In this document: piece after piece, positions 1 to 64,000 of the stretch
How positions within the stretch are numbered: the stretch's first letter is position 1
Layout: the number at the start of each line of letters is the position of its first letter
Source: Acholoe squamosa
Lineage: Eukaryota; Annelida; Polychaeta; Phyllodocida; Polynoidae
Direction of reading: 5' to 3'
Length of the DNA stretch: 64,000 nucleotides
Assembly: GCA_949317995.1 (NCBI GenBank)
Contig: OX439036.1
Location: 28,280,354-28,344,353 of the forward strand
The notes under the pieces: generated by a model
Seen by the model: the letters and a program-made list of their open reading frames with translations, nothing else
What the model was told of the DNA's origin: nothing
The model's database searches: none
Position numbers and translations under genes: made by a program

Positions 1-2614
1 GTAGAAGGCAACTGTTGAACTGCTCTCTGAGTTCAGTCTGAACATGGCTAAGTAACAGTTCATACATGAACAGCTGCTCTGTGGTTTAAACATGCTAGGT
101 TGTTCCTTTGGGTGGTCTAGAGTGATCAGGTCTTTCAGCTGATTCACCATAAGCTGTACTATAAATTAAAACAATATGAGCTGTCGTATGTGGTTACGCA
201 GCACGACTTGAGCTATGAGTTGATGGATCATTTATGTAAGCTGTTCTGTACAATTATTCTGAAATGTTCCCTTCGACCATTTAAGAAGAGCAGTGATGAT
301 ACAAAATCTCTCACTGCATTCTGAAGTTTGTCTTCAAATGTAATGCATTTTTAGGGAGACCACTTTCCTATTTGCTGTTACATGCATAAGTCATGGACTT
401 TCTCTTGGTTAATGCAAGCCATGCTATATCTCTAGTAAGTGCATAATAACCTGCTCCCTGCATCCTTAATGCACCGTGGGCTGCTCGCTACCTTCAAGGC
501 AGAATCAACGTAAAGGCTCCAAATTACCGGATATAACGCCTACTATGTGGATGATGACTTTCATTTAGGGCTTGTGATACGTGGATCATGTAATAAAGCC
601 CCAGCCTCCAGTCAAGACCATTGCCGGATCCCTACTTACTTACCACCTACCTATAATATACACACAGTGAGTGCATACTCTCTCCCCAACCTCGTCTATA
701 AACGCTGATGCCTCGGGCGCTGACAGAGAATGAGCAGGAAATGCATATGTGGAGCTCACCACCATTGCTCTTCTTCCCGTCCACCACTGCTCACGTCCTT
801 CTTTTACTCACTTCACCCTAGCAAAATGAATATAATTATTTCAATGAACCCTCGCTGCACTCCTTCCTCCTGACCGTCTATGCTTTCATCCAAAACTTGC
901 ATGATAAAGCCGTTTGATATATTCTGATATAGTTATCTGTATCAAATTTGCTATCACAATTAGCTGCAATCGTCTTATCTAGTTAACATATTTCGACTGT
1001 CAGCTACCTAACAAATTCAATAATGCCACTCTTCCTTTGCCACATGATATACAACTAGATAGAACTGATATTACTAACATTTATGTGACACTTGTACGGA
1101 CCGCTATAATCCTCTTTTCCAAGCTATATGCCAATCCCCACTTTTCTGTTGAGTACAAATACATCTGATTATATATCTGCTACCATTTCTGAGACTCAGC
1201 ATGTCCTTGGTCACATACAAACTTTGGCTCAAATTCTGTCCTGTAGAACTTAGGTGAACTTCAACCAGCCACCCTTACCCACGCCCTCGGCACCCTCAAG
1301 GCACTCTCATCTCCTCCAGTTGGTCATGGCTACGGTTTGCCGGTCGGTCTAGCCTCCTCGTGCCAGGACCAGCTTCACGTGTCGACACATAATATTTCTC
1401 CTGGAACAAAACATTTATTTTGGCCGAAATTCGGAGCGCAAATACTCAGGCGACGCGGGGTATGTCTGTCGTTAATGTGGGCGTGGACACGGGCGGCTGG
1501 TTGGCCGCGGGGGGCGGATATTGCCTGGGCCCCTCTGGTTGCCAGCCTGATGGCTTTCCTTCCGTGCTAACAATGAAGGGCACCCAATAACTACTACCAC
1601 CCTCCTGCTCGCCGCACCATGCCACAAAGCCAACACTATTTTCGTTCGCATATTCATGGAGAGGCGACCGCGGGATGTGTTCCATAAACACGCACCCTTG
1701 TTTTACGCGGGCGCCGGCGGGTGTGACGCGGATCGAGTGAAGGCGGGTGGGTGGGGTGGGAGATTGGGAGGGGGTGAAGAAGTGAGAGGTTGAAGTGGAG
1801 AACAAGGGAAGGGGTGTGCTTACAGGTTTTGCCGCAGGACAAGAAGCCATACCGCAGCCTGCCAAGGGAGAGGCGTTATGTGGGCAGTGCGTGATAGGAA
1901 AGGGTAGTTGATGATGATCTATGTGAAGTATCAGCGACAATCTGTTGAAGCATATAGGTCTGTTTAGGATATGACACTCTCTTTTTTGCCTCTGGGGACT
2001 GCTGCAGCAGTCTTCTGATAGGGAGGAAAACACGGCCAAATACGTGACTGGGGACCACTTCTTCAGACGCTTCGCTTTACTTATATACATCCCTTTGCCC
2101 GCCTTAGGAATTGGACATGTAAGTGGAGATTGGACTTGGGAGGAACACCTATAGTGATGTGTGCAAGGCAGCCTTTATTACTTTCTGATAAGAGTGAAGA
2201 ATCAGCCCCATCATATCAGTAGATTCCAACATGCATATTGGATTAGGAGATCCCCCCCCCAATCAGACTGGGACTTTTGGCAGTGTATTTCAAATAAACC
2301 TCAGGTTGATACCATATTCCGGAGATTGGCCTAGATTAACCGTACTCCCTGTGTCACACTATTTCAGCTAAGTCTTTTACACCAACGTATAATCTACACT
2401 CCATCATGCCTTTCTATTGTCTATAAATATATGTAAAACACCGAATATAAGCCGCACCCTGAGTCCATACAGGCCCTTTAAAGCTCATTAAGCTGCGAAA
2501 ATATGCCAAACAGCAACTTTAAGTGCAGATTTAGTGCAGATTTAAGCAACTTTAAGCAGGCTGAAATCCAAAGTTCCATGCAGTGTTACTTTCTCCAAGA
2601 CAGGTATGATTTAA

Positions 2615-3153
2615 GGTGGCTGGCGGGGATTGACTAAAAGTAATTTCGCCATATTCACAACAGAATCCCAAAATGATTCTTTTCATATGTGCAAAAATAG
2701 TAGGGGGGTCCCATGCATATTTTTGAGATACAAAAGATTAGACCCTATATAGGTTCATATAGTGATTTGTCACATAAATCCCCAGATTCATATCCAAAAG
2801 TTTTTTTTTTTTCATAACTCCTTCAGCACTCAGATTTTCAGCATATCTTTTCAGTAGATTCAATATTGACATAGGGTCCCAGGCAAATTTCTAATGTTTT
2901 TGATGATTGAAATAATAAATGCAAGGATATTGTTTGAATAGTGACATCTAGTTTATTTAGTCTTTTCTAGGTGGTCAAATACAGCAGCCCCAATGGCTCA
3001 TGCGTAATGTCTATGCCTTACTCACAGAAGGTCCAGGGTTCAAATCCATGTCAGGCCATCCTGTATTTTGCACATTTCGTCTATCCATAATGCCAATGTC
3101 ACACAGAGACCTCTGGTGTCAAAATGCTGAACTAACGATCCCCGCCAGCCACC
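2615..3153. mobile_element. piggyBac-like MITE with TTAA target sites
   Basis: The ends are a perfect 16-bp inverted repeat, GGTGGCTGGCGGGGAT at 2615-2630 and its complement at 3138-3153. Each end is flanked directly by TTAA (2611-2614 and 3154-3157), the target duplication typical of the piggyBac superfamily. The 539-bp interior has no transposase frame, so it would be mobilised in trans. It contains a T-run near 2798 and a tRNA-like SINE head near 2985. The superfamily is inferred from the target site alone. Confidence 0.7.
2985..3057 (+). repeat. tRNA-derived SINE head inside the TTAA MITE
   Basis: The stretch reads like a degenerate tRNA. It has an A-box-like TGGCTCATGCGT near 2993 and a good B-box core GGTTCAAATCC near 3038, at tRNA spacing. 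The acceptor ends do not pair well, so I call it a SINE promoter region rather than a working tRNA gene. It may be a SINE that landed in the MITE or part of the MITE from its origin. Confidence 0.55.
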
Positions 3154-3284
3154 TTAAAGAGAAGATACGCACCCTTTGGTGGTGACTCCTAATGTTTCAA
3201 TTGGGAACTCCACCTTGGTATTAAAGGAATAACACCACAATGTCTAGTATAAGGTACACATATAGAGGTGGATTATTAACACAG

Positions 3285-3350
3285 CCTCGATGGAGCAGTG
3301 GTAGAATGCTGGACCCTAAATGTGTAGGTTGGGAGTTCTAGTCCAGTAGA
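3285..3350 (+). repeat. tRNA-like SINE head, plus strand, facing a second one
   Basis: A tRNA-like stretch with an A-box-like TGGAGCAGTGGTAGAATG and a B-box-like GGGAGTTCTAGTCC. The AGTGGTAGAA run resembles the D-arm of glycine-type tRNAs. It faces a similar tRNA-like stretch on the minus strand at 3418-3478, with about 70 bp between. Confidence 0.5.
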
Positions 3351-3417
3351 TTAGTACTGATTTTCTTCTAGATAATGGATTGTGTATCATAAAGTTATAT
3401 ATATTGCTCTAAAACTG

Positions 3418-3478
3418 ACTAGAACCCTTGACCTTGGGATTGAGAGTCACACACACTACCACCACACCACAGAGGTCA
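3418..3478 (-). repeat. tRNA-like SINE head, minus strand, facing the one at 3285
   Basis: Read on the minus strand this shows an A-box-like TGGTGTGGTGGTAGTG and a B-box-like AAGGGTTCTAGTC. Together with 3285-3350 it forms a convergent pair of tRNA-like units, an arrangement that recurs at 51338-51688. Confidence 0.45.
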
Positions 3479-4592
3479 TACTACTAGTTTTCTTTGTGTA
3501 CTATATTCCCTCTGTCACTGTCTGTGCAGTTGATTGGTCCAGGTAGAAAATGTACATAACAGAAACCTTTGTTAGCCAATTATATTGATATCTTAGTATA
3601 TTTTGAATTGTAATTTAGGTAGCTAACAGATAATGGGAGAAGGTAGCTGTAATAGTATATATAGTATATCAGCCAAACTATCCAATTCATATAATAGGCC
3701 TAGGGTTTCCCATGGACGACTATAATAATACAGCTTATTTACTTCATCTGGCCCATACTCTAAAATGTGGTTGATCACATATATATATTTTTGCATTTCC
3801 CACTTCTATACATATCCATCTATCACATTCCAAAAGTAATTGTAAATAGCAACATAACATATAGGTGAAATTAGCATGAAATGAAGACCATACAACTTTC
3901 TCATAGACCACAATAGTAAAGACTTCCCTTTCTTTCTATCCATTTCCCAGAGAATTGAGCCCAGTAACACACCAATTTCTTTTCATTTCTCATATCCATA
4001 TGTACAAAACTAACAATATTCAGGGTTAGGCAAATAGCAACACAACTTCTATAATGCCCACCCCCTAGTATTTACCTTTAAGGTGTTACTCGATGTATTC
4101 ACATCTTTATTCTATCTTTTAATGTTTCCTTTACGTTACACCATTGCATTGCACTGTCTTTACAGGTCATAATCGATCTTGGTCATCCTCTAATCATGGC
4201 TTTTCAGATGCCATTTCAGAAATTTATTGTGGTTTAAGCAACTTTAAGCATTTAATTTTTAATTGTTTTCCGATATCCACTAGCAGTGAACAAGTGAAGA
4301 TCTAGATTCTATGCCCCCTGATCTTCTTAGCTCAGTTAACGAGGGTGGTACTAAAACAATTAGCGAATATGGTAGAACCCTTTGTCAGAATGGAGGGACA
4401 AAGGGGAGCAATTCCTACCCAAATATAGTGTACCCTTGAGTCGGGGCACAGTGATACCCCTGCAAACACCTCCCATCTGTCTTTTTAATGTGCAAGGCCA
4501 AGTACTACCCATACTCCAGCCATAACACCTCTCCCTGGGTACCCATTGACTGACGTCATCCCCAGGGCACCCATTGTGTGACGTCATGCCCA

Positions 4593-6227
4593 GGAGGTTA
4601 ATTCAAAAGATCCTGGGATCGCAACCTCAGCGATCTTAGGAATTATTCTGCCTTATCCTATTAAGCGATCTTAAGATTAGACTGCGTTCTCTTTTCTTAG
4701 CCAGCACTAAGATCGCATCGATCTTAGCCTCAGCCCTCCTACACTATTCCAAGAAGTACTGACTGGTTACAGGGGTAAGAGTCCCAAAATAAAGGAACAG
4801 CTGTGGAGTCACTCTTCTTCACAACAGTGTTTATACCACCGTTCCCCGTCCCAATATGGGCTAACAAAAGAGCACAGGGTGCAGTTGACCCTGTACAGTA
4901 TTCAAGAGTTGTTCCCATGAATGTATGATTTATGCTTGCCTATTAGACGCATTGTGCCCCCCCCCCCCCCCCGAACAAAGAGACAGAAGGGAAGAATTAC
5001 CTTACAGTGCACTTAACACATGAGTAGCCCTAAGAGCCCTCAAGGACGTGCTTCCTCCCCTCTATGCACTGTAATAAAGGTGCTTAGAGTTTAAACAGAA
5101 TGCTAAACACTTTCTTGTCTCGTTATTGAACACACTTTAGAAACCTAAACATGTTTAGACTCATAATGTGATTAGCTTTTGTGCTTAGATTTCGATGTGT
5201 ATAACTATGTGAGTAGGTTCATATTGTGTTTACTATGATTATGCTTATGTCTGTTATGCGTTTACATCTGACATGTTTAGATAATTGCTCAAGTCTTTAG
5301 TGTTTAGCATTATGATATTATGTTTAGATATGGTATCCAAGAATATTAAACTTACATTTATTCTGCTGTATCTAAGGTAGGGAGGGAGAACTTCATACTC
5401 CCAGGGAATATCATCATATATATTATCTACTACAGGGATTCACCCCATGTAGATGTAGTAAACAGAATGTCTAAGAAAGGATACACTGTAGTTTTATAGT
5501 TTCTTGTACTACACAGTAGAGGTGTCTATGGTGGGCATTGCTCATTAATCCAAATGATGTTGGATCCAAGTGACAAATCTAATGTGCTGGAATATTCATG
5601 TCGATGTGTTTGAACATAGAATTACTCAATGTTGGTTTACTAAGTCCTTTTAGCAGATTTTAGATGAGAAGAGAGTAGACCTGCTTTTAGAAAGTATATT
5701 TAAACACAGTGCTGCCACCTAGTGTGTCTTTTTACCTAAACACCTAAACATATACATGTTTACATACTAAACACCTAAATATCAAACTGCTGAAATGCTA
5801 AACATCAAAACATGTTAAGCATTGGTGTTTATGCATTTAGAATAAAAGTGTTTAAGTCCTAAACAGAGGACCAAGAATGCAACTGCATATTCTATGTGTT
5901 AGACTTTAAACATGTTTAGACCTCCACATGTTTAAAACCTGAGCCCCTTTTTTACAGTGTATGTATGCAGCAGGTTATTCACTCTTTTGATCAGGAGTGT
6001 TCCCTGTAAGTGCTCTTGTACTCAGGTGAAACCACTATGCAATTCTTTCACTAAGATCACATTGCTCTTAGCACTTGAAAAGGAATAGTGAAGTGATCTC
6101 AGGACTTGCTATTCCTGACAGGCCTGCAACCACTGCATTAGATAGGGTAGACTGGCCAGGTCTTATGATATGTGCCTACACTAAGATCGCAGGGGTAGAA
6201 ATCCCAGGATCATTTGAATTAGCCTCC
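4593..6227. mobile_element. Inverted-repeat element of 1.6 kb carrying a nested one
   Basis: The left end (about 4593-4645) and the reverse complement of the right end (about 6180-6227) share an imperfect inverted repeat of about 48 bp. Both read GGAGG(T/C)TAATTCAAA followed by GATCCTGGGAT and then GCGATCTTAG. The motif CTAAGATCGC and its complement recur several times just inside both ends. No transposase is visible, so this is a non-autonomous element of unknown superfamily. A second inverted-repeat element (5067-5959) lies inside it. Confidence 0.6.
5067..5959. mobile_element. Nested inverted-repeat element rich in TAAACATGTTTAG motifs
   Basis: The ends begin CACTGTAA and match for about 30 bp when one is inverted: CACTGTAATAAAGGTGCTTAG on the left and CACTGTAAAAAAGGGGCTCAG on the right, the latter on the minus strand. 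TATG flanks both sides (5063-5066 and 5960-5963) as a possible 4-bp target duplication. The 0.9-kb interior is filled with self-complementary copies of TAAACATGTTTAG and parts of it, so much of it can fold back. No protein is encoded. Confidence 0.6.
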
Positions 6228-8161
6228 AGAACAGTCATTGCTCTGACACCTATTTTGCCAAGCACGTGGCACCCCTGTTTGTATCCAGAAATGTATACAT
6301 AGCTTCCACCCCAGATTAAAAAAAAAATCAATGTTCATAAAAACCCTAAAGGGCAGAGTTACTACTTAGTGCGTCCTGACATAAGGCTGTACTACAGAGT
6401 TTTTTTTTCATCTGTGTGATACTTGTGTAGCACTCTGCTGTTTTATCAGCTAAAATAACGAGGGTATAAATACATCCATGGCGGTATATTATATGTAGAC
6501 CATGTATTATGTACATTATGTACTTATAAAACTCTACAATCAGCGGTCCAAAGAAATGCAGTATGACACCTATCATAATTTCCCTTTCTGTAGCCACTGG
6601 GGCCGGTCGTCAGTAACTTATACCCACTCAGTATGCTAATCCGATAACTCAGACAAGGCTCATCTCCAACGATGGAAGCTGACAAACCGCTGTTTCAGCA
6701 CCCTATGTAATATTCACGGGCGGTATAAGTTTTATCGCCTCCCGCCGGCCCCAAGGCCGGCCAGTTGTTTGTGGCCGCCTTGTGTGTCACAGGAATTGAG
6801 ATGATATACAACATACAGCATCCCATTCCCCTCCTAAAGGCCCCAGTCGGGCCTGCCCACTGCCATGAAATGCCGATTACAATGAAAACATAATGGGGAA
6901 ATCAATACAGACCCACCGTGCAGAATACAAAACGTGGGTACAGGGGAAGAGCGCAGCATTCAAAACATGGGTAGGATGACGGTAAGAGCAGTGGGGCAGC
7001 TTTTACCTTTGATCTTGACTCTCTAGGTTAAAATTTATCTATCTATGAAGATCGATTGGCGGTGTAGATTATGAGAGCTGTTGTGCAGTGAGCTTCAATT
7101 TTCAAAACTAAAGATGTCGCAGCCAAATAGCGTGGTCATGGTGTGATCTAGGAACTACTGGGCATCAATTTGATAGTTAGAGGGTGTACCTAATCTATTT
7201 GTGGACAAGATACCCCCACATGTACACTTCGGGGGATAAAACAACACATACACTAAGGGGGGTCAAACAACATGTCCTAGGCTCCCTTCTCCCCTGAGCT
7301 GACCATAGCCACATGGTCCCAGGCACCCTGTGGGGAGCAGGGGTAGTTTCATTCTATATCATACACTAGATATATCCTCTATGAATGAATGACTATCAGA
7401 TCATTGGATACTCATATCCTTTTGATAATCAAATAATTTGGTAGCAGTGACACCATGATACTTTTAGGTACATTTCAGATATCTTTTACTAATATTTGGC
7501 TCCTCTTACTGGTGCCATGGCCTAGACACCGTGTCGAGTCTTAGCTGAATCAACCCCTTAGACATCAGGTATGACCCCCACACTGGGACTGTTAGATCCC
7601 CACTCAGCCATGAATAGAACTGCGCACAAACCTTATTAAAATAACCAGGGTTGATTGGTGATCTGCACAAATCCTTGGACCAAACCCTTCCAAACATAGA
7701 ATAACACCCATCCAACTTATACCCAACCAGCAGAACCTCTGCAGGGGTTATGAGCAGCCACACACACCTGGCCTCTCTTAGGGCTATGACTTCAGAATGT
7801 TTGGTGAATATTATTGATTTCTAGGTGAACTGAGTGAGCCTTCAGGCAGGTTTTCCGAGTGTAGGGATGTGGCGAAATGATACTTGTCAGATTAGGATCC
7901 TGGCAAACATTTTGTCTGGCAAGTTTTCTAGAGATATACGAAAATAGTGCATTTAGCTTAGGATATACCCCAGGAGGTATGAATTACGTCTTTTAGGAAG
8001 AGGGAATTTCGAGGGAATATTCTCAGGAATGCAAATCTAGCCTTGAAGAGAGAGTAAATCTTGACAAGAATTATAATTTCCACTCTCTTGTTATTGTGAA
8101 CTACCATCCAGAGCAGTCAAGTGGTAAATAGATGCTAGATTTCAGAACCTAATACTTAGTA

Positions 8162-8318
8162 AGGCTGTCCCGCAGTTACTATATATAGTAACTTGCCTGA
8201 GCCAATGGGGAGCACTTATATGTGTGAACAACAATCCAGCTAGTCAGAACCCCCCCCCCCTCTCACGCACATGATCCCTAGTATAGTGGGGGAGCACTTG
8301 AGAACTGCGGGACAGCCT
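8162..8318. mobile_element. Short MITE of 157 bp
   Basis: Perfect inverted ends, AGGCTGTCCCGCAGTT on the left and the complement AACTGCGGGACAGCCT on the right, enclose about 125 bp. Just inside the left end lies a small palindrome, TTACTATATATAGTAA. There is no coding capacity. The superfamily cannot be assigned, although a TA-type target is possible. Confidence 0.6.
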
Positions 8319-10545
8319 ATTACCCTCCCCTTCTCTCATGCCCAATGTCCACCGAGCAAATCATCAATGAACTGACAGTTGTATCGTTCACTCTGACCAG
8401 TAGAGTGACTCACACTCATGCAATGTATTCCAGACACCTGTGTTGTCCAACCATAGATACATGTAGTGTACACTCGACTTACCTAACTTTAATCTCACAG
8501 GGCAGTGGAGGCTGCAAATAAACACGCAAAAATGATCAGATTTAAGTAATAAAACTTTGGACCCGAGACCAAGTTTACGTTAGAGAGAGGCATGTTGCAA
8601 GACCGATTCGGACTCCAGTCAACCGTGATACTCAACAAGGAAATGTAACTGAATGGCTATAATTATACCGTGCACATGCAGTCAGAGAAGCCAACGAGTA
8701 CTAGAGTCTAGAGGGTTGTTTGGCCGCACTGCAGGCAAAAATACATCGTGAAGGAAGCAATTATCTAAATGTTTGGCTTACGTTACAATGGGACTCACTC
8801 GAAAGAGTAAAGCTTATTTGAAATTGTCAAGCACCACACCACCCTCCGCTCATTAGATTATCAAAGACAGTCATTTTCACATAATAACATATTTAATACA
8901 GCGAACTTTACCGACCCACTATACTATAGCCATTTTATTCTCCTGTCAATTGATATTCATCCAGCAACGAGCTAAGCCCGACCACCACCACCCTTTATAC
9001 TGACTGCTCTACATCATTATGAGTATGATCCAATCCTTTTATCTGAAGGTCTATTTAACCAACATACCCTCACACCATCCTATGTAAAGCCAGGTATGTT
9101 GGACGTCTACTCTTACTGGCTATTTCCACGTCTAGATCATGGTACATGGTAGGGTGGATATCTTCTTTGTTATGGGTCTGTTGTAAAAATAATAGCTGCA
9201 GGCTTTGTGTACGGTCCAGGGCTAGATCAGGGTGTCAGCAGTCTCATGTCAGCCTAATCCCTACTGTACAATGATCTACGTGCACTGATTAGTGTCCCTT
9301 TGTTGGTGCTGCAGGAATGGCTTCTCTATTCACAGCCAACCCCTCACCTATACACGAGCCCATATCACTGCAACTATACAACATATCGAATGTTGATAGG
9401 TGACTGGCCTGGACTGGCCATGGGAGATGGTGAGGGTGGGGGTTGGATCTAATTGTATGTGGCATTGTGGCATCACTTCACTTGTACATGTAGGCAATTT
9501 GCCGGCTACCTGCCCTGCATACAGGTTCCATAACACCAGGCACTGTTGCCTATTGTGAGGCGAGGTTACAGTCATCTACACCGACCCACAGGCTACCCCC
9601 AGTCATACCAGCCACTTACTACAGGTATACATGCCTACCCATACACTCATTACATATTCTGGCTGTGAGGCCAAGCCGATTTAGCTGTCTATGTTGTGGA
9701 CATACTAAGTACTGATATCCAAATTGAGTTATCAGTTATGTAGTCAGATCAGAAAGGGACCTGTTATAGAGTTGAGATCATAAATGTGCATTTGGCACTC
9801 GACATGACAGATCTATCAATGTTTTACGTGTGGTGAATAAAACGCCTCGCTCCTCTTTGTATCCACTACATTCCAATAGCAAGCCTCCCATTACCAGTAA
9901 ACCACTGTGTTATTACCCTTCACGCCACCTAATTGAAAATACAGCTCAGGTTTACGCTATACAATGATAGTCGTTAGTGTATGATGAACCAATGCAAGCG
10001 GGCATATATTTTCATACACTATAGATGCGACAATCTCTCAATTAGTCATTTTGAGCTGCTATTTGATATCTAGAGAATGTATTAGTCACAACCTGCCATG
10101 ATTATTGCCGCACCATATCCCACAATGCTAATAAGATAATTGAGTATGGATTGTTTATGAAACCCACACTAGCTAATACAACACCTAAGGCAGTCATTAT
10201 CACAGCACAGGAAACAAAGGACCTGTGTTAATGAGAGGAACAGAATTACATATTTGTATTTTCGCCCCTGATTGATGTTCGGCCTGTGGTGATACTAGAA
10301 AAATTCCACTCCCTATCTCCACTCCACTTCTACTCTTTTCACAGCTCACTGATTATGTTTCGGTCGGCGCCATGGGAAGAGAAATGGGGTTGTGCATTAA
10401 CAGAGTTGGCTTTTTTTGTGTATTCCACACCTACTCTGGCTGTCTTTGGTTCACGTCCCCGAAATGACAGTGTCATTTATCATTGTGCCAACTGTGGACC
10501 TGACATGAAAGCATTACTCACTTGTTTCTGTTGCTGGTATTTCAG

Positions 10546-10703
10546 AGGTGACAGAGTTTTGCCTGACGGATACGTTCGCCGCAGCCTGTGACGACCACCA
10601 CGTCGTCGTCATGGACGTAGCTAAGTTTGGGAGGATGAAACTAGGACGCTGCGTGTCCCGTAACTATGGTAACGTGGGCTGCTACACCGATGTCCTCTTC
10701 CAG
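10546..10703 (+). CDS. SUEL-type lectin domain, first half (internal exon)
   Basis: An internal exon of a secreted or membrane protein gene. It follows a pyrimidine-rich acceptor ending TTTCAG and is followed by the donor GTAGGT. Codons run from 10548 to 10703 (52 residues, ending in phase 0). The product has cysteines at positions 5, 14, 35 and 45 of the exon and the motif AKFGRMKLGRC, typical of the SUEL (rhamnose/galactose-binding) lectin domain seen in sea urchin egg lectin, latrophilins and EVA-1. The reading frame continues in phase into the exon at 43427, which supplies the second half of the domain. The acceptor could instead be used 2 bp downstream (exon from 10548). The N-terminal exons are not identified. 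The domain call is a family-level judgement and the sugar bound cannot be read from the sequence. Confidence 0.85.
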
Positions 10704-11076
10704 GTAGGTGGGATGGAAACTGTCATATGTAATCTATTGTATGCAGGTGAAAGGAAGCACATATCTTAAATATGCATGTCTTCTTATATATAGCGCAGGA
10801 GTGAATGGCAACTGCCAGTATGACCAGGCCAAAAAAAAACTGTTTCCTCCACAGGCTACACCTTACCTTACCACTTGGCTGGAAATTTCTTTCATTTCTA
10901 TTCACATTAAATCCATAAGGATGCCAGGTCATTAGCCTTAAATTTGTACCTGATAATTCCTCTGGTAGAAGCACATTCAATCCTATTGAATTGGGCCTGA
11001 GAAACGTGACATTAGACCCTGCTAGATTCACCAGCCTGAATTAGAACCAAAATGAAGTCGACTGGTTCCATATAGT

Positions 11077-11674
11077 TGGGGAGCCAGTCTGGAATCAGGT
11101 CGATTACCTGGTGTGGAGAACAGCACAAGGTTTGAAGGTTGTATTAAGGTAAATTGGGGTCGCTGATTACGAATCTGAATCTTCATATCTAGGTCGGAAC
11201 AAGGTCAAATTAAAGGTTGAAGGTCACAATCTGGCTTTTAATATAGAACAGAGAGAGGGCTTTGTTCCACTCATTAACACTAGAGGTCCTCAGTGCACAT
11301 TGGATTACCTCGTGAACCCTTTCGGGGAGAAACGGTATGATCGGAAGTGTGTCCCTGGTTCCGGTGGTGAATATGCGAAAGTCTAATGCTCATATTTTAC
11401 AAGCGAAAATGGCGCCGCGTTAGCGCTTCTCCTCGAAAGACGTAACCAGATTACCCTTTTAAATTTTATGTATCCTAAGTTGATTAGGATCCATTACAAT
11501 AGTATGGTGATCTTTGACCTTTGATTTGACCTTGTTCCGACCTAGATATGAAGATATGCACCTCAGATTCGTAATCAGCAACCCCATTCTACCCTAATAC
11601 AACCTTCAAACCTTGTGCTGCTTTCAACATCAGGTGATTTTTAAATAACAACATTTGGGCTGGCTTGCTCCCCA
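11077..11674. mobile_element. Foldback element with long inverted repeats
   Basis: About 11120-11225 and about 11510-11625 are inverted copies of one another at high identity, sharing AGCACAAGGTTTGAAGG, GCTGATTACGAATCTGA and CTAGGTCGGAACAAGGTC. Weaker matching reaches GGGGAGC at both outer ends. Between the arms is about 280 bp with a small hairpin (CTTTCGGGGAGAA and TTCTCCTCGAAAG). No coding capacity or clear target duplication is seen. This fits a non-autonomous foldback-type DNA element. Confidence 0.6.
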
Positions 11675-14600
11675 GCTAATAATTGCACAGTGCAGTATGC
11701 AGTCGGCACGTGTTGGAATGCCGCAAAGGTGCCAGTTAAAAATAATCGTAGCCACCCCTTCGGCACCGAATGAGTTACATTAGATAGCTTCTAGCACCCA
11801 AATATGAGAAATAGGGTTGACAGCCATGAAGTGACGTTAATGGAATGACCGCTAGAAGGTGATGTATTGGTTGTCATTGTTATTGCATCTTGCCATGAGA
11901 CATCATTATTACCATAAAGATAAAAGTTTAACACCTTGGTGATTTAACTATATTAATGATCAATGTCTTAAATGGCATGGCGTCACAAACATGAGTAGTG
12001 GAGATACAGCAGCTGTTGAGTAAGGTTGTAAATGCTGATACATGAAAATGAACAAGCTCCTTTTTTCCCCTTTCTTTGTCATCAGCGCCATGTGAGTGCT
12101 TTTAGTAGGAGTTTAACACAAATTTCCGTAGCCACTCTTACCTGAAAATGAAATTTGAAAAAGAATGGTCTGTGATACATAAATCATGTGTTGTTCATGA
12201 CTCTATTTGAGGAAAGCCTCTGTCTAATGTGGCAGAGATTGATAGTGGGATTGGCGTCTTGTGAGAAACAGGCATGTTGACTCAGTGTTGATTAGGACGA
12301 GAAGGGTGATTTCCCCCTCGTTGGTATACTGTATTCATATTGTATAAGATAATGTAGTAAACAATTTATTCTATTCATAATACCGTTATGGCCATATTCA
12401 CCTAGGTGTACCGTCATTCAGTGAGTGGTCTCTTCCCGGCCAGTAACAACAACAGCAGCTAGACCAGAAAGCCTCATGAATTTTTACGACCTCATACAAC
12501 GAACATCCCCCCTCTGCCACGGTCCTCCTTTACGGTCGTCCCGTCTTTATAAATGTGTCTTGGCTGCCTGAGGACTCGTGTCCATACAGGAGGCTAGGAG
12601 GCAGGACGAGGTGTCTTCATGTTAGTGTGGGTATCAACATTGTGCCCATGACCTGGGGGTGCAGAGGGGAGCCCATAAAGCATACTGTGACACAGCTCTG
12701 CCCACCACAAGGCCATCCATCCAGGGTGTGCTTGGAGGACAGCGACAGCCTGAGGGCTGTATCCCCAGTAGGCCAGGGAAACTAAGACCTAGATAGCTCT
12801 GTCTGAGCATAGGGGAGTTGTGGATTGCTGTGTAGGTGATGAGTGATTGACGCATTATAGTGATCTATACACTTCGATATGCTACAGCTTGTGCAGACTT
12901 TGTCTACTTGAGAATTAACTGCCCAGTTAGGCTCTTAAGGAATGCATTAGCTATTCCGAGGTAGCAGGTTGTTCCATGGGCGCGGCCATTGCTGGAGCTT
13001 GTTACCAGCGAGTTCTCCTGATAACACCTATTAGGTGGGTACCAGTTGGCCCCCGAGAGGACCACAGTGAATAGTTGATGTCATTTCATTGGCTGATAAT
13101 CAAACCGGCTAAGTCTGCATACGGATGGTACATAACACCGAAATACAGTCAACGTGAACATAATATTCCACTTCTGAAACAAGAGTCAGATCTGGTACCA
13201 GTTACTCAGCACCAGGTGGTTATATATTTTCATTAGAGCTTACATCTTGATATCGAGATGTGACTGTGTGGTGTATGACCTAGATAGTCCTAAATGAAGA
13301 ACATAAACTCTAGTCTTTTTACCACAGCTTACGCCTCTCACACTTCACAGCCCTTTCTAGAAATAACCCCCAATGAGTCATAAAACATTTTATGATCGAG
13401 ATGCGATCGAGATAATCGACTAATTGAAAATGATAATTGGCCCGTGGTATCTGCAGATGTGCCTAGTCTCATTTTTTTAGTACATTTATGCTCAAATACA
13501 AGTCTGTAATAGCAAACTAATCAAAAAAGTAAATAGGAGTGAAAATTTGTGACCATGTACAAAAACAGGATGGTGTGCACGGGCAAGGATGATTAGCCTC
13601 CAGGAACAATGAACCATGCTCGGCTGGCGAGTTATGAAGCAACTGTTGCGTCTAAAATCCACAGGGTAAGGAGGTAGAAGAAATGGGCGTGGTGTGGGAT
13701 ACGAGCTGGTGCTGGATTGTTAATGTAGAAGCCGAGAATGAGAGGTGGTAGGGGAGTCCATGGTATTGTCTGTGGGAAGTGAAGAAAGGATGTTGTAATG
13801 GTGAGGTGCTCTAGAAATGTGGAGAGTCTAGAGACAGGCCCCAAAAGGTGTAATTCTGACTGGGATTGGTAATTAGGAACTATAATAGGGGGTCACAATC
13901 TCCCCTTTCTCAAATAATTTTCTCTAAGCATGTTCCATATTCTGTCTTGCCAAGTTCTTTATCTTCTCCTCTCCCCCTTTGTCTAGTCATACTTTCACGC
14001 CCACCTACTACCATTTGTCCTTACTCTCTCACTCTTACTTACTCCGCCCATCCCTCGTCAGTACCACCCTTTCTCTCACCACCCCATTCTACTCAGGTCT
14101 CCGTTGGTGGCTATTGTGAGCAGCTCTCCCCGTTATGAGCTGTTCCCTTACTACTTAATCAGCCCTACCTATCGTACTCTCTGTCTCCATTACCACCGGA
14201 AAATACGACCAGTTAGTGGTTTCTTTTTCAATTTGCACGCAAATGGAGTTGGTGGTGCTTGCTTCGCCACAGATGAGACCAGTCATCAGTTGATATCCAT
14301 ATTGGCCCGCTCCCGCAGTGTGCTCCACCGGGTACTTGTTACCTTTAGAGGTGCCAGGACCTTCTAAACAGAGTACTCAGTAAGAGAGGGAAGCCCTTTC
14401 TCCTGCCAAGCGAACCAAAAAAAAACTGAAGGGTTGGAATGGGAGAGCATTGCAAGGTAGTGATAGTGCTTAGAAGCCAAAGCAGCATAATACATGGAGC
14501 ATCTAAGAAAACATTGGCCAAATTGGCTAAAACCTGAGTTATCTCTGTGACAGCGACATCTTTTTTTATGTTTGCTGGAAGGTTTTGATCTTAACGTTGG

Positions 14601-17599
14601 ATCTTGATCAAGTTCCCCTTGTGTCGCGAGTGTCGACTTGTCGGTGGTTCTTAAGAAGGGAAGCAAGCGGAAGTCTTTGTTTCTGATGTGCAGAAGAAGA
14701 CTTACTTCATACAGACAACCCTCTTGTGGTTTCTTCAGAGGTGACGTAAGTTCTTACAACTCGGAGATATGTACTCTGTGGCTTCGCTTTTTTGTCAGAA
14801 CAGCCCCCTGCTGGTTTTATCTAACCAGTGTACATTTTCTTGCTGATAAAATGTGATCTGAAGTTGCAGACCCAATATAAAGACCACAACCACATCTTCG
14901 GTATCTCTTCACACACCTACCTTGGCCTTTTGATATAAGGATAGACAGGGCTCACTTTAACCACCTCTGTTTGGAGAGGTTTTACAAAGGCACATGTGTC
15001 CTAATAGGTAGACCCCTAGAGAACATGCAGAATGTATTGGTGGATACACTCCTGATTAAAACAGCTTAGCAAACAGGCTACAGGGTGCTTCCTCTATGTC
15101 TAACACAGAAGAGGGCCTTTTGCTCTGATTGCTGGTTTAGGGCATGTCATTAATAATCACTTCATCCACACATTATTGTACATGTATATGCCGTTACATG
15201 CATTTACTAGATTATATAGATGAACCACAGATATGTGCTGGTCGGGTGTGAGCAATAGTGTGTTTTATCATCTATGCACAGCACTTTGTGACTTTTGGTA
15301 TCATAAGTAATAATATTCTCTTTTCATATTAAGGACACTAATGCATGGGTCATCACAACAACGTCTATAATTCTTTATTATCAAAATAGAAAGTACAAAG
15401 ACATGTACCCTTGCTTATCCCGAGGGCTAGTAACGGAGTAATTAAACTAGGGCCATTGCATGGCCTTGACATTCATGAATGCATCCCTATAGTGAGTAGC
15501 ATGTCAGTGTTTCATTCAGGCATTAATTTTGCTGTGTTTTCACATAATATGAACACTGGTTTCCAAATGCGACATTTGTACACTAATTTAGTGCTCTGGC
15601 AGGTCCATTGTCGTCCTAACACAATCCCTATCTCTGCGTGTCTAGTCCCTTTGCCAACCCGTCATCCACCAAACAATAAGACTAGTCTGCTCCCAGTGGA
15701 GCCATACTAGATCTACATTGGATGACTTCTAACCCGTGATCCCTCCTCGGGGCTTCCATGTATGGGTGTATGTGAGGGGTATTTGGAGGAGGGGATGAGT
15801 TGTCAGGTCTACAATGTGACAGTAGGAAAGGGTCACCACACCCAATGGGAGGCGGCTGTCCCCCTCTAGCCTGCAGGCCATTCTCTTGTGAGAGGCAAAT
15901 AAGCTGAAGTAATCTTATCAGGTCCTTAATCAATCCCAACAAAGACTGTCGGTGGCTCCTACTGCGGGCTGGACATCAGAGGGTTGTGTTTGGTGGCGGG
16001 TGGTGGGCAGGAATCATCTTGTGTTAGTGGTTCTGGTGGTGGAGGAGCTGGCGGGTCGGAAAGGCTTTTTAACACGCGATAATCACATTACCACCGGCCC
16101 TAACCTCCACCAGTCCTCTCCGGTTTCGTCAACGCGGGATGCCCCAGACGTTTCCGTTAGGAAGGAGGTCTGCTGAATGGAACTGTGGTGTTATGACTGA
16201 GAGGCTAAACCCTCCTCCGGCACTTCTGACTTAAATACCATTTACATGGGAACTGAAGAGTGTCTTGCTCTGGGTGCTTTGGGTGGGAGTGAAGGGATAT
16301 TAATATACAGGACTCAAATGTTTTATTGTGGAATAAAACGGGCTTCTATCAGTAACGTAATGATGTTCATCCCCTTGTGAGCCCATACAGAACGGATAAC
16401 AAATAATAAGACAAGCACTGACAGGAAGCCTGCAACATTGAAAAAAAATTGCCTTGGGACATCAGAACAAGGACAAGATCCTTGTTGTAACTCATATAAA
16501 ATGACAAACGCGTGCACAGAAGCGATACTGAAGTAGCCTATTGAGAAGGACTCCATGTAGGAAACTAGGTGAAGGCAATGGAAGCCAAGCGGGAGCCACG
16601 TCCACCTATATATCTAGTCACATTTGCTCATACTCCCTGCGAGGCCTGCTGTACTATGCCAGAGGAGTTTCATACAATGCATGGACGCATACACATTTTA
16701 TGCCCTGTATTTCCAAATGCAATTGCCGGGAGGCTGGCATGGAAAACGGGAATTCTCCAGGGAGCAGCAGCAATTTGTATGTAGCATAATGAAATACTAT
16801 TACATGGGGGACAATCATTGACATGCCATACTATTTCAATGGGCGCCGCTTCATTTGCGACCACTGCACTAATAGACATATTAATTTAGTTTGCATGTTC
16901 CTATGTCTCTATGGCTGAACAATGAAATAAGTGTACCCAGTGAAGTCAACCAGCCGGTTTGTTGTAGATATGAATGCATGAATTGAACTGAAATATCCCC
17001 AATGCTTTGTCAATACCTAGAATGCCTATGCATGGGTAACGATGAATAATGGCGATTACAATGTCATGTTAACAACTGCATAATTTTATGATACAAAAAG
17101 TCATAAGTAGATCTGTGGGAAGATTAACCATACACTTCTTATTGAATTCGAAAAGACCGTGATAATATTTCTGAACCTGACCCTCCTGCTCTTTGCCCAA
17201 AGCAAAATGAATTAATAGTATATATAATCTATTTATAAGCATCGCTCATTGTGTATGCACCATAGATGTATGCATTTCAAAAGACACACGGGTGTAATAG
17301 CTGACATGTATACAATGTGCCTGGGGATAAAGCAGGTCGCATACGTACTGCTAGTGCACATCTACATTGATCCTAAAATATTGATTTGAAAATGTGGTTT
17401 GATGCCTGCTGTGACACTCGTGTAGTCTCTCAGATACATTTATCAATAACATACAGCACGTTATACCCATTCTGAATTGACAACAGCGTATGTATGCATC
17501 CCTTTCACATTGTTGTGACAGATGACAATCATCAAAATCAAAGCGAACGTCCTAATGGCGATGCATAAGCACATGTCAGGATGAATTATTACACGACCT

Positions 17600-18235
17600 C
17601 TGTGATTTTGGGTGCTTTTTCTGGATATCCCAGTTCTGATATTCCTGCATATTGTGCGACCCCTTATGAGCAGATCCTAGGTGGATATCAGCACTCTTTG
17701 AGGTGGATATCAGCATGGTTTGGGGTGGATATCAGCACTCCTTGTCCATGTCACATGTCACATGTCACATGTTAAAACCCACGAAATTTTCCAGGCCAGG
17801 GTAGGGATTGAACCTGCAGTCTCACATCCCAAATCCAACTCCTTATGCACTGCGCCACAAGGACTGACGAGAAATGCTCGGTTCGAACCAAGTCTGGATA
17901 TGATACAAAGCTGTGTGCGCTGTCGCTGTCCGCTGCCGGGCGAGGAGGTGTATTATACACAAACATAACAGCGAGACGCGTCTTTTTTCGCCGTGTGCGC
18001 TGCCGCTGTCCGCTGCCGGGTGAAGAGGTGTGTATACTGATCGTGTACATACACTATTTTTCACCGTGTGCCGCTGCCAAGGCTAGCTGAGACCGGGGCT
18101 GTCGCTGTCCGCTGCCGGGCGCTGAGCTCTGTGTACTATAGCAGGCTTCGCGTCCCGGGGAAGGATTTTTGTTTTCAACTTGTTTTTATTGATATTCTAT
18201 TGATTATTTATTGATTTTTTATTGATTAATCGTGT
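17600..18235. repeat. Composite repeat, copy 1 (second copy near 63205)
   Basis: This stretch is related along its length to 63205-63950. Shared landmarks in order are GTGCTTTTTCTGGATAT, a minus-strand tRNA-like unit, several copies of CTGTCGCTGTCCGCTGCCGGG, the block GGCTTCG(C/A)GTCCCGGGGA (itself like a plus-strand T-arm), and a tail of TATTGATT-like units. Near 17680-17740 the motif GGTGGATATCAGCA occurs three times. The order suggests a long SINE-like or composite non-autonomous repeat family of this genome. Confidence 0.6.
17801..17868 (-). repeat. tRNA-like SINE head in composite repeat copy 1
   Basis: Read on the minus strand this has an A-box-like TGTGGCGCAGTGCATAAGG and a B-box AGGTTCAATCCC at tRNA spacing. 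The same unit occurs at 63403-63472. Mispairing in the arms argues against a working tRNA gene. Confidence 0.55.
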
Positions 18236-18240
18236 AATAA

Positions 18241-18398
18241 ACTTAGTAAGGTATGGGCTAACAGGCACCTCATGGCATGTATCGTAGTATATCGTAACTC
18301 GTGGCCTACAGCCACTCGTTACGATATCCTACGGCCACTCGTTACGATATCCTACGATACATGCCATTCGGTGCCTGTTAGCCCATACATTACTTAGT
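18241..18398. repeat. Hairpin element with near-perfect 50-bp arms
   Basis: The left arm from GTATGGGCTAACAGGCACC (18251) through ATCGTAAC is matched in reverse complement by GTTACGATATCCTACG through TAGCCCATAC (ending 18388). Only a few positions differ, and weaker pairing extends to ACTTAGTAA on both sides. The centre repeats GCCACTCGTTACGATATCCTACG twice. It could be a young MITE, since it adjoins the TATTGATT tail of the composite repeat. Confidence 0.6.
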
Positions 18399-19189
18399 TA
18401 ATAAACGTAGGGTACATGGCGTCTGAAAATGAAAACTACCGGTATTCTTATTGCAAAAACCAATGATTTATGAGTATATGTACTTAGTGCTTGAAGTGAC
18501 AATGCTTTTGTCGAAACAGGAGTCTATTCTTATTTCAGCAAAAAAAAAAAATACGTGCACAAGGCTAAGAAAGGCCTGACCATTCCCCCTCCTATCCCGA
18601 AACAAGATAGCAGTCTCAGTAAATCTAGCTATGGAGGTGTTTCTCTGATCTACCATAGAGTCTAATTTACCTGAATGTTGGCCATTGCGTCCAAGGCTTC
18701 TGGTTAATGCATTCATTTCTTAGTAGATCGGGCGGGTTAAATTTTGGACCAAAGAAACAATCCCCATGCATCCGTCAGTCTGTCTATATAAATGTACCAA
18801 GAAGGAACTTCGGTTACTTGTTCAGGGCCTGTACAAGTCCTTTTCAAGTGCCTCAGTCCTAATACAAATGTACGGTCAACTTTGGCAATAACTGAAGCTC
18901 AACTCCCGGAGATCGCTATCCCCACAGTAATAGAGGTACGTTTCGTGCACATCCCTCCACATATCCTCTTATCTAGCCGATTCCCCCAACCCCACATACA
19001 TAATAACGGCGCCTATTGATGCCATCCGAGACACTTGTTAGAGCAGTTTGCGTGATAACTTAATATGAAAGATGGCAGTCAGAATGCAGTAGTGGGGGAA
19101 TAAGCCACCAAAAAAGGCATAATCATTCATTTTGTGATAGAAGTGTATAACTTGGCACAGGGGTACTTTGTAGGGTACTTTTTCATTTC

Positions 19190-20434
19190 CTGTTTGGACT
19201 ACATTGGATCCCTCTTGTATTGCATGGGCAGGATCCAAGTAGTACTGTAAGGGTATGGGGCCTTTCTCAGGACTGCAGAAACCGTTATCAAAAATGTCTA
19301 TGATTTACATGTAGTATATGGTATCCAGTGCAAAACCTCAAAACTTGCTAATAGCATCAATACATGATCTCAATGTCAGCTGAAAACCTATTTTTCACAG
19401 TCATCATTACAATTTTAGATTTCTCTTTGATAGTGTTGTTTGAATGCTGTGGATATGTGAAACTCTGCACTAGGAAATTGTATGCCTAAGCTCACAATCA
19501 CCTAAGTAACATCCCATGTTCGAGGGACACCAAAGGGATGCTCTGAATGGTAGTTTCAAAGGGTTCCTCACCACAAATGCACAACGGGCATTTAAGGAGT
19601 ACAAATGTCGTGTAGATCATGTGGGTATGATTCCCTTTTCCTACTTATTTCATTGGACTGCAGCTTCAATGACAAAGTTGGCTTTGACAGATGCTGCATC
19701 CTTTTTTACATGTCTCCACAATATGGATACACTTGGTGTACAAATATGGAAATTAGTTTGATTTATGTCTGAAAATTCAAATCCACACTTATGGTATTTT
19801 GTGGGGACATCTTGTCATGCATTGTGACTTGACAATGTACACAATATGACAATTGTAGAAGAAGTGCCATAAATCCTCACATATAAGACACACTTATAGC
19901 ATATAATACTCATTCTGAGGTGAAGAAAAGGCAACGAGGTGCATCTTACTAATTAAATATTGTACCTTGCCTAGAATACTCACCCTGAATATCGCATAGC
20001 ACTTATTACTTAACCCAGCATATAAGCTACAGCTTCAACACAAGGATTTACCTTTACTTTGGCAAAATATGAAATCCAAGTATGGAGTGATGTACCCTCT
20101 TCTCAGTTACACCTATAAATAGGTATTGGTTCCTTTGGGTAGATATATTATAAGTTTATTGGTGAGATACAAATTTTGTAACGATCATTGCATATTTCCA
20201 TGTTATTATCCTATGGGCATAGGATGCCCATAGGATATTGGAATATACCAAGTTCCCTGGTGTAAAGTAGACGTTCTACTGTAGTCTTGCCACCACCACA
20301 GCCTTTGTTATGGGCACATACACCACTTTTGTAATGATAGGATTATAGAGGGGCCAGTCAATAAAGAAAAGAGAATGTTATATGCAGTCCCATAGCCAAT
20401 CTACTCACCCTGGATATAGCCGTGAAAACCAATT
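19190..20434. other. AT-rich interior of the inverted-end unit, no gene seen
   Basis: No domain is recognised. An 81-codon open frame at 19516-19761 has no recognisable motif. A small perfect palindrome lies at 20208-20236 (ATCCTATGGGCAT, a 3-base loop, then its complement). ATATAAGaC-type text near 19885 recalls the ATATAAGCCGCACC seen near 2446, a motif common in non-autonomous DNA elements. Confidence 0.35.
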
Positions 20435-22152
20435 TTAACCCTTTAATGCACTGGTGTCTGTTTCTATAGGGGTATACATAGGGCAGTGTATAGGGTTTAT
20501 GATGCATTGATTCACACTGTGATCCTTACAGGATTAGCAGGCTGTCCAGGGGCCGCACATACTTCCCTATGATGCATTGATGCACTTTAACCCTTTATGG
20601 ATGGCATGATGCATTGATACACAGTTAACCCTTTATGAATGGCATGATGCATTGATGCACATTTAACCCTTTATGAATGGCATGATGCATTGATTCACTT
20701 TAAGCCTTTATGAATGGCATGTAGCATTGATGCACAGTTAACCCTTTATGGATAGCATGATGCATTGCTGCACAGTTAACCCTTTATGGATAGCATGATG
20801 CATTGATGCACGTTTAACCCTTTATGAATGGCATAATGCATTGATTCACTTTAACCCTTTATGAATGGCATGATGCATTGATTCACTTTAAGCCTTTTTG
20901 AATGGCATGTAGCATTGATGCACAATTAACCCTTTATGGATAGCATGATGCATTGATGCACAGTTAACCCTTTATGGATAGCATGATGCATTGATGCACA
21001 GTTAACCCTTTATGGATAGCATGATGCATTGATGCACATTTAACCCTTTATGAATGGCATGATGCATTGATGCACATTTAACCCTTTATGAATGGCATGA
21101 TGCATTGATTCACAGTTTACCCTTTATGAATGGCATGATGCATTGATGCACATTTAACCCTTTATGAATGGCATGATGCATTGATGCACAGTTAACCCTT
21201 TATGAATGGCATGATGCAATGATTCACTTTAAGCCTTTATGAATGGCATATAGCATTGATGCACAGTTAACCCTTTATGGATAGCATGATGCATTGATGC
21301 ACAGTTAACCCCTTATGGATAGCATGATGCATTGATGCACATTTAACCCTTTATGAATGGCATGATGCATTGATGCACATTTAACCCTTTATGAATGGCA
21401 TGATGCATTGATACACAGTTAACCCTTTATGAATGGCATGATGCATTGATGCACATTTAACCCTTTATGAATGGCATGATGCATTGATACACAGTTAACC
21501 CTTTATGAATGTCATGATGCATTGATGCACATTTAACGTTTTATGAATGGCATGATGCATTGATTTACTTTAAGCCTTTATGAATGGCATGTAGCATTGA
21601 TGCACAGTTAACCCTTTATGGATAGCATGATGCATTGATGCACAGTTAACCCTTTATGGATAGCATGATGCATTGATGCACATTTAACCCTTTATAAATG
21701 GCATGATGCATTGATTCACTTTAAGCCTTTATGAATGGCATGTAGCATTGATGCACAATTAAACCTTTATGGATAGCATGATGCATTGATGCACAGGTAA
21801 CCCTTTATGGATGTTACAAAGCATTGATGCACATTTAACCCTTCATAGATAACATGATGCATCGATGCACTTTAACCCTTTATGAATGGCATGATGCATT
21901 GATGCACTTTAACCCTTTATGAATGGCATGATGCATTGATACACAGTTAACCCTTTATGAATGGCATGATGCATTGATGCACATTTAACCCTTCATGGAT
22001 AACCTGATGCATTGATGCACTTAACCCTTTATGGATGGCATGATGCATTGATACACAGTTAACCCCTTAGGGATAGCATAATGCATTGATGCACAGTCAA
22101 CCCTTTATTGATAGACAAGGTATTGATGTGCAGTTAACCCTTTTATGGATGT
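20435..22152 (+). repeat. 38-bp minisatellite, about 40 units
   Basis: Tandem copies of a 38-bp unit that reads TTAACCCTTTATGAATGG then CATGATGCATTGATGCACAG. Unit types differ by GAATGGCATGATGC, GGATAGCATGATGC and GAATGGCATGTAGC. The third type, always preceded by CTTTAAGCC, recurs at about 20721, 20909, 21251, 21591 and 21740. Two successive gaps are close to 340 bp (nine units), which suggests higher-order growth. The array is interrupted at 22152 by the LTR retroelement and resumes for part of a unit after 39252. Confidence 0.9.
22149..22152. repeat. Target site duplication ATGT, left copy
   Basis: ATGT directly precedes the left LTR and directly follows the right LTR (39249-39252). Minisatellite text reads through the site on both sides, which confirms the insertion point. 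Confidence 0.85.
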
Positions 22153-22877
22153 TGGGCTGTGTGTGTTGTGTTTATATGTATATTAATGTGGTATAAGCTG
22201 TGTAGTTATTATCAGCTCGCTCCGCTGTTCTCACGTGTTTGGGAAGACTAACTCTAGTGGTATGATGTTGGCCTAGCCCATCCTTTTAACCAACACCAAG
22301 ACGCCGATACAAGTCACCATTTATTGTTCATTAGTTATTCACAGTTACAGTTGTTGATGAGTCCACTCATGGTTGTACAGCTTCAACGACATCAGTCTAT
22401 TCATACAAGCAGTTCATGTTTTAACAATCCGATGCTACTGGAGAGGTATGAGTGCCATAGAGATCCTGCTCAATCCGTTCTTACATTGGCTAAGTGTAAT
22501 ACTAAATATTAAACAGCTTCATCCTCGTCTACTCCAGGAGTATGTGTTGCCTCTTCGGCTGCTCCCACAATACTGACTCCTCCCTATCTCTTACCAACCC
22601 CTCACACCTTTCAGACGCCGGTGTTTGGCTCACCCGTATTCCCCCCTCCCCCTCTACAGAATCTACCTGACCAGATCTCGTCGACTCCCCTCCGTCTACA
22701 ACATTCCACAGCCTACCATAAACTCTTAGCTACCATAAACCCTATACAGGACTCCCATAGCACTCTCCCATATAGCATACAATAAATACACACATAATAC
22801 AGTATACAATAAATACCCACATAAGCGTACCCTGTTATACCCGTTCATTATAATTATTGGCTATTGATGACAAAACA
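22153..22877 (-). repeat. LTR (3' LTR of the minus-strand element)
   Basis: 725 bp, the same as 38524-39248 by eye. On the element strand it begins TGTTTTGTC and ends CAGCCCA. An AATAAA on the element strand at 22320-22325 is a likely polyadenylation signal. Read on the plus strand, the host gene's direction, the LTR also has AATAAA at 22781-22786 and 22809-22814. Confidence 0.93.
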
Positions 22878-23745
22878 GGTGCGGGCGCTCCCCTCTTGTG
22901 ACGCGAGTCACACCAATTGTCAAGCATAAATTATGCTTGAATACATCTTATGTATTGTTTTGTCACTAATACCTGAGGTAGTCATCATTATTATATTATA
23001 CATTTCAATATTTATTTATGTACATACATATGCAACACACTTATATAATACCATGCATTATTACTATATATATTTTCCACACTGCATTGGTGACTTATTC
23101 TTAGCGCAAACTTGTCCTCTAACATATACTTTATTATTACAATTCTCTCATTTCTTGATTCTCAATTTGTTTTTCTTTCCTTTGTTATTTATTTTACTCA
23201 TTCACTCGCCTTTACTAAGCACTTTGTCCCATTCTATGTTTATATATTCTTTTTTACTATCCTTACCCGGGAGTCGACACCAGTTACACCCAATCGGGCC
23301 AATAAATCTCCTTACATCTGTCAACCCCTTGTTCCGAAACGTTCCCCTCTATCTACCCTTTGCCCCAAGCATCACTCTAAAACACACTCTAACGCGTCTT
23401 GGGTTACACCTGGCAACCTCTTACTTAACTCACGCGTGCACAGCTTGTCAACGAGTATATACATCAGAAATCTTTTCACTTGCCACATTACGTCGTAGTT
23501 AGTGTCTCATTAATTGGTCGTACATTTAAATTACAGTTTCTTTTAGCTATATTATCTTACTTAATAATATACACTGGCACCATTCCCAGACATTATATCA
23601 ATTCATCTGTAGATCGTCTTTGTATTGTCTATTCCATCCTTTCGTCTCACGCCAGCTGCACGATATCTTTCTCCCCCCCCCCCTTTTCTTGTCCTGACAC
23701 CGTCTATGCCAAGTCTCTCTCATGATGGCGTTTTATTCATCACCT
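22878..23745 (-). other. 3' untranslated stretch of the retroelement with candidate PPT
   Basis: This is AT-rich DNA between the end of env and the 3' LTR. A purine run, AAGAGGGGAG on the element strand (22888-22897), is the best polypurine tract candidate. It is 10 bp from the LTR edge rather than abutting it. A plus-strand open frame at 22933-23502 is hydrophobic, AT-driven and has no recognisable motif, so I do not call it a gene. Confidence 0.45.
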
Positions 23746-26502
23746 TCAGTCTCTTTCATTCAGGTCCACGTACACCGATGACGATCCCGTCCTGGGCTCT
23801 TGACCTCGCAGAGCCACGTTCACCGACTCTTTATGACCCTTGTTTACTGAATATGAGACAGCCGTAGCCCCATATGATTCCCCAGGTACTTCTGGTAACT
23901 GTCTTGATCTTCTTAACTGAGCCATGGCTCTGGCATGGCCCGTGTCAGATAACTGATGTGTATTTATCTCTCTGTTCCTTATTGGTGTCCAGCCCGCAGC
24001 TGATATCATAGGTATCTCTAGTGGTACACCTGTCGCCAGGCCCCCACTATACCTAATCAATCTTGTCATCACCGTAAATCCATAGTCACCGTTCAGTATC
24101 CCTGCTAACTTCTTTGACACCTTCACAGTGGCCGGTAATGGCAATGGCACTGTGTTTTCCGCCGTTGCCATCTCAGTGGAATATAACACTCGACCCCACT
24201 GCACTGTAGCTATGTACTTCGGGCACGAATAGCTTATTGCTACGTCTCTAATAAGAGCCTGTTCTGCTGGTCTTTGAAATACCTGGTCCAAAGGCATTAG
24301 ACTCTCCCCCAATGGTATTATTTCTGTGATCTCTTTAGTTGCCACCTGTAGGTACAGTCCATCCACTGGTTGAAGCCTCTTTAGTTGTCGCACCTTCCTC
24401 ACCAGTAGCGCTATTATTATTATCAGCACTATCAATATCAATGATAACATAGCTATCGTCGTTTTGTGTTCCGGATCTTCTTCCTCATAATTACCTCCGA
24501 CATCCTCACCGTATTTTTCATAGTCCCAAGTTTCTAGACTCCTTATTCTCATAGGCATTCTTGCTAATATGTATGCCATTAATAGTCTTTTTAAACAAAA
24601 ATATTGTACCACCATCAGAGTCATGACAATCACCCCTGCAATCATTATTGGTGAATAATCCCATAGTGATTCAGTGGGAAAATGGCCTCCACCACTCATG
24701 CCATCCAAATCAGGCAATGCTGATCCGTCTTCCATTGCACTCACCAAATTCTTAAGATTGACAGCTGCTGGCGACTGTTGTATTCTAGCCTTGTGCTTCA
24801 TTTTGGTCTTTACTAATTTTGGCAACACTTCATCTTGCAATACCTCCACAGTTTCACCATTTAATACGGCCTTAATCCATGTCAATTTCTTAACACTGTT
24901 CATTTGTAGCAAATCGTTATTTACAAAAGTCACATTAGTTTCCATGTTCACATGACCACATCCTGCCAAGCTGTAAGGCATCCACGCCCCGGCAGTCATG
25001 AATGCGCAATCACACCCAATGTTCAATATGGCGTAATGATGCATGTTCACCTTAACAGGTGGGCTTGATTGACACATCAATTGACCTTGTATGTCGGGTC
25101 CCGATACCAAAGTACGACCCTTTCCCAGTGCTATCGCAAATGAAGGAAAATTTGGTTGCACTATATAGTTGATCTCACATGTTTCTGCTATGGCCACCTT
25201 GTCATTTCTTATTAGTGCCGCCATGCACCCTCGCTCGGCTATTTTTCTCATGTGTGGAATATCTGGGCATACTGCTATTGAGTTGCCATGGCAACGCGCC
25301 CAATTCACCACTGGCTCTGATATATAATACCGCCCATTCTTTGATATGGCTACTTCTGATGGCAATCCCTCTATTCTCGTCCCGTCAGCTTCTTTATTGG
25401 CCAGCCGCACTGGTACTGGAAACACCTTTACAGAGTATACACAAAATATGTGTTCCTCTGACACCACCGGAATCCTTATCTGCATCTTCACACGACCTTG
25501 GTGCTGATATACTCGCACCACACTATTATCATAGTAATATTCAGGATCAGTAAAAGCGACTCTAAATCGTGGGTACGTAGCCTTTAGATATACTTCAGTG
25601 TTGATTATAGCTTCTTTCAAATCTTCTCTAGTGACCAATTTTGATGATAGTTTTCTTCGTGATGCCAATCTTACCTCAGCTGCCATATCCTTTATCTCAA
25701 TGAGTTCATTTAATAAATGTATAATATACCCCCATTTGACCCTTGTCAGCAGGCTTTCATGGTTGTATACAATGGATAGTTCATATAATGCCACACTGTG
25801 CATAGTTTGAGTTCTTTCCAGCAATTTCCGTCTCTTCAATGATATCTTAGCCATTTCATACAATTGCAACTGTCTATCAGCCAACTCTCCCACTTCCGCC
25901 ATGACGTCCTCCAAGCCATTGCTAGTACTTGTGGCCAATGTTTTAATAACATCACGCATCTTATAATACGAAGTCTTCAGTAATTGAATATCCTTTTCAT
26001 TTCTGGCTACATCATCAGCTCTTCCAGTGCCAAAAATATAGTACGACAACTCTCCTATAATATTTAGACCTGGTATACCTGCTCTCTTAGACCTTTTGAC
26101 TTGTTGTTGTTCAGGTATGTTTTCCATCAGCTTTTCCACTTCCTCCTCTCTGGCCTGTATTAATTTTCTAATAATTTGATTCAACCATTCTTATTTCTGT
26201 TTGATGTTGTCACAGGTATCTTCAAATAATAAGGTTCTGTTATGATGTTGAATATCACACATAACCTGCATGTTCTTCACACATTGTTCATAAATACTTT
26301 CCATTTCCGGCTCTGGTAATCTATCTGGTATCTCTAATACAAACACTTGTGACACATGATTGTGCTCAGCTGTAGAAATACGTCTACCAGGTTGCAAAAT
26401 GACACCTAATTCGGCTCTCTCTAAAGTCTCGAAAGTGTGCCTTCCAGCATCTACCACACCCCACAAGGAACATAAGACACATAGTATAGTTAGCCACGCC
26501 AT
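23746..26502 (-). CDS. env: Envelope region, baculovirus F-like (errantivirus Env type)
   Basis: The likely start is the ATG at 26502 in good context. The product begins with a signal-peptide-like MAWLTILCVLCSLWGVVDAG. Further on come a furin-type site (KRSKR) and directly after it a fusion-peptide-like stretch with GLNIIGEL and IFGTGRADD. This matches the pattern of baculovirus F and insect errantivirus Env class I fusion proteins. Then follow a helical region, a cysteine-bearing ectodomain, a hydrophobic segment (MIAGVIVMTLMVV), a second one (LSLILIVLIIIIALLV) and a tail of about 200 residues. Such proteins mediate membrane fusion in the related viruses. The region reads almost throughout, with about one break, and is treated here as a fossil. 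Confidence 0.8.
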
Positions 26503-26914
26503 TTTCTTCTTATTATGGCTTCCGGTTACAATTCGAGTTGGGTTACTACGACTCCTAACTGATCGCTCCTGGAAGTTTTTATGGATCTTGAACACTTAAT
26601 AAGCCCTATCGTGTCAGATAGTTCACCAGTTCATGACCCTTTTACCCCTTCTTGTATATATTTCCCGTCAATCTGAACACGTGTGCCTTCCTCTCCTATC
26701 TATCTGTACGTCTCTTCCATCTGATAACACCAATTTATTGGATTTGGAGTCTTTGTCTCAGCGACTCCTCCTAATGTGCCCTCAATTTTTTTTTTTTTTT
26801 ACTATAGTTTTCACTATATTTTTGTTTTCTTATTTCAACTTCCCATCCCCTTGGTTAGATACCTAGAATTAAATTCTCAGTCGATGCTTGACTTCCACCC
26901 TGTTCGCACTGAAG
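26503..26914. other. Spacer between env and the opposite-strand frame
   Basis: This is the divergent interval between the env start (minus strand) and the antisense frame start (plus strand). It holds a run of about 14 T near 26790 and, on the plus strand, a pyrimidine-rich stretch ending AAATTCTCAG at 26880 that looks like a splice acceptor just upstream of the plus-strand ATG. It might hold a bidirectional promoter or spliced leaders. No coding domain is seen. Confidence 0.4.
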
Positions 26915-28168
26915 ATGGCTAGTTATTCCAGCGTTTCTGTCAATGGCGCACTCGTCTATCTCCCGATAGACCGTCTCCAGCCCGGTTTTACCTACATCGT
27001 CGGCTGCAGAGACCTCTCCTCCACAGATGCTAACGTTACTCCGTGCATGCTAGTATGCACCGGACCGCAAGGCGCGACCATGCCCTCACACACCACCATT
27101 CGCGATCATCTACGCTTAGCTTGTAACATGACGGACATGACACTGCGCGTCATCCACCTGGATGGGATGCCCGATCCCAGTTACCGCCTGCAATCAACTG
27201 CTGCTGTACCTCCTGTTCCTGCACCTGCTTATCGGCCTGCTTATGTCAACATCACACCTCCGTCTGTCAACTTGACCACCTCTTTCATGCCACCCTGGAA
27301 TCCTACACAGATGTCTCCCCTGGGTGCGCGTCCCACCTATAGCGCCATAGTGCCTGCTACCTCTACCTCAAGTGCGTCGCTCACCTTCACCTCCAATGTA
27401 CTGACTACTTCCTCTACAGTCCTGCCGCTAGTTGTGGATACCTCTTTCCAGTATCCACTTCCTGCTTCCTTCGCTGTTTCTTCTACTCCTCGTCCATTAG
27501 CACCTCAACATCACTCTTCATATGTGGATTACAGTGTACTTTCTCACACACCTGCTGCTTCCAGTGTTTCGTCCTTCTACCACTCACTTTTACTAGCCAC
27601 TACTGCACCACTGACATCCAGAACCACCCTATCTTCCAATCCCATTTATTCCACCGCGACTTCACATCACTTCTCCACCAGCACCACTACTTCCGGTCAG
27701 TTTCCTGCTGTATCCTCATTAAGAATGCCTCACATCACCACCCGAGCTGCTCCAGCTGTAGAGGCCCGCGCCACCTCGGCTTTTAGGTCTCCGCCTTCCT
27801 GCCTACATACGCCCGCTCTGGCCCTGACCTCTTCTACTTCCGGTCAGTTTACTTCATCTTCATCCACTGCAGCTTCACTTCCACACCTTCCAGTAATGTC
27901 GCCCTCGTTCTGGAGTACTCTGGCTATCTCACCTGGACATCCACCCTTCTCACCATTGACCTGTCAGTCCAGCACCATGGCCTCTTCCTCACGACTGACT
28001 CACAGTTCTTCTACCATCATATCTCTCTTGACATCTTCATCTGCTACCACTACGCGACATCATCCCTATCAGCTTTCTGCCAGACCACAAGCCTCCCGTT
28101 CTTCTAATCTTGGAGGTCCTATCCTTCCAACATTGGCTTCCCCAGCTTCTACCCTCTCGCAGAAGTAA
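26915..28168 (+). CDS. Antisense gene inside the retroelement (Ser/Thr/Pro-rich protein)
   Basis: A 417-codon frame from an ATG in good context (GAAGATGG), running opposite to gag, pol and env. Residues 1 to about 92 have mixed, domain-like composition with four cysteines and many aliphatic residues, and no family I recognise. The remainder is rich in Ser, Thr, Pro and Ala with little charge. I see no minus-strand frame of any length across this interval, so it is not a shadow of a sense gene. A donor-like GTAAGTAT overlaps the end of the frame (28165) and acceptor-like sites follow at 28749 and 28964, so the transcript may be spliced further. Antisense genes are known in some retroviruses (HTLV-1 HBZ) but I know of none in this family. 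The function is unknown. Confidence 0.65.
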   Translation: MASYSSVSVNGALVYLPIDRLQPGFTYIVGCRDLSSTDANVTPCMLVCTGPQGATMPSHTTIRDHLRLACNMTDMTLRVIHLDGMPDPSYRLQSTAAVPPVPAPAYRPAYVNITPPSVNLTTSFMPPWNPTQMSPLGARPTYSAIVPATSTSSASLTFTSNVLTTSSTVLPLVVDTSFQYPLPASFAVSSTPRPLAPQHHSSYVDYSVLSHTPAASSVSSFYHSLLLATTAPLTSRTTLSSNPIYSTATSHHFSTSTTTSGQFPAVSSLRMPHITTRAAPAVEARATSAFRSPPSCLHTPALALTSSTSGQFTSSSSTAASLPHLPVMSPSFWSTLAISPGHPPFSPLTCQSSTMASSSRLTHSSSTIISLLTSSSATTTRHHPYQLSARPQASRSSNLGGPILPTLASPASTLSQK

Positions 28169-29379
28169 GTATATTTCCCTAGTGATTCATACTTTGATTC
28201 CTAGAGACGCTCACTTCGTTCTTGTAATAAGATACTATACACATATTTTCTTTTAAAATATATGCATAAGCTAACTCTATAAAGTCGCTGAGCTCCTCTG
28301 ATTTGTGAGTAGTGGCGATCACATTCACATTCCCAGGTGTATAACTAATCTCATTAATACACCCATATGGCTGAATTTTATGTGTCCTAATACCTTCTTA
28401 GAAAAGAATTTCACTCACACTTATTTTTGAATATATATCTACAGCTATAGACATCGTATTTCCTTTCTCAGAGTCTGGGCCTCTTAAATAATTAAACCAT
28501 TATAGGCTCTGGTTCTTTAACAGAATGCCTTACTTCTGGACAAATATATCCTTTAAATTTAGGCCTCTTAATTATGGACCTTGTTACTGGAGTCATTCTA
28601 TGTGTGTCGCGACTGTGGTCCTGCTGGTTCCGACTAGTGTTTCCATTCACCCTTAGACAACTTATAAGGTGCCCCATAGTGGTTGCCTCCTGTATGTGAT
28701 GCACTTCTTTCTCTTTATCTCATATACCTGCTTTATTTACTATCTTCAGTTCTTCTCCTGCTTCATCTGCTGATGATGATGATGCCTCTACTCCTTCTAG
28801 TCCTTAAATCTTCACTTCAGGTATGTATTTCTAATATGTTTTATATTAAATGCATCCTAAATGGATCCGACCTTTTACAATTTTCCACAGACTGTATTAA
28901 GTATTTAAGTCTTATCCATAGAGTAGGGTGTATTTGAGCCTTAATATCTCTACCCTCTCTACAGTGGGCGATGATTCCTTTCCTTCAGTAATTTATTACT
29001 GATCTCCATTAATTCATCTCAACCGCTATGAACCTTCCGTTGTCTATGATCCAGGCTTTTCCACTAGAACTCATGTTTATAGCTTATCTAAACTGCTGAT
29101 TATGTTGTCTTGTCTTGGTTATGTCCGCGTAGCATGCTAGTTGTTCTATCTTGTTAAACTTTTGAGTGTAGTCTGTATCTATTGCTTGCCGATGTCTGTA
29201 CAGCTGGAGTTCCACTCCTATACTGCCAACTGTCTTGCTTGTCATTGCATCTTATCTCTTTCTTTACCTGCGCATGTCTGCTCTCTTCCCCCCCCCTCTT
29301 CTGTTACTAGGCTGTTAATATACATATGTCTGTCTCAGTGTCCGACACTTCCCCCCCCCCCCTTTTCTCACTCACGTGT
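28169..29379. other. Interval with plus-strand splice-like signals, no clear gene
   Basis: On the plus strand there is a strong acceptor-like TTTACTATCTTCAG ending at 28749, a donor-like GTATGTAT at 28821, and another acceptor-like CCTCTCTACAG ending at 28964. These suggest small exons of the antisense transcript. A 70-codon minus-strand frame near 28492-28704 has no ATG start or known motif. Runs of C lie near 29290 and 29350. Confidence 0.35.
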
Positions 29380-29721
29380 TCATTCCCCCGCTGGCTCTGT
29401 TTCCGCGCCGTCATTCTCGCGCTGTCTTTTCTGTCTCTTTCCTCCTGTACCCCATTCTTTCCATGCATCTGGAGCTGCAAATACTGCCATGGTTATTTGC
29501 TGTATCTTCCATGCAGTATTCTTACTTTCCTCAGGTAATTTCCTGACCCAAGTTTTCACTTCACCTTTCATTCCCCACAATAATAATGCCACATATTCCA
29601 TTTCCCCTAGATCATATATTCTCTTAATCAGATCCATGTCGTAGAAATATTCTTCTATCTTTTCTCCTGGTGCTCCTCTAAATGTAGGTGGCGTTATACT
29701 GATACCTGCCATTTTGTACAT
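29380..29721 (-). CDS. Second, small capsid-like protein of the retroelement
   Basis: A 113-codon frame with an ATG. Over about 72 residues it aligns almost without gaps to the N-terminal capsid part of the element's own gag. Shared features are P-x-F-x-G-x-PGE, a YF pair, a G-x-K-x-W-like core, PE-x-x-K-x-T and a final VF. About a fifth to a quarter of positions are identical by eye. It then ends in a short basic tail (GGKRQKRQR). Lacking the C-terminal capsid half and zinc knuckle, it could interfere with or modulate particle assembly, or be a relic of an internal duplication. The role is inferred, while the similarity is seen directly. Confidence 0.65.
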   Translation of the reverse strand: MYKMAGISITPPTFRGAPGEKIEEYFYDMDLIKRIYDLGEMEYVALLLWGMKGEVKTWVRKLPEESKNTAWKIQQITMAVFAAPDAWKEWGTGGKRQKRQRENDGAETEPAGE

Positions 29722-29811
29722 TTCTTCAACCTCTCACAACGTTCCCCTAACAGGTATTGTATTTCATAACTGTACAGTCCCTCTGTTCTCTCCTATCAAC
29801 TCATATCCTTT

Positions 29812-30297
29812 CTAGTTATATTTATCAAAGTCTTCAGTTACATCCTCCTCCTCCAGGGTCGTCTCATTGTCTTTAACCCCGGATGTTAATACTCCTTGGG
29901 TGATATGCTTTCCCTTTTGCTTCAGTTTAAACATTTCCCAAGTTTCGTCTCTTTGTCTACACTGCCTGCATCGTTTCCCTCTACTAGTCTTGCGATGCCT
30001 CCTACACTTTCTTGAGAAAAAGAATGCATTAGTCACACTCCCTACTCCATATTTAAAGTGATGTCTGTTTACTTGTTCTCTCAGATATCTTGGCAATCTC
30101 GCGATGTCCAATTTTAGTTTTGATATTTTCTGCATTACTATATCCTGTAACGTCGCCCCATTGTATCTGAATACCTTCGGCAATGAATATTCAAATCCAT
30201 ATATAGCATCCAGCGCGTCTTCTACCTGTTGTCCCCTATATCTCCCTGCCTTTACTATAGATGGTGCTCTCTTTCCCGCATCCTCACTAGTGGACAT
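29812..30297 (-). CDS. Arg/Lys-rich accessory protein of the retroelement
   Basis: A 161-residue frame from the ATG at 30297, whose A is also the last base of the stop of the upstream zinc-finger frame (TAATG). The same frame is open further upstream without an ATG. The N-terminal two thirds is mixed. Around residues 95-130 it has a strongly basic stretch with cysteines (RKCRRHRK, then GKRCRQCRQR), like a nuclear-localisation or RNA-binding region. The C-terminus is acidic (TTLEEEDVTEDFD). No family is recognised. A Rev/Tat/Rex-like regulatory role is a guess from composition and position only. Confidence 0.55.
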   Translation of the reverse strand: MSTSEDAGKRAPSIVKAGRYRGQQVEDALDAIYGFEYSLPKVFRYNGATLQDIVMQKISKLKLDIARLPRYLREQVNRHHFKYGVGSVTNAFFFSRKCRRHRKTSRGKRCRQCRQRDETWEMFKLKQKGKHITQGVLTSGVKDNETTLEEEDVTEDFDKYN

Positions 30298-30884
30298 TAT
30301 ATGAGATGTTTTATCCCATGTACCTGTTCCAGGTGTTTGGCCGCTCCTGCCGCTGTTGCTGTTGTTCTGCCACAAATGTGACAGAGCCTTGATGTCACTT
30401 GTCTTCTGCTGTAATACTCTTCTATCAATATGTCATCCAATCTGATTGATGTATCCAGCACAAATTCATCGTCTTTACTATAAAATATTGATGGTTCTGT
30501 CTGTGTCGCTGTTTCTGTGGTCTGAGTCTCTCTCTTAATTATACCACCAGTGCCTTGTAGAGTGGCATCCAACAGCCACTCCCATTCTGTCTGTCCCACG
30601 GTGATGTCACGTATGCTATCCCATATGTTTCCCTGATGATTTACCAGGACCTCGGCTTGAGCTGCTTCCACCACCTGTATTGGCTCTTGCGCTGAGCTTG
30701 GTTGGCCTGACGTTGAAGTCGCACCAAATCCTTTTTCATTTGTTTCTGTTGTTGTTGAACTTGCTGCAGACACTGTGCTCCTTTCATTGTAAGTGCTATT
30801 GCAATAGTTGTCTTGAATCATCCACGTATTATAGTATTGTTGGTATTGCTGTTCTCCAACACTATCGTACCAGCTATCTGCCAT
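30297..30884 (-). CDS. C2H2 zinc-finger accessory protein of the retroelement
   Basis: A 195-residue frame with an ATG in good context (CGGATGG). The N-terminus is rich in Tyr, Gln, Ser and Thr, followed by an acidic middle with a Thr/Glu-Thr stretch (TQTTETATQTEP). Near the C-terminus is one C2H2 finger, LCHICGRTTATAAGAAKHLE then QVHG, with a C-x2-C ... H-x4-H arrangement. Its stop overlaps the ATG of the next frame by one base (TAATG), a layout used for termination-reinitiation in influenza B M and in some retroelements. Single C2H2 fingers can bind DNA, RNA or protein, and the target is unknown. I know of no standard gene of this kind in Ty3/gypsy elements. Confidence 0.65.
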   Translation of the reverse strand: MADSWYDSVGEQQYQQYYNTWMIQDNYCNSTYNERSTVSAASSTTTETNEKGFGATSTSGQPSSAQEPIQVVEAAQAEVLVNHQGNIWDSIRDITVGQTEWEWLLDATLQGTGGIIKRETQTTETATQTEPSIFYSKDDEFVLDTSIRLDDILIEEYYSRRQVTSRLCHICGRTTATAAGAAKHLEQVHGIKHLI

Positions 30885-31213
30885 CCGTCCATCAGCACCT
30901 GCTATTTACTGTGAGGTCTTATCTCGTCCCTCGTTGTGCGCGCACTGCCACATCCTGATGCATCTCCTCCTGCATATACCTGTTGCGCTGGTCTCCCCCC
31001 CTCCCCTCTTTTCCTACCTTGCCCTACTTTTCCCTTTTCTTTGTGTATCGCCCTCCTTTCCGTCTACCTGCATGAGTCAGCTTGACCTGCTCCTCCGGGC
31101 GGCCCCTCCCCCTTCGGCACCTGCATAACCCCCCCCCCCTTTTTCCCTCATAGCAACACACGTCCATACTACAGGATTATCGCCCACCCTGTAGTATTCC
31201 GTCTAAGCTCACC
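30885..31213 (-). other. Spacer between pol and the zinc-finger frame
   Basis: About 330 bp with no minus-strand frame of note. It contains C-runs near 31131 and pyrimidine-rich plus-strand text. On the element strand it would be the leader of the accessory genes, for example a splice acceptor region, but no acceptor stands out. Confidence 0.35.
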
Positions 31214-34200
31214 CTATTCTCCATCGCTGGATGAGCTGAGCTCCTCTCTGCCTCTCCTGTGATGCTTACAAATCGGTCCCTTTGGAATGATATGTTCACT
31301 GCTAGATTCCTCACTCATAATAGCCCCTGCAGCCAATTGCGCCCTCCTATCTCTTTGCCTCCGTCTTCTCTCAGCCCTATCCTCTCTCTCTTTTCTTTTC
31401 TGCCTTCTCTCCATTTCTTCTCTCTCTCTTTCCTCGTCCATCTGTCTCTTCACCTCGACATTTCTCACTCTACCCTTCCTTTTCTCTTCATTATCCTGTC
31501 TTCGGCCACCCTCGACCTTATCAATATCACTATCCTGTAACCCTTTCTTTTTACACCAATTATCGACCACAGCTTCCTGCCTGTGCTTCTCCCGGCTATC
31601 TCGCCGTACAACTCCATCTTTCTCATTATCAGATTCCTGTATAGGTGCGCGCGGTCCAGCTCCGGCCACCTCTCTCTTTTTCTCATGTGCACTTCTATCG
31701 TCGTCTGACGTTTTCAATTTGTCCTCCTTATCAGCGCCCGCTAGCGCTGTATCCTCCAGACCAGATGAAGGATGTTCTACCTCAGTCACCCCTTTAGGGT
31801 CCTCACGTCTTATATCCTGTATTTCCACTTCTGGTTCCACTTCTGTTCTATCCACTTCCACAGTCCTCTCATCTTTGGCTACTCCTTCGTCATTTTCACC
31901 CTCCCCTTTGTATGCTCTCTTCAGCTTATTCACATTTACCAAGTGAGGTATCTCTTTGCCCGTCTTCACTGCTCTCAACCTCACCCTGTTATCCCCCACC
32001 ACCTCTATTATCCTATGTGGCCCCGTGTATCTACCAGCAAACTTCGATGTGTTATTCACCGCGCATCTCGGATCATAGTAATATACCCACTCCCCCTCTA
32101 TAAAAGATACAGGTCGAGCCCGTCCATCCAATCTACGTCTGAGCTGCTCCTCATACCTAGCAGTATGAGCGTTGGCCGCCTCCTGTAACAACTGTATGCT
32201 ATGATTGGTCCTTATAAACCAATCTCTCTCAGATGGCACTTTAGGCAGTGGCCTTTCCTCAGCAAAGGACATAGCCACTGGATCCCTCCCGAATTGTAGT
32301 GCATATGGTGAAAACCCCGTCCTCATACTAATATTTGAGCGCACCGTCCACAATGCAATGGGTAACAGCTCTGGCCAGTGTTCATGGTCCTCGGTCACAT
32401 AGCATCCTATCGTATCCTCTAATGATTTATGCAATCTTTCAACCCTGGCATTTCCGGTCGGATTCCTAGAAGACGTAAACCTCTGTTTGGTTGATAGTCT
32501 AGCTGTAACCTCACGAAAAACCTGACCCATATATGTAGACCCTCTGTCACTGCACAGCACTTCCACCTTGCCGTACCTACACACGATCTCCCGTAGAAAC
32601 ACCCCAGCTGCCGTGTGCGCAGTTGTGTCTTTAGTACAGAATGCCTCCGGCCATCCCGTCAGCAGGTCTATGAAGGTCATAATATATTTATAACCTTCTT
32701 TGGACCTACGTAGTGGCCCAACAAAATCTGTCTGTATCACTTGCCATGGATAATCCGGTGTATCCCATGATCTTGCCTTGGCCCTAAAGTGAGGTGCTCT
32801 TTTTCTCAACGCGCACCTTTCACATAGCCGCACGTATCTAGCTATGTCCACCATCATATTTTTCCAATAAAACCTAGCCTGTACTTTTGTATTTAGCGCC
32901 ACTGTTCCCACATGTCCTCCGCACATGATATCATCATGCATGAGATAGAGCACTCTATTCACCATAGCCTTAGGCACCACTATCCTTGGGTTTAGGTCAG
33001 CTATAGGCTCACCCCTCTTTCTAGCTGGTTTTATATACTTGCATAACAATCCATCTTTCATACCCATGAAATCAGCATTATGTAAAATCCCTCGCGCCTT
33101 TTCCTCATCCACTGGCAATTCATCTCCCGCCAAATATCTCATCATCCCCCTGCAGAATCCATCCTTCCACTGCTCCTGAATGAAGGTTTCCCTATCCAAT
33201 TCCTCCCCTACAAGTTCCATCACGAGTAACTCACATCCCACCTCAGGCTCAAACTCCCCCGACTCCTCGCCAGGTGTATCCTGTCCCACTGCCAACGGCA
33301 CTCTGGATATAAAATCCGGCAGGTAGTGAGTGGCTCCCGGCTCATACCTGATCTCATAGTCAAAGTCAGTCATTGCTAAACCCCATCTAGTCAACCTTTT
33401 GGATGGAGCCTTACTGGCTTGCTGAAGCAAAGGTATTAATGGTTGATGGTCTGTTATTATCGTAATCTTAGCTCCCGTCAACATATCCTCAAATTTCTTC
33501 AATACTCTTATAACAGCTAGGCCTTCTTTCTCTGTTATAGTGTAGTTTCTTTCAGCCTTTGTAAATGTATACCCATAATATGTTACCGGTCTCAGCAATC
33601 CATCCCTCTTTACACAGATGGCCGCTCCACACGCGCCATCCGAAGCATCCGTTAAAACATAAAAGTGGCCTCCAATCTCTGGGTGAACCAATAACGGTGT
33701 GCTCGCTAATGCTGCTTGTATTTTCTTGAATGACACCTCACACTCATCCGTCCACTTAAATGGCACCTTAATTTTCAACAAATTATTCAGAGGCATCGAC
33801 AAAACAGCATAGTTAGGAATAAAACTCCTGTAATAATTACAAAGCCCCAGAAAGGATCTAGTTGTATGTTCATTATACGGTCTACCAAATTCCTGCACCT
33901 TTCTGATCACTTTAGACTGTGTCTGCACTCCTTCAGCATTAATAATGTGCCCCAAAAACTTGATTTCCGCTTTGCCCCACTCACATTTTTCTGGCTTGAC
34001 TGTTAAACCTGCTTTACCTAAAGCTGCCAATACTCTGCCAACATTAGTAATATGGTTGTCCACATCCGGATCAAAGATAATAATATCGTCTAGGTAGGCT
34101 AAACAAGTACGTGGTATTAAGCCTCCTAGTGCTAATGACATAATCTTAGTAAATTGCCATGGGCTCTGCTTCATACCAAACGGCATCCTCGTCCATTGCC

Positions 34201-35590
34201 AAACTCCCGAGGGTGATTCAAATGCTGAATATTGCCTGCTGTCATGATGTAAATCGCACTGATGATACCCACTGAGCAAATCCATGGCTGTAAAGATTAT
34301 AGGTTTTCTGTATGCCATATACAAAAACATGCTTCTGGCTGTGGGCATAGGGTATGTATCATCCGCCGTAATAAGATTCAACATGCGATAGTCTGTACAT
34401 AATCTAGCCTTGCCATCCTTCTTCTGCACTACCACCAACGGACTTCTCCAGACGCTGTCACTGGGCTCAATAATTCCCAACTTTAATAATTCCCTCACCT
34501 GTTCATCAATAATATCCATTTTCTGAGGAGAATACCTGTATGGTCGCGCCATACACGGACCTTTGGACTCATCGACCCTTATTTTCATTGGAGCCAATGA
34601 ACAATGACCCAACTCCTTCATAGAAAATGCTATAGTGTCCATGTTGACCACCAGCATTTCTCTGAATACCCTCTGCTCTTCCGGCGTCATCATAGTGTCA
34701 CCCAAATCAAGGCCCCTGATCTTCTCAATTTTATCCAGCCTCTCCTGCTCACTTAAGGTAGAAACACCACATCCACCACCATTGTCCTGAGGATCCTGCC
34801 GGTGCTTTGACCCTCCCCTAGCATCTTGACCATTCTCCCGCCGGTCTTCATTACATCGTGCCAAAATCTCACGAGCCTCATCCTTTCTATCCCTGCCAAC
34901 ATTAGCTGTATCAATTACCTCCAGCAAATTAAGTTCTGGTTCATCTATGTCTTCTGTATATGCTATAACCTCAGTTGTATCCACATACACTTGCCTGTCA
35001 GAGAGATTAGCAATTCTCATATACCATTTCTTCCCCACATAGTTCACCGCACCATCCGCAGCTACCACCGCCAAATTAGATGGTCTCAACAAGACCGTTG
35101 TTCCAACCCTTTCAGCCGCAACATCCCATCCTTTCACCGTCACCAATCTTTCCTCCCATGGGTCCAAAATCGCCGCTACTTCAATTGAGACCGGATCCTC
35201 AGTAAAGAGACGCACCTTTCCATCTATAGCTATAATCTGTGCCCTTGCGTCAATCAGAAAATTACGCCCCAGCACAATATCATAAGCCAGTGAATCCACC
35301 ACATTAAAATCATAGTATATGCAAGCACCATCCATAAAACACTGCAGTCGCACCGTCTCATAAACTTGTAATGATGTTTTGTCCCCCAGACGCACCTTCC
35401 CCAATTGAGATGGCTGCCTGTCCCAAATTGCTGTCTCACTTATACTACTCACAACTGTCCGTGCTATAAAACAATCAGACGCACCCGTGTCCACTAAACA
35501 TCTGTATGTATTCTCGTCAATAGTACACTGAACCAACCATGGCGTTTTGTCTTTTGATCCCCTGTTTCCCGACCCATCCCCTGATATCAA
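31214..35590 (-). CDS. pol: Pol: protease, reverse transcriptase, RNase H, integrase
   Basis: About 1,458 residues, read in the -1 frame relative to gag and overlapping its end slightly. Gag-Pol would therefore be made by the -1 ribosomal frameshift known in errantiviruses. In order there is a retropepsin with DTGA (about 34) and a later ILGRN-type flap (DIVLGRN, about 104); an RT with TAMDLLSGYHQ, MPFGMKQSP and YLDD (about 499); RNase H with LTDASDGACGAA (about 646) and TDHQPL; an integrase with an HHCC finger (H885 to C926), DDE residues near 955, 1015 and 1051, and a GPY/F-like module (YTGPHRI, about 1188). After about 1225 comes a highly charged 230-residue tail with no chromodomain. The integrase-last order marks it as Ty3/gypsy. 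It looks whole. Confidence 0.95.
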   Translation of the reverse strand: MISGDGSGNRGSKDKTPWLVQCTIDENTYRCLVDTGASDCFIARTVVSSISETAIWDRQPSQLGKVRLGDKTSLQVYETVRLQCFMDGACIYYDFNVVDSLAYDIVLGRNFLIDARAQIIAIDGKVRLFTEDPVSIEVAAILDPWEERLVTVKGWDVAAERVGTTVLLRPSNLAVVAADGAVNYVGKKWYMRIANLSDRQVYVDTTEVIAYTEDIDEPELNLLEVIDTANVGRDRKDEAREILARCNEDRRENGQDARGGSKHRQDPQDNGGGCGVSTLSEQERLDKIEKIRGLDLGDTMMTPEEQRVFREMLVVNMDTIAFSMKELGHCSLAPMKIRVDESKGPCMARPYRYSPQKMDIIDEQVRELLKLGIIEPSDSVWRSPLVVVQKKDGKARLCTDYRMLNLITADDTYPMPTARSMFLYMAYRKPIIFTAMDLLSGYHQCDLHHDSRQYSAFESPSGVWQWTRMPFGMKQSPWQFTKIMSLALGGLIPRTCLAYLDDIIIFDPDVDNHITNVGRVLAALGKAGLTVKPEKCEWGKAEIKFLGHIINAEGVQTQSKVIRKVQEFGRPYNEHTTRSFLGLCNYYRSFIPNYAVLSMPLNNLLKIKVPFKWTDECEVSFKKIQAALASTPLLVHPEIGGHFYVLTDASDGACGAAICVKRDGLLRPVTYYGYTFTKAERNYTITEKEGLAVIRVLKKFEDMLTGAKITIITDHQPLIPLLQQASKAPSKRLTRWGLAMTDFDYEIRYEPGATHYLPDFISRVPLAVGQDTPGEESGEFEPEVGCELLVMELVGEELDRETFIQEQWKDGFCRGMMRYLAGDELPVDEEKARGILHNADFMGMKDGLLCKYIKPARKRGEPIADLNPRIVVPKAMVNRVLYLMHDDIMCGGHVGTVALNTKVQARFYWKNMMVDIARYVRLCERCALRKRAPHFRAKARSWDTPDYPWQVIQTDFVGPLRRSKEGYKYIMTFIDLLTGWPEAFCTKDTTAHTAAGVFLREIVCRYGKVEVLCSDRGSTYMGQVFREVTARLSTKQRFTSSRNPTGNARVERLHKSLEDTIGCYVTEDHEHWPELLPIALWTVRSNISMRTGFSPYALQFGRDPVAMSFAEERPLPKVPSERDWFIRTNHSIQLLQEAANAHTARYEEQLRRRLDGRARPVSFIEGEWVYYYDPRCAVNNTSKFAGRYTGPHRIIEVVGDNRVRLRAVKTGKEIPHLVNVNKLKRAYKGEGENDEGVAKDERTVEVDRTEVEPEVEIQDIRREDPKGVTEVEHPSSGLEDTALAGADKEDKLKTSDDDRSAHEKKREVAGAGPRAPIQESDNEKDGVVRRDSREKHRQEAVVDNWCKKKGLQDSDIDKVEGGRRQDNEEKRKGRVRNVEVKRQMDEEREREEMERRQKRKEREDRAERRRRQRDRRAQLAAGAIMSEESSSEHIIPKGPICKHHRRGREELSSSSDGE

Positions 35591-35592
35591 AT

Positions 35593-38484
35593 TTAATTCT
35601 GGGGTAGGAATGAGCCGTTGTGCCCGTTTCCCAGCCTGCGAACATCATTTCCCTGATCTCGTTGGTCTCTGTTCTGCTGAGAGGATGACAACTGATCCCT
35701 GTATTTCTTCAAAAACGTGCACTCCTCTGTAGAATGTGTAGTAGAGTCATGAATCAAACAATAGATCGCCCCTCCCCCTTTCTGACTCTCTCCTGCATCT
35801 CCCATCATCCTAGCATATTCCTGTGCTCTTCTCTGACCTTTATCATCCCCCTGTTGACCCTGCCTGCTTCCTCCTGTGTATCTCTGTCCTTGAAACCTGT
35901 TATTGAAATACTGAGACGCGTTATATTGATTTCCACCGCGTCCCCCTTGATAATTCCATCCTCGACCTCCACCGCCTGTACCAAACTGCCTATTCTGACC
36001 ATATGTTCCCGCGCCGGTCCCTCTGCCCGCCTGCGCCTGATACTGCCCTTGTGAGTGACCACCCCTTCCAGCATATTGTCCCTGCTGATTCTCCCGTCCA
36101 TGTTCCATTTCTCTGAGCCCCCGTCTATATTCCATAGTACACATCTCCACCACTGCTTTACTTTGTTCCCTAGCGTACTCTTTAGGATCGAATTGATCGT
36201 CCCCACATTTTCCATCTCGAGTCCCCTCAGACTCTAGCATGTGTAACTGCGCCACACCTTTGGAGTTCCTTCCTTTCTCCACATTTTCCCAATAAGACGC
36301 CAGTCTGAGAGCCTCTTCAAAAGAATCAGCATTGTGTTTCATCAGGTCCTTATCAATGGGCGGAAGCAAACCCCCCACAAAGACTGACAGTTTGATGACA
36401 TCAGGAACGTCCAACTCGTCATATTCCTTTATTTTCAATGCAAAGTCCCAAACCGACTGTCCCTTTTCCTGCTTCAGACAGTGCAAATCCCTATGTTTCT
36501 GCCACAGTGGCCTTTTGTCTTCAAAAACCCTCTTCACTATAGCCACTACTTTGTCCAAAGTATCCTTTTCCCCCTCTGGAATACCATCCATCCATTTCGA
36601 TGCCCCCTTCTTCAAGCCCAATTTTGCATACTCAAGATGTTGATCCGGAGACCATCCAAATAGCTTTTGCATTCCATTCAATTCCTTGAAATATCTCCGA
36701 TAATCCTCCCCAGGCTCCCCATTGAAGGATGGTAGTTTAACATTCGGACTAGGCGCCATGTCGTCGTCTTCAAAACCAATAATAGGTGCAATATCCTCCT
36801 CCACCTGTTTCTCCGCATCCAAATCACCCACTGAGCTCTCTTCACTATCGTTCCCCTGTACACCAGTTCCAACACCTCCAGCTACGGAGCCCTCGGCGGC
36901 TTCCTCCCGGGCCTCCCTTTCTATCTGTCGTCTTCTCTCTTCATCCGCTCTCCGAACCCACCAATCCTCCCAGTCACCCGAAACATCAGTCTGAAGATGG
37001 CCATTTAGAACATCATCTAAATGCCCCTCATCTGTAGTACGACCTGTACTATTGCCTGAGCGGATATTCGCAGTTACCTTCCTCCAATTTACTGTGTCGC
37101 TCAAAAACCTCTTCCTTCGTGCTACGCGCTCCCGTTCTATCTCCGGCCCCGCGAGCAGCTCCTCCCCATCAATGGCCTGCCGATATATTTGCTCCCGTTC
37201 CAATAGAGCCCTCCCCCTCTCTATACTTTGTCGTACCCTAATATTAGTGTTCTGCAGACCTGTAATAACTTCATCCACCCTTGTTTTACTCACAGACTCT
37301 CCCAGACGACTGCCACTTTGATCACCTGTAATGACCGGTGTAGTACAGCTTGTCCGATCCTGTCCAACTCCACCATTCTCATCCTGACCCACCAAGTCTT
37401 TATCACTTAACTCTCTCCCATTCTCAACAACCACCAAGAAACCAGACGGTAGCAATCCTGCACTCCCCCCTTGTGAATCATCACAGGCCTCCGACCCCTG
37501 TTCCTGTATCTTCTCACCGACGTCCTTGCTTTGTCCTGACACTGCCGCCACTGTAGACGCCCCGTCTACTGGATCATTCTCCCCATGTGCGTCCCCCTCA
37601 TTCTCATGACTATCCTTTGTTCCACTCTCATCCACCTGTCCGTCTTCATGTACTGGCTCAATTAACCCCAATGACGTTGCAATTGCTTCAAAATTCAAAT
37701 CCTCATCACCAATATCCGCCACATCCCCCTCAGATGCGCGTCTGATTCGTCCCTGGTCCGCTGTACCCTCAAACTCAAGGCACCTAGGAGTAGCCTTACA
37801 GAAATTAATACTGGAGCTCCTAGCAATGGGCGTCGAAAAATACTTATAATTCACTAATCTGTCTCCTGTCGTCCATCCCTTGCAGAGATTATCAGGCCGT
37901 TCCCCTGCATCGGCACTTACTGTGTGCTCCTGAACCGCCGCCTGTTGCCCATCACTAGAAATATCAGCCCTGGTCTCCGACTCTGCCGCAGATGACTGAT
38001 GCTCGTTCTCCACCCCCAATGCTGAGAATGGTCCAGAGGTACCGTCCACTACCACCGACCCCGCTGGTTCAGAATCAGCCGCAGTAGACAATTGTAGGCC
38101 AGACGTCCCCCCAGACTTGGGATCCCTTTGAGACGACGCCCGCTCCTCCTCTGACCGAGCCACGGGGAATCCAATCTCTCTAGACACCTCCTCTCCAGGC
38201 AAAAGCACCACTTGCGACCTGGGTCCTAATTGCACATGCACATGTGTGTGATCCGATCTAAGAGTGACACGTGATTGATCAGGTCCCGCTTCACTCACTC
38301 CGGATCTTCCACCCTGTCCCTCTGCTACACCACTATGTGCTACTGCTGCATTCCCAGGCAACGTGCGCGCTGCAGGTATGATAGTATAGACTTCCACACC
38401 GTCACTACTGTCAGTGTGTGGCGATGCCGCTGAGTCACATCCAGCGTCTGAGCTGCTAGGTATCGGGTACGGCGAGCCGCTCAT
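35593..38484 (-). CDS. gag: Gag with a very long N-terminal extension
   Basis: I place the start at the ATG at 38484 (MSGSPYPIP). The frame is open slightly upstream, without an ATG, to the primer site. The product is about 963 residues. The first 570 or so are acidic and rich in Ser, Gly, Glu and Asp, with a charged helical stretch near 505-535 and no recognised domain. A retrotransposon capsid region follows (about 580-740), starting LPSFNGEPGE and with a KGASKWMDGIPEGEK core. Next comes a Gly/Gln/Arg-rich nucleocapsid-like part (about 795-890) and a single C-x2-H-x4-H-x4-C zinc knuckle (CLIHDSTTHSTEEC). Gag in this family is normally 400-500 residues, so the N-terminal half is unusual. It looks whole. 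Confidence 0.9.
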   Translation of the reverse strand: MSGSPYPIPSSSDAGCDSAASPHTDSSDGVEVYTIIPAARTLPGNAAVAHSGVAEGQGGRSGVSEAGPDQSRVTLRSDHTHVHVQLGPRSQVVLLPGEEVSREIGFPVARSEEERASSQRDPKSGGTSGLQLSTAADSEPAGSVVVDGTSGPFSALGVENEHQSSAAESETRADISSDGQQAAVQEHTVSADAGERPDNLCKGWTTGDRLVNYKYFSTPIARSSSINFCKATPRCLEFEGTADQGRIRRASEGDVADIGDEDLNFEAIATSLGLIEPVHEDGQVDESGTKDSHENEGDAHGENDPVDGASTVAAVSGQSKDVGEKIQEQGSEACDDSQGGSAGLLPSGFLVVVENGRELSDKDLVGQDENGGVGQDRTSCTTPVITGDQSGSRLGESVSKTRVDEVITGLQNTNIRVRQSIERGRALLEREQIYRQAIDGEELLAGPEIERERVARRKRFLSDTVNWRKVTANIRSGNSTGRTTDEGHLDDVLNGHLQTDVSGDWEDWWVRRADEERRRQIEREAREEAAEGSVAGGVGTGVQGNDSEESSVGDLDAEKQVEEDIAPIIGFEDDDMAPSPNVKLPSFNGEPGEDYRRYFKELNGMQKLFGWSPDQHLEYAKLGLKKGASKWMDGIPEGEKDTLDKVVAIVKRVFEDKRPLWQKHRDLHCLKQEKGQSVWDFALKIKEYDELDVPDVIKLSVFVGGLLPPIDKDLMKHNADSFEEALRLASYWENVEKGRNSKGVAQLHMLESEGTRDGKCGDDQFDPKEYAREQSKAVVEMCTMEYRRGLREMEHGRENQQGQYAGRGGHSQGQYQAQAGRGTGAGTYGQNRQFGTGGGGRGWNYQGGRGGNQYNASQYFNNRFQGQRYTGGSRQGQQGDDKGQRRAQEYARMMGDAGESQKGGGAIYCLIHDSTTHSTEECTFLKKYRDQLSSSQQNRDQRDQGNDVRRLGNGHNGSFLPQN

Positions 38485-38507
38485 CAGTACAATGATAAGC
38501 CCAACCA

Positions 38508-38521
38508 CTAATTCTCCACCA
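38508..38521 (-). promoter_or_regulatory. Candidate tRNA primer binding site
   Basis: On the element strand TGGTGGAGAATTAG begins 2 bp after the 5' LTR, the position and TGG start expected for a site pairing with a tRNA 3' end (CCA). I cannot name the tRNA. The gag ATG lies only about 40 bp from the LTR edge, so the leader outside the LTR is very short. Confidence 0.6.
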
Positions 38522-38523
38522 TC

Positions 38524-39248
38524 TGGGCTGTGTGTGTTGTGTTTATATGTATATTAATGTGGTATAAGCTGTGTAGTTATTATCAGCTCGCTCCGCTGTT
38601 CTCACGTGTTTGGGAAGACTAACTCTAGTGGTATGATGTTGGCCTAGCCCATCCTTTTAACCAACACCAAGACGCCGATACAAGTCACCATTTATTGTTC
38701 ATTAGTTATTCACAGTTACAGTTGTTGATGAGTCCACTCATGGTTGTACAGCTTCAACGACATCAGTCTATTCATACAAGCAGTTCATGTTTTAACAATC
38801 CGATGCTACTGGAGAGGTATGAGTGCCATAGAGATCCTGCTCAATCCGTTCTTACATTGGCTAAGTGTAATACTAAATATTAAACAGCTTCATCCTCGTC
38901 TACTCCAGGAGTATGTGTTGCCTCTTCGGCTGCTCCCACAATACTGACTCCTCCCTATCTCTTACCAACCCCTCACACCTTTCAGACGCCGGTGTTTGGC
39001 TCACCCGTATTCCCCCCTCCCCCTCTACAGAATCTACCTGACCAGATCTCGTCGACTCCCCTCCGTCTACAACATTCCACAGCCTACCATAAACTCTTAG
39101 CTACCATAAACCCTATACAGGACTCCCATAGCACTCTCCCATATAGCATACAATAAATACACACATAATACAGTATACAATAAATACCCACATAAGCGTA
39201 CCCTGTTATACCCGTTCATTATAATTATTGGCTATTGATGACAAAACA
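38524..39248 (-). repeat. LTR (5' LTR of the minus-strand element)
   Basis: A 725-bp copy of the left LTR, with the same length, ends and internal text where compared, including the two plus-strand AATAAA motifs. Element transcription should start within it and run towards lower coordinates. I do not mark a TATA box because several AT-rich candidates exist. Confidence 0.93.
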
Positions 39249-39264
39249 ATGTCATGATGCATTG
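39249..39264 (+). repeat. Target duplication and minisatellite remnant
   Basis: ATGT (39249-39252) is the right copy of the target duplication. CATGATGCATTG follows, the continuation of the 38-bp unit interrupted at 22152. The text then leaves the minisatellite. Confidence 0.8.
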
Positions 39265-39560
39265 TCAGCAAATATGTCAGTAATAATGCACTATTTGTCA
39301 GCAATTAGTCAATTTATGTTATTAATTGCTCATTATTGGTCAGCAGTTCATCAACATATGTCAGTAATCACTCACTATTTGTCAATATCTGATTGAATAT
39401 TGAAAATTGAATTGAAAATAGCATTGAAAATTGCATTAAACACTCGGGTCTTTTAGGTCTTAGACCTAACCTGCTCCATCTTGTCAGTATCTAGTCAACA
39501 TTTCTCAGCAATTAGTCAATATATGTCAGTAATTACTCACTATTTGTCAGCATTTAGTTA
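39265..39560 (+). repeat. Degenerate TCAGTAAT / TTTGTCAGCA repeats
   Basis: Short motifs such as ATGTCAGTAAT, CTCACTATTTGTCA and GTCAGCA(A/T)TTAGTCAA recur at about 39283, 39355 and 39520, giving a loose repeat of varying length. It lies within the unit with inverted ends. No coding potential. Confidence 0.5.
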
Positions 39561-39749
39561 TAGCATAGTTTAGCATAGCACATAGAACACAGTTGACCAT
39601 AGGTATCTTAGGGCTGTGCCCTAGCCTTAACCATTTTATTAGCTGACCTAATTCTAATCATTGAAAATGATCTTGTAGGTCATTGAAAAGACCTTTAGCA
39701 TAAGAACTTGTAGAATATACAATACAAATATGTTTTTCTCATAATTCTA

Positions 39750-40480
39750 AAATTTCTCTCATAGGAATCCACCTTTCAGGAAATCATGTAAATGAGATCA
39801 AATTCACCTAATTATAAGTAATAAAAATGACCTTCAAACCAGAGACTTTACAAATCTGTCACCTTAAAATGTAAAAGCACCCCCAGAAGCATATCCACAA
39901 CAAATTTTAGAGTTCTATGATAGGAATTCCTGTATGACCCATACTCAGGACAAGGTATACAAATTATGCAAATGAGCACAGGTCAGAGTATTTAAATAAC
40001 CCTCATGCTTTTGCCATGAATGGATGTATATTTTGATCATAGAGTAATAATTATTTGACCATGAAAACACCCTCTGAAATAGATCAAAGAGTTTTTTTTT
40101 ATCTTTTCCCCTTGACCTAATTCCAGGTCAGACAAAATGACCTTCAAAGTTGAAATTTTAAAGATCTCTTATGCCAATATGAAAAAGGACCTTACACTCT
40201 ATTTGTACAACAAGTCTAATATTTTGGTCACAATAATTTACCTGTGACATATTTATGGGGCACCAATATGCAAATTATGTAAATGAGGTCATCTCATATC
40301 AGAATAAAGAAATCTACCTATTCAAGGGCTTATAACATGTCTGGGGACACACTTTGATTGCAAAATATAAGTAATTTGACCAGTATTAAGATGTTTTCAA
40401 AATAAATGCTTATTTCCCTATTTTCTATTTGACCAAATTTCAGGACATCAAAAATGACCGAAATATTATGAAATCAGCTG
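39750..40480 (+). repeat. Three degenerate copies of a 200-300-bp unit
   Basis: Landmarks recur in order: a stretch like TTCT(A)ATGATAGGAAT, then AAAT(C/T)ATG(T/C)AAATGAG (near 39783, 39965 and 40274), then AAAATGACCTTCAAA (near 39827 and 40135) and AAAATGACC (near 40452). The copies are diverged and AT-rich. This forms the right-hand interior of the 19089-40584 unit. Confidence 0.5.
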
Positions 40481-43426
40481 GTCTCCCTTCCTGAAATGAA
40501 AAAGTACCCTACAAAGTACCCCTGGACCAAATCTTACACTTCTATCAAAAAATGAACGATCATATCACTTATTCCCCCCACTACAGCTGTCGGTGTTTTG
40601 CAGAAGGATCTTTTTCACAAAGGATAGACTGTGTATGTGCATTGATTAGTGGTAGCTTTCACGGGCTGGGGGTCACGCACACTGCATGAAGTTGGAGCTA
40701 TGATGTTTGACGCCTGTCCAACTCCTGCATGCACCACGAGGGCCGCGCGTGCCGTGTATATGGCCGACCGGAAACACACGAGACGTAGCATACGTGATGT
40801 CATCATCTTTCTCATCTGGGTTGACAGAAAACAAACTCTACATGTCTACATCACTTTGTATTCGCACCTGTGCGGGCAGATCTATACATAATACCCCTTT
40901 AGTAAAATGTCATATCTAAGGACATTTACTGATGATAAGGGATGGCTGCTTTGATTTGACAATTTCATCTTAAGTGCCACCTTTGATGATTGTCGGTTTT
41001 TCTTATCACGAGTGGCAAATGTGCATCGCACACCAAGACATCCCTCTCTAGTATTTCTCTTCTCTCCTGTCTCCATGTCACCCCTTCTGCTTTCACCATA
41101 AAATTTATCACAACTAACATATATCAACTACATGCATTCCACATTATTACTTTTATATACCACTTTGTCAGTCGTTTAAAGCAATCCTACTCTTGTGCCT
41201 GAGGGTTATATAAACCCTCACGTGACCAGCGTGACAGGAAACCTAGGGCATGTTCCTTTTTTCCTTTTTAGTGAGGATCGAGTATTAGGTGGTGGGGATA
41301 CATGTTAGTGTTCCACAAAATGTAAGGGTGTTAAATCTATTCTCCAAGCACGCCATAACTTAAACCCCTTTAACCAATGCCATCATGCCTTCACTGACTT
41401 CAGATACCTACCCCATGGTCCTGACTATCCCCAGAACCATATCTATTCACTAGTCATTCCTCTATCTGTCATTCACTATCTTCTTTGCTGCCCTAAAACA
41501 AGCTTTCTCTTCTGCTAAACATGCTCAAAAAACTATCCTCTTTGCTGCACTCCATTGATGTCAATGGCCAACGGCCAATGACATTGGGAAGCCAGGTGTT
41601 GCACTTCAAAGGGATGCTGTGGCAAGATGAGGTCTTTCCTATCCCCTTCAGGGTGGGCATCGACTTCCCATTACCACCATGTTCTATAAGTGAAGGATGG
41701 AGGAGGCGGAACTAGCTCAGAATGACAGGAGGCGTAATGATTTATAATAACAGAAGTCAACGTGAGTTTTCAAAGGGCCAAGTATGTCCAAGAGAATAGT
41801 AGATAAATACAGGTCAAAGACATAAGCTTAAGTGGGCTGGTAGGGATAGTCTAAAAGTGGAAGGATTTTCTAGGTTCGTCAGTTGAGAGAGATATTGTTG
41901 AAGTTTCCTAATAGCCTATGGTACGATCTTTATCCGCAATATGTATATATCTGCCTTTTAAAACGTACCAAGGTCAAGAACCATACAACTTGAAAGGTGC
42001 GTTTAGCAGAGATAATGGACCATTTCCTGACTACTGGGTTGACAATGGTGTGCCAGGCTAGGATTGGGTGCTTTAAATAGCCCGCATTGGTTCTTAGGTA
42101 ATGTGAATGTGAAAGGACATAATCGGATCATTCACTTTCCCTCAGTAGTGTCATTGCCGTACAGCAGTCTTATCAGACACCTGATTTTCAATGCAGCATC
42201 AATATAGGCAAAGTGGCTACTCGTGAGGATTTATTCGTAGGGAATTTTCATGATAATATCTGATAGTAATAACTAAGTGTCTATCGTAATTATTGTCGGT
42301 GTACATTGGATGTAATTGTAGATACTGCGAAAGTACAGGAGGAGGGGTGTGTCAGAGAGTTCTGGGAATTTAGTCTGTTGTAGGTACTTCGCTGATGTAG
42401 AAAACATGATTACACTATTTAGTGCGTCTACCTTGTTTCCGACAGACGTCAGAGCAACATAGTTTTAACTCTCTTTATAAACATCCTTTATCTCTCTTCC
42501 CCCCCCTGTCTGATTATACTGGACATGACAGAACATGCAGACCTGGAGTTTCACATAATCAGAAGTTGTGAAAAGAGAGAGTGTATCGCAAAGCTACGTA
42601 TTACAGGTATACCATTCATTATAAGGAGTAAAACACTTTTTGTGACTTAGGCAGTTAGTAGATAATAAGTGTTTTAAAAAAGACACTAAATGCCAGGACA
42701 CGCAGAGCTAGATGGAAAGTATGGTCATGTGAGACTGAAAGGTTAGCTCATAAGATGTTAAGATAGTCGTCCTTAAAAGTGCAATGTAAGCTGTCTGTGT
42801 CATTCCATCAAAGTCAATATCGGGTTATCTTAATTCATGTTGTGCTACAATAGCACTATTTTACTATTTGCTCACATGATCGTCTCATGAAGTCCTACAT
42901 CATACATTGAAGTTGTGGGTCATGGCCTAGGTCTATATAGTTTTAGAGGCTCTAAGTTGTTGAAGCGGCTTTCGAAGCACTTTGAGAAATAGTTCCGGGA
43001 AAGATAGCAATGTTTCAGATCCGTGATGTCACACTCTTTAATGCACTCTCTTCTACACATGGAGCTAAAACGTGTGGGTCTCTATGAGATTGCAGTATTC
43101 TGACATGGCCTGGCAATGACTCTTTATCTCATTTACTGACTATATTATAGTCCCAAGGATTTCTGAATTTTCCTTGAACCTTATCTTGTTTCCACCTATC
43201 TCGTCGGTATGTTCATTGAAGCTGTACGTGAAAAACCTATTCATCATAATTGTTCTACCAAATAAAATGATCTACATTCAACCTTAGCTTGAGCAAGTCA
43301 AACAGCAATTACTCAAAGTATTCAATTTCATGATTATTGATGTCTGGTAGTTAAATATGAAACAAATCATATGTTTTGGGATACCAAGGTTGATAATAAT
43401 TCGTACTTTTTCTCTCAATTTGACAG

Positions 43427-43553
43427 GTGGATGCTAAGTGTTCTGGGCGTCATACCTGCTCATTCAGTGTATCAGACGCGGACCTGGTCCGCACCAAACC
43501 ATGTCCCCAGGATTTCGCTTCCTACCTGGAGGCTTCACACCACTGTGCCAAAG
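43427..43553 (+). CDS. SUEL-type lectin domain, second half (internal exon)
   Basis: The exon follows a pyrimidine-rich acceptor ending TTGACAG and precedes the donor GTGAGT. It starts in phase 0, matching the end of the exon at 10703, and ends in phase 1. The 42 residues begin VDAKCSGRHTC and include a C-P core and SYLEASHHCAK, the conserved C-terminal half of the SUEL lectin fold (xCxGxxxC ... DPCP ... KYLxVxYxC). With the first half the domain has eight cysteines, as is usual. The next coding exon, the CUB at 58235, supplies the other two bases of the split codon, giving a Val codon. Confidence 0.87.
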
Positions 43554-46500
43554 GTGAGTAACTCATGACCTTCATATATTCCAGTATGACGCCAATAACC
43601 ATCACCACTAGATATTTTCCAACAGCTCTAGAGTATATCTCCAGCAATCTGCTCATTTGACTTCATTTCTAACACTCTCAGCTCCAGTGGAACTGACCAT
43701 CCTATTCAAATAACCTAAATATCTTCCGAGAGAAACTACCAGCAGGCTCACCTCTATTACCTGCAGCTCCCATCTTTCCTCACCTCAAACCACATGCCTC
43801 ACCACAGGCAGTCCTTGCCAGCTATCTCCAGCCTCATGAATACTTAAATTGACTGCCATCCGGAAGCCGTAACTCTAACTCTAAGACACGTTTGATTTCT
43901 TCTCCCCCACTGCCCAAACCAGTCCATCTTGTACAGCCACCAAGAAGTTGCAAATTAGAAATTTCGTAGCTGCTCGAGAGAATGGCTAATTAGCAATTAG
44001 CGCTTTCCCTGGCGCGGGTGATTACCTCTTGCTTGTAAAACAATGGGTGGAAATAAGTCAGTGTGCTGTTTGTAGTCGATCGATATAGACGTGTTGTTTG
44101 ATTAAGCTATGTGGAGCTCAATCGACGACCAAAGTACCAGCCTTTTATGAAAAAGCACGTTGCCTACACCATCTGAAATGAGTGACAAGCAGTATCTTCT
44201 ATGACGAGATGGACTTATTAACGCTTTCCCTGGGGGATTGATCGCAGAGAAAGCACTCACTGTGTGCCACCATAGTGGGAGTAGTAATCAACAAGACCAC
44301 ATGTTTTAGATAAAAACGCCGAGTGAGAACTACAATGTAATGGCAGCTCCCCCTTCCCTCACTGTGTAACGTATTGGCTTTGACAGTTTGTTATCCGACC
44401 AACGAGGGTTGAAACCCCATTCAGAGGCAGTGGAAGGACCCCCCCCCGTGCCGATACGAATTCCGTATTCCACGCACTAACAACAGAAACCAGCCTCTGT
44501 GCAGAACCCAGCCGGCCGTGGGGGAACTAAAAAGTAGCAGGGAAATTGGCGGAAGTTTGGATCGTTAAGTCCACAACACAAATCACACGCTGCCTAATGG
44601 TAGAAATCTGTAGGCAGCCCGCCGGGCGCGACCCATGCAGTGGCCGGCTACAGGCCAGTGGGCACGTCGCGACGACAGATAAGGCAGGCCACAATGCTAG
44701 TCCCCCCTTCCCCACACACCCCTTGCCACCCTCCTAACACCCATCCTGATCCTTAGCCTCACAACCTCTGGTCAGCTAACCAGAGCCTCTCCTCTCCCAC
44801 CACCTCTTCACGTTTACTTCTTCTTCCCAGTCTTCCTCCCCCCTCCACCGCCCCTTCACTCCACTCCACATCACATAGGCACACCACCCTTCCCCACCTC
44901 TTCCCTTCCTTAACACCACCAAACATGGCGCCGGTGCCACTTCATAACCGGCACCGCGCAAACCGTCAGTGCGTCGCCCGCAGTCTGGGTGGAGGTATAG
45001 TTAGTTGTAGTGGGAGGGACTTGGATCAAGGAGTGGCCTAAGGGGTAAGTAGGGCAGGGGTGTTTGGGGAAGCTGTTTGGTAGGAGATGAGGTAGAATGC
45101 CCCTCTCCTCCATGAAAGTGAAATAGAAGAAGGCAGTGAGGGTATTTGGGAATGGGAACCGCCGCCTGAAAGAGTAAGTAGTATAGAGAAATGGGACCAG
45201 GTCGCGGGAGTACAAATGAGAGAGGGTTTGGAAATGGGGTCAAGGAGAAACAGTGATTGTTGTTGTTGTTCTGTTCACTAGACATTGTCAACATAAGATC
45301 TCAAACCTGTTTCAGTATCGGAATTGGGGGGGGGGAGAAGGATTAGGGGACTTGCTGATAAAGCCCAATATCTACATTATGTTATGCTTTAACCACCCTT
45401 TGTGATGGAAAGAGAGCAAACATTACTTTGGTTATCTATCAAGCTGATGGCCCATGCCACCACTCTTTGGCGAATGTCTAATGTATCATATAATATTATA
45501 GTTATCCCCTAAGAACATATGAATTGCTCTGCATCCATACCGGAATGATGCTCCTATCACAATATGGGGACATCTGGAACGGGGTAATACTAAGATATGA
45601 CGCTATAACCCTGACAGGTCACCATAAAGAGAACCGTTATGAAAGGAGGGAGAGACATTGCCTTCTTGCCCTGTAGTTGACCCTAAATACTGACTATAGG
45701 ATACAGCATATTGGTAGAGGCATATGACAGCTCATTGGGAATCATCTAGTGAAGAAGGGTGGTGAAGTATAAATTATTACTGACTGAGCCTTCTATCTTA
45801 ATTCCACTCCCCCATCCCAGAATGTGGATTAAGTATTTGTGAGCGTGCACCCTTACCTTTTTATGTAAAATATGTGGCCCAAATTTAAATAAAGTCTGGT
45901 ATACACACAATACTACAATGCTAATGTAAATAGGCACAACATATTCAGTAGGGGAGGAGGTGTGGGATGTGGCGTGATGAACAGAACACTGACTGTTGAA
46001 CTATAAAATAAGGCCATGTTAGCATAATGAGAACATTGGATGGGAACATGTATTTTAGCAGTATCACCACATCTCGGGACCATGACACGCATCTGATGCT
46101 ACGACATGCCAACAGCATCTAAGATTACTTGCAAAACATAAGCCGTATAGTGTACTGTTGGTTTGTGCTCCAAGCAGTTGATCATGCAGTGCATTTACAC
46201 TATAACTGCTTACAGTATAGCCTCATAGCCTAATAGCTTACATAGTGTACAAATGGTAGGGGGTAGGTTATTTCTGTCTTGAACCATCCATCTTTGTCTG
46301 TCTTGACATCAGCACATACAGGTCCAAATTCCTTCCTGCAGTGGTGACAACCATGATTAACTACCTCCACCTATTACTCCATCACCACCAGAGACATAAG
46401 CCTAACATAGGGACACCGGTTTCCCCTCTCCCATCACCTTATAATGCTTTATCATGGACAGAGTGTGAGTTTTTCTCTGTGTTATTTCTTTGCTCTTCCC

Positions 46501-46679
46501 TTAGCCTTGCTTTAAAGATGCAATTTCAACTAAAATGACCTGATGGGAAGTTATTAAAGAACCATACTGTGGTTAATGTTAGCTCTTTCCCAGACTAATG
46601 GTGTATGTTATGTTGACATATATGCCACCTGCATGTGCAAATAGAGGACAATTATATATGCAATACCAGTATTCAATGG

Positions 46680-47885
46680 CGGGAAAGTTCCTGTATAGTT
46701 CAGAGGTAAGTGATTACCATAACTGAAGGGGGCACCACCAGCTGGCCCCAACAATGACAGGCATACCACCAACATTGCTAATTGCCCTTATGTGTTGTCT
46801 TTTGAAATATTTAATGAGTCCTATCATATTTGATAACCCAGTGGAACCCAAGACTAGCATAAGATAATGTGAATATTATGTTTCCAAACCAATTTGAGGA
46901 TATGAAGTGTTGGATATGAAGTGCATATCTCAGCCACAAGATGGCACTAATGGGCCATAAGAATTCAGTCTGCATGGGTGATCACTGACCCATGACATAC
47001 CAAACACTTGTTATGTTATCCGGTGGTTTTAGTGTCGACCTACAGTAAAGATTTTGTGTAATTATATCTATATTTGATGCAGAAATACATTGCATATTGT
47101 TTCAAAACTTAGGGAGAATTTATAGGAAGGTATTAAGTCATACAAATATGGCATAACTGAAAAATGACAGAATTTTAGTTGGGATACGATCTTTAAGATG
47201 TGAATATGAAATGCCTTTCAAACTTATTGAAGCTATCATTGTTCAAATTGGATTTAATTTATGTCTCCTGAATTTGCATAGGACATGTGTCATGGGTCGA
47301 TGATACCTACATACATACATATAATAATGCAAGGAGAAATGGTGCTCCGTGCTAAAAGTCAAACTTAAAATTCAAATAACTAGCATTACAGTGATATATT
47401 GCATGAGAAGCTACTCCTGTTAGTTTTGAGGGAATGGCTTGCTAAATATGGGTAGGTGTGACAATTTTGTGAATGTCAATAAGCTCTATGTCTAATTGGT
47501 CATGAGATATATAGCTAAATTAGCAGAAATTTTTATTCTTTTGCCCATAACTTTTGATCTAGAAATGGTATTTTCGTTCTGTTTTCACCGTAGTAAACCT
47601 TGTGGAATGTTCCTTCAAATGGGATTTTCCTATTTAGAATGAAAATCATGTTACCATGGCAACAATAATCAACAAAAATACCTATTTTGGCCCAAAAACA
47701 TTCTTTTTACATGCCAAATTTGGAACCTTTCCATCCAAAATAGAACGATTTATCAAAAACCATTGAAATCTTCATAAAAATGTAGCATATAATAGTTTTA
47801 GGCATATCTTTCCTATTCTAGCCCATAGTGGTGCCCCCTGGTGGCTAAATCTGGTACTAAATCCCGCAGGAACTGTCCTTTCTGC
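46680..47885. mobile_element. Possible old inverted-end element
   Basis: Near 46683 the text reads GGGAAAGTTCCTG and, 40 bp on, AAGGGGGCACCACCA. The complement of 47828-47880 shows CAGTTCCTG and AGGGGGCACCAC in the same order. The interior is AT-rich without a frame. The match is short and the spacing differs between ends, so the call is weak. Confidence 0.35.
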
Positions 47886-50800
47886 TTGCTGGTGCATGTG
47901 CGGGTTAATACATCTACTGACAGGAGATGGTCCATCCTAATTCTTGGCATTTTTCCTTTATCCTGACAACTATTACTATTATCCCCACAGTGCCTTTACT
48001 ATGAACAGGAGAGGGTAATTTTTAAGCCCTGATTCCCACTCCCTGACCTGTTCACGTGTGGTAAACACAAGTGGGATGGGGTTTGTGGTATACATCCTCC
48101 AGCAGCCCTAACAAGATCCGCACGCGGCCGATCGGAAAGCCAAGCTGCCCTGCCTGCAGCATTGCTCTACAAAAAGTTGGCCACCCGTCCTGATGAGACT
48201 GGCTCTAATCGATCCGCCTGGCCCCGCCGTGTGTAATCACCCTGATGAGTTTCAACCGTCTGGAAGAAGGGATTATTTTCGTAAGGTGCATATTTGGGGA
48301 TCCGCTGTGCCAATTAGAGCAGTTCACTGGTCTTGGACAGGCGGGAGGCCCACAGGTCCTGATGAACTGTTCAACAGTGGTTCCTCCCACCCTTACTACA
48401 CTCTATACTATTCTAGCAGACTAGCCTCTGCCCTGATCCTCGTATAGCCAGGCCAGCTTCAATCTCCGCCAGCCCAGATTAAACAGCGCCCGCAGTACGC
48501 CCGTCTGCACATGGGGGTGACCGGCGCGAAATTGGCCATTATCAGATCAAGGCGCATGTTTAATTCTGCTCGGATGATTAAGACCAGGCTGAGGACGACA
48601 GCCACCACCCGCCACCAATCCCTCACCCACCAGGAGGACAAGGAGGAGCAGCGTGTAAGGATGACAAAGGACAGGGATGTGGAGGATGCTTATAGGGCTC
48701 TAAGGAAGAGCAATTGCAGGTCAAGGTAGTAAGGGCATGAGGCAGGCACAGATGCAGGTGTTTATGGTAATATAGAAGAAACTATAGAGTGTGTTTATTA
48801 TGAATTAATTACCTTTTTATACTAAAGGGAGATAAGACATCAAAGACAGTTAAGAAGGAGAATGGGCATGCAAAGAGAGGGAAGAAATGTGAATGAAGAA
48901 ATAAGATGAAGAGATAAATGGTTGCTTTGTCAACAGGCACACCATGTGAGGCGACGTTGACTCACGAGGAAAGGACCCGGGTAGGTTGGGATAACTGTTT
49001 AAGAAGAACCGGGTTAGGAGAGGCAGGGGACAGCACACGGAGGGGCTACACAGGACACCAGCTGGAGGAGAGGGTGGGATGGCAGGGTGACGCGTGACCA
49101 CACGACGCGGTGTTGACTTGCGGGCCGCGCGGTCGGCGCGTAATTCGGCGCCACCATCTCAGCACTATCGATTTGCGGTGGGTCTGGGCCGTGTGGGGAC
49201 CTCCCTCAGAGCCGCAGCTTCTCCTGAGAAACAATATCATCTGTTACTGAAGGGGACGGGAGGGCGGTGCCGCCCGCCGCCCCTGTATCATGGGCCTTTA
49301 AGAGCAGATCTATCTCCATACATCACGGCAGCTGTGTCGGCCGCAGCCTAATACGCGAGAGGCTTTTAAAGGACACCGGTTTATCTCCGTATAGGGAAGA
49401 GGCTGTATTGTGGATGTTGCCGTCTTACCCCCGCCAAGAAGCCATCCCCAGCCTCCACCTCCATCACCTCCTCCCACACACCCTCCCCTGAACATCACTC
49501 CGTAGGATGGATGGCTACAAGCATTTCTGAAATATGCTGTATAGACTCTATGTGAACGTCCTCGTCAAGGTCTATCTAGCGCATGCCTGCCAAAATACAC
49601 TCTTCTCTCGTTCAATAATGCTGCATGCATGCCCTAACATCCTATTATCTCTTATGCCTTGAGTAAAATTGTTCTCTAGAGCATTTCCGATTATATCCTC
49701 TCATGTGATACGCCCGGTATTACGATTGTTATTTTATTGCTATACCATGCAAGAACACTTTCTCCTCTCACAAATGTGAACACATGTCCCGTTGCCTTTT
49801 AATCCTTGCACGAAGAGCTTAGGGTCATTCAGGACAAGGGAAAGGCAAGGGCGACAATGGGAACAAGGGGATCTTAGAGAAACTTATTCAGTTTTATATT
49901 GAGTAATTGGAGGCTGACAAATGGATCCTTATGTTGACCATGTGGAGTACATGGCAGATTGTTGAAGCCCTTTCAATTTTGCAAATTTCAGAGGGTGTCT
50001 TCTTTTTTCAATATTTGCACTGTCTCTAAGCTTAAACTTAACGTGCCATATAATGTAAATACTGAGAGATTGAATTGAAAGGGGAATAGTTTGGTGCTTT
50101 TGCATAAAGCTACATTGTTATCTAATCTAATCTACCTTATCATTCTTATGATACAGTTTTGAAACGGAAAAGACCTTGAAATATATGCTCTTATTATCTG
50201 TGCCATACCAGTACCCTGACAAGAATAGGAGACGATAAGAAATGAAGAGGAAATGTTCAAGATAGAAATTGCATACCCTGATCTCGTATCTTTCTCTTTC
50301 CTTGTAAAATAACGGCAGCACAGAGAAAATATTGATACTCACCGTGAGCCTGATGTTAGCCCAAGGCAAATGTTGCCAAAATGAGTATATTTTGATACTC
50401 AGGGTGAGTCTAGTGTGTAGGCATACTCCAGCAATACCTGACACTCTACTCTAGATTGTTTATGTCCTAGCTGTACCCTTTCTACTGCCCTACTCTCACA
50501 GTGCAGGAGTCTCTTTAGAGACAGGCTCGGGGTCAACTGGAGTAACATAATAGAAAAGAATAGGACATTGCCTAAGTATCTCTATGAAGAGGGTCAGGCA
50601 ATGCTGGATCCTACCTGAACAGGCTCCAACATTGCAGGAGTCGTTCTTACCAATGGTGTAATGCACTGCACGAGTATCCCAATACATAGGATCACATTTT
50701 GCTGGATTCTACCTTCAGAGTGAGTCCAGCAACACAACCCAGTGGGCACAACCCCACTTAATAAGTTACTAATCAGCACTGCATTGTAGGGCTTACAGAC

Positions 50801-51337
50801 GGTTTAAATTGTAACCCTGCATTTGTAGCCCTTATTGAACTACTAAGCTGTAGGGTGTATTAAGCCTAACACATAAGTGGTTTGTTAAACACTATAAAGA
50901 AATATAATAGAAATTAAGATCACCGTATGATAAAAGCCCATTATTTCATACACACAAGGATTTCAGATGGTCGAACATTCAAGTTCCTAAGGCAGTCTAA
51001 TTAATTAATGAAAAGTTTGTGCATTCCTGGTTTCAGTGTCCTTATTGCTCCTTGGTGGGATTTGAATCGGGTACCTCCTTATTGTGATTCCTTTGTGCTC
51101 CTATCTGTGCTAGCGGGGCAGGTGTTGAAAGTGGCACTATCAATATGATAATTCAACCATAGACCTACTACAGTGAGATGTCATTGGTCATATGAGGCCC
51201 AGTAGACTAATAGGAAACACAGACTGGAGTGACCATAGTAAGGAAAAATGCCCATAGTAAGGACAAATGTCCACAATGTCCTCAGGAAGTATGGCACAGT
51301 CCTACTTATATGCTTATTGCAACCTGGCTCACCAGTT

Positions 51338-51405
51338 GTAGAGGTGGCACAGCGATAGGATTCTCGCTTTGCATGTGAGGGGTCTCAGGTTCAAGTCTCG
51401 ATGGT
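51338..51405 (+). repeat. tRNA-like SINE head, plus strand, facing 51613
   Basis: An A-box-like GTGGCACAGCGATAGG and a good B-box AGGTTCAAGTCTC at tRNA spacing. It faces a minus-strand tRNA-like unit about 210 bp downstream. The arms are not all paired, so it is a SINE rather than a tRNA gene. Confidence 0.6.
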
Positions 51406-51612
51406 GCTGAGAAACATTTTTCATTTTTTCAGGAAACATCTCATCTATTGCAGTATATTTTTCTAAGACCTAACTTTGTAACTAATTGAAATAGATGCTT
51501 GCTTGAAAACTGACAGAATCTTCAACATCTGACAAGTCAGAAAATAGCAAGAAAATAAATTGTTTGCATAACAAAAAAATTGGGGTTGAAAACTTGCAGC
51601 TTTTGAAGAGCA

Positions 51613-51688
51613 TCCCTGGGCTGGAATCGAACTCAGAACCTTCTTATATGAAGGTAAACATGTTACCACTACATCATCTTGACTGTGC
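51613..51688 (-). repeat. tRNA-like SINE head, minus strand
   Basis: On the minus strand it has an A-box-like GATGTAGTGGTAACATG and a B-box GAGTTCGATTCC, resembling glycine-type tRNAs. It forms a convergent pair with 51338-51405, like the pair at 3285-3478. Confidence 0.55.
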
Positions 51689-52042
51689 TGAAAGATCTCC
51701 ACTTGAAATCTCATATGATCTGCTCCCTCTGTGTGTTGAAAGCTGGTACTCTACTTTTTTCCAAGCCCCAAAACATAAGAAATATGCCTGGGACCATATG
51801 TCACTTTTACATTTACTGCAAAGATATGATCATACTCTAAATGATTTAATAATTAATTCCTATTATATTCCTATATAGATAAGATTATATTCTTAGATAT
51901 CATGGTTACAAGGACTAGAGGATAATATAAAGGATATTGAGTATGTGCAAGAACGGGTGAACAATTTTCTTACAAACCCATTATGAATGCATATTCATGC
52001 TCACATTGTAGCAATAAGATTGGCGTACCGAGATTGACTTTA

Positions 52043-52113
52043 CAAAAATTCTCAATGGGGCTTGAACTTACCACCTTCAGATGCAGAGTTCAGTGCCATA
52101 TCAACTGAGCTAA
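52043..52113 (-). repeat. tRNA-Met-like SINE head
   Basis: On the minus strand it reads GCCTCATTAGCTCAGTTG, then ATCTGAAGG, then AAGTTCAAGCCCC. This is close in layout to an elongator methionine tRNA, but the arms are changed and the anticodon region does not read CAT in place. Most likely a SINE head or tRNA pseudogene. Confidence 0.55.
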
Positions 52114-55100
52114 TGAGGCACATGGTGTGGTTGGTGCTAGGATATGATATAATCTCAGACATCAGTGTAGGGGCTAGACCCCTGCTTTGCTGGAATATTC
52201 AGTTAGATTCAGACTGATTATGGCACCATGCCTGAGCCTTGTGCCATACTCATGCTGATCCTTTATCCCAATGTGTGGCATTGAAGCAGGCTCAGCATAA
52301 GTATGGCATGTCAGGGGAGAGCCTCTAGCAGAGGCTCTCATGATACTCAGGCAGCGCCAGAGACTAGGCCGATGCTCTTTTTTCCGTCAGTGAGTATAAA
52401 TGTTGAATGGGAGCAACTGCTTGGTAAATAGTAGGGTTATCGTTGGCATACTTTGGGCAGGAAAACCACACCCCTCAAATGACTTTGACTGCAGAATTTC
52501 TGAATTTGTCGACAATTAAATTCCATACGACAAAGTATCATCGTCAGTAATTGAAAGAGCGATAAGTCACACGATTTTGTTATTTAGCCCGCCCCCACCT
52601 GCATACCTTCCCTCACGACCCCACATGGGATAATGGCGCATATCACATATCCACGCATGCATTGCTTTCATCTGGCCCCATTACAGGATATCAGTTTATC
52701 GTCCACGCTACCCTTGGACCACCCTCATCACATTTTCATAGTCGCCCTCTCCCTTCTTGCACAATCAAAACACTCTACGTTATCCGTGCTCTCCTCCAAC
52801 CCCATGCCTTATCTCTTGCCTCCATTCCTGGCCCTATCCACTCGTTCTTCTTTCCATCCTGACCCATAGCTGCCAGGCACAATCCCTTAGACCCATCTCT
52901 CTCTTCATACACTGCCTGCAGTTCTGGCATACAGTGCTAGCGTGTAGCGTAGTAAGGGATGTGTACGGGTAAGTAGTATGCAGAAAGAGGGGACTGGAGG
53001 GGGGGGGGGGTAGGGTGGTTAGAGGTCGTGTAGGTCATCGCAGTCTAGTAGAACGCGTCAATACCAGCGTCAGTTCACCTTGAAATCACACGCGCTTATT
53101 GGGCGGCCTGCGGTGAGGGGGAGACATCATTCGGTAGTTGTTAGTGGATGTAAGCGACCTCCTCTAACATTGTAATACACGGCCAGCATTGTGCCCTTTA
53201 CCCGCATCGATCTGGGGGTGGGTAGGCCCGCCCAGCCCAGGCCTCGGCCCAGCCCCGCCACTCCTATACACGCAGTTAGAGACGGACATATTGGATCAAA
53301 TCGATCGGGCAGTGTCGTGCATAGCCGAGACTGAAAGCAGTAGGGCAGACTAAGGACAGGGCCTTCTTCGCCGACCTCCTCCGTCCACGCCCCTTCTCCT
53401 AATTCCCCCGACGCCTATCTCACTATAATGGCCCCAGGGGGAACTGCTTATACCCGGCGTGTATGTGCTGTACATTAGATCAGACCTCATGGCACCAGAT
53501 CAGCCTTTCTTCTCCAGTACACATTAGCGTTGCCACCCTAGGATAGCCACTTTTCTGTTATGGCTATAGGTATCCTGTCTATTCTCCTTTATACTACACA
53601 TGAAACTTGGTTCAATTTTATTCAGTGAACTTGGTTCAATTTAATAAGTGAATGCCATCTTATATGTTAAGCCGTATTACCGTACAGGTGTTTTATATCA
53701 GTCTTTCGCACCGAAAACCCCCAGGAAGTGGCCAGATCAATCTGGATTTTATAAATGAAAGGCAGCGTACAGTGAACAAATAAGTGTGTTTAATCTTATC
53801 AATTTCAACTATATCATCTATACAATGGTGCTTATACGAAAGCAGGCTGCCTTACCTATCCCTGCCCTCCAAACGTTCGGCATATAATCACAATGGGATC
53901 AAGAACGCCGACAGACTAAATCCCAATTCATTTATGAGCTCTCTAGATGTTGCTGTGTGCATATTTATAAAGATTCGTGAACAGCACTCCTTCTTTGAAC
54001 AAGATCTTTGGCATAAAATCAGTATGAACACTCCCATCCGTATTAAATGAAAATTAGGTAAATCCTAAAGCTTATACTTACCGGTAGCTATCATTTCACT
54101 GCACCCCCAATTGTCTCTCTCCTTTGATACTATAACATGTACTTACATGGGAGATGGTATTCATTCACTATTGCCTGCTCCAATTCCTCGTTTTTATATG
54201 CTACTTTCCAGAAGCATGTTACTTATGCAGCCCCAGAACTTTCCTTAAAGAGAATAAGGTTGGCAATATTTTCGGCACTTTGCAAACTTTTGGCTCTCCC
54301 CTTCAAATACAATCATCTTCAAATACAGTCATCGGATTCCTAATATTTCAGCCGATAATAAGCTCTCCTCCCTTACTGTCCACTAATATTTTGTTCGTTA
54401 TGCTGTTTTCTCCCTCTGTCGTCACCAGTAATATCCATTTAGGTCAATCGTACGACTTCTCTTTCGCAACACATTTTAACATTGATTTTTTTCAATTTAT
54501 TTCTTTACCTGCCTTTTAACGTTGATTGATGCATTTTGTGCTGTGGTTGAAACCGTTGTTTTGTCCCTTCTGTATGCACCGTCTTTAATATGGGCCCTTC
54601 ACAATTTGTCCTTACTTGTCAGACAATTTTCCCTCTTCCTACACACATCTCTGCCACTGGAGGCAGAACCCTCCATGTCCCCTACCACCAGAGGGGTCAG
54701 TAGTGTCTGTGATGACGAGTCTTTCAACCTGCTCTGCCTACACCTACCCAGGGCTAGCCCCTGGAGCACAGCACGTAATATTGTTACGCCAGCCTAGAGA
54801 CAACAAAGCGTCCAGGCCAGGCCGCCACCCAATTTGCCGACCTCTCATCGTAACACACTGCAAGTGAAAGGGTAGAAAGAAATACACGCATCTTCAGGCA
54901 TAAAACATTGTCTGTTTCCTAAGTGTTGTGTATTAAGCGTGTCGAAGATGACGAGTTAACTGGTAAGAAAAACATGGGTAAACAGTCAAACATTATGCCC
55001 CTTCTTTTCGTTGCTGCCCTAAGCTCTCTGCCTCCGACAAGTTTTTTCTAGGATATCTGCCCTTTGTCTGCACCTTCTGCCACTTAGCCATCCCAACCAC

Positions 55101-57340
55101 CCACCCACACATTTTCATTCCCATCACCTATAAAACATCTAATCCCAAAGGCTTATGCTAATGCGTTATGGTTTACTCACTCCCATGGTGGATGTGTAAA
55201 ACATGTCACAGGGATGTTTAACCATCCCCCCTCCATAGTCCAAAGCTGTCACGGCTCATTGAGCAGGTAACATATTGGGCAGAAGTGATCTTTAAACAAC
55301 AAGCCGCTATCAGAACGTGAACCTGTAATCCCCTTGCGGCCCAGGGCGAGGGTAATAACAGGATCATCACAGTGTGCCTGTGTCACTCAGCCTCTATCAG
55401 TACTAATACCCGATCCCGATAACATTACCGTCCCATTCACCCCCCCCCCCCAAACCGTCTTTCATGTGTTTCAGTCAAGCGAGCCAGGGTGACAAAAATG
55501 GGTGCTCAATTGGCGGTGGAGTTTGTGAAACGTGTCCGGGCTCTGTGATCTGCGATTATTGATTATAATTCATGTGGGTGTGCAGTTTTTACCAGCTTCT
55601 GGTCTTTATCTACCCGGCTCAGGCCCGCTAAAAACCAGCAGCCAGGTGTACAACGCGGTCGATGGTGCGTAATTAACTTTGCCATGTGTTCCATCTTGGA
55701 CGAATCAATCCAGCCCCTGACCATGCTTCTTATATGATATCACGACACTTTCAAATTATCGATATCACAGATACCAAAATCACACCCCATGTCGCCTTTC
55801 TCCTGTTCCCCATCCTACCTTTCTTGTTTTACCTCTGAAGTGTACCCTCCTCCAAACACCCCTTCACACGATTCTACGCATCAAGATGATTAATCTTGAC
55901 TACTTTTCCACTCATTGATTTTTTTTTCATTTCTAGGACATTCCTTGCTCCCAATCCTGTTGTTCTGTGTGGTTGTTTTTTTTTTTCATGCCTTCTCCCA
56001 GACCTTCACTTGCCTCACAAACCCCAGGAGATGGCATTTCTAAACATGCCACGACTAGAGCTATTGAAGTCGTACCAGAAGTATCTTGTTTGCATGCAGT
56101 ACAGCCCAGTCGTACAGGGCAATCGTAGTGTCTCAAGTCGCACCATGTTGAAAAATGCCCTCCAGACCACCTTGCATCGCGCAGTCACACAAGCAAACAC
56201 TTCGATCGATGTTGCTGAAACTTTTAAAAACAGGTCCGATCGTATTGCACCCAGTAGGCCTGCTGTCTGGCTGTGCGCTTGAAGTGTCCTGTCCTTAAAT
56301 ACCCTTCAACTCCATCAGCGTCTATTGGCCACTTGTGGTCGTCGTGGTAGCTGAATAAAATACCTACAGACTCCCACTCACTTCACCACTCACATTCCGT
56401 TTGTCGACTGTTCCCGCCGGGTGTCTGTGTATCGGCATTAGAACAAACCATCACGACTGGTACGGTATACAACGTGACGGCTGGTCACCCGGGACCAGCT
56501 TCAGCTGCTCAGTCACGTGACCTCCAGATCCCGAGGTAGCAATCGCGAGAAGGGACAGTGTCCCAAAAGCGCGAGATCTGGGAGCGAAATGGACATGTGG
56601 CACGGCATCCAGTCAGTTCTTGCTTCTCAGGGTGTCTTCATTTTAAGGAAGACTATTCACCTTTTCATTTCACAATGTCAATCTGAATTTACCTGTCTTT
56701 TCACCTTTCTTGTTAGTCTGTCTACTATTATGGATACTTACCCCCACAATAAGCCTTTGACTGCAGGACTACACGTGTTCGATTGAGATATTAGCATGTG
56801 GGGTCTTTTTTATGACATAAAAAGATAATCTCATCAGCGTGATATCAAAATGTATTCAAAATGTAATTTAATTAACCTCCACCCACCCCCTTTATCAGCA
56901 AAACACCCATACCCCTTTACCATCGCTACTATCACAGTAGGTTCTCATCTCTATACATTCTACTTAACCCCTCTATCTCAATCAGCGCCTATACCGTCGG
57001 CTCAGTGCAGCGTCTGTTAGCGACCGCCATATACATGATCTGTATGTTGACGCCATTTGGAAGCGATCAGTGCCACATTCCCAGTGTCATTATAAACAAT
57101 TTCACGGGCGGCAAGGGTGGGGCCAGGTCAGGGTACAGCGCCCATTGAGGAGCACACTGTAGTATGGGAAGTGGTTACAGGAAAAACTGCTGCAACCCAT
57201 AAGAACAGGGGCGTATACGCCATCAAGCGTTCATATCAAAGATAGGCGGGGATATATATAGAACACATGTACTGCACGATTGGGTTTGATATTATGGTAT
57301 ATAGGTGTGACGGATTTGGCAGTATTATGGTCGGTTTTTG

Positions 57341-57364
57341 TGTTATTGACTTTAGTCAATAACA
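57341..57364. repeat. Perfect 11-bp hairpin
   Basis: TGTTATTGACT, a 2-base loop (TT), then the exact complement AGTCAATAACA. It lies alone in the intron and has no terminator-like T-run. It could be a protein-binding palindrome or a chance event. Confidence 0.6.
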
Positions 57365-58072
57365 CATTTATATATGGAAACTGCCGCACAGAACCACATT
57401 AGATTAAAGAGGATTTCTGACAGACATAGAAACATAGAGGGAAATCTGGTCTATAGTGTATCTCTGAACAATTGCCACCGCAGCTAGGCCATGGTCGAAT
57501 AATCTCTGTTTGACCTTATAAATATGCATTTAGTAAATAATATGCTGAACCAGGTGTGATGGAATGGCATGGGCAGCTACCTTTTCCAGCTAAGAGATAG
57601 AGCATAGTCAGCTGTTCATTGGGGCTTGAAGGTGGAAGGTGGATTAGTGACACTTCATTGTTGGTGCACATTATGTACAACATACCATTAACCCTATAGG
57701 GGCTGCATAGAGCTTTTACATTTTTTTTCATTGAACTTAGAAGCCAATAACATGTAGGCCTGTGGCCACGACTTAACCTCCATCTTACCAGGTGCTGTTG
57801 ACTATCGGCTTTTTTAAGCAACGTGTAAACGAATGATGTTACTTTACGGCTCTGGGATATCTCATGTTAGGCACCACCTGCCATGTCTTTGGAGGTTGAC
57901 CCACATGTGGTGGCTTTTAATCTTTATGGTTATAAAGGCGCATATGGATAAGTTCAGCTTGATCTTGCTTATAAATTGCATCAATGAATATCTAGGGCAC
58001 TACAGCTACAGGTGTATGGTACTTATAATTCTCTCCTGTGTGTGTATATATATATTTACTTATAATTCTTTC

Positions 58073-58076
<4 letters not shown>

Positions 58077-58141
<65 letters not shown>
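58077..58141 (+). repeat. AT dinucleotide microsatellite
   Basis: An uninterrupted run of about 32 TA units, 95 bp before the CUB exon acceptor. It generates the Ile/Tyr open frames on both strands here, which are not genes. Confidence 0.95.
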
Positions 58142-58147
<6 letters not shown>

Positions 58148-58234
58148 TGCATACCGCTCTCTGTTTCGACAATATATGAACAACGTATGATTTTAAAATG
58201 TTTAGGACTTTAATCAGTTTCTTTTCTTCTTCAG

Positions 58235-58636
58235 TGGCCACAATACCTCCCGACTACTGCCGTGGGAACCACGACCTCGTACTTAAGGATACCGAAGGAT
58301 ACATAAGTAGTATAGCTTCAGAGGACACGGGCTGTGGGCTGCAGAACCCCTGGATTATCACTGCCCTGCCCGGCCAGAAGATAAACCTTACTCTGTATGA
58401 CTTCTCCATGGCTACACAAAATGACAGTGTGAGCCTACCCCGGCGGACCTCCTACCCTATGTATTGCCAGCAGTACGCCAGGGTGGAGGAAACAGACGCC
58501 GCACGTAGCACTATCATATGTGGAGGAGAACAACGTGTACGTAACGTGTATTTATCAGTTACCCACGTAGTGGAGGTACACGTGATGAGCAGGAGAGTAC
58601 ATGGAAAGGCACAACACTTCCTTATAAAATATCAAG
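58235..58636 (+). CDS. CUB domain (internal exon)
   Basis: An exon between the acceptor TTCTTCAG and the donor GTTAGT, with phase 1 at both ends. Such a symmetrical module is typical of shuffled extracellular domains. The 134 residues begin VATIPPDYC and carry four cysteines at CUB spacing (DYC, DTGCG, PMYC, IICGG), a WIITALPGQKINLTLYDF strand pair as in CUB cores, and a C-terminal FLIKYQ. CUB domains are extracellular beta-sandwiches in developmental proteases, receptors and auxiliary subunits. Following the SUEL lectin exons in phase, it gives a SUEL-CUB architecture. Ligand and membrane anchoring are unknown because the 3' exons lie beyond the window or were not recognised. Confidence 0.88.
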
Positions 58637-60336
58637 GTTAGTATCAGTATGCATTGCAATTATGTTCTGCTCTGTTGTTTCATCTCCATCTCTCATGTAT
58701 TTACAAACACAGGCTGGCTGCTTGATTTTCATTCCTTTTCATTTCTTCGAATCTGATGGAAATGTATCTCAAATTGCTGTTAATGTCTAGATTGAGTGTA
58801 GGTGAGAGAGCAGAAGCTGATATCACAATAATGATAAACCAGTTGGATATCAAGCATTCTAATTGCACTTAATAATCTGTGCGACGGTACTTAATTTCAC
58901 TGCCAACATCATTCATTAGCCAGTTTGAGGTTTGTTATTATCAGAAGGCACAAGCATGCCAAAGCGAATCAATAAAGAAAGCCATTGGATAAATCCAATA
59001 TAATATTACATACAGTACGATAGGTTTAAGGTTAGAATAGCATACATATCATGTGATACATTCAAATTGATTACCAGCTGGGCCATATACCTTGCAACTG
59101 CCCTGCTACAAATCAATGCTGATTCTGGTTGTCTGTGAGCAGTGTCGGTCTCCCCTGTCCATCTCTGCTAGGCAGGTCATGCTTACAAACACAATGGTTG
59201 GCATGCATTGGCCCTGTAGGAATGGGTTGTGTGGAACAGTACAGGGGAGAGACTAATGTAGGCCTAGGGGTTTTCAGTCTAGTTTAGTCACATAGCTAGG
59301 GGGTGGGATGGGGGCAGCCGCTGGTGTCTCTCCTACATACCAAACCATGTAGCAACCCCTGCCCTGCGGTCTAGACGGGGTGGTGCCACTGAGGCCCACC
59401 CCTCCCTCCTACCACCACCCCTCCTCCAGGAGTAGAGAGCTATATGGGTAATCGTGCTGGGTCATATATGGCCGTGTCGGGGATATCGACAGATTGATTC
59501 TTTATTTAGGATTCTGGCAGAGGTCCCGAAATATTTTGGAGCAAGATTCAGGGCTAGAAAAACATATCAAGTGCACTACTCTTAAGGGCCTGCAATGCTC
59601 GAGGCCGAAAGATAAATAACATGCTTATTTGTCTGCTTTTAAAAGCTGTTGAATTCTCCATTTACTGGGACTTAGTTCTCATATATGTGATTATTTTTAA
59701 TTTGGCGAAATTGATGAAACCAAACCTGAGGTAGAAATGGAAAACACATGGAATATCATGCCATAGCATGTAATCAAAGGGGATACAATCATGCTTCAAT
59801 TTGCATTTGAATCAGCTATCCCTTTCTACTGCCTGTGCTGACATGCAAAAGCCGATTTCTTAAATGTTATTTGGTCCCTTTTTCCCACAAGTCTACAATA
59901 TCAGAAGTCCCCGAGGTCAATTTCATTACATTTCCATGTTTTCTCCTGTCTCACTTTAACCACTGCCACCCTGGAGGATGGAGGGGTAGGTTAGTGGTAC
60001 CCTCTGGTGATGGGAACGCGTTGCAGGTCGCGTTCCAGTTCACGCCCCATCCAGGTGACGCTGATGGATGATATGGAGGTTATATGATCGATTTTATTTA
60101 CGTAGCGATACCATGAGGCATGCACCGCCTGCACAGACATGGGGTAGGGGAATGAGGAATGGGAACCCTGGAGCACAGGAGCAGAGGTTTAGAAATGGAG
60201 GGATGAAAAAGGTACACTAGATATACAGTTATAAATGTGGTGGTAGAATGGCTGCCAATTACAATTTCATTGCTTGAATAGCATTAGGAAATATATATGG
60301 TTGATATGATGAAAAGATAAATGCGACCCTAAGACC

Positions 60337-61352
60337 ATTTAATTAAAATAACTTGGATTACGGATCCGCCGCTGGGATTTTTGGCAAATGTAAAAAAAAA
60401 AAAAAAAAAAATTTACCTTTGGCCGCTGGGATTTTTGGAGATTCAGGCAAAAACATGAAAAATGTCCATGGTGATAGGTAAACACCCAACATTTCACAAT
60501 CTTCCCTATGTTAATCTGCGGGTACAGGAACATTCCTGTGGAAACAGGAACATTCCTGCTGCTACAGGAGGATTTTTCTGGATATAGAAAGATTCCTGCT
60601 AATGCAGGAAGATTATTGTGGATACAGGAACATTTCAATGCATAAAATAACAGTTGTTACAGATACAGAAAAAAATCTGGTGGATGCAGAGACAATTCTT
60701 GTGGATACAGGAATAATTTTTGCAGGTATGGGGACATTATGGTAGGTACAGGAACAATTATATCCAGTGCAAGAAATATCTTGTGAGTAAGAAATCATTT
60801 GCAGATGCAAGAATAATTCTAGCACCCACAAGTTTGCCCTCAAGAATAGTTTGTGTATATGCAAGATTGTTTGTGTACCCTTAGTCATATTTTGTACACC
60901 AAAACAGAATAGTTTGTGCACCTGCAAGAATAGTTGTGCACCCGCAAGAATTATCTCTGTACCAGCAAGAATTTTTTTCTGTACCCACAAGAATCATCCT
61001 GTACCCGCAAGAATCGCCCAGTACCCGCAAGATTCGCCCAGTTCCCAAAAGAATTGTTCCTGTACCTGTAAGAATTGTTCCAATACCCGCAAGAATTGAT
61101 CGGTACCCGCAAGAATTGTTTCTGTACCCGCAAGAATTGTTCAGGAGTCGCAAGAATATTTTTTCTGGTGAAAAAATTATTTTTGATATGTCCTATTAGT
61201 GGCTCTGTAATACTTGGATTTCTAGGTGGACTCTTTGTTTTGCCTCTGGCCGCTGGGAAATCTTGGATTCAAAATCCAACATTTTGTTTTTTTACCTTTG
61301 ACCGCCCAAAATGTCAGCTAAAATCCAGTAATCCAAGTTATTTTAATCAAAT
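60337..61352. mobile_element. Foldback element made of mirrored minisatellites
   Basis: The ends are a 24-bp inverted repeat with one difference, ATTTAATTAAAATAACTTGG on the left and ATTTGATTAAAATAACTTGG on the right (minus strand), both followed by ATTAC. Next to each lies a GCCGCTGGGATTTTTGG-like or GACCGCCCAAAATG-like block. The interior is a run of a roughly 21-bp motif. The left half reads like GATACAGGAACATTCCTG and the right half reads its complement, GTACCCGCAAGAATTGTTCC, so the whole 1 kb can fold back on itself. A 20-base A-run lies near 60391. No protein is encoded. Confidence 0.75.
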
Positions 61353-63204
61353 AGCCTAATGAGGATTAATTTGATGTAGGAAGGGTATATACAGAGAGAC
61401 GTGCAAAGAGACGTAAGATTGGAGTGCGATTGATATAAAAGGATATATACATAAATCTCAATGTCTGGGCTGCGTAAATTTATAATACGATTGAATGCCT
61501 TTTGTATCTAAAACATTAGGGGGGCTAGTGTGTAATATTTAGTCATTGTCAAGTGGACGAGGGAGTAGGTAAGTAGGTTGCACAGGAAATGGGAGGTTTG
61601 GAGCATCCATCCTCAATAGGATGAGGTGAGTGTGAGTCTTAAGATGGAGAGGGGAATAAAGACGGCGGTGGGTGGCGAGAGGATGCTGGCACTGGTGATG
61701 ACTGGAGAAGCCTGGCCAGATTCAGAAGTTGACGAGTGAGAAGTGAGATGTGGAGAATGTCAGCGTCTAAGGGTATTTGGAGAAGTAGGCATTGGGCATT
61801 TCTCCGGCAGTAGGTGCCATTATGCGACTACTGTGGCTTCCCTGATGGCCATGACGAGGGGACGACCAAAGCTCCCCTCGCCACTAAAATGTGTTTTTCT
61901 GTGGTAAGGTACGCATTAGGCACAGCCCGATGGGTGGCCGGGGGGCCAACGCCTGCCACCACCCCGACACCCCGGCTCCATTATGAATATGAGCCACAAT
62001 GTAGCCATGTAATAGCCAGGTCAGGGTGATACAACCAGCCAGACCTGTGGGCTAAAGTCCCCCTAGATGGACACTGAGATGGAAAGACACGCAATATATA
62101 TGGCATAATGATAGCCTGTCATCGACAGAATGTTGGCTAGGATTTGGACGCCGGGAAGAGAACTTTTGCGGGTGTTTCTCCAGAGCGTTTTGAAAACAGC
62201 ACCTGGTTCTGATTCAATGTATCTACCATGCAATCAAGGGGGGGGGGGTAGTTTTCATGTGGAAGTCCATCGGACCGATTGTGAAAAAAAACACGGTGGG
62301 GTATCGGTTACGCATCGGGAGGCAACACACGAAGTGATTGCCTCCAGACGCCACGTTTGTTTCCCAATTCCATCTTAATCCTAGGGAGTGAATCTCATCA
62401 ATAGGGCAAAAGGACAGTGGTAAAATTGAATTGGTATGATAGACAGTTCGAGGCGGTACCTGGCCTTGAAGTGATATGAACATGAACGAAAGATGAAGCA
62501 TGCCAGGATAGGAGGATATAATTTCTATCCATCATACAGAGATAAACCCAGATTTCCAGTTGCAGGAGAGAAGGGGGGAGGAGTCGACAATCGGATGCAC
62601 TATGAATCCCACGAATATGGGTAAATCTACAATATTGCAGGGATTTTTCTTTTTCAAGAGTACAGAGCTCTTCCTCGAAATCTAGAAGTTATAAGCCATA
62701 AAAGGCAGGGAATAGACCTGCACAGCCCTCCCTCTCTCAAACAGCCTGGAGTATAACCCCCCTGGGCGTACACTGGGACCCTGCTCTTACGATAGTTCCC
62801 ATTACCCTGCAAGGCTTTGGGCAGCAGGGTCTCCACTGGGACTTCATATATTGTTATTTGTATACCTCACCCACCATCAAGTCTGTTAAATAATGGTCCG
62901 TGTCAGATGGCGGTGGAGAGCCGCATCCTACCCACACAAGGAGCTGGGAGCCACCACCTCCCCTGCTATTTATGGTACACTGCTCCTGCTACCTCCAAGG
63001 TAGACATCCCACAATAGTGGTGTGTAGAGGAGTACACACACCAGGAGTAGCCCATAGCTACTGTGTGTGGAAAAGAGAAAGCCATTAGGGTTGAACTTGA
63101 AGTAGTTTGATGCAAATGAGAGCGCAATGGTATTGATAGACATATGTTTGTATATTGCCAATGCCATGGACAATGCCAATGCACATATGTTGGTTTATTT
63201 CACG

Positions 63205-63950
63205 ATTTCTGGTATTCTGAGTGCTTTTTCTGGATATTCCCATGCACATACCTGTCGATATTGTAGCATCACTTTTGTAAGGCGTGCGGTTATCCAAGGA
63301 TAACAGGCACCCAGTGTGGTTATCCATGGATAATCTGCATGCCTTACATGTCCTTACATGTAATATGTTACATGTTAAAACCTACAGAATTTATCATTGC
63401 CAGTGTAGGGGTCGAACCTGCAGTCTCACATCCCAAATCCAACTCCCTATGCATTGCACCACAGGGACTGACGTGGAACGGTCTGGGTTTGCTTAGTTAG
63501 ATTGTAGAGGTAGGCGGGTCTGGGCGCATCTTTTTTTTGCCCTGTGCCCGCTACCATAACCGCGAGACGCATTCAAAGCAAGCCAAGCCGAGACGGGTGC
63601 CGAGGTGTGTGTATTTGGTTATAAGTTGTGGGCCTACTATACTTTAATATAGGCTAATACGGATCATGTGGTGTACACATAACCATGAGACGCATTCAAA
63701 TGAAGCCAAGCCTAGCTGGGCACCGAGGTGTGTGTACTGATCGTGTACATACATAACCGCAAGACGCATTCAAAGCAAGCCAAGCTGAGACGGGCGCTGT
63801 CGCTGTCCGCTGCCGGGCACTGAGGTGCATGTACCTGTACACACTATGGCTGGCTTCGAGTCCCGGGGAGGGGGAACAATTTTTGTTTTTAACTTGAATT
63901 TATTGGTATTCTATTGATTATCTATTGGTATCGTGGAATAAAATAAGTAG
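63205..63950. repeat. Composite repeat, copy 2
   Basis: Related to 17600-18235, with the same order of landmarks. It differs by an extra internal duplication around GACGCATTCAAA(G/T)(C/G)AAGCCAAGC (three times near 63567, 63687 and 63759) and by having TTATCCA(A/T)GGATAA motifs near 63291 and 63321 instead of the GGTGGATATCAGCA triplet. Confidence 0.6.
63403..63472 (-). repeat. tRNA-like SINE head in composite repeat copy 2
   Basis: On the minus strand it has an A-box-like TGTGGTGCAATGCATAGGG and a B-box AGGTTCGACCCC. The layout is the same as at 17801-17868, with several differences, so the two copies are not recent twins. Confidence 0.55.
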
Positions 63951-64000
63951 TCAATGGATAATTCATGACTTGTGTGTGTTAGCAAAGGATGGTTAGACTC

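Follow-up and report, generated by a model that had tools for sequence, protein, structure and literature searches.

An env-bearing Ty3/gypsy provirus family with four recurrent extra reading frames between pol and env in Acholoe squamosa

The stretch of 64,000 nucleotides analysed here (the window) harbors on its minus strand, between positions 22153 and 39248, an env-bearing Ty3/gypsy provirus of 17.1 kb (Table 1). Matching 725-bp LTRs and a 4-bp target duplication had been described in an earlier note and are borne out, with no mismatch between the LTRs and ATGT on both sides; TG...CA ends and a duplication within the 4- to 6-bp range are those of Ty3/gypsy elements. Matching 4-bp duplications also flank 19/19 testable other copies, 13 of which have identical LTR pairs (maximum difference 3 in 723), in agreement with the young age attributed to the element on the identity of its own LTRs. 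Troyka elements, which have a 3-bp duplication and CG...CG ends according to the excerpt of PMC12440569, were considered and set aside on both features. The seven flanking ORFs gave no Pfam match, and a bacterial-type promoter scan gave nothing usable (7 found versus 5.2 expected).

Table 1. Features of the provirus and its target duplications (positions in the window).
Feature	Position	Strand	Remarks
5' LTR	38524..39248	-	725 bp, TG...CA; 0 mismatches against 3' LTR
3' LTR	22153..22877	-	725 bp; 0 mismatches against 5' LTR; ends read
Target duplication, element's 5' side	39249..39252		ATGT
Target duplication, element's 3' side	22149..22152		ATGT
gag	35593..38508	-	ORF listed from GTG; first in-frame ATG at 38484 (by eye)
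GGGAAAC	35626..35632	-	candidate -1 slippery heptamer in gag frame, inside gag/pol overlap
pol	31214..35644	-	-1 frame; protease-like, RT, RNase H, integrase, charged tail
ORF-A	30297..30884	-	195 aa; one C-terminal CX2CX12HX4H finger-like motif (by eye)
ORF-B	29812..30297	-	161 aa; arginine-rich patch; ATG overlaps ORF-A stop (TAATG)
ORF-C	29380..29721	-	113 aa; truncated paralogue of element's own capsid region, basic tail
Antisense ORF	26915..28168	+	417 aa from ATG; near-invariant N-terminal domain; S/T/P-rich variable middle
Intergenic stretch, antisense ORF/env	26599..26887		289 bp, antisense ORF and env point away from each other; candidate regulatory or antisense promoter region
env, N-terminal part	26191..26595	-	up to premature stop; first in-frame ATG at 26502 (by eye)
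env, remainder	23746..26190	-	RSKR cleavage-like site, putative F-like ectodomain, membrane spans (by eye)

The gag frame is open from 38553 to 35593 and uninterrupted in the window and 4/4 other copies, with pN/pS values of 0.44, 0.11, and 0.06 in its three parts. The context of the heptamer GGGAAAC is likewise unchanged in the window and 4/4 other copies, and its sequence suggests that it may work as a -1 slippage site. According to Pfam, pol encodes RT, RNase H, H2C2, and integrase domains. Its three parts are open in the window and 4/4 others (pN/pS 0.23, 0.04, and 0.04), and its tail is open in 18/21 copies (pN/pS 0.28).

The order RT-RNase H-integrase is that of Ty3/gypsy elements (Metaviridae). 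Among solved structures, the best relative of pol is Ty3 Gag-Pol (E 2.7e-92), compared with E 1.1e-31 for foamy virus Pr125Pol and 1.5e-27 for the next Gag-Pol entry; on this sequence score, the RT appears nearer to Ty3 than to retroviral RTs. There is only one RNase H region, and the second, retroviral RNase H domain of Retroviridae is absent from pol. Domain order, the single RNase H region, and the best solved relative thus uphold the Ty3/gypsy assignment proposed earlier. Relatives of pol at 65-69% identity exist, and the tree, based on a sample holding no named errantivirus, contains a 13-row clade of relatives (100/100) with P0007 as its sister (99/97). IMG/VR and GTDB contigs contain only distant gypsy-type pols (29-31% identity), and a single-sequence search of these contigs gave no relatives.

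All three of gag, pol, and env were correctly recognized in the earlier note, which overlooked that env, a single frame, is split by one premature stop in the window copy. The pN/pS values of its two parts are 0.13 and 0.03, with 12 missense or stop changes among 30 relative to the window in part 1 (20.8 expected) and 26 among 190 in part 2 (134.2 expected), where the mean difference is 1.7%. Part 2 matches P0029 at residues 1989-2282 with 23% over 322 columns (E 2e-9 in a single comparison). Baculo_F (PF12259) is listed for P0029 as a whole, and a direct Pfam search with env gave no PF12259 match.

Between pol and env (31213-26596) lie the sense frames ORF-A, ORF-B, and ORF-C and one antisense ORF, so that the at least three extra sense frames and one antisense frame claimed beforehand have all been located. 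The block is complete and colinear in 20/20 other copies from the same 1.48-Gb genome, which were chosen by a 100% ORF-C match, and is 95.8-98.4% identical. ORF-A is open in 20 and ORF-B in all of these 21 copies, window included. Purifying selection acts in the frames' own reading, with pN/pS values of 0.06 for ORF-A, 0.11 for ORF-B, and 0.31 for the antisense ORF; missense or stop changes relative to the window number 8/35 in ORF-A (24.0 expected) and 12/42 in ORF-B (27.8 expected). Shared third positions are expected to lower the ratio in the mirrored frame of the opposite strand as well, where it is 0.37 opposite the antisense ORF and 0.13 opposite ORF-B; stops alone separate the mirrored frames, being many in the first case and few in the second. 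ORF-A, ORF-B, and the antisense ORF, three of the four, are constrained as proteins, free of the bias in copy choice; together with the presence of the block in 20/20 copies, this bears out the complex gene content. Pfam returned weak matches only for the extra frames, that of ORF-A being zf-C2H2 at E 0.31, and a comparison of ORF-B with solved structures gave nothing usable.

The antisense ORF is open in 21/21 copies, where it measures either 1251 or 1254 nt, and its frame spans 431-434 codons in 147 of the 150 matches scored out of 280, window included. No other feature in the 3' half of the element varies as much as this ORF, whose middle is mosaic. Residues 1-78 have accumulated 29 silent changes and 1 missense change (missense or stop 1/30, 19.4 expected; pN/pS 0.01). 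Missense or stop changes relative to the window amount to 31/71 in residues 79-150 (50.2 expected) and 61/115 in residues 151-250 (77.6 expected), with pN of 0.056-0.063 and pS of 0.16-0.22 over residues 79-250. Residues 251-300 are under no constraint (23 missense among 32 classified changes, 23.2 expected; pN/pS 1.15), and residues 301-417 are borderline (12/24, 16.3 expected, P 0.05). As an open antisense frame under constraint, it resembles HBZ and gene23. The searches returned no relative at E <= 1, one of them weakened by low-complexity words, and the protein may therefore be private to the element family. Solved structures offered nothing usable, and an AlphaFold model of the N-terminus was too poor to use (mean pLDDT 50). 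The adjoining intergenic stretch is the least variable of four non-coding stretches (mean pairwise difference 0.97% versus 2.2, 2.3, and 3.0%), and it could have a regulatory or antisense promoter function.

Rather than being regulatory, the antisense protein might act on the host, for example as a defence antagonist, with its middle varying through an arms race. The variable middle, whose deep allele differences over residues 79-250 are unlike env, would suit such a role, but pN/pS lies below 1 outside residues 251-300, and so much silent divergence is better accounted for by an exchange of old alleles than by single-residue selection alone; we consider this explanation rather unlikely.

ORF-C aligns with residues 593-662 of the gag ORF (27% over 70 aa, E 5e-9). 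Its protein is identical and stop-free in 150/150 scored genome matches including the window (of 1134 first-look candidates), and 14/14 differences within the window and the 20 copies are silent, a perfect conservation that is biased because these copies were picked by their 100% ORF-C match. In 2000 dinucleotide shuffles of positions 26600-31213, minus-strand frames never reach 206 codons, reach 202 in 0.05%, and reach 117 in 9%; its length is therefore no argument for ORF-C, which is supported by homology and recurrence. Such an unexceptional length, an identity to its own gag of only 27%, and the copy selection are what might be expected of a passive, non-working remnant left by partial duplication of gag or by recombination with a different element. 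This origin is nevertheless improbable, given the identical protein encoded at 150 scored places and, with the bias stated, the wholly silent differences; a frame that has diverged far from gag while its copies agree is unlike a decaying relic. Solved structures gave nothing usable for ORF-C, and its AlphaFold model (mean pLDDT 48) was too poor to use.

The antisense ORF could also be a by-product of a pyrimidine-rich and stop-poor plus strand, hitchhiking in a young family. Long plus-strand frames do come with this composition (shuffle mean 148 codons), the young age restricts decay, and residues 251-417 are under little or no constraint. However, 0/2000 shuffles reach 431 codons (largest 354), the frame stays open in every copy despite the highest variability in the 3' half, and the changes in residues 1-78 are almost all silent, which makes this explanation very improbable. 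All three opposing minus-strand frames are full of stops, and the ORF is therefore no shadow of a sense gene. Shuffles, stops, and change counts together reject a composition artefact for residues 1-250, but not for residues 251-300. Finally, a private insertion or capture in the window copy alone, for which no evidence was found, is already refuted: copies devoid of the 26.9-31.2 kb block would have pointed to it according to the earlier note, but the colinear block is present in each of the 20 other copies, 19 of which have two LTRs and are flanked by matching target duplications of their own, and the start pattern of the antisense gene has 211 genome matches including the window (reversed control, 0).

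We thus favor, with a probability of about 0.88, a family of Ty3/gypsy endogenous retroviruses that bears env, was active recently, and acquired a complex-retrovirus gene plan independently. LTRs, env, and the four extra frames recur across copies, and purifying selection acts on the core genes as well as on ORF-A, ORF-B, and the antisense ORF. The copies are mosaics of one another, with visible blocks; L011, L026, and L030 are the copies closest to the window when the pol tail is compared (0.99-1.42%) and the most distant from it when the antisense ORF is compared (13.0-13.6%). Recurrence, selection, and the Ty3-type pol support the proposal that complex-retrovirus-like content arose here in a different lineage.

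Complex retroviruses, such as lentiviruses and deltaretroviruses, carry several small genes besides gag, pol, and env, deltaretroviral HBZ being antisense. The element shares with them several small genes, one of them antisense, but differs by its pol lineage, its single RNase H, and the location of the extra genes before env, and no sequence relation was found. With several accessory genes under selection, it works like a member of the Retroviridae without being one. Insect errantiviruses (gypsy, ZAM) and metazoan env-bearing gypsy elements are similar in Ty3/gypsy pol order, LTRs, and young copies, and probably also in an F-like env after pol; unlike them, this element reaches 17.1 kb and has four additional genes, three sense and one antisense, located between pol and env. 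The view that env-bearing gypsy elements usually have only gag, pol, and env has to be qualified by extra ORFs in plant, fungal, and rotifer elements and by the CERV of Cer1. Cer1 belongs to Ty3/gypsy. In C. elegans, its CERV is a non-env protein encoded downstream of pol and required for genomic RNA export; the excerpt of PMC10309623 describes one spliced protein sharing gag exons, from an ORF unlike env, whereas four separate frames and an env are found here. Bdelloid rotifer elements, in the excerpt of PMC5408684, share captured ORFs after pol, with one ORF3 of esterase, exonuclease, or env-like type instead of env plus four. Excerpts of PMC7264820 and PMC11963269, the latter also mentioning HBZ, describe LTR elements of plants and fungi with additional ORFs in antisense orientation (Grande gene23, RIRE2, Retand, Boty), the Grande gene having its own promoter and a nuclear product. 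For Retand, they report a TRP28 domain and no env-type sense ORF, whereas this element has env, no TRP28 (Pfam), measured selection, and a hypervariable middle. Ty1 makes p22, a small Gag-derived protein (excerpt of PMC4599808); ORF-C is also small and Gag-derived but is a separate, diverged gene, not identical to its own Gag part. Extra genes may also be reported in the survey of env-bearing gypsy elements by Chary and Hayashi 2025, as cited in the excerpt of PMC13172572.

As to expression, an LTR transcript would yield Gag and, through slippage at GGGAAAC, Gag-Pol, and spliced RNAs would yield env and ORF-A/B, with ORF-B translated by termination-reinitiation at TAATG. ORF-B, arginine-rich, and ORF-A, with its zinc-finger-like motif, might regulate element RNA or transcription like Rev/Tat-type factors, and ORF-C, a second capsid-like fragment, could modulate or block Gag assembly. 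The antisense gene would be transcribed from a promoter in 26599-26915, its product being a regulator or host-interaction protein whose activity is held by the constant domain and whose variable middle is exchanged through recombination. Tentatively, this may amount to a second independent complex-retrovirus plan, with ORF-A/B as an RNA-export or transactivator pair, ORF-C as a capsid-domain autoregulator, and an antisense protein combining a fixed domain with a reshuffled variable region. If so, the element would concentrate its variation in an accessory protein encoded antisense rather than in env, and this variation would be reshuffled among co-replicating copies.

Discussions of accessory and antisense genes usually present them as innovations of complex retroviruses in vertebrates or as curiosities of plant elements. 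Here, four extra frames occur in an env-bearing gypsy family, three of them under selection and the fourth homologous to the family's own gag. Both the gene for the capsid fragment and the antisense gene with its variable middle are amenable to single-protein cell assays. The 211 matches, mostly very recent among dated copies, constitute a natural data set on accessory-gene gain, which bears on the steps (RNA export, assembly control, or host evasion) that drive the acquisition of extra genes.

The extra block between pol and env of this env-bearing Ty3/gypsy provirus is most probably a selected set of accessory genes, a reading to which we give a probability of about 0.88. The alternative of a private insertion or capture, under which other copies of the family would lack the block, is ruled out. 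Twenty other copies were fetched from the own genome as 10-kb 3' halves, representing every one of the 13 contigs in which ORF-C matches were listed; all 20 span window positions 22153-31921 with at most 3 bases missing at one end and 95.8-98.4% identity. A search of this genome (1.48 Gb, 63 contigs) with ORF-C as the protein query gave 1134 first-look candidates, and all 150 that were scored, the window's own included, were identical and stop-free. Residues 1-100 of the antisense ORF gave 150 scored matches of 280 candidates, with no stop in the query part; the frame runs for 431-434 codons in 147 of these and for 413, 293 and 160 in the other three. The antisense start has 211 matching places at up to 3 mismatches, against 0 for a reversed control.

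Features of the element and its surroundings (window positions)
Feature	Position	Strand	Length
Whole element	39248 down to 22153	-	17,096 bp
ORF-A	30884-30297	-	
ORF-B	30297-29812	-	
ORF-C	29721-29380	-	
Antisense ORF	26915-28168	+	
env part 1	26595-26191	-	
env part 2	26190-23746	-	
G runs between genes	about 31140-31130, 29365-29285, 23685-23670	coding	
38-bp tandem array	20436-22150		
CUB-type exon by look; no Pfam match	58180-58641	+	
Repetitive-looking frames; minisatellite-like by eye	60339-61268	both	

Selection was assessed in 21 copies, the 20 fetched and the window. ORF-B, ORF-C and the antisense ORF are open in all 21 and ORF-A in 20, with own-frame pN/pS of 0.06 (ORF-A), 0.11 (ORF-B), 0.31 (antisense ORF) and 0.00 (ORF-C), the last biased because copies were picked by 100% ORF-C identity. 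A low ratio is also found in one of the five remaining frames of each ORF, namely its mirror frame (e.g. antisense ORF 0.37, ORF-B 0.13), as expected from shared third positions; the frame mirrored to the antisense ORF is full of stops. The strand asymmetry across the whole element is strong (GC skew -0.20 to -0.38 on the plus strand over 22001-40000), and this purine-rich coding strand is part of the reason for chance-long plus-strand frames. Each observed change was weighed by randomisation, being re-placed with the window letters as context and missense or stop outcomes counted; as the sequences are related and recombining, the P values are guides rather than exact probabilities. Such changes numbered 8 against 24.0 expected in ORF-A and 12 against 27.8 in ORF-B. 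Along the antisense ORF there were 1 against 19.4 in residues 1-78, 31 against 50.2 in 79-150, and 61 against 77.6 in 151-250 (P 0.0003; one 'stop' counted here is an artefact of single-base changes and is carried by no copy). No deficit was seen in residues 251-300 (23 against 23.2), and that in 301-417 is borderline (12 against 16.3, P 0.05). The extra sense frames and the antisense frame of the earlier note are confirmed and its interpretation is supported, with constraint on ORF-A, ORF-B and residues 1-250 of the antisense ORF.

The antisense ORF is the most divergent of eleven 3'-half stretches compared (mean pairwise 5.4%, largest 13.6%), the excess lying in its nucleotides 200-900. Residues 1-78 are near-invariant, yet silent sites there differ by 12%. 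The middle of the gene holds a few deep alleles in mosaic: four copies (L015, L016, L024, L025) are of window type at residues 101-124 and of the other type from about 151. Distances also conflict between regions: in the pol tail L011, L026 and L030 are the copies nearest the window, and in the antisense ORF they are the farthest from it. Such a pattern would be expected from template switching between different packaged RNAs; alternatively, it could stem from gene conversion among copies. The 289 bp between the antisense start and env, the least variable of four non-coding stretches measured (0.97%), may be a candidate promoter region. Variation is locally very high in the stretch after ORF-C, which holds two G runs, reaching 7.6% over the first 100 columns.

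Sequence features suggest what the sense genes might do, although confidence in any single function assigned to an extra gene is low. At its C terminus ORF-A has one C2H2-like motif, recognised by eye (Pfam E 0.31). The ATG of ORF-B overlaps the ORF-A stop (TAATG), and its product has an arginine-rich stretch with a leucine-rich, putatively export-like stretch upstream (both by eye); the two could form a transcription or RNA-export pair. ORF-C terminates in a basic tail and may be a capsid-related modulator. Over 70 aa it is 27% identical to residues 593-662 of the gag ORF in the same element (E 5e-9, from one pairwise comparison), a segment that we interpret as the N-terminal part of the capsid; Pfam gave no capsid match. 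Two predicted structure models were of insufficient quality to be used.

The gag and pol genes overlap, with pol in the -1 frame and a GGGAAAC heptamer in the gag frame 30 bases upstream of the gag stop codon. Pol reads RT, RNase H, H2C2 and integrase, and among solved structures its closest match is the Ty3 Gag-Pol polyprotein. In the window and 4 other copies all three parts of each gene are open, with pN/pS of 0.44, 0.11 and 0.06 (gag) and 0.23, 0.04 and 0.04 (pol); the pol tail gives 0.28 in 21 copies. A search of 5.8 billion proteins returned 43 RT-integrase relatives among the 7985 best word-sharing candidates, and 11 of these (P0001-P0011), encoded on contigs of 6-17 kb, cover 99-100% of the query at 65-69% identity. 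In a 42-row tree (P0041 and P0042 excluded) from a sample without a named errantivirus, the window is sister to the relative P0007 (99/97) within a 13-row clade (100/100). Gypsy-type sequences were also seen in a contig assigned to a Rickettsiales MAG (JALZUV010000217.1; RT-integrase, 29%), perhaps as foreign DNA in the bin, and in a 9,984-bp IMG/VR contig (IMGVR_UViG_3300006001_000003; pol, 31%).

The earlier note's gag and pol are present; its env needs correction, being divided in the window copy by a single premature in-frame stop. Env part 2 aligns with the end of P0029, a relative whose listed domains include Baculo_F, which supports a putatively F-like reading, while the Pfam Baculo_F model did not match this env. 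The stop is absent from all 20 other copies, so the defect is private to the window copy and open env copies exist: 19 of the 20 keep an uninterrupted frame between the ATG and the final or penultimate codon (3 of them with a stop only upstream of the ATG), and L011 carries a frame-shifting length change. Across 21 copies env pN/pS is 0.13 (part 1) and 0.03 (part 2).

The element is young, as had been proposed. Its 725-bp LTRs are identical in the window copy, and a duplicated ATGT flanks both ends. Among the 19 of 20 other copies in which a 5' LTR was located, all have matching 4-bp duplications, varied in sequence between copies, and 13 have identical LTR pairs (maximum difference 3 of 723). 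Copy L013 has no LTR at the expected 5' position, through truncation or insertion in that copy; the 951 bases there match nothing in the window. The element adjoins the tandem array (detected by computation, junctions read by eye), which continues into its 3' flank by eye, so that the insertion struck the array's last unit or edge.

In the literature searched, with subscription papers largely outside it, no animal gypsy element came up that has an env together with accessory genes on both strands for which selection had been measured, which is not proof of absence. Antisense extra ORFs are described in plant and fungal LTR elements (PMC7264820, PMC11963269), an RNA-export protein is known from Cer1 (PMC10309623) and a Gag-derived inhibitor from Ty1 (PMC4599808). 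Each part has precedent; what looks new is that one env-bearing gypsy family combines them, with selection demonstrated.
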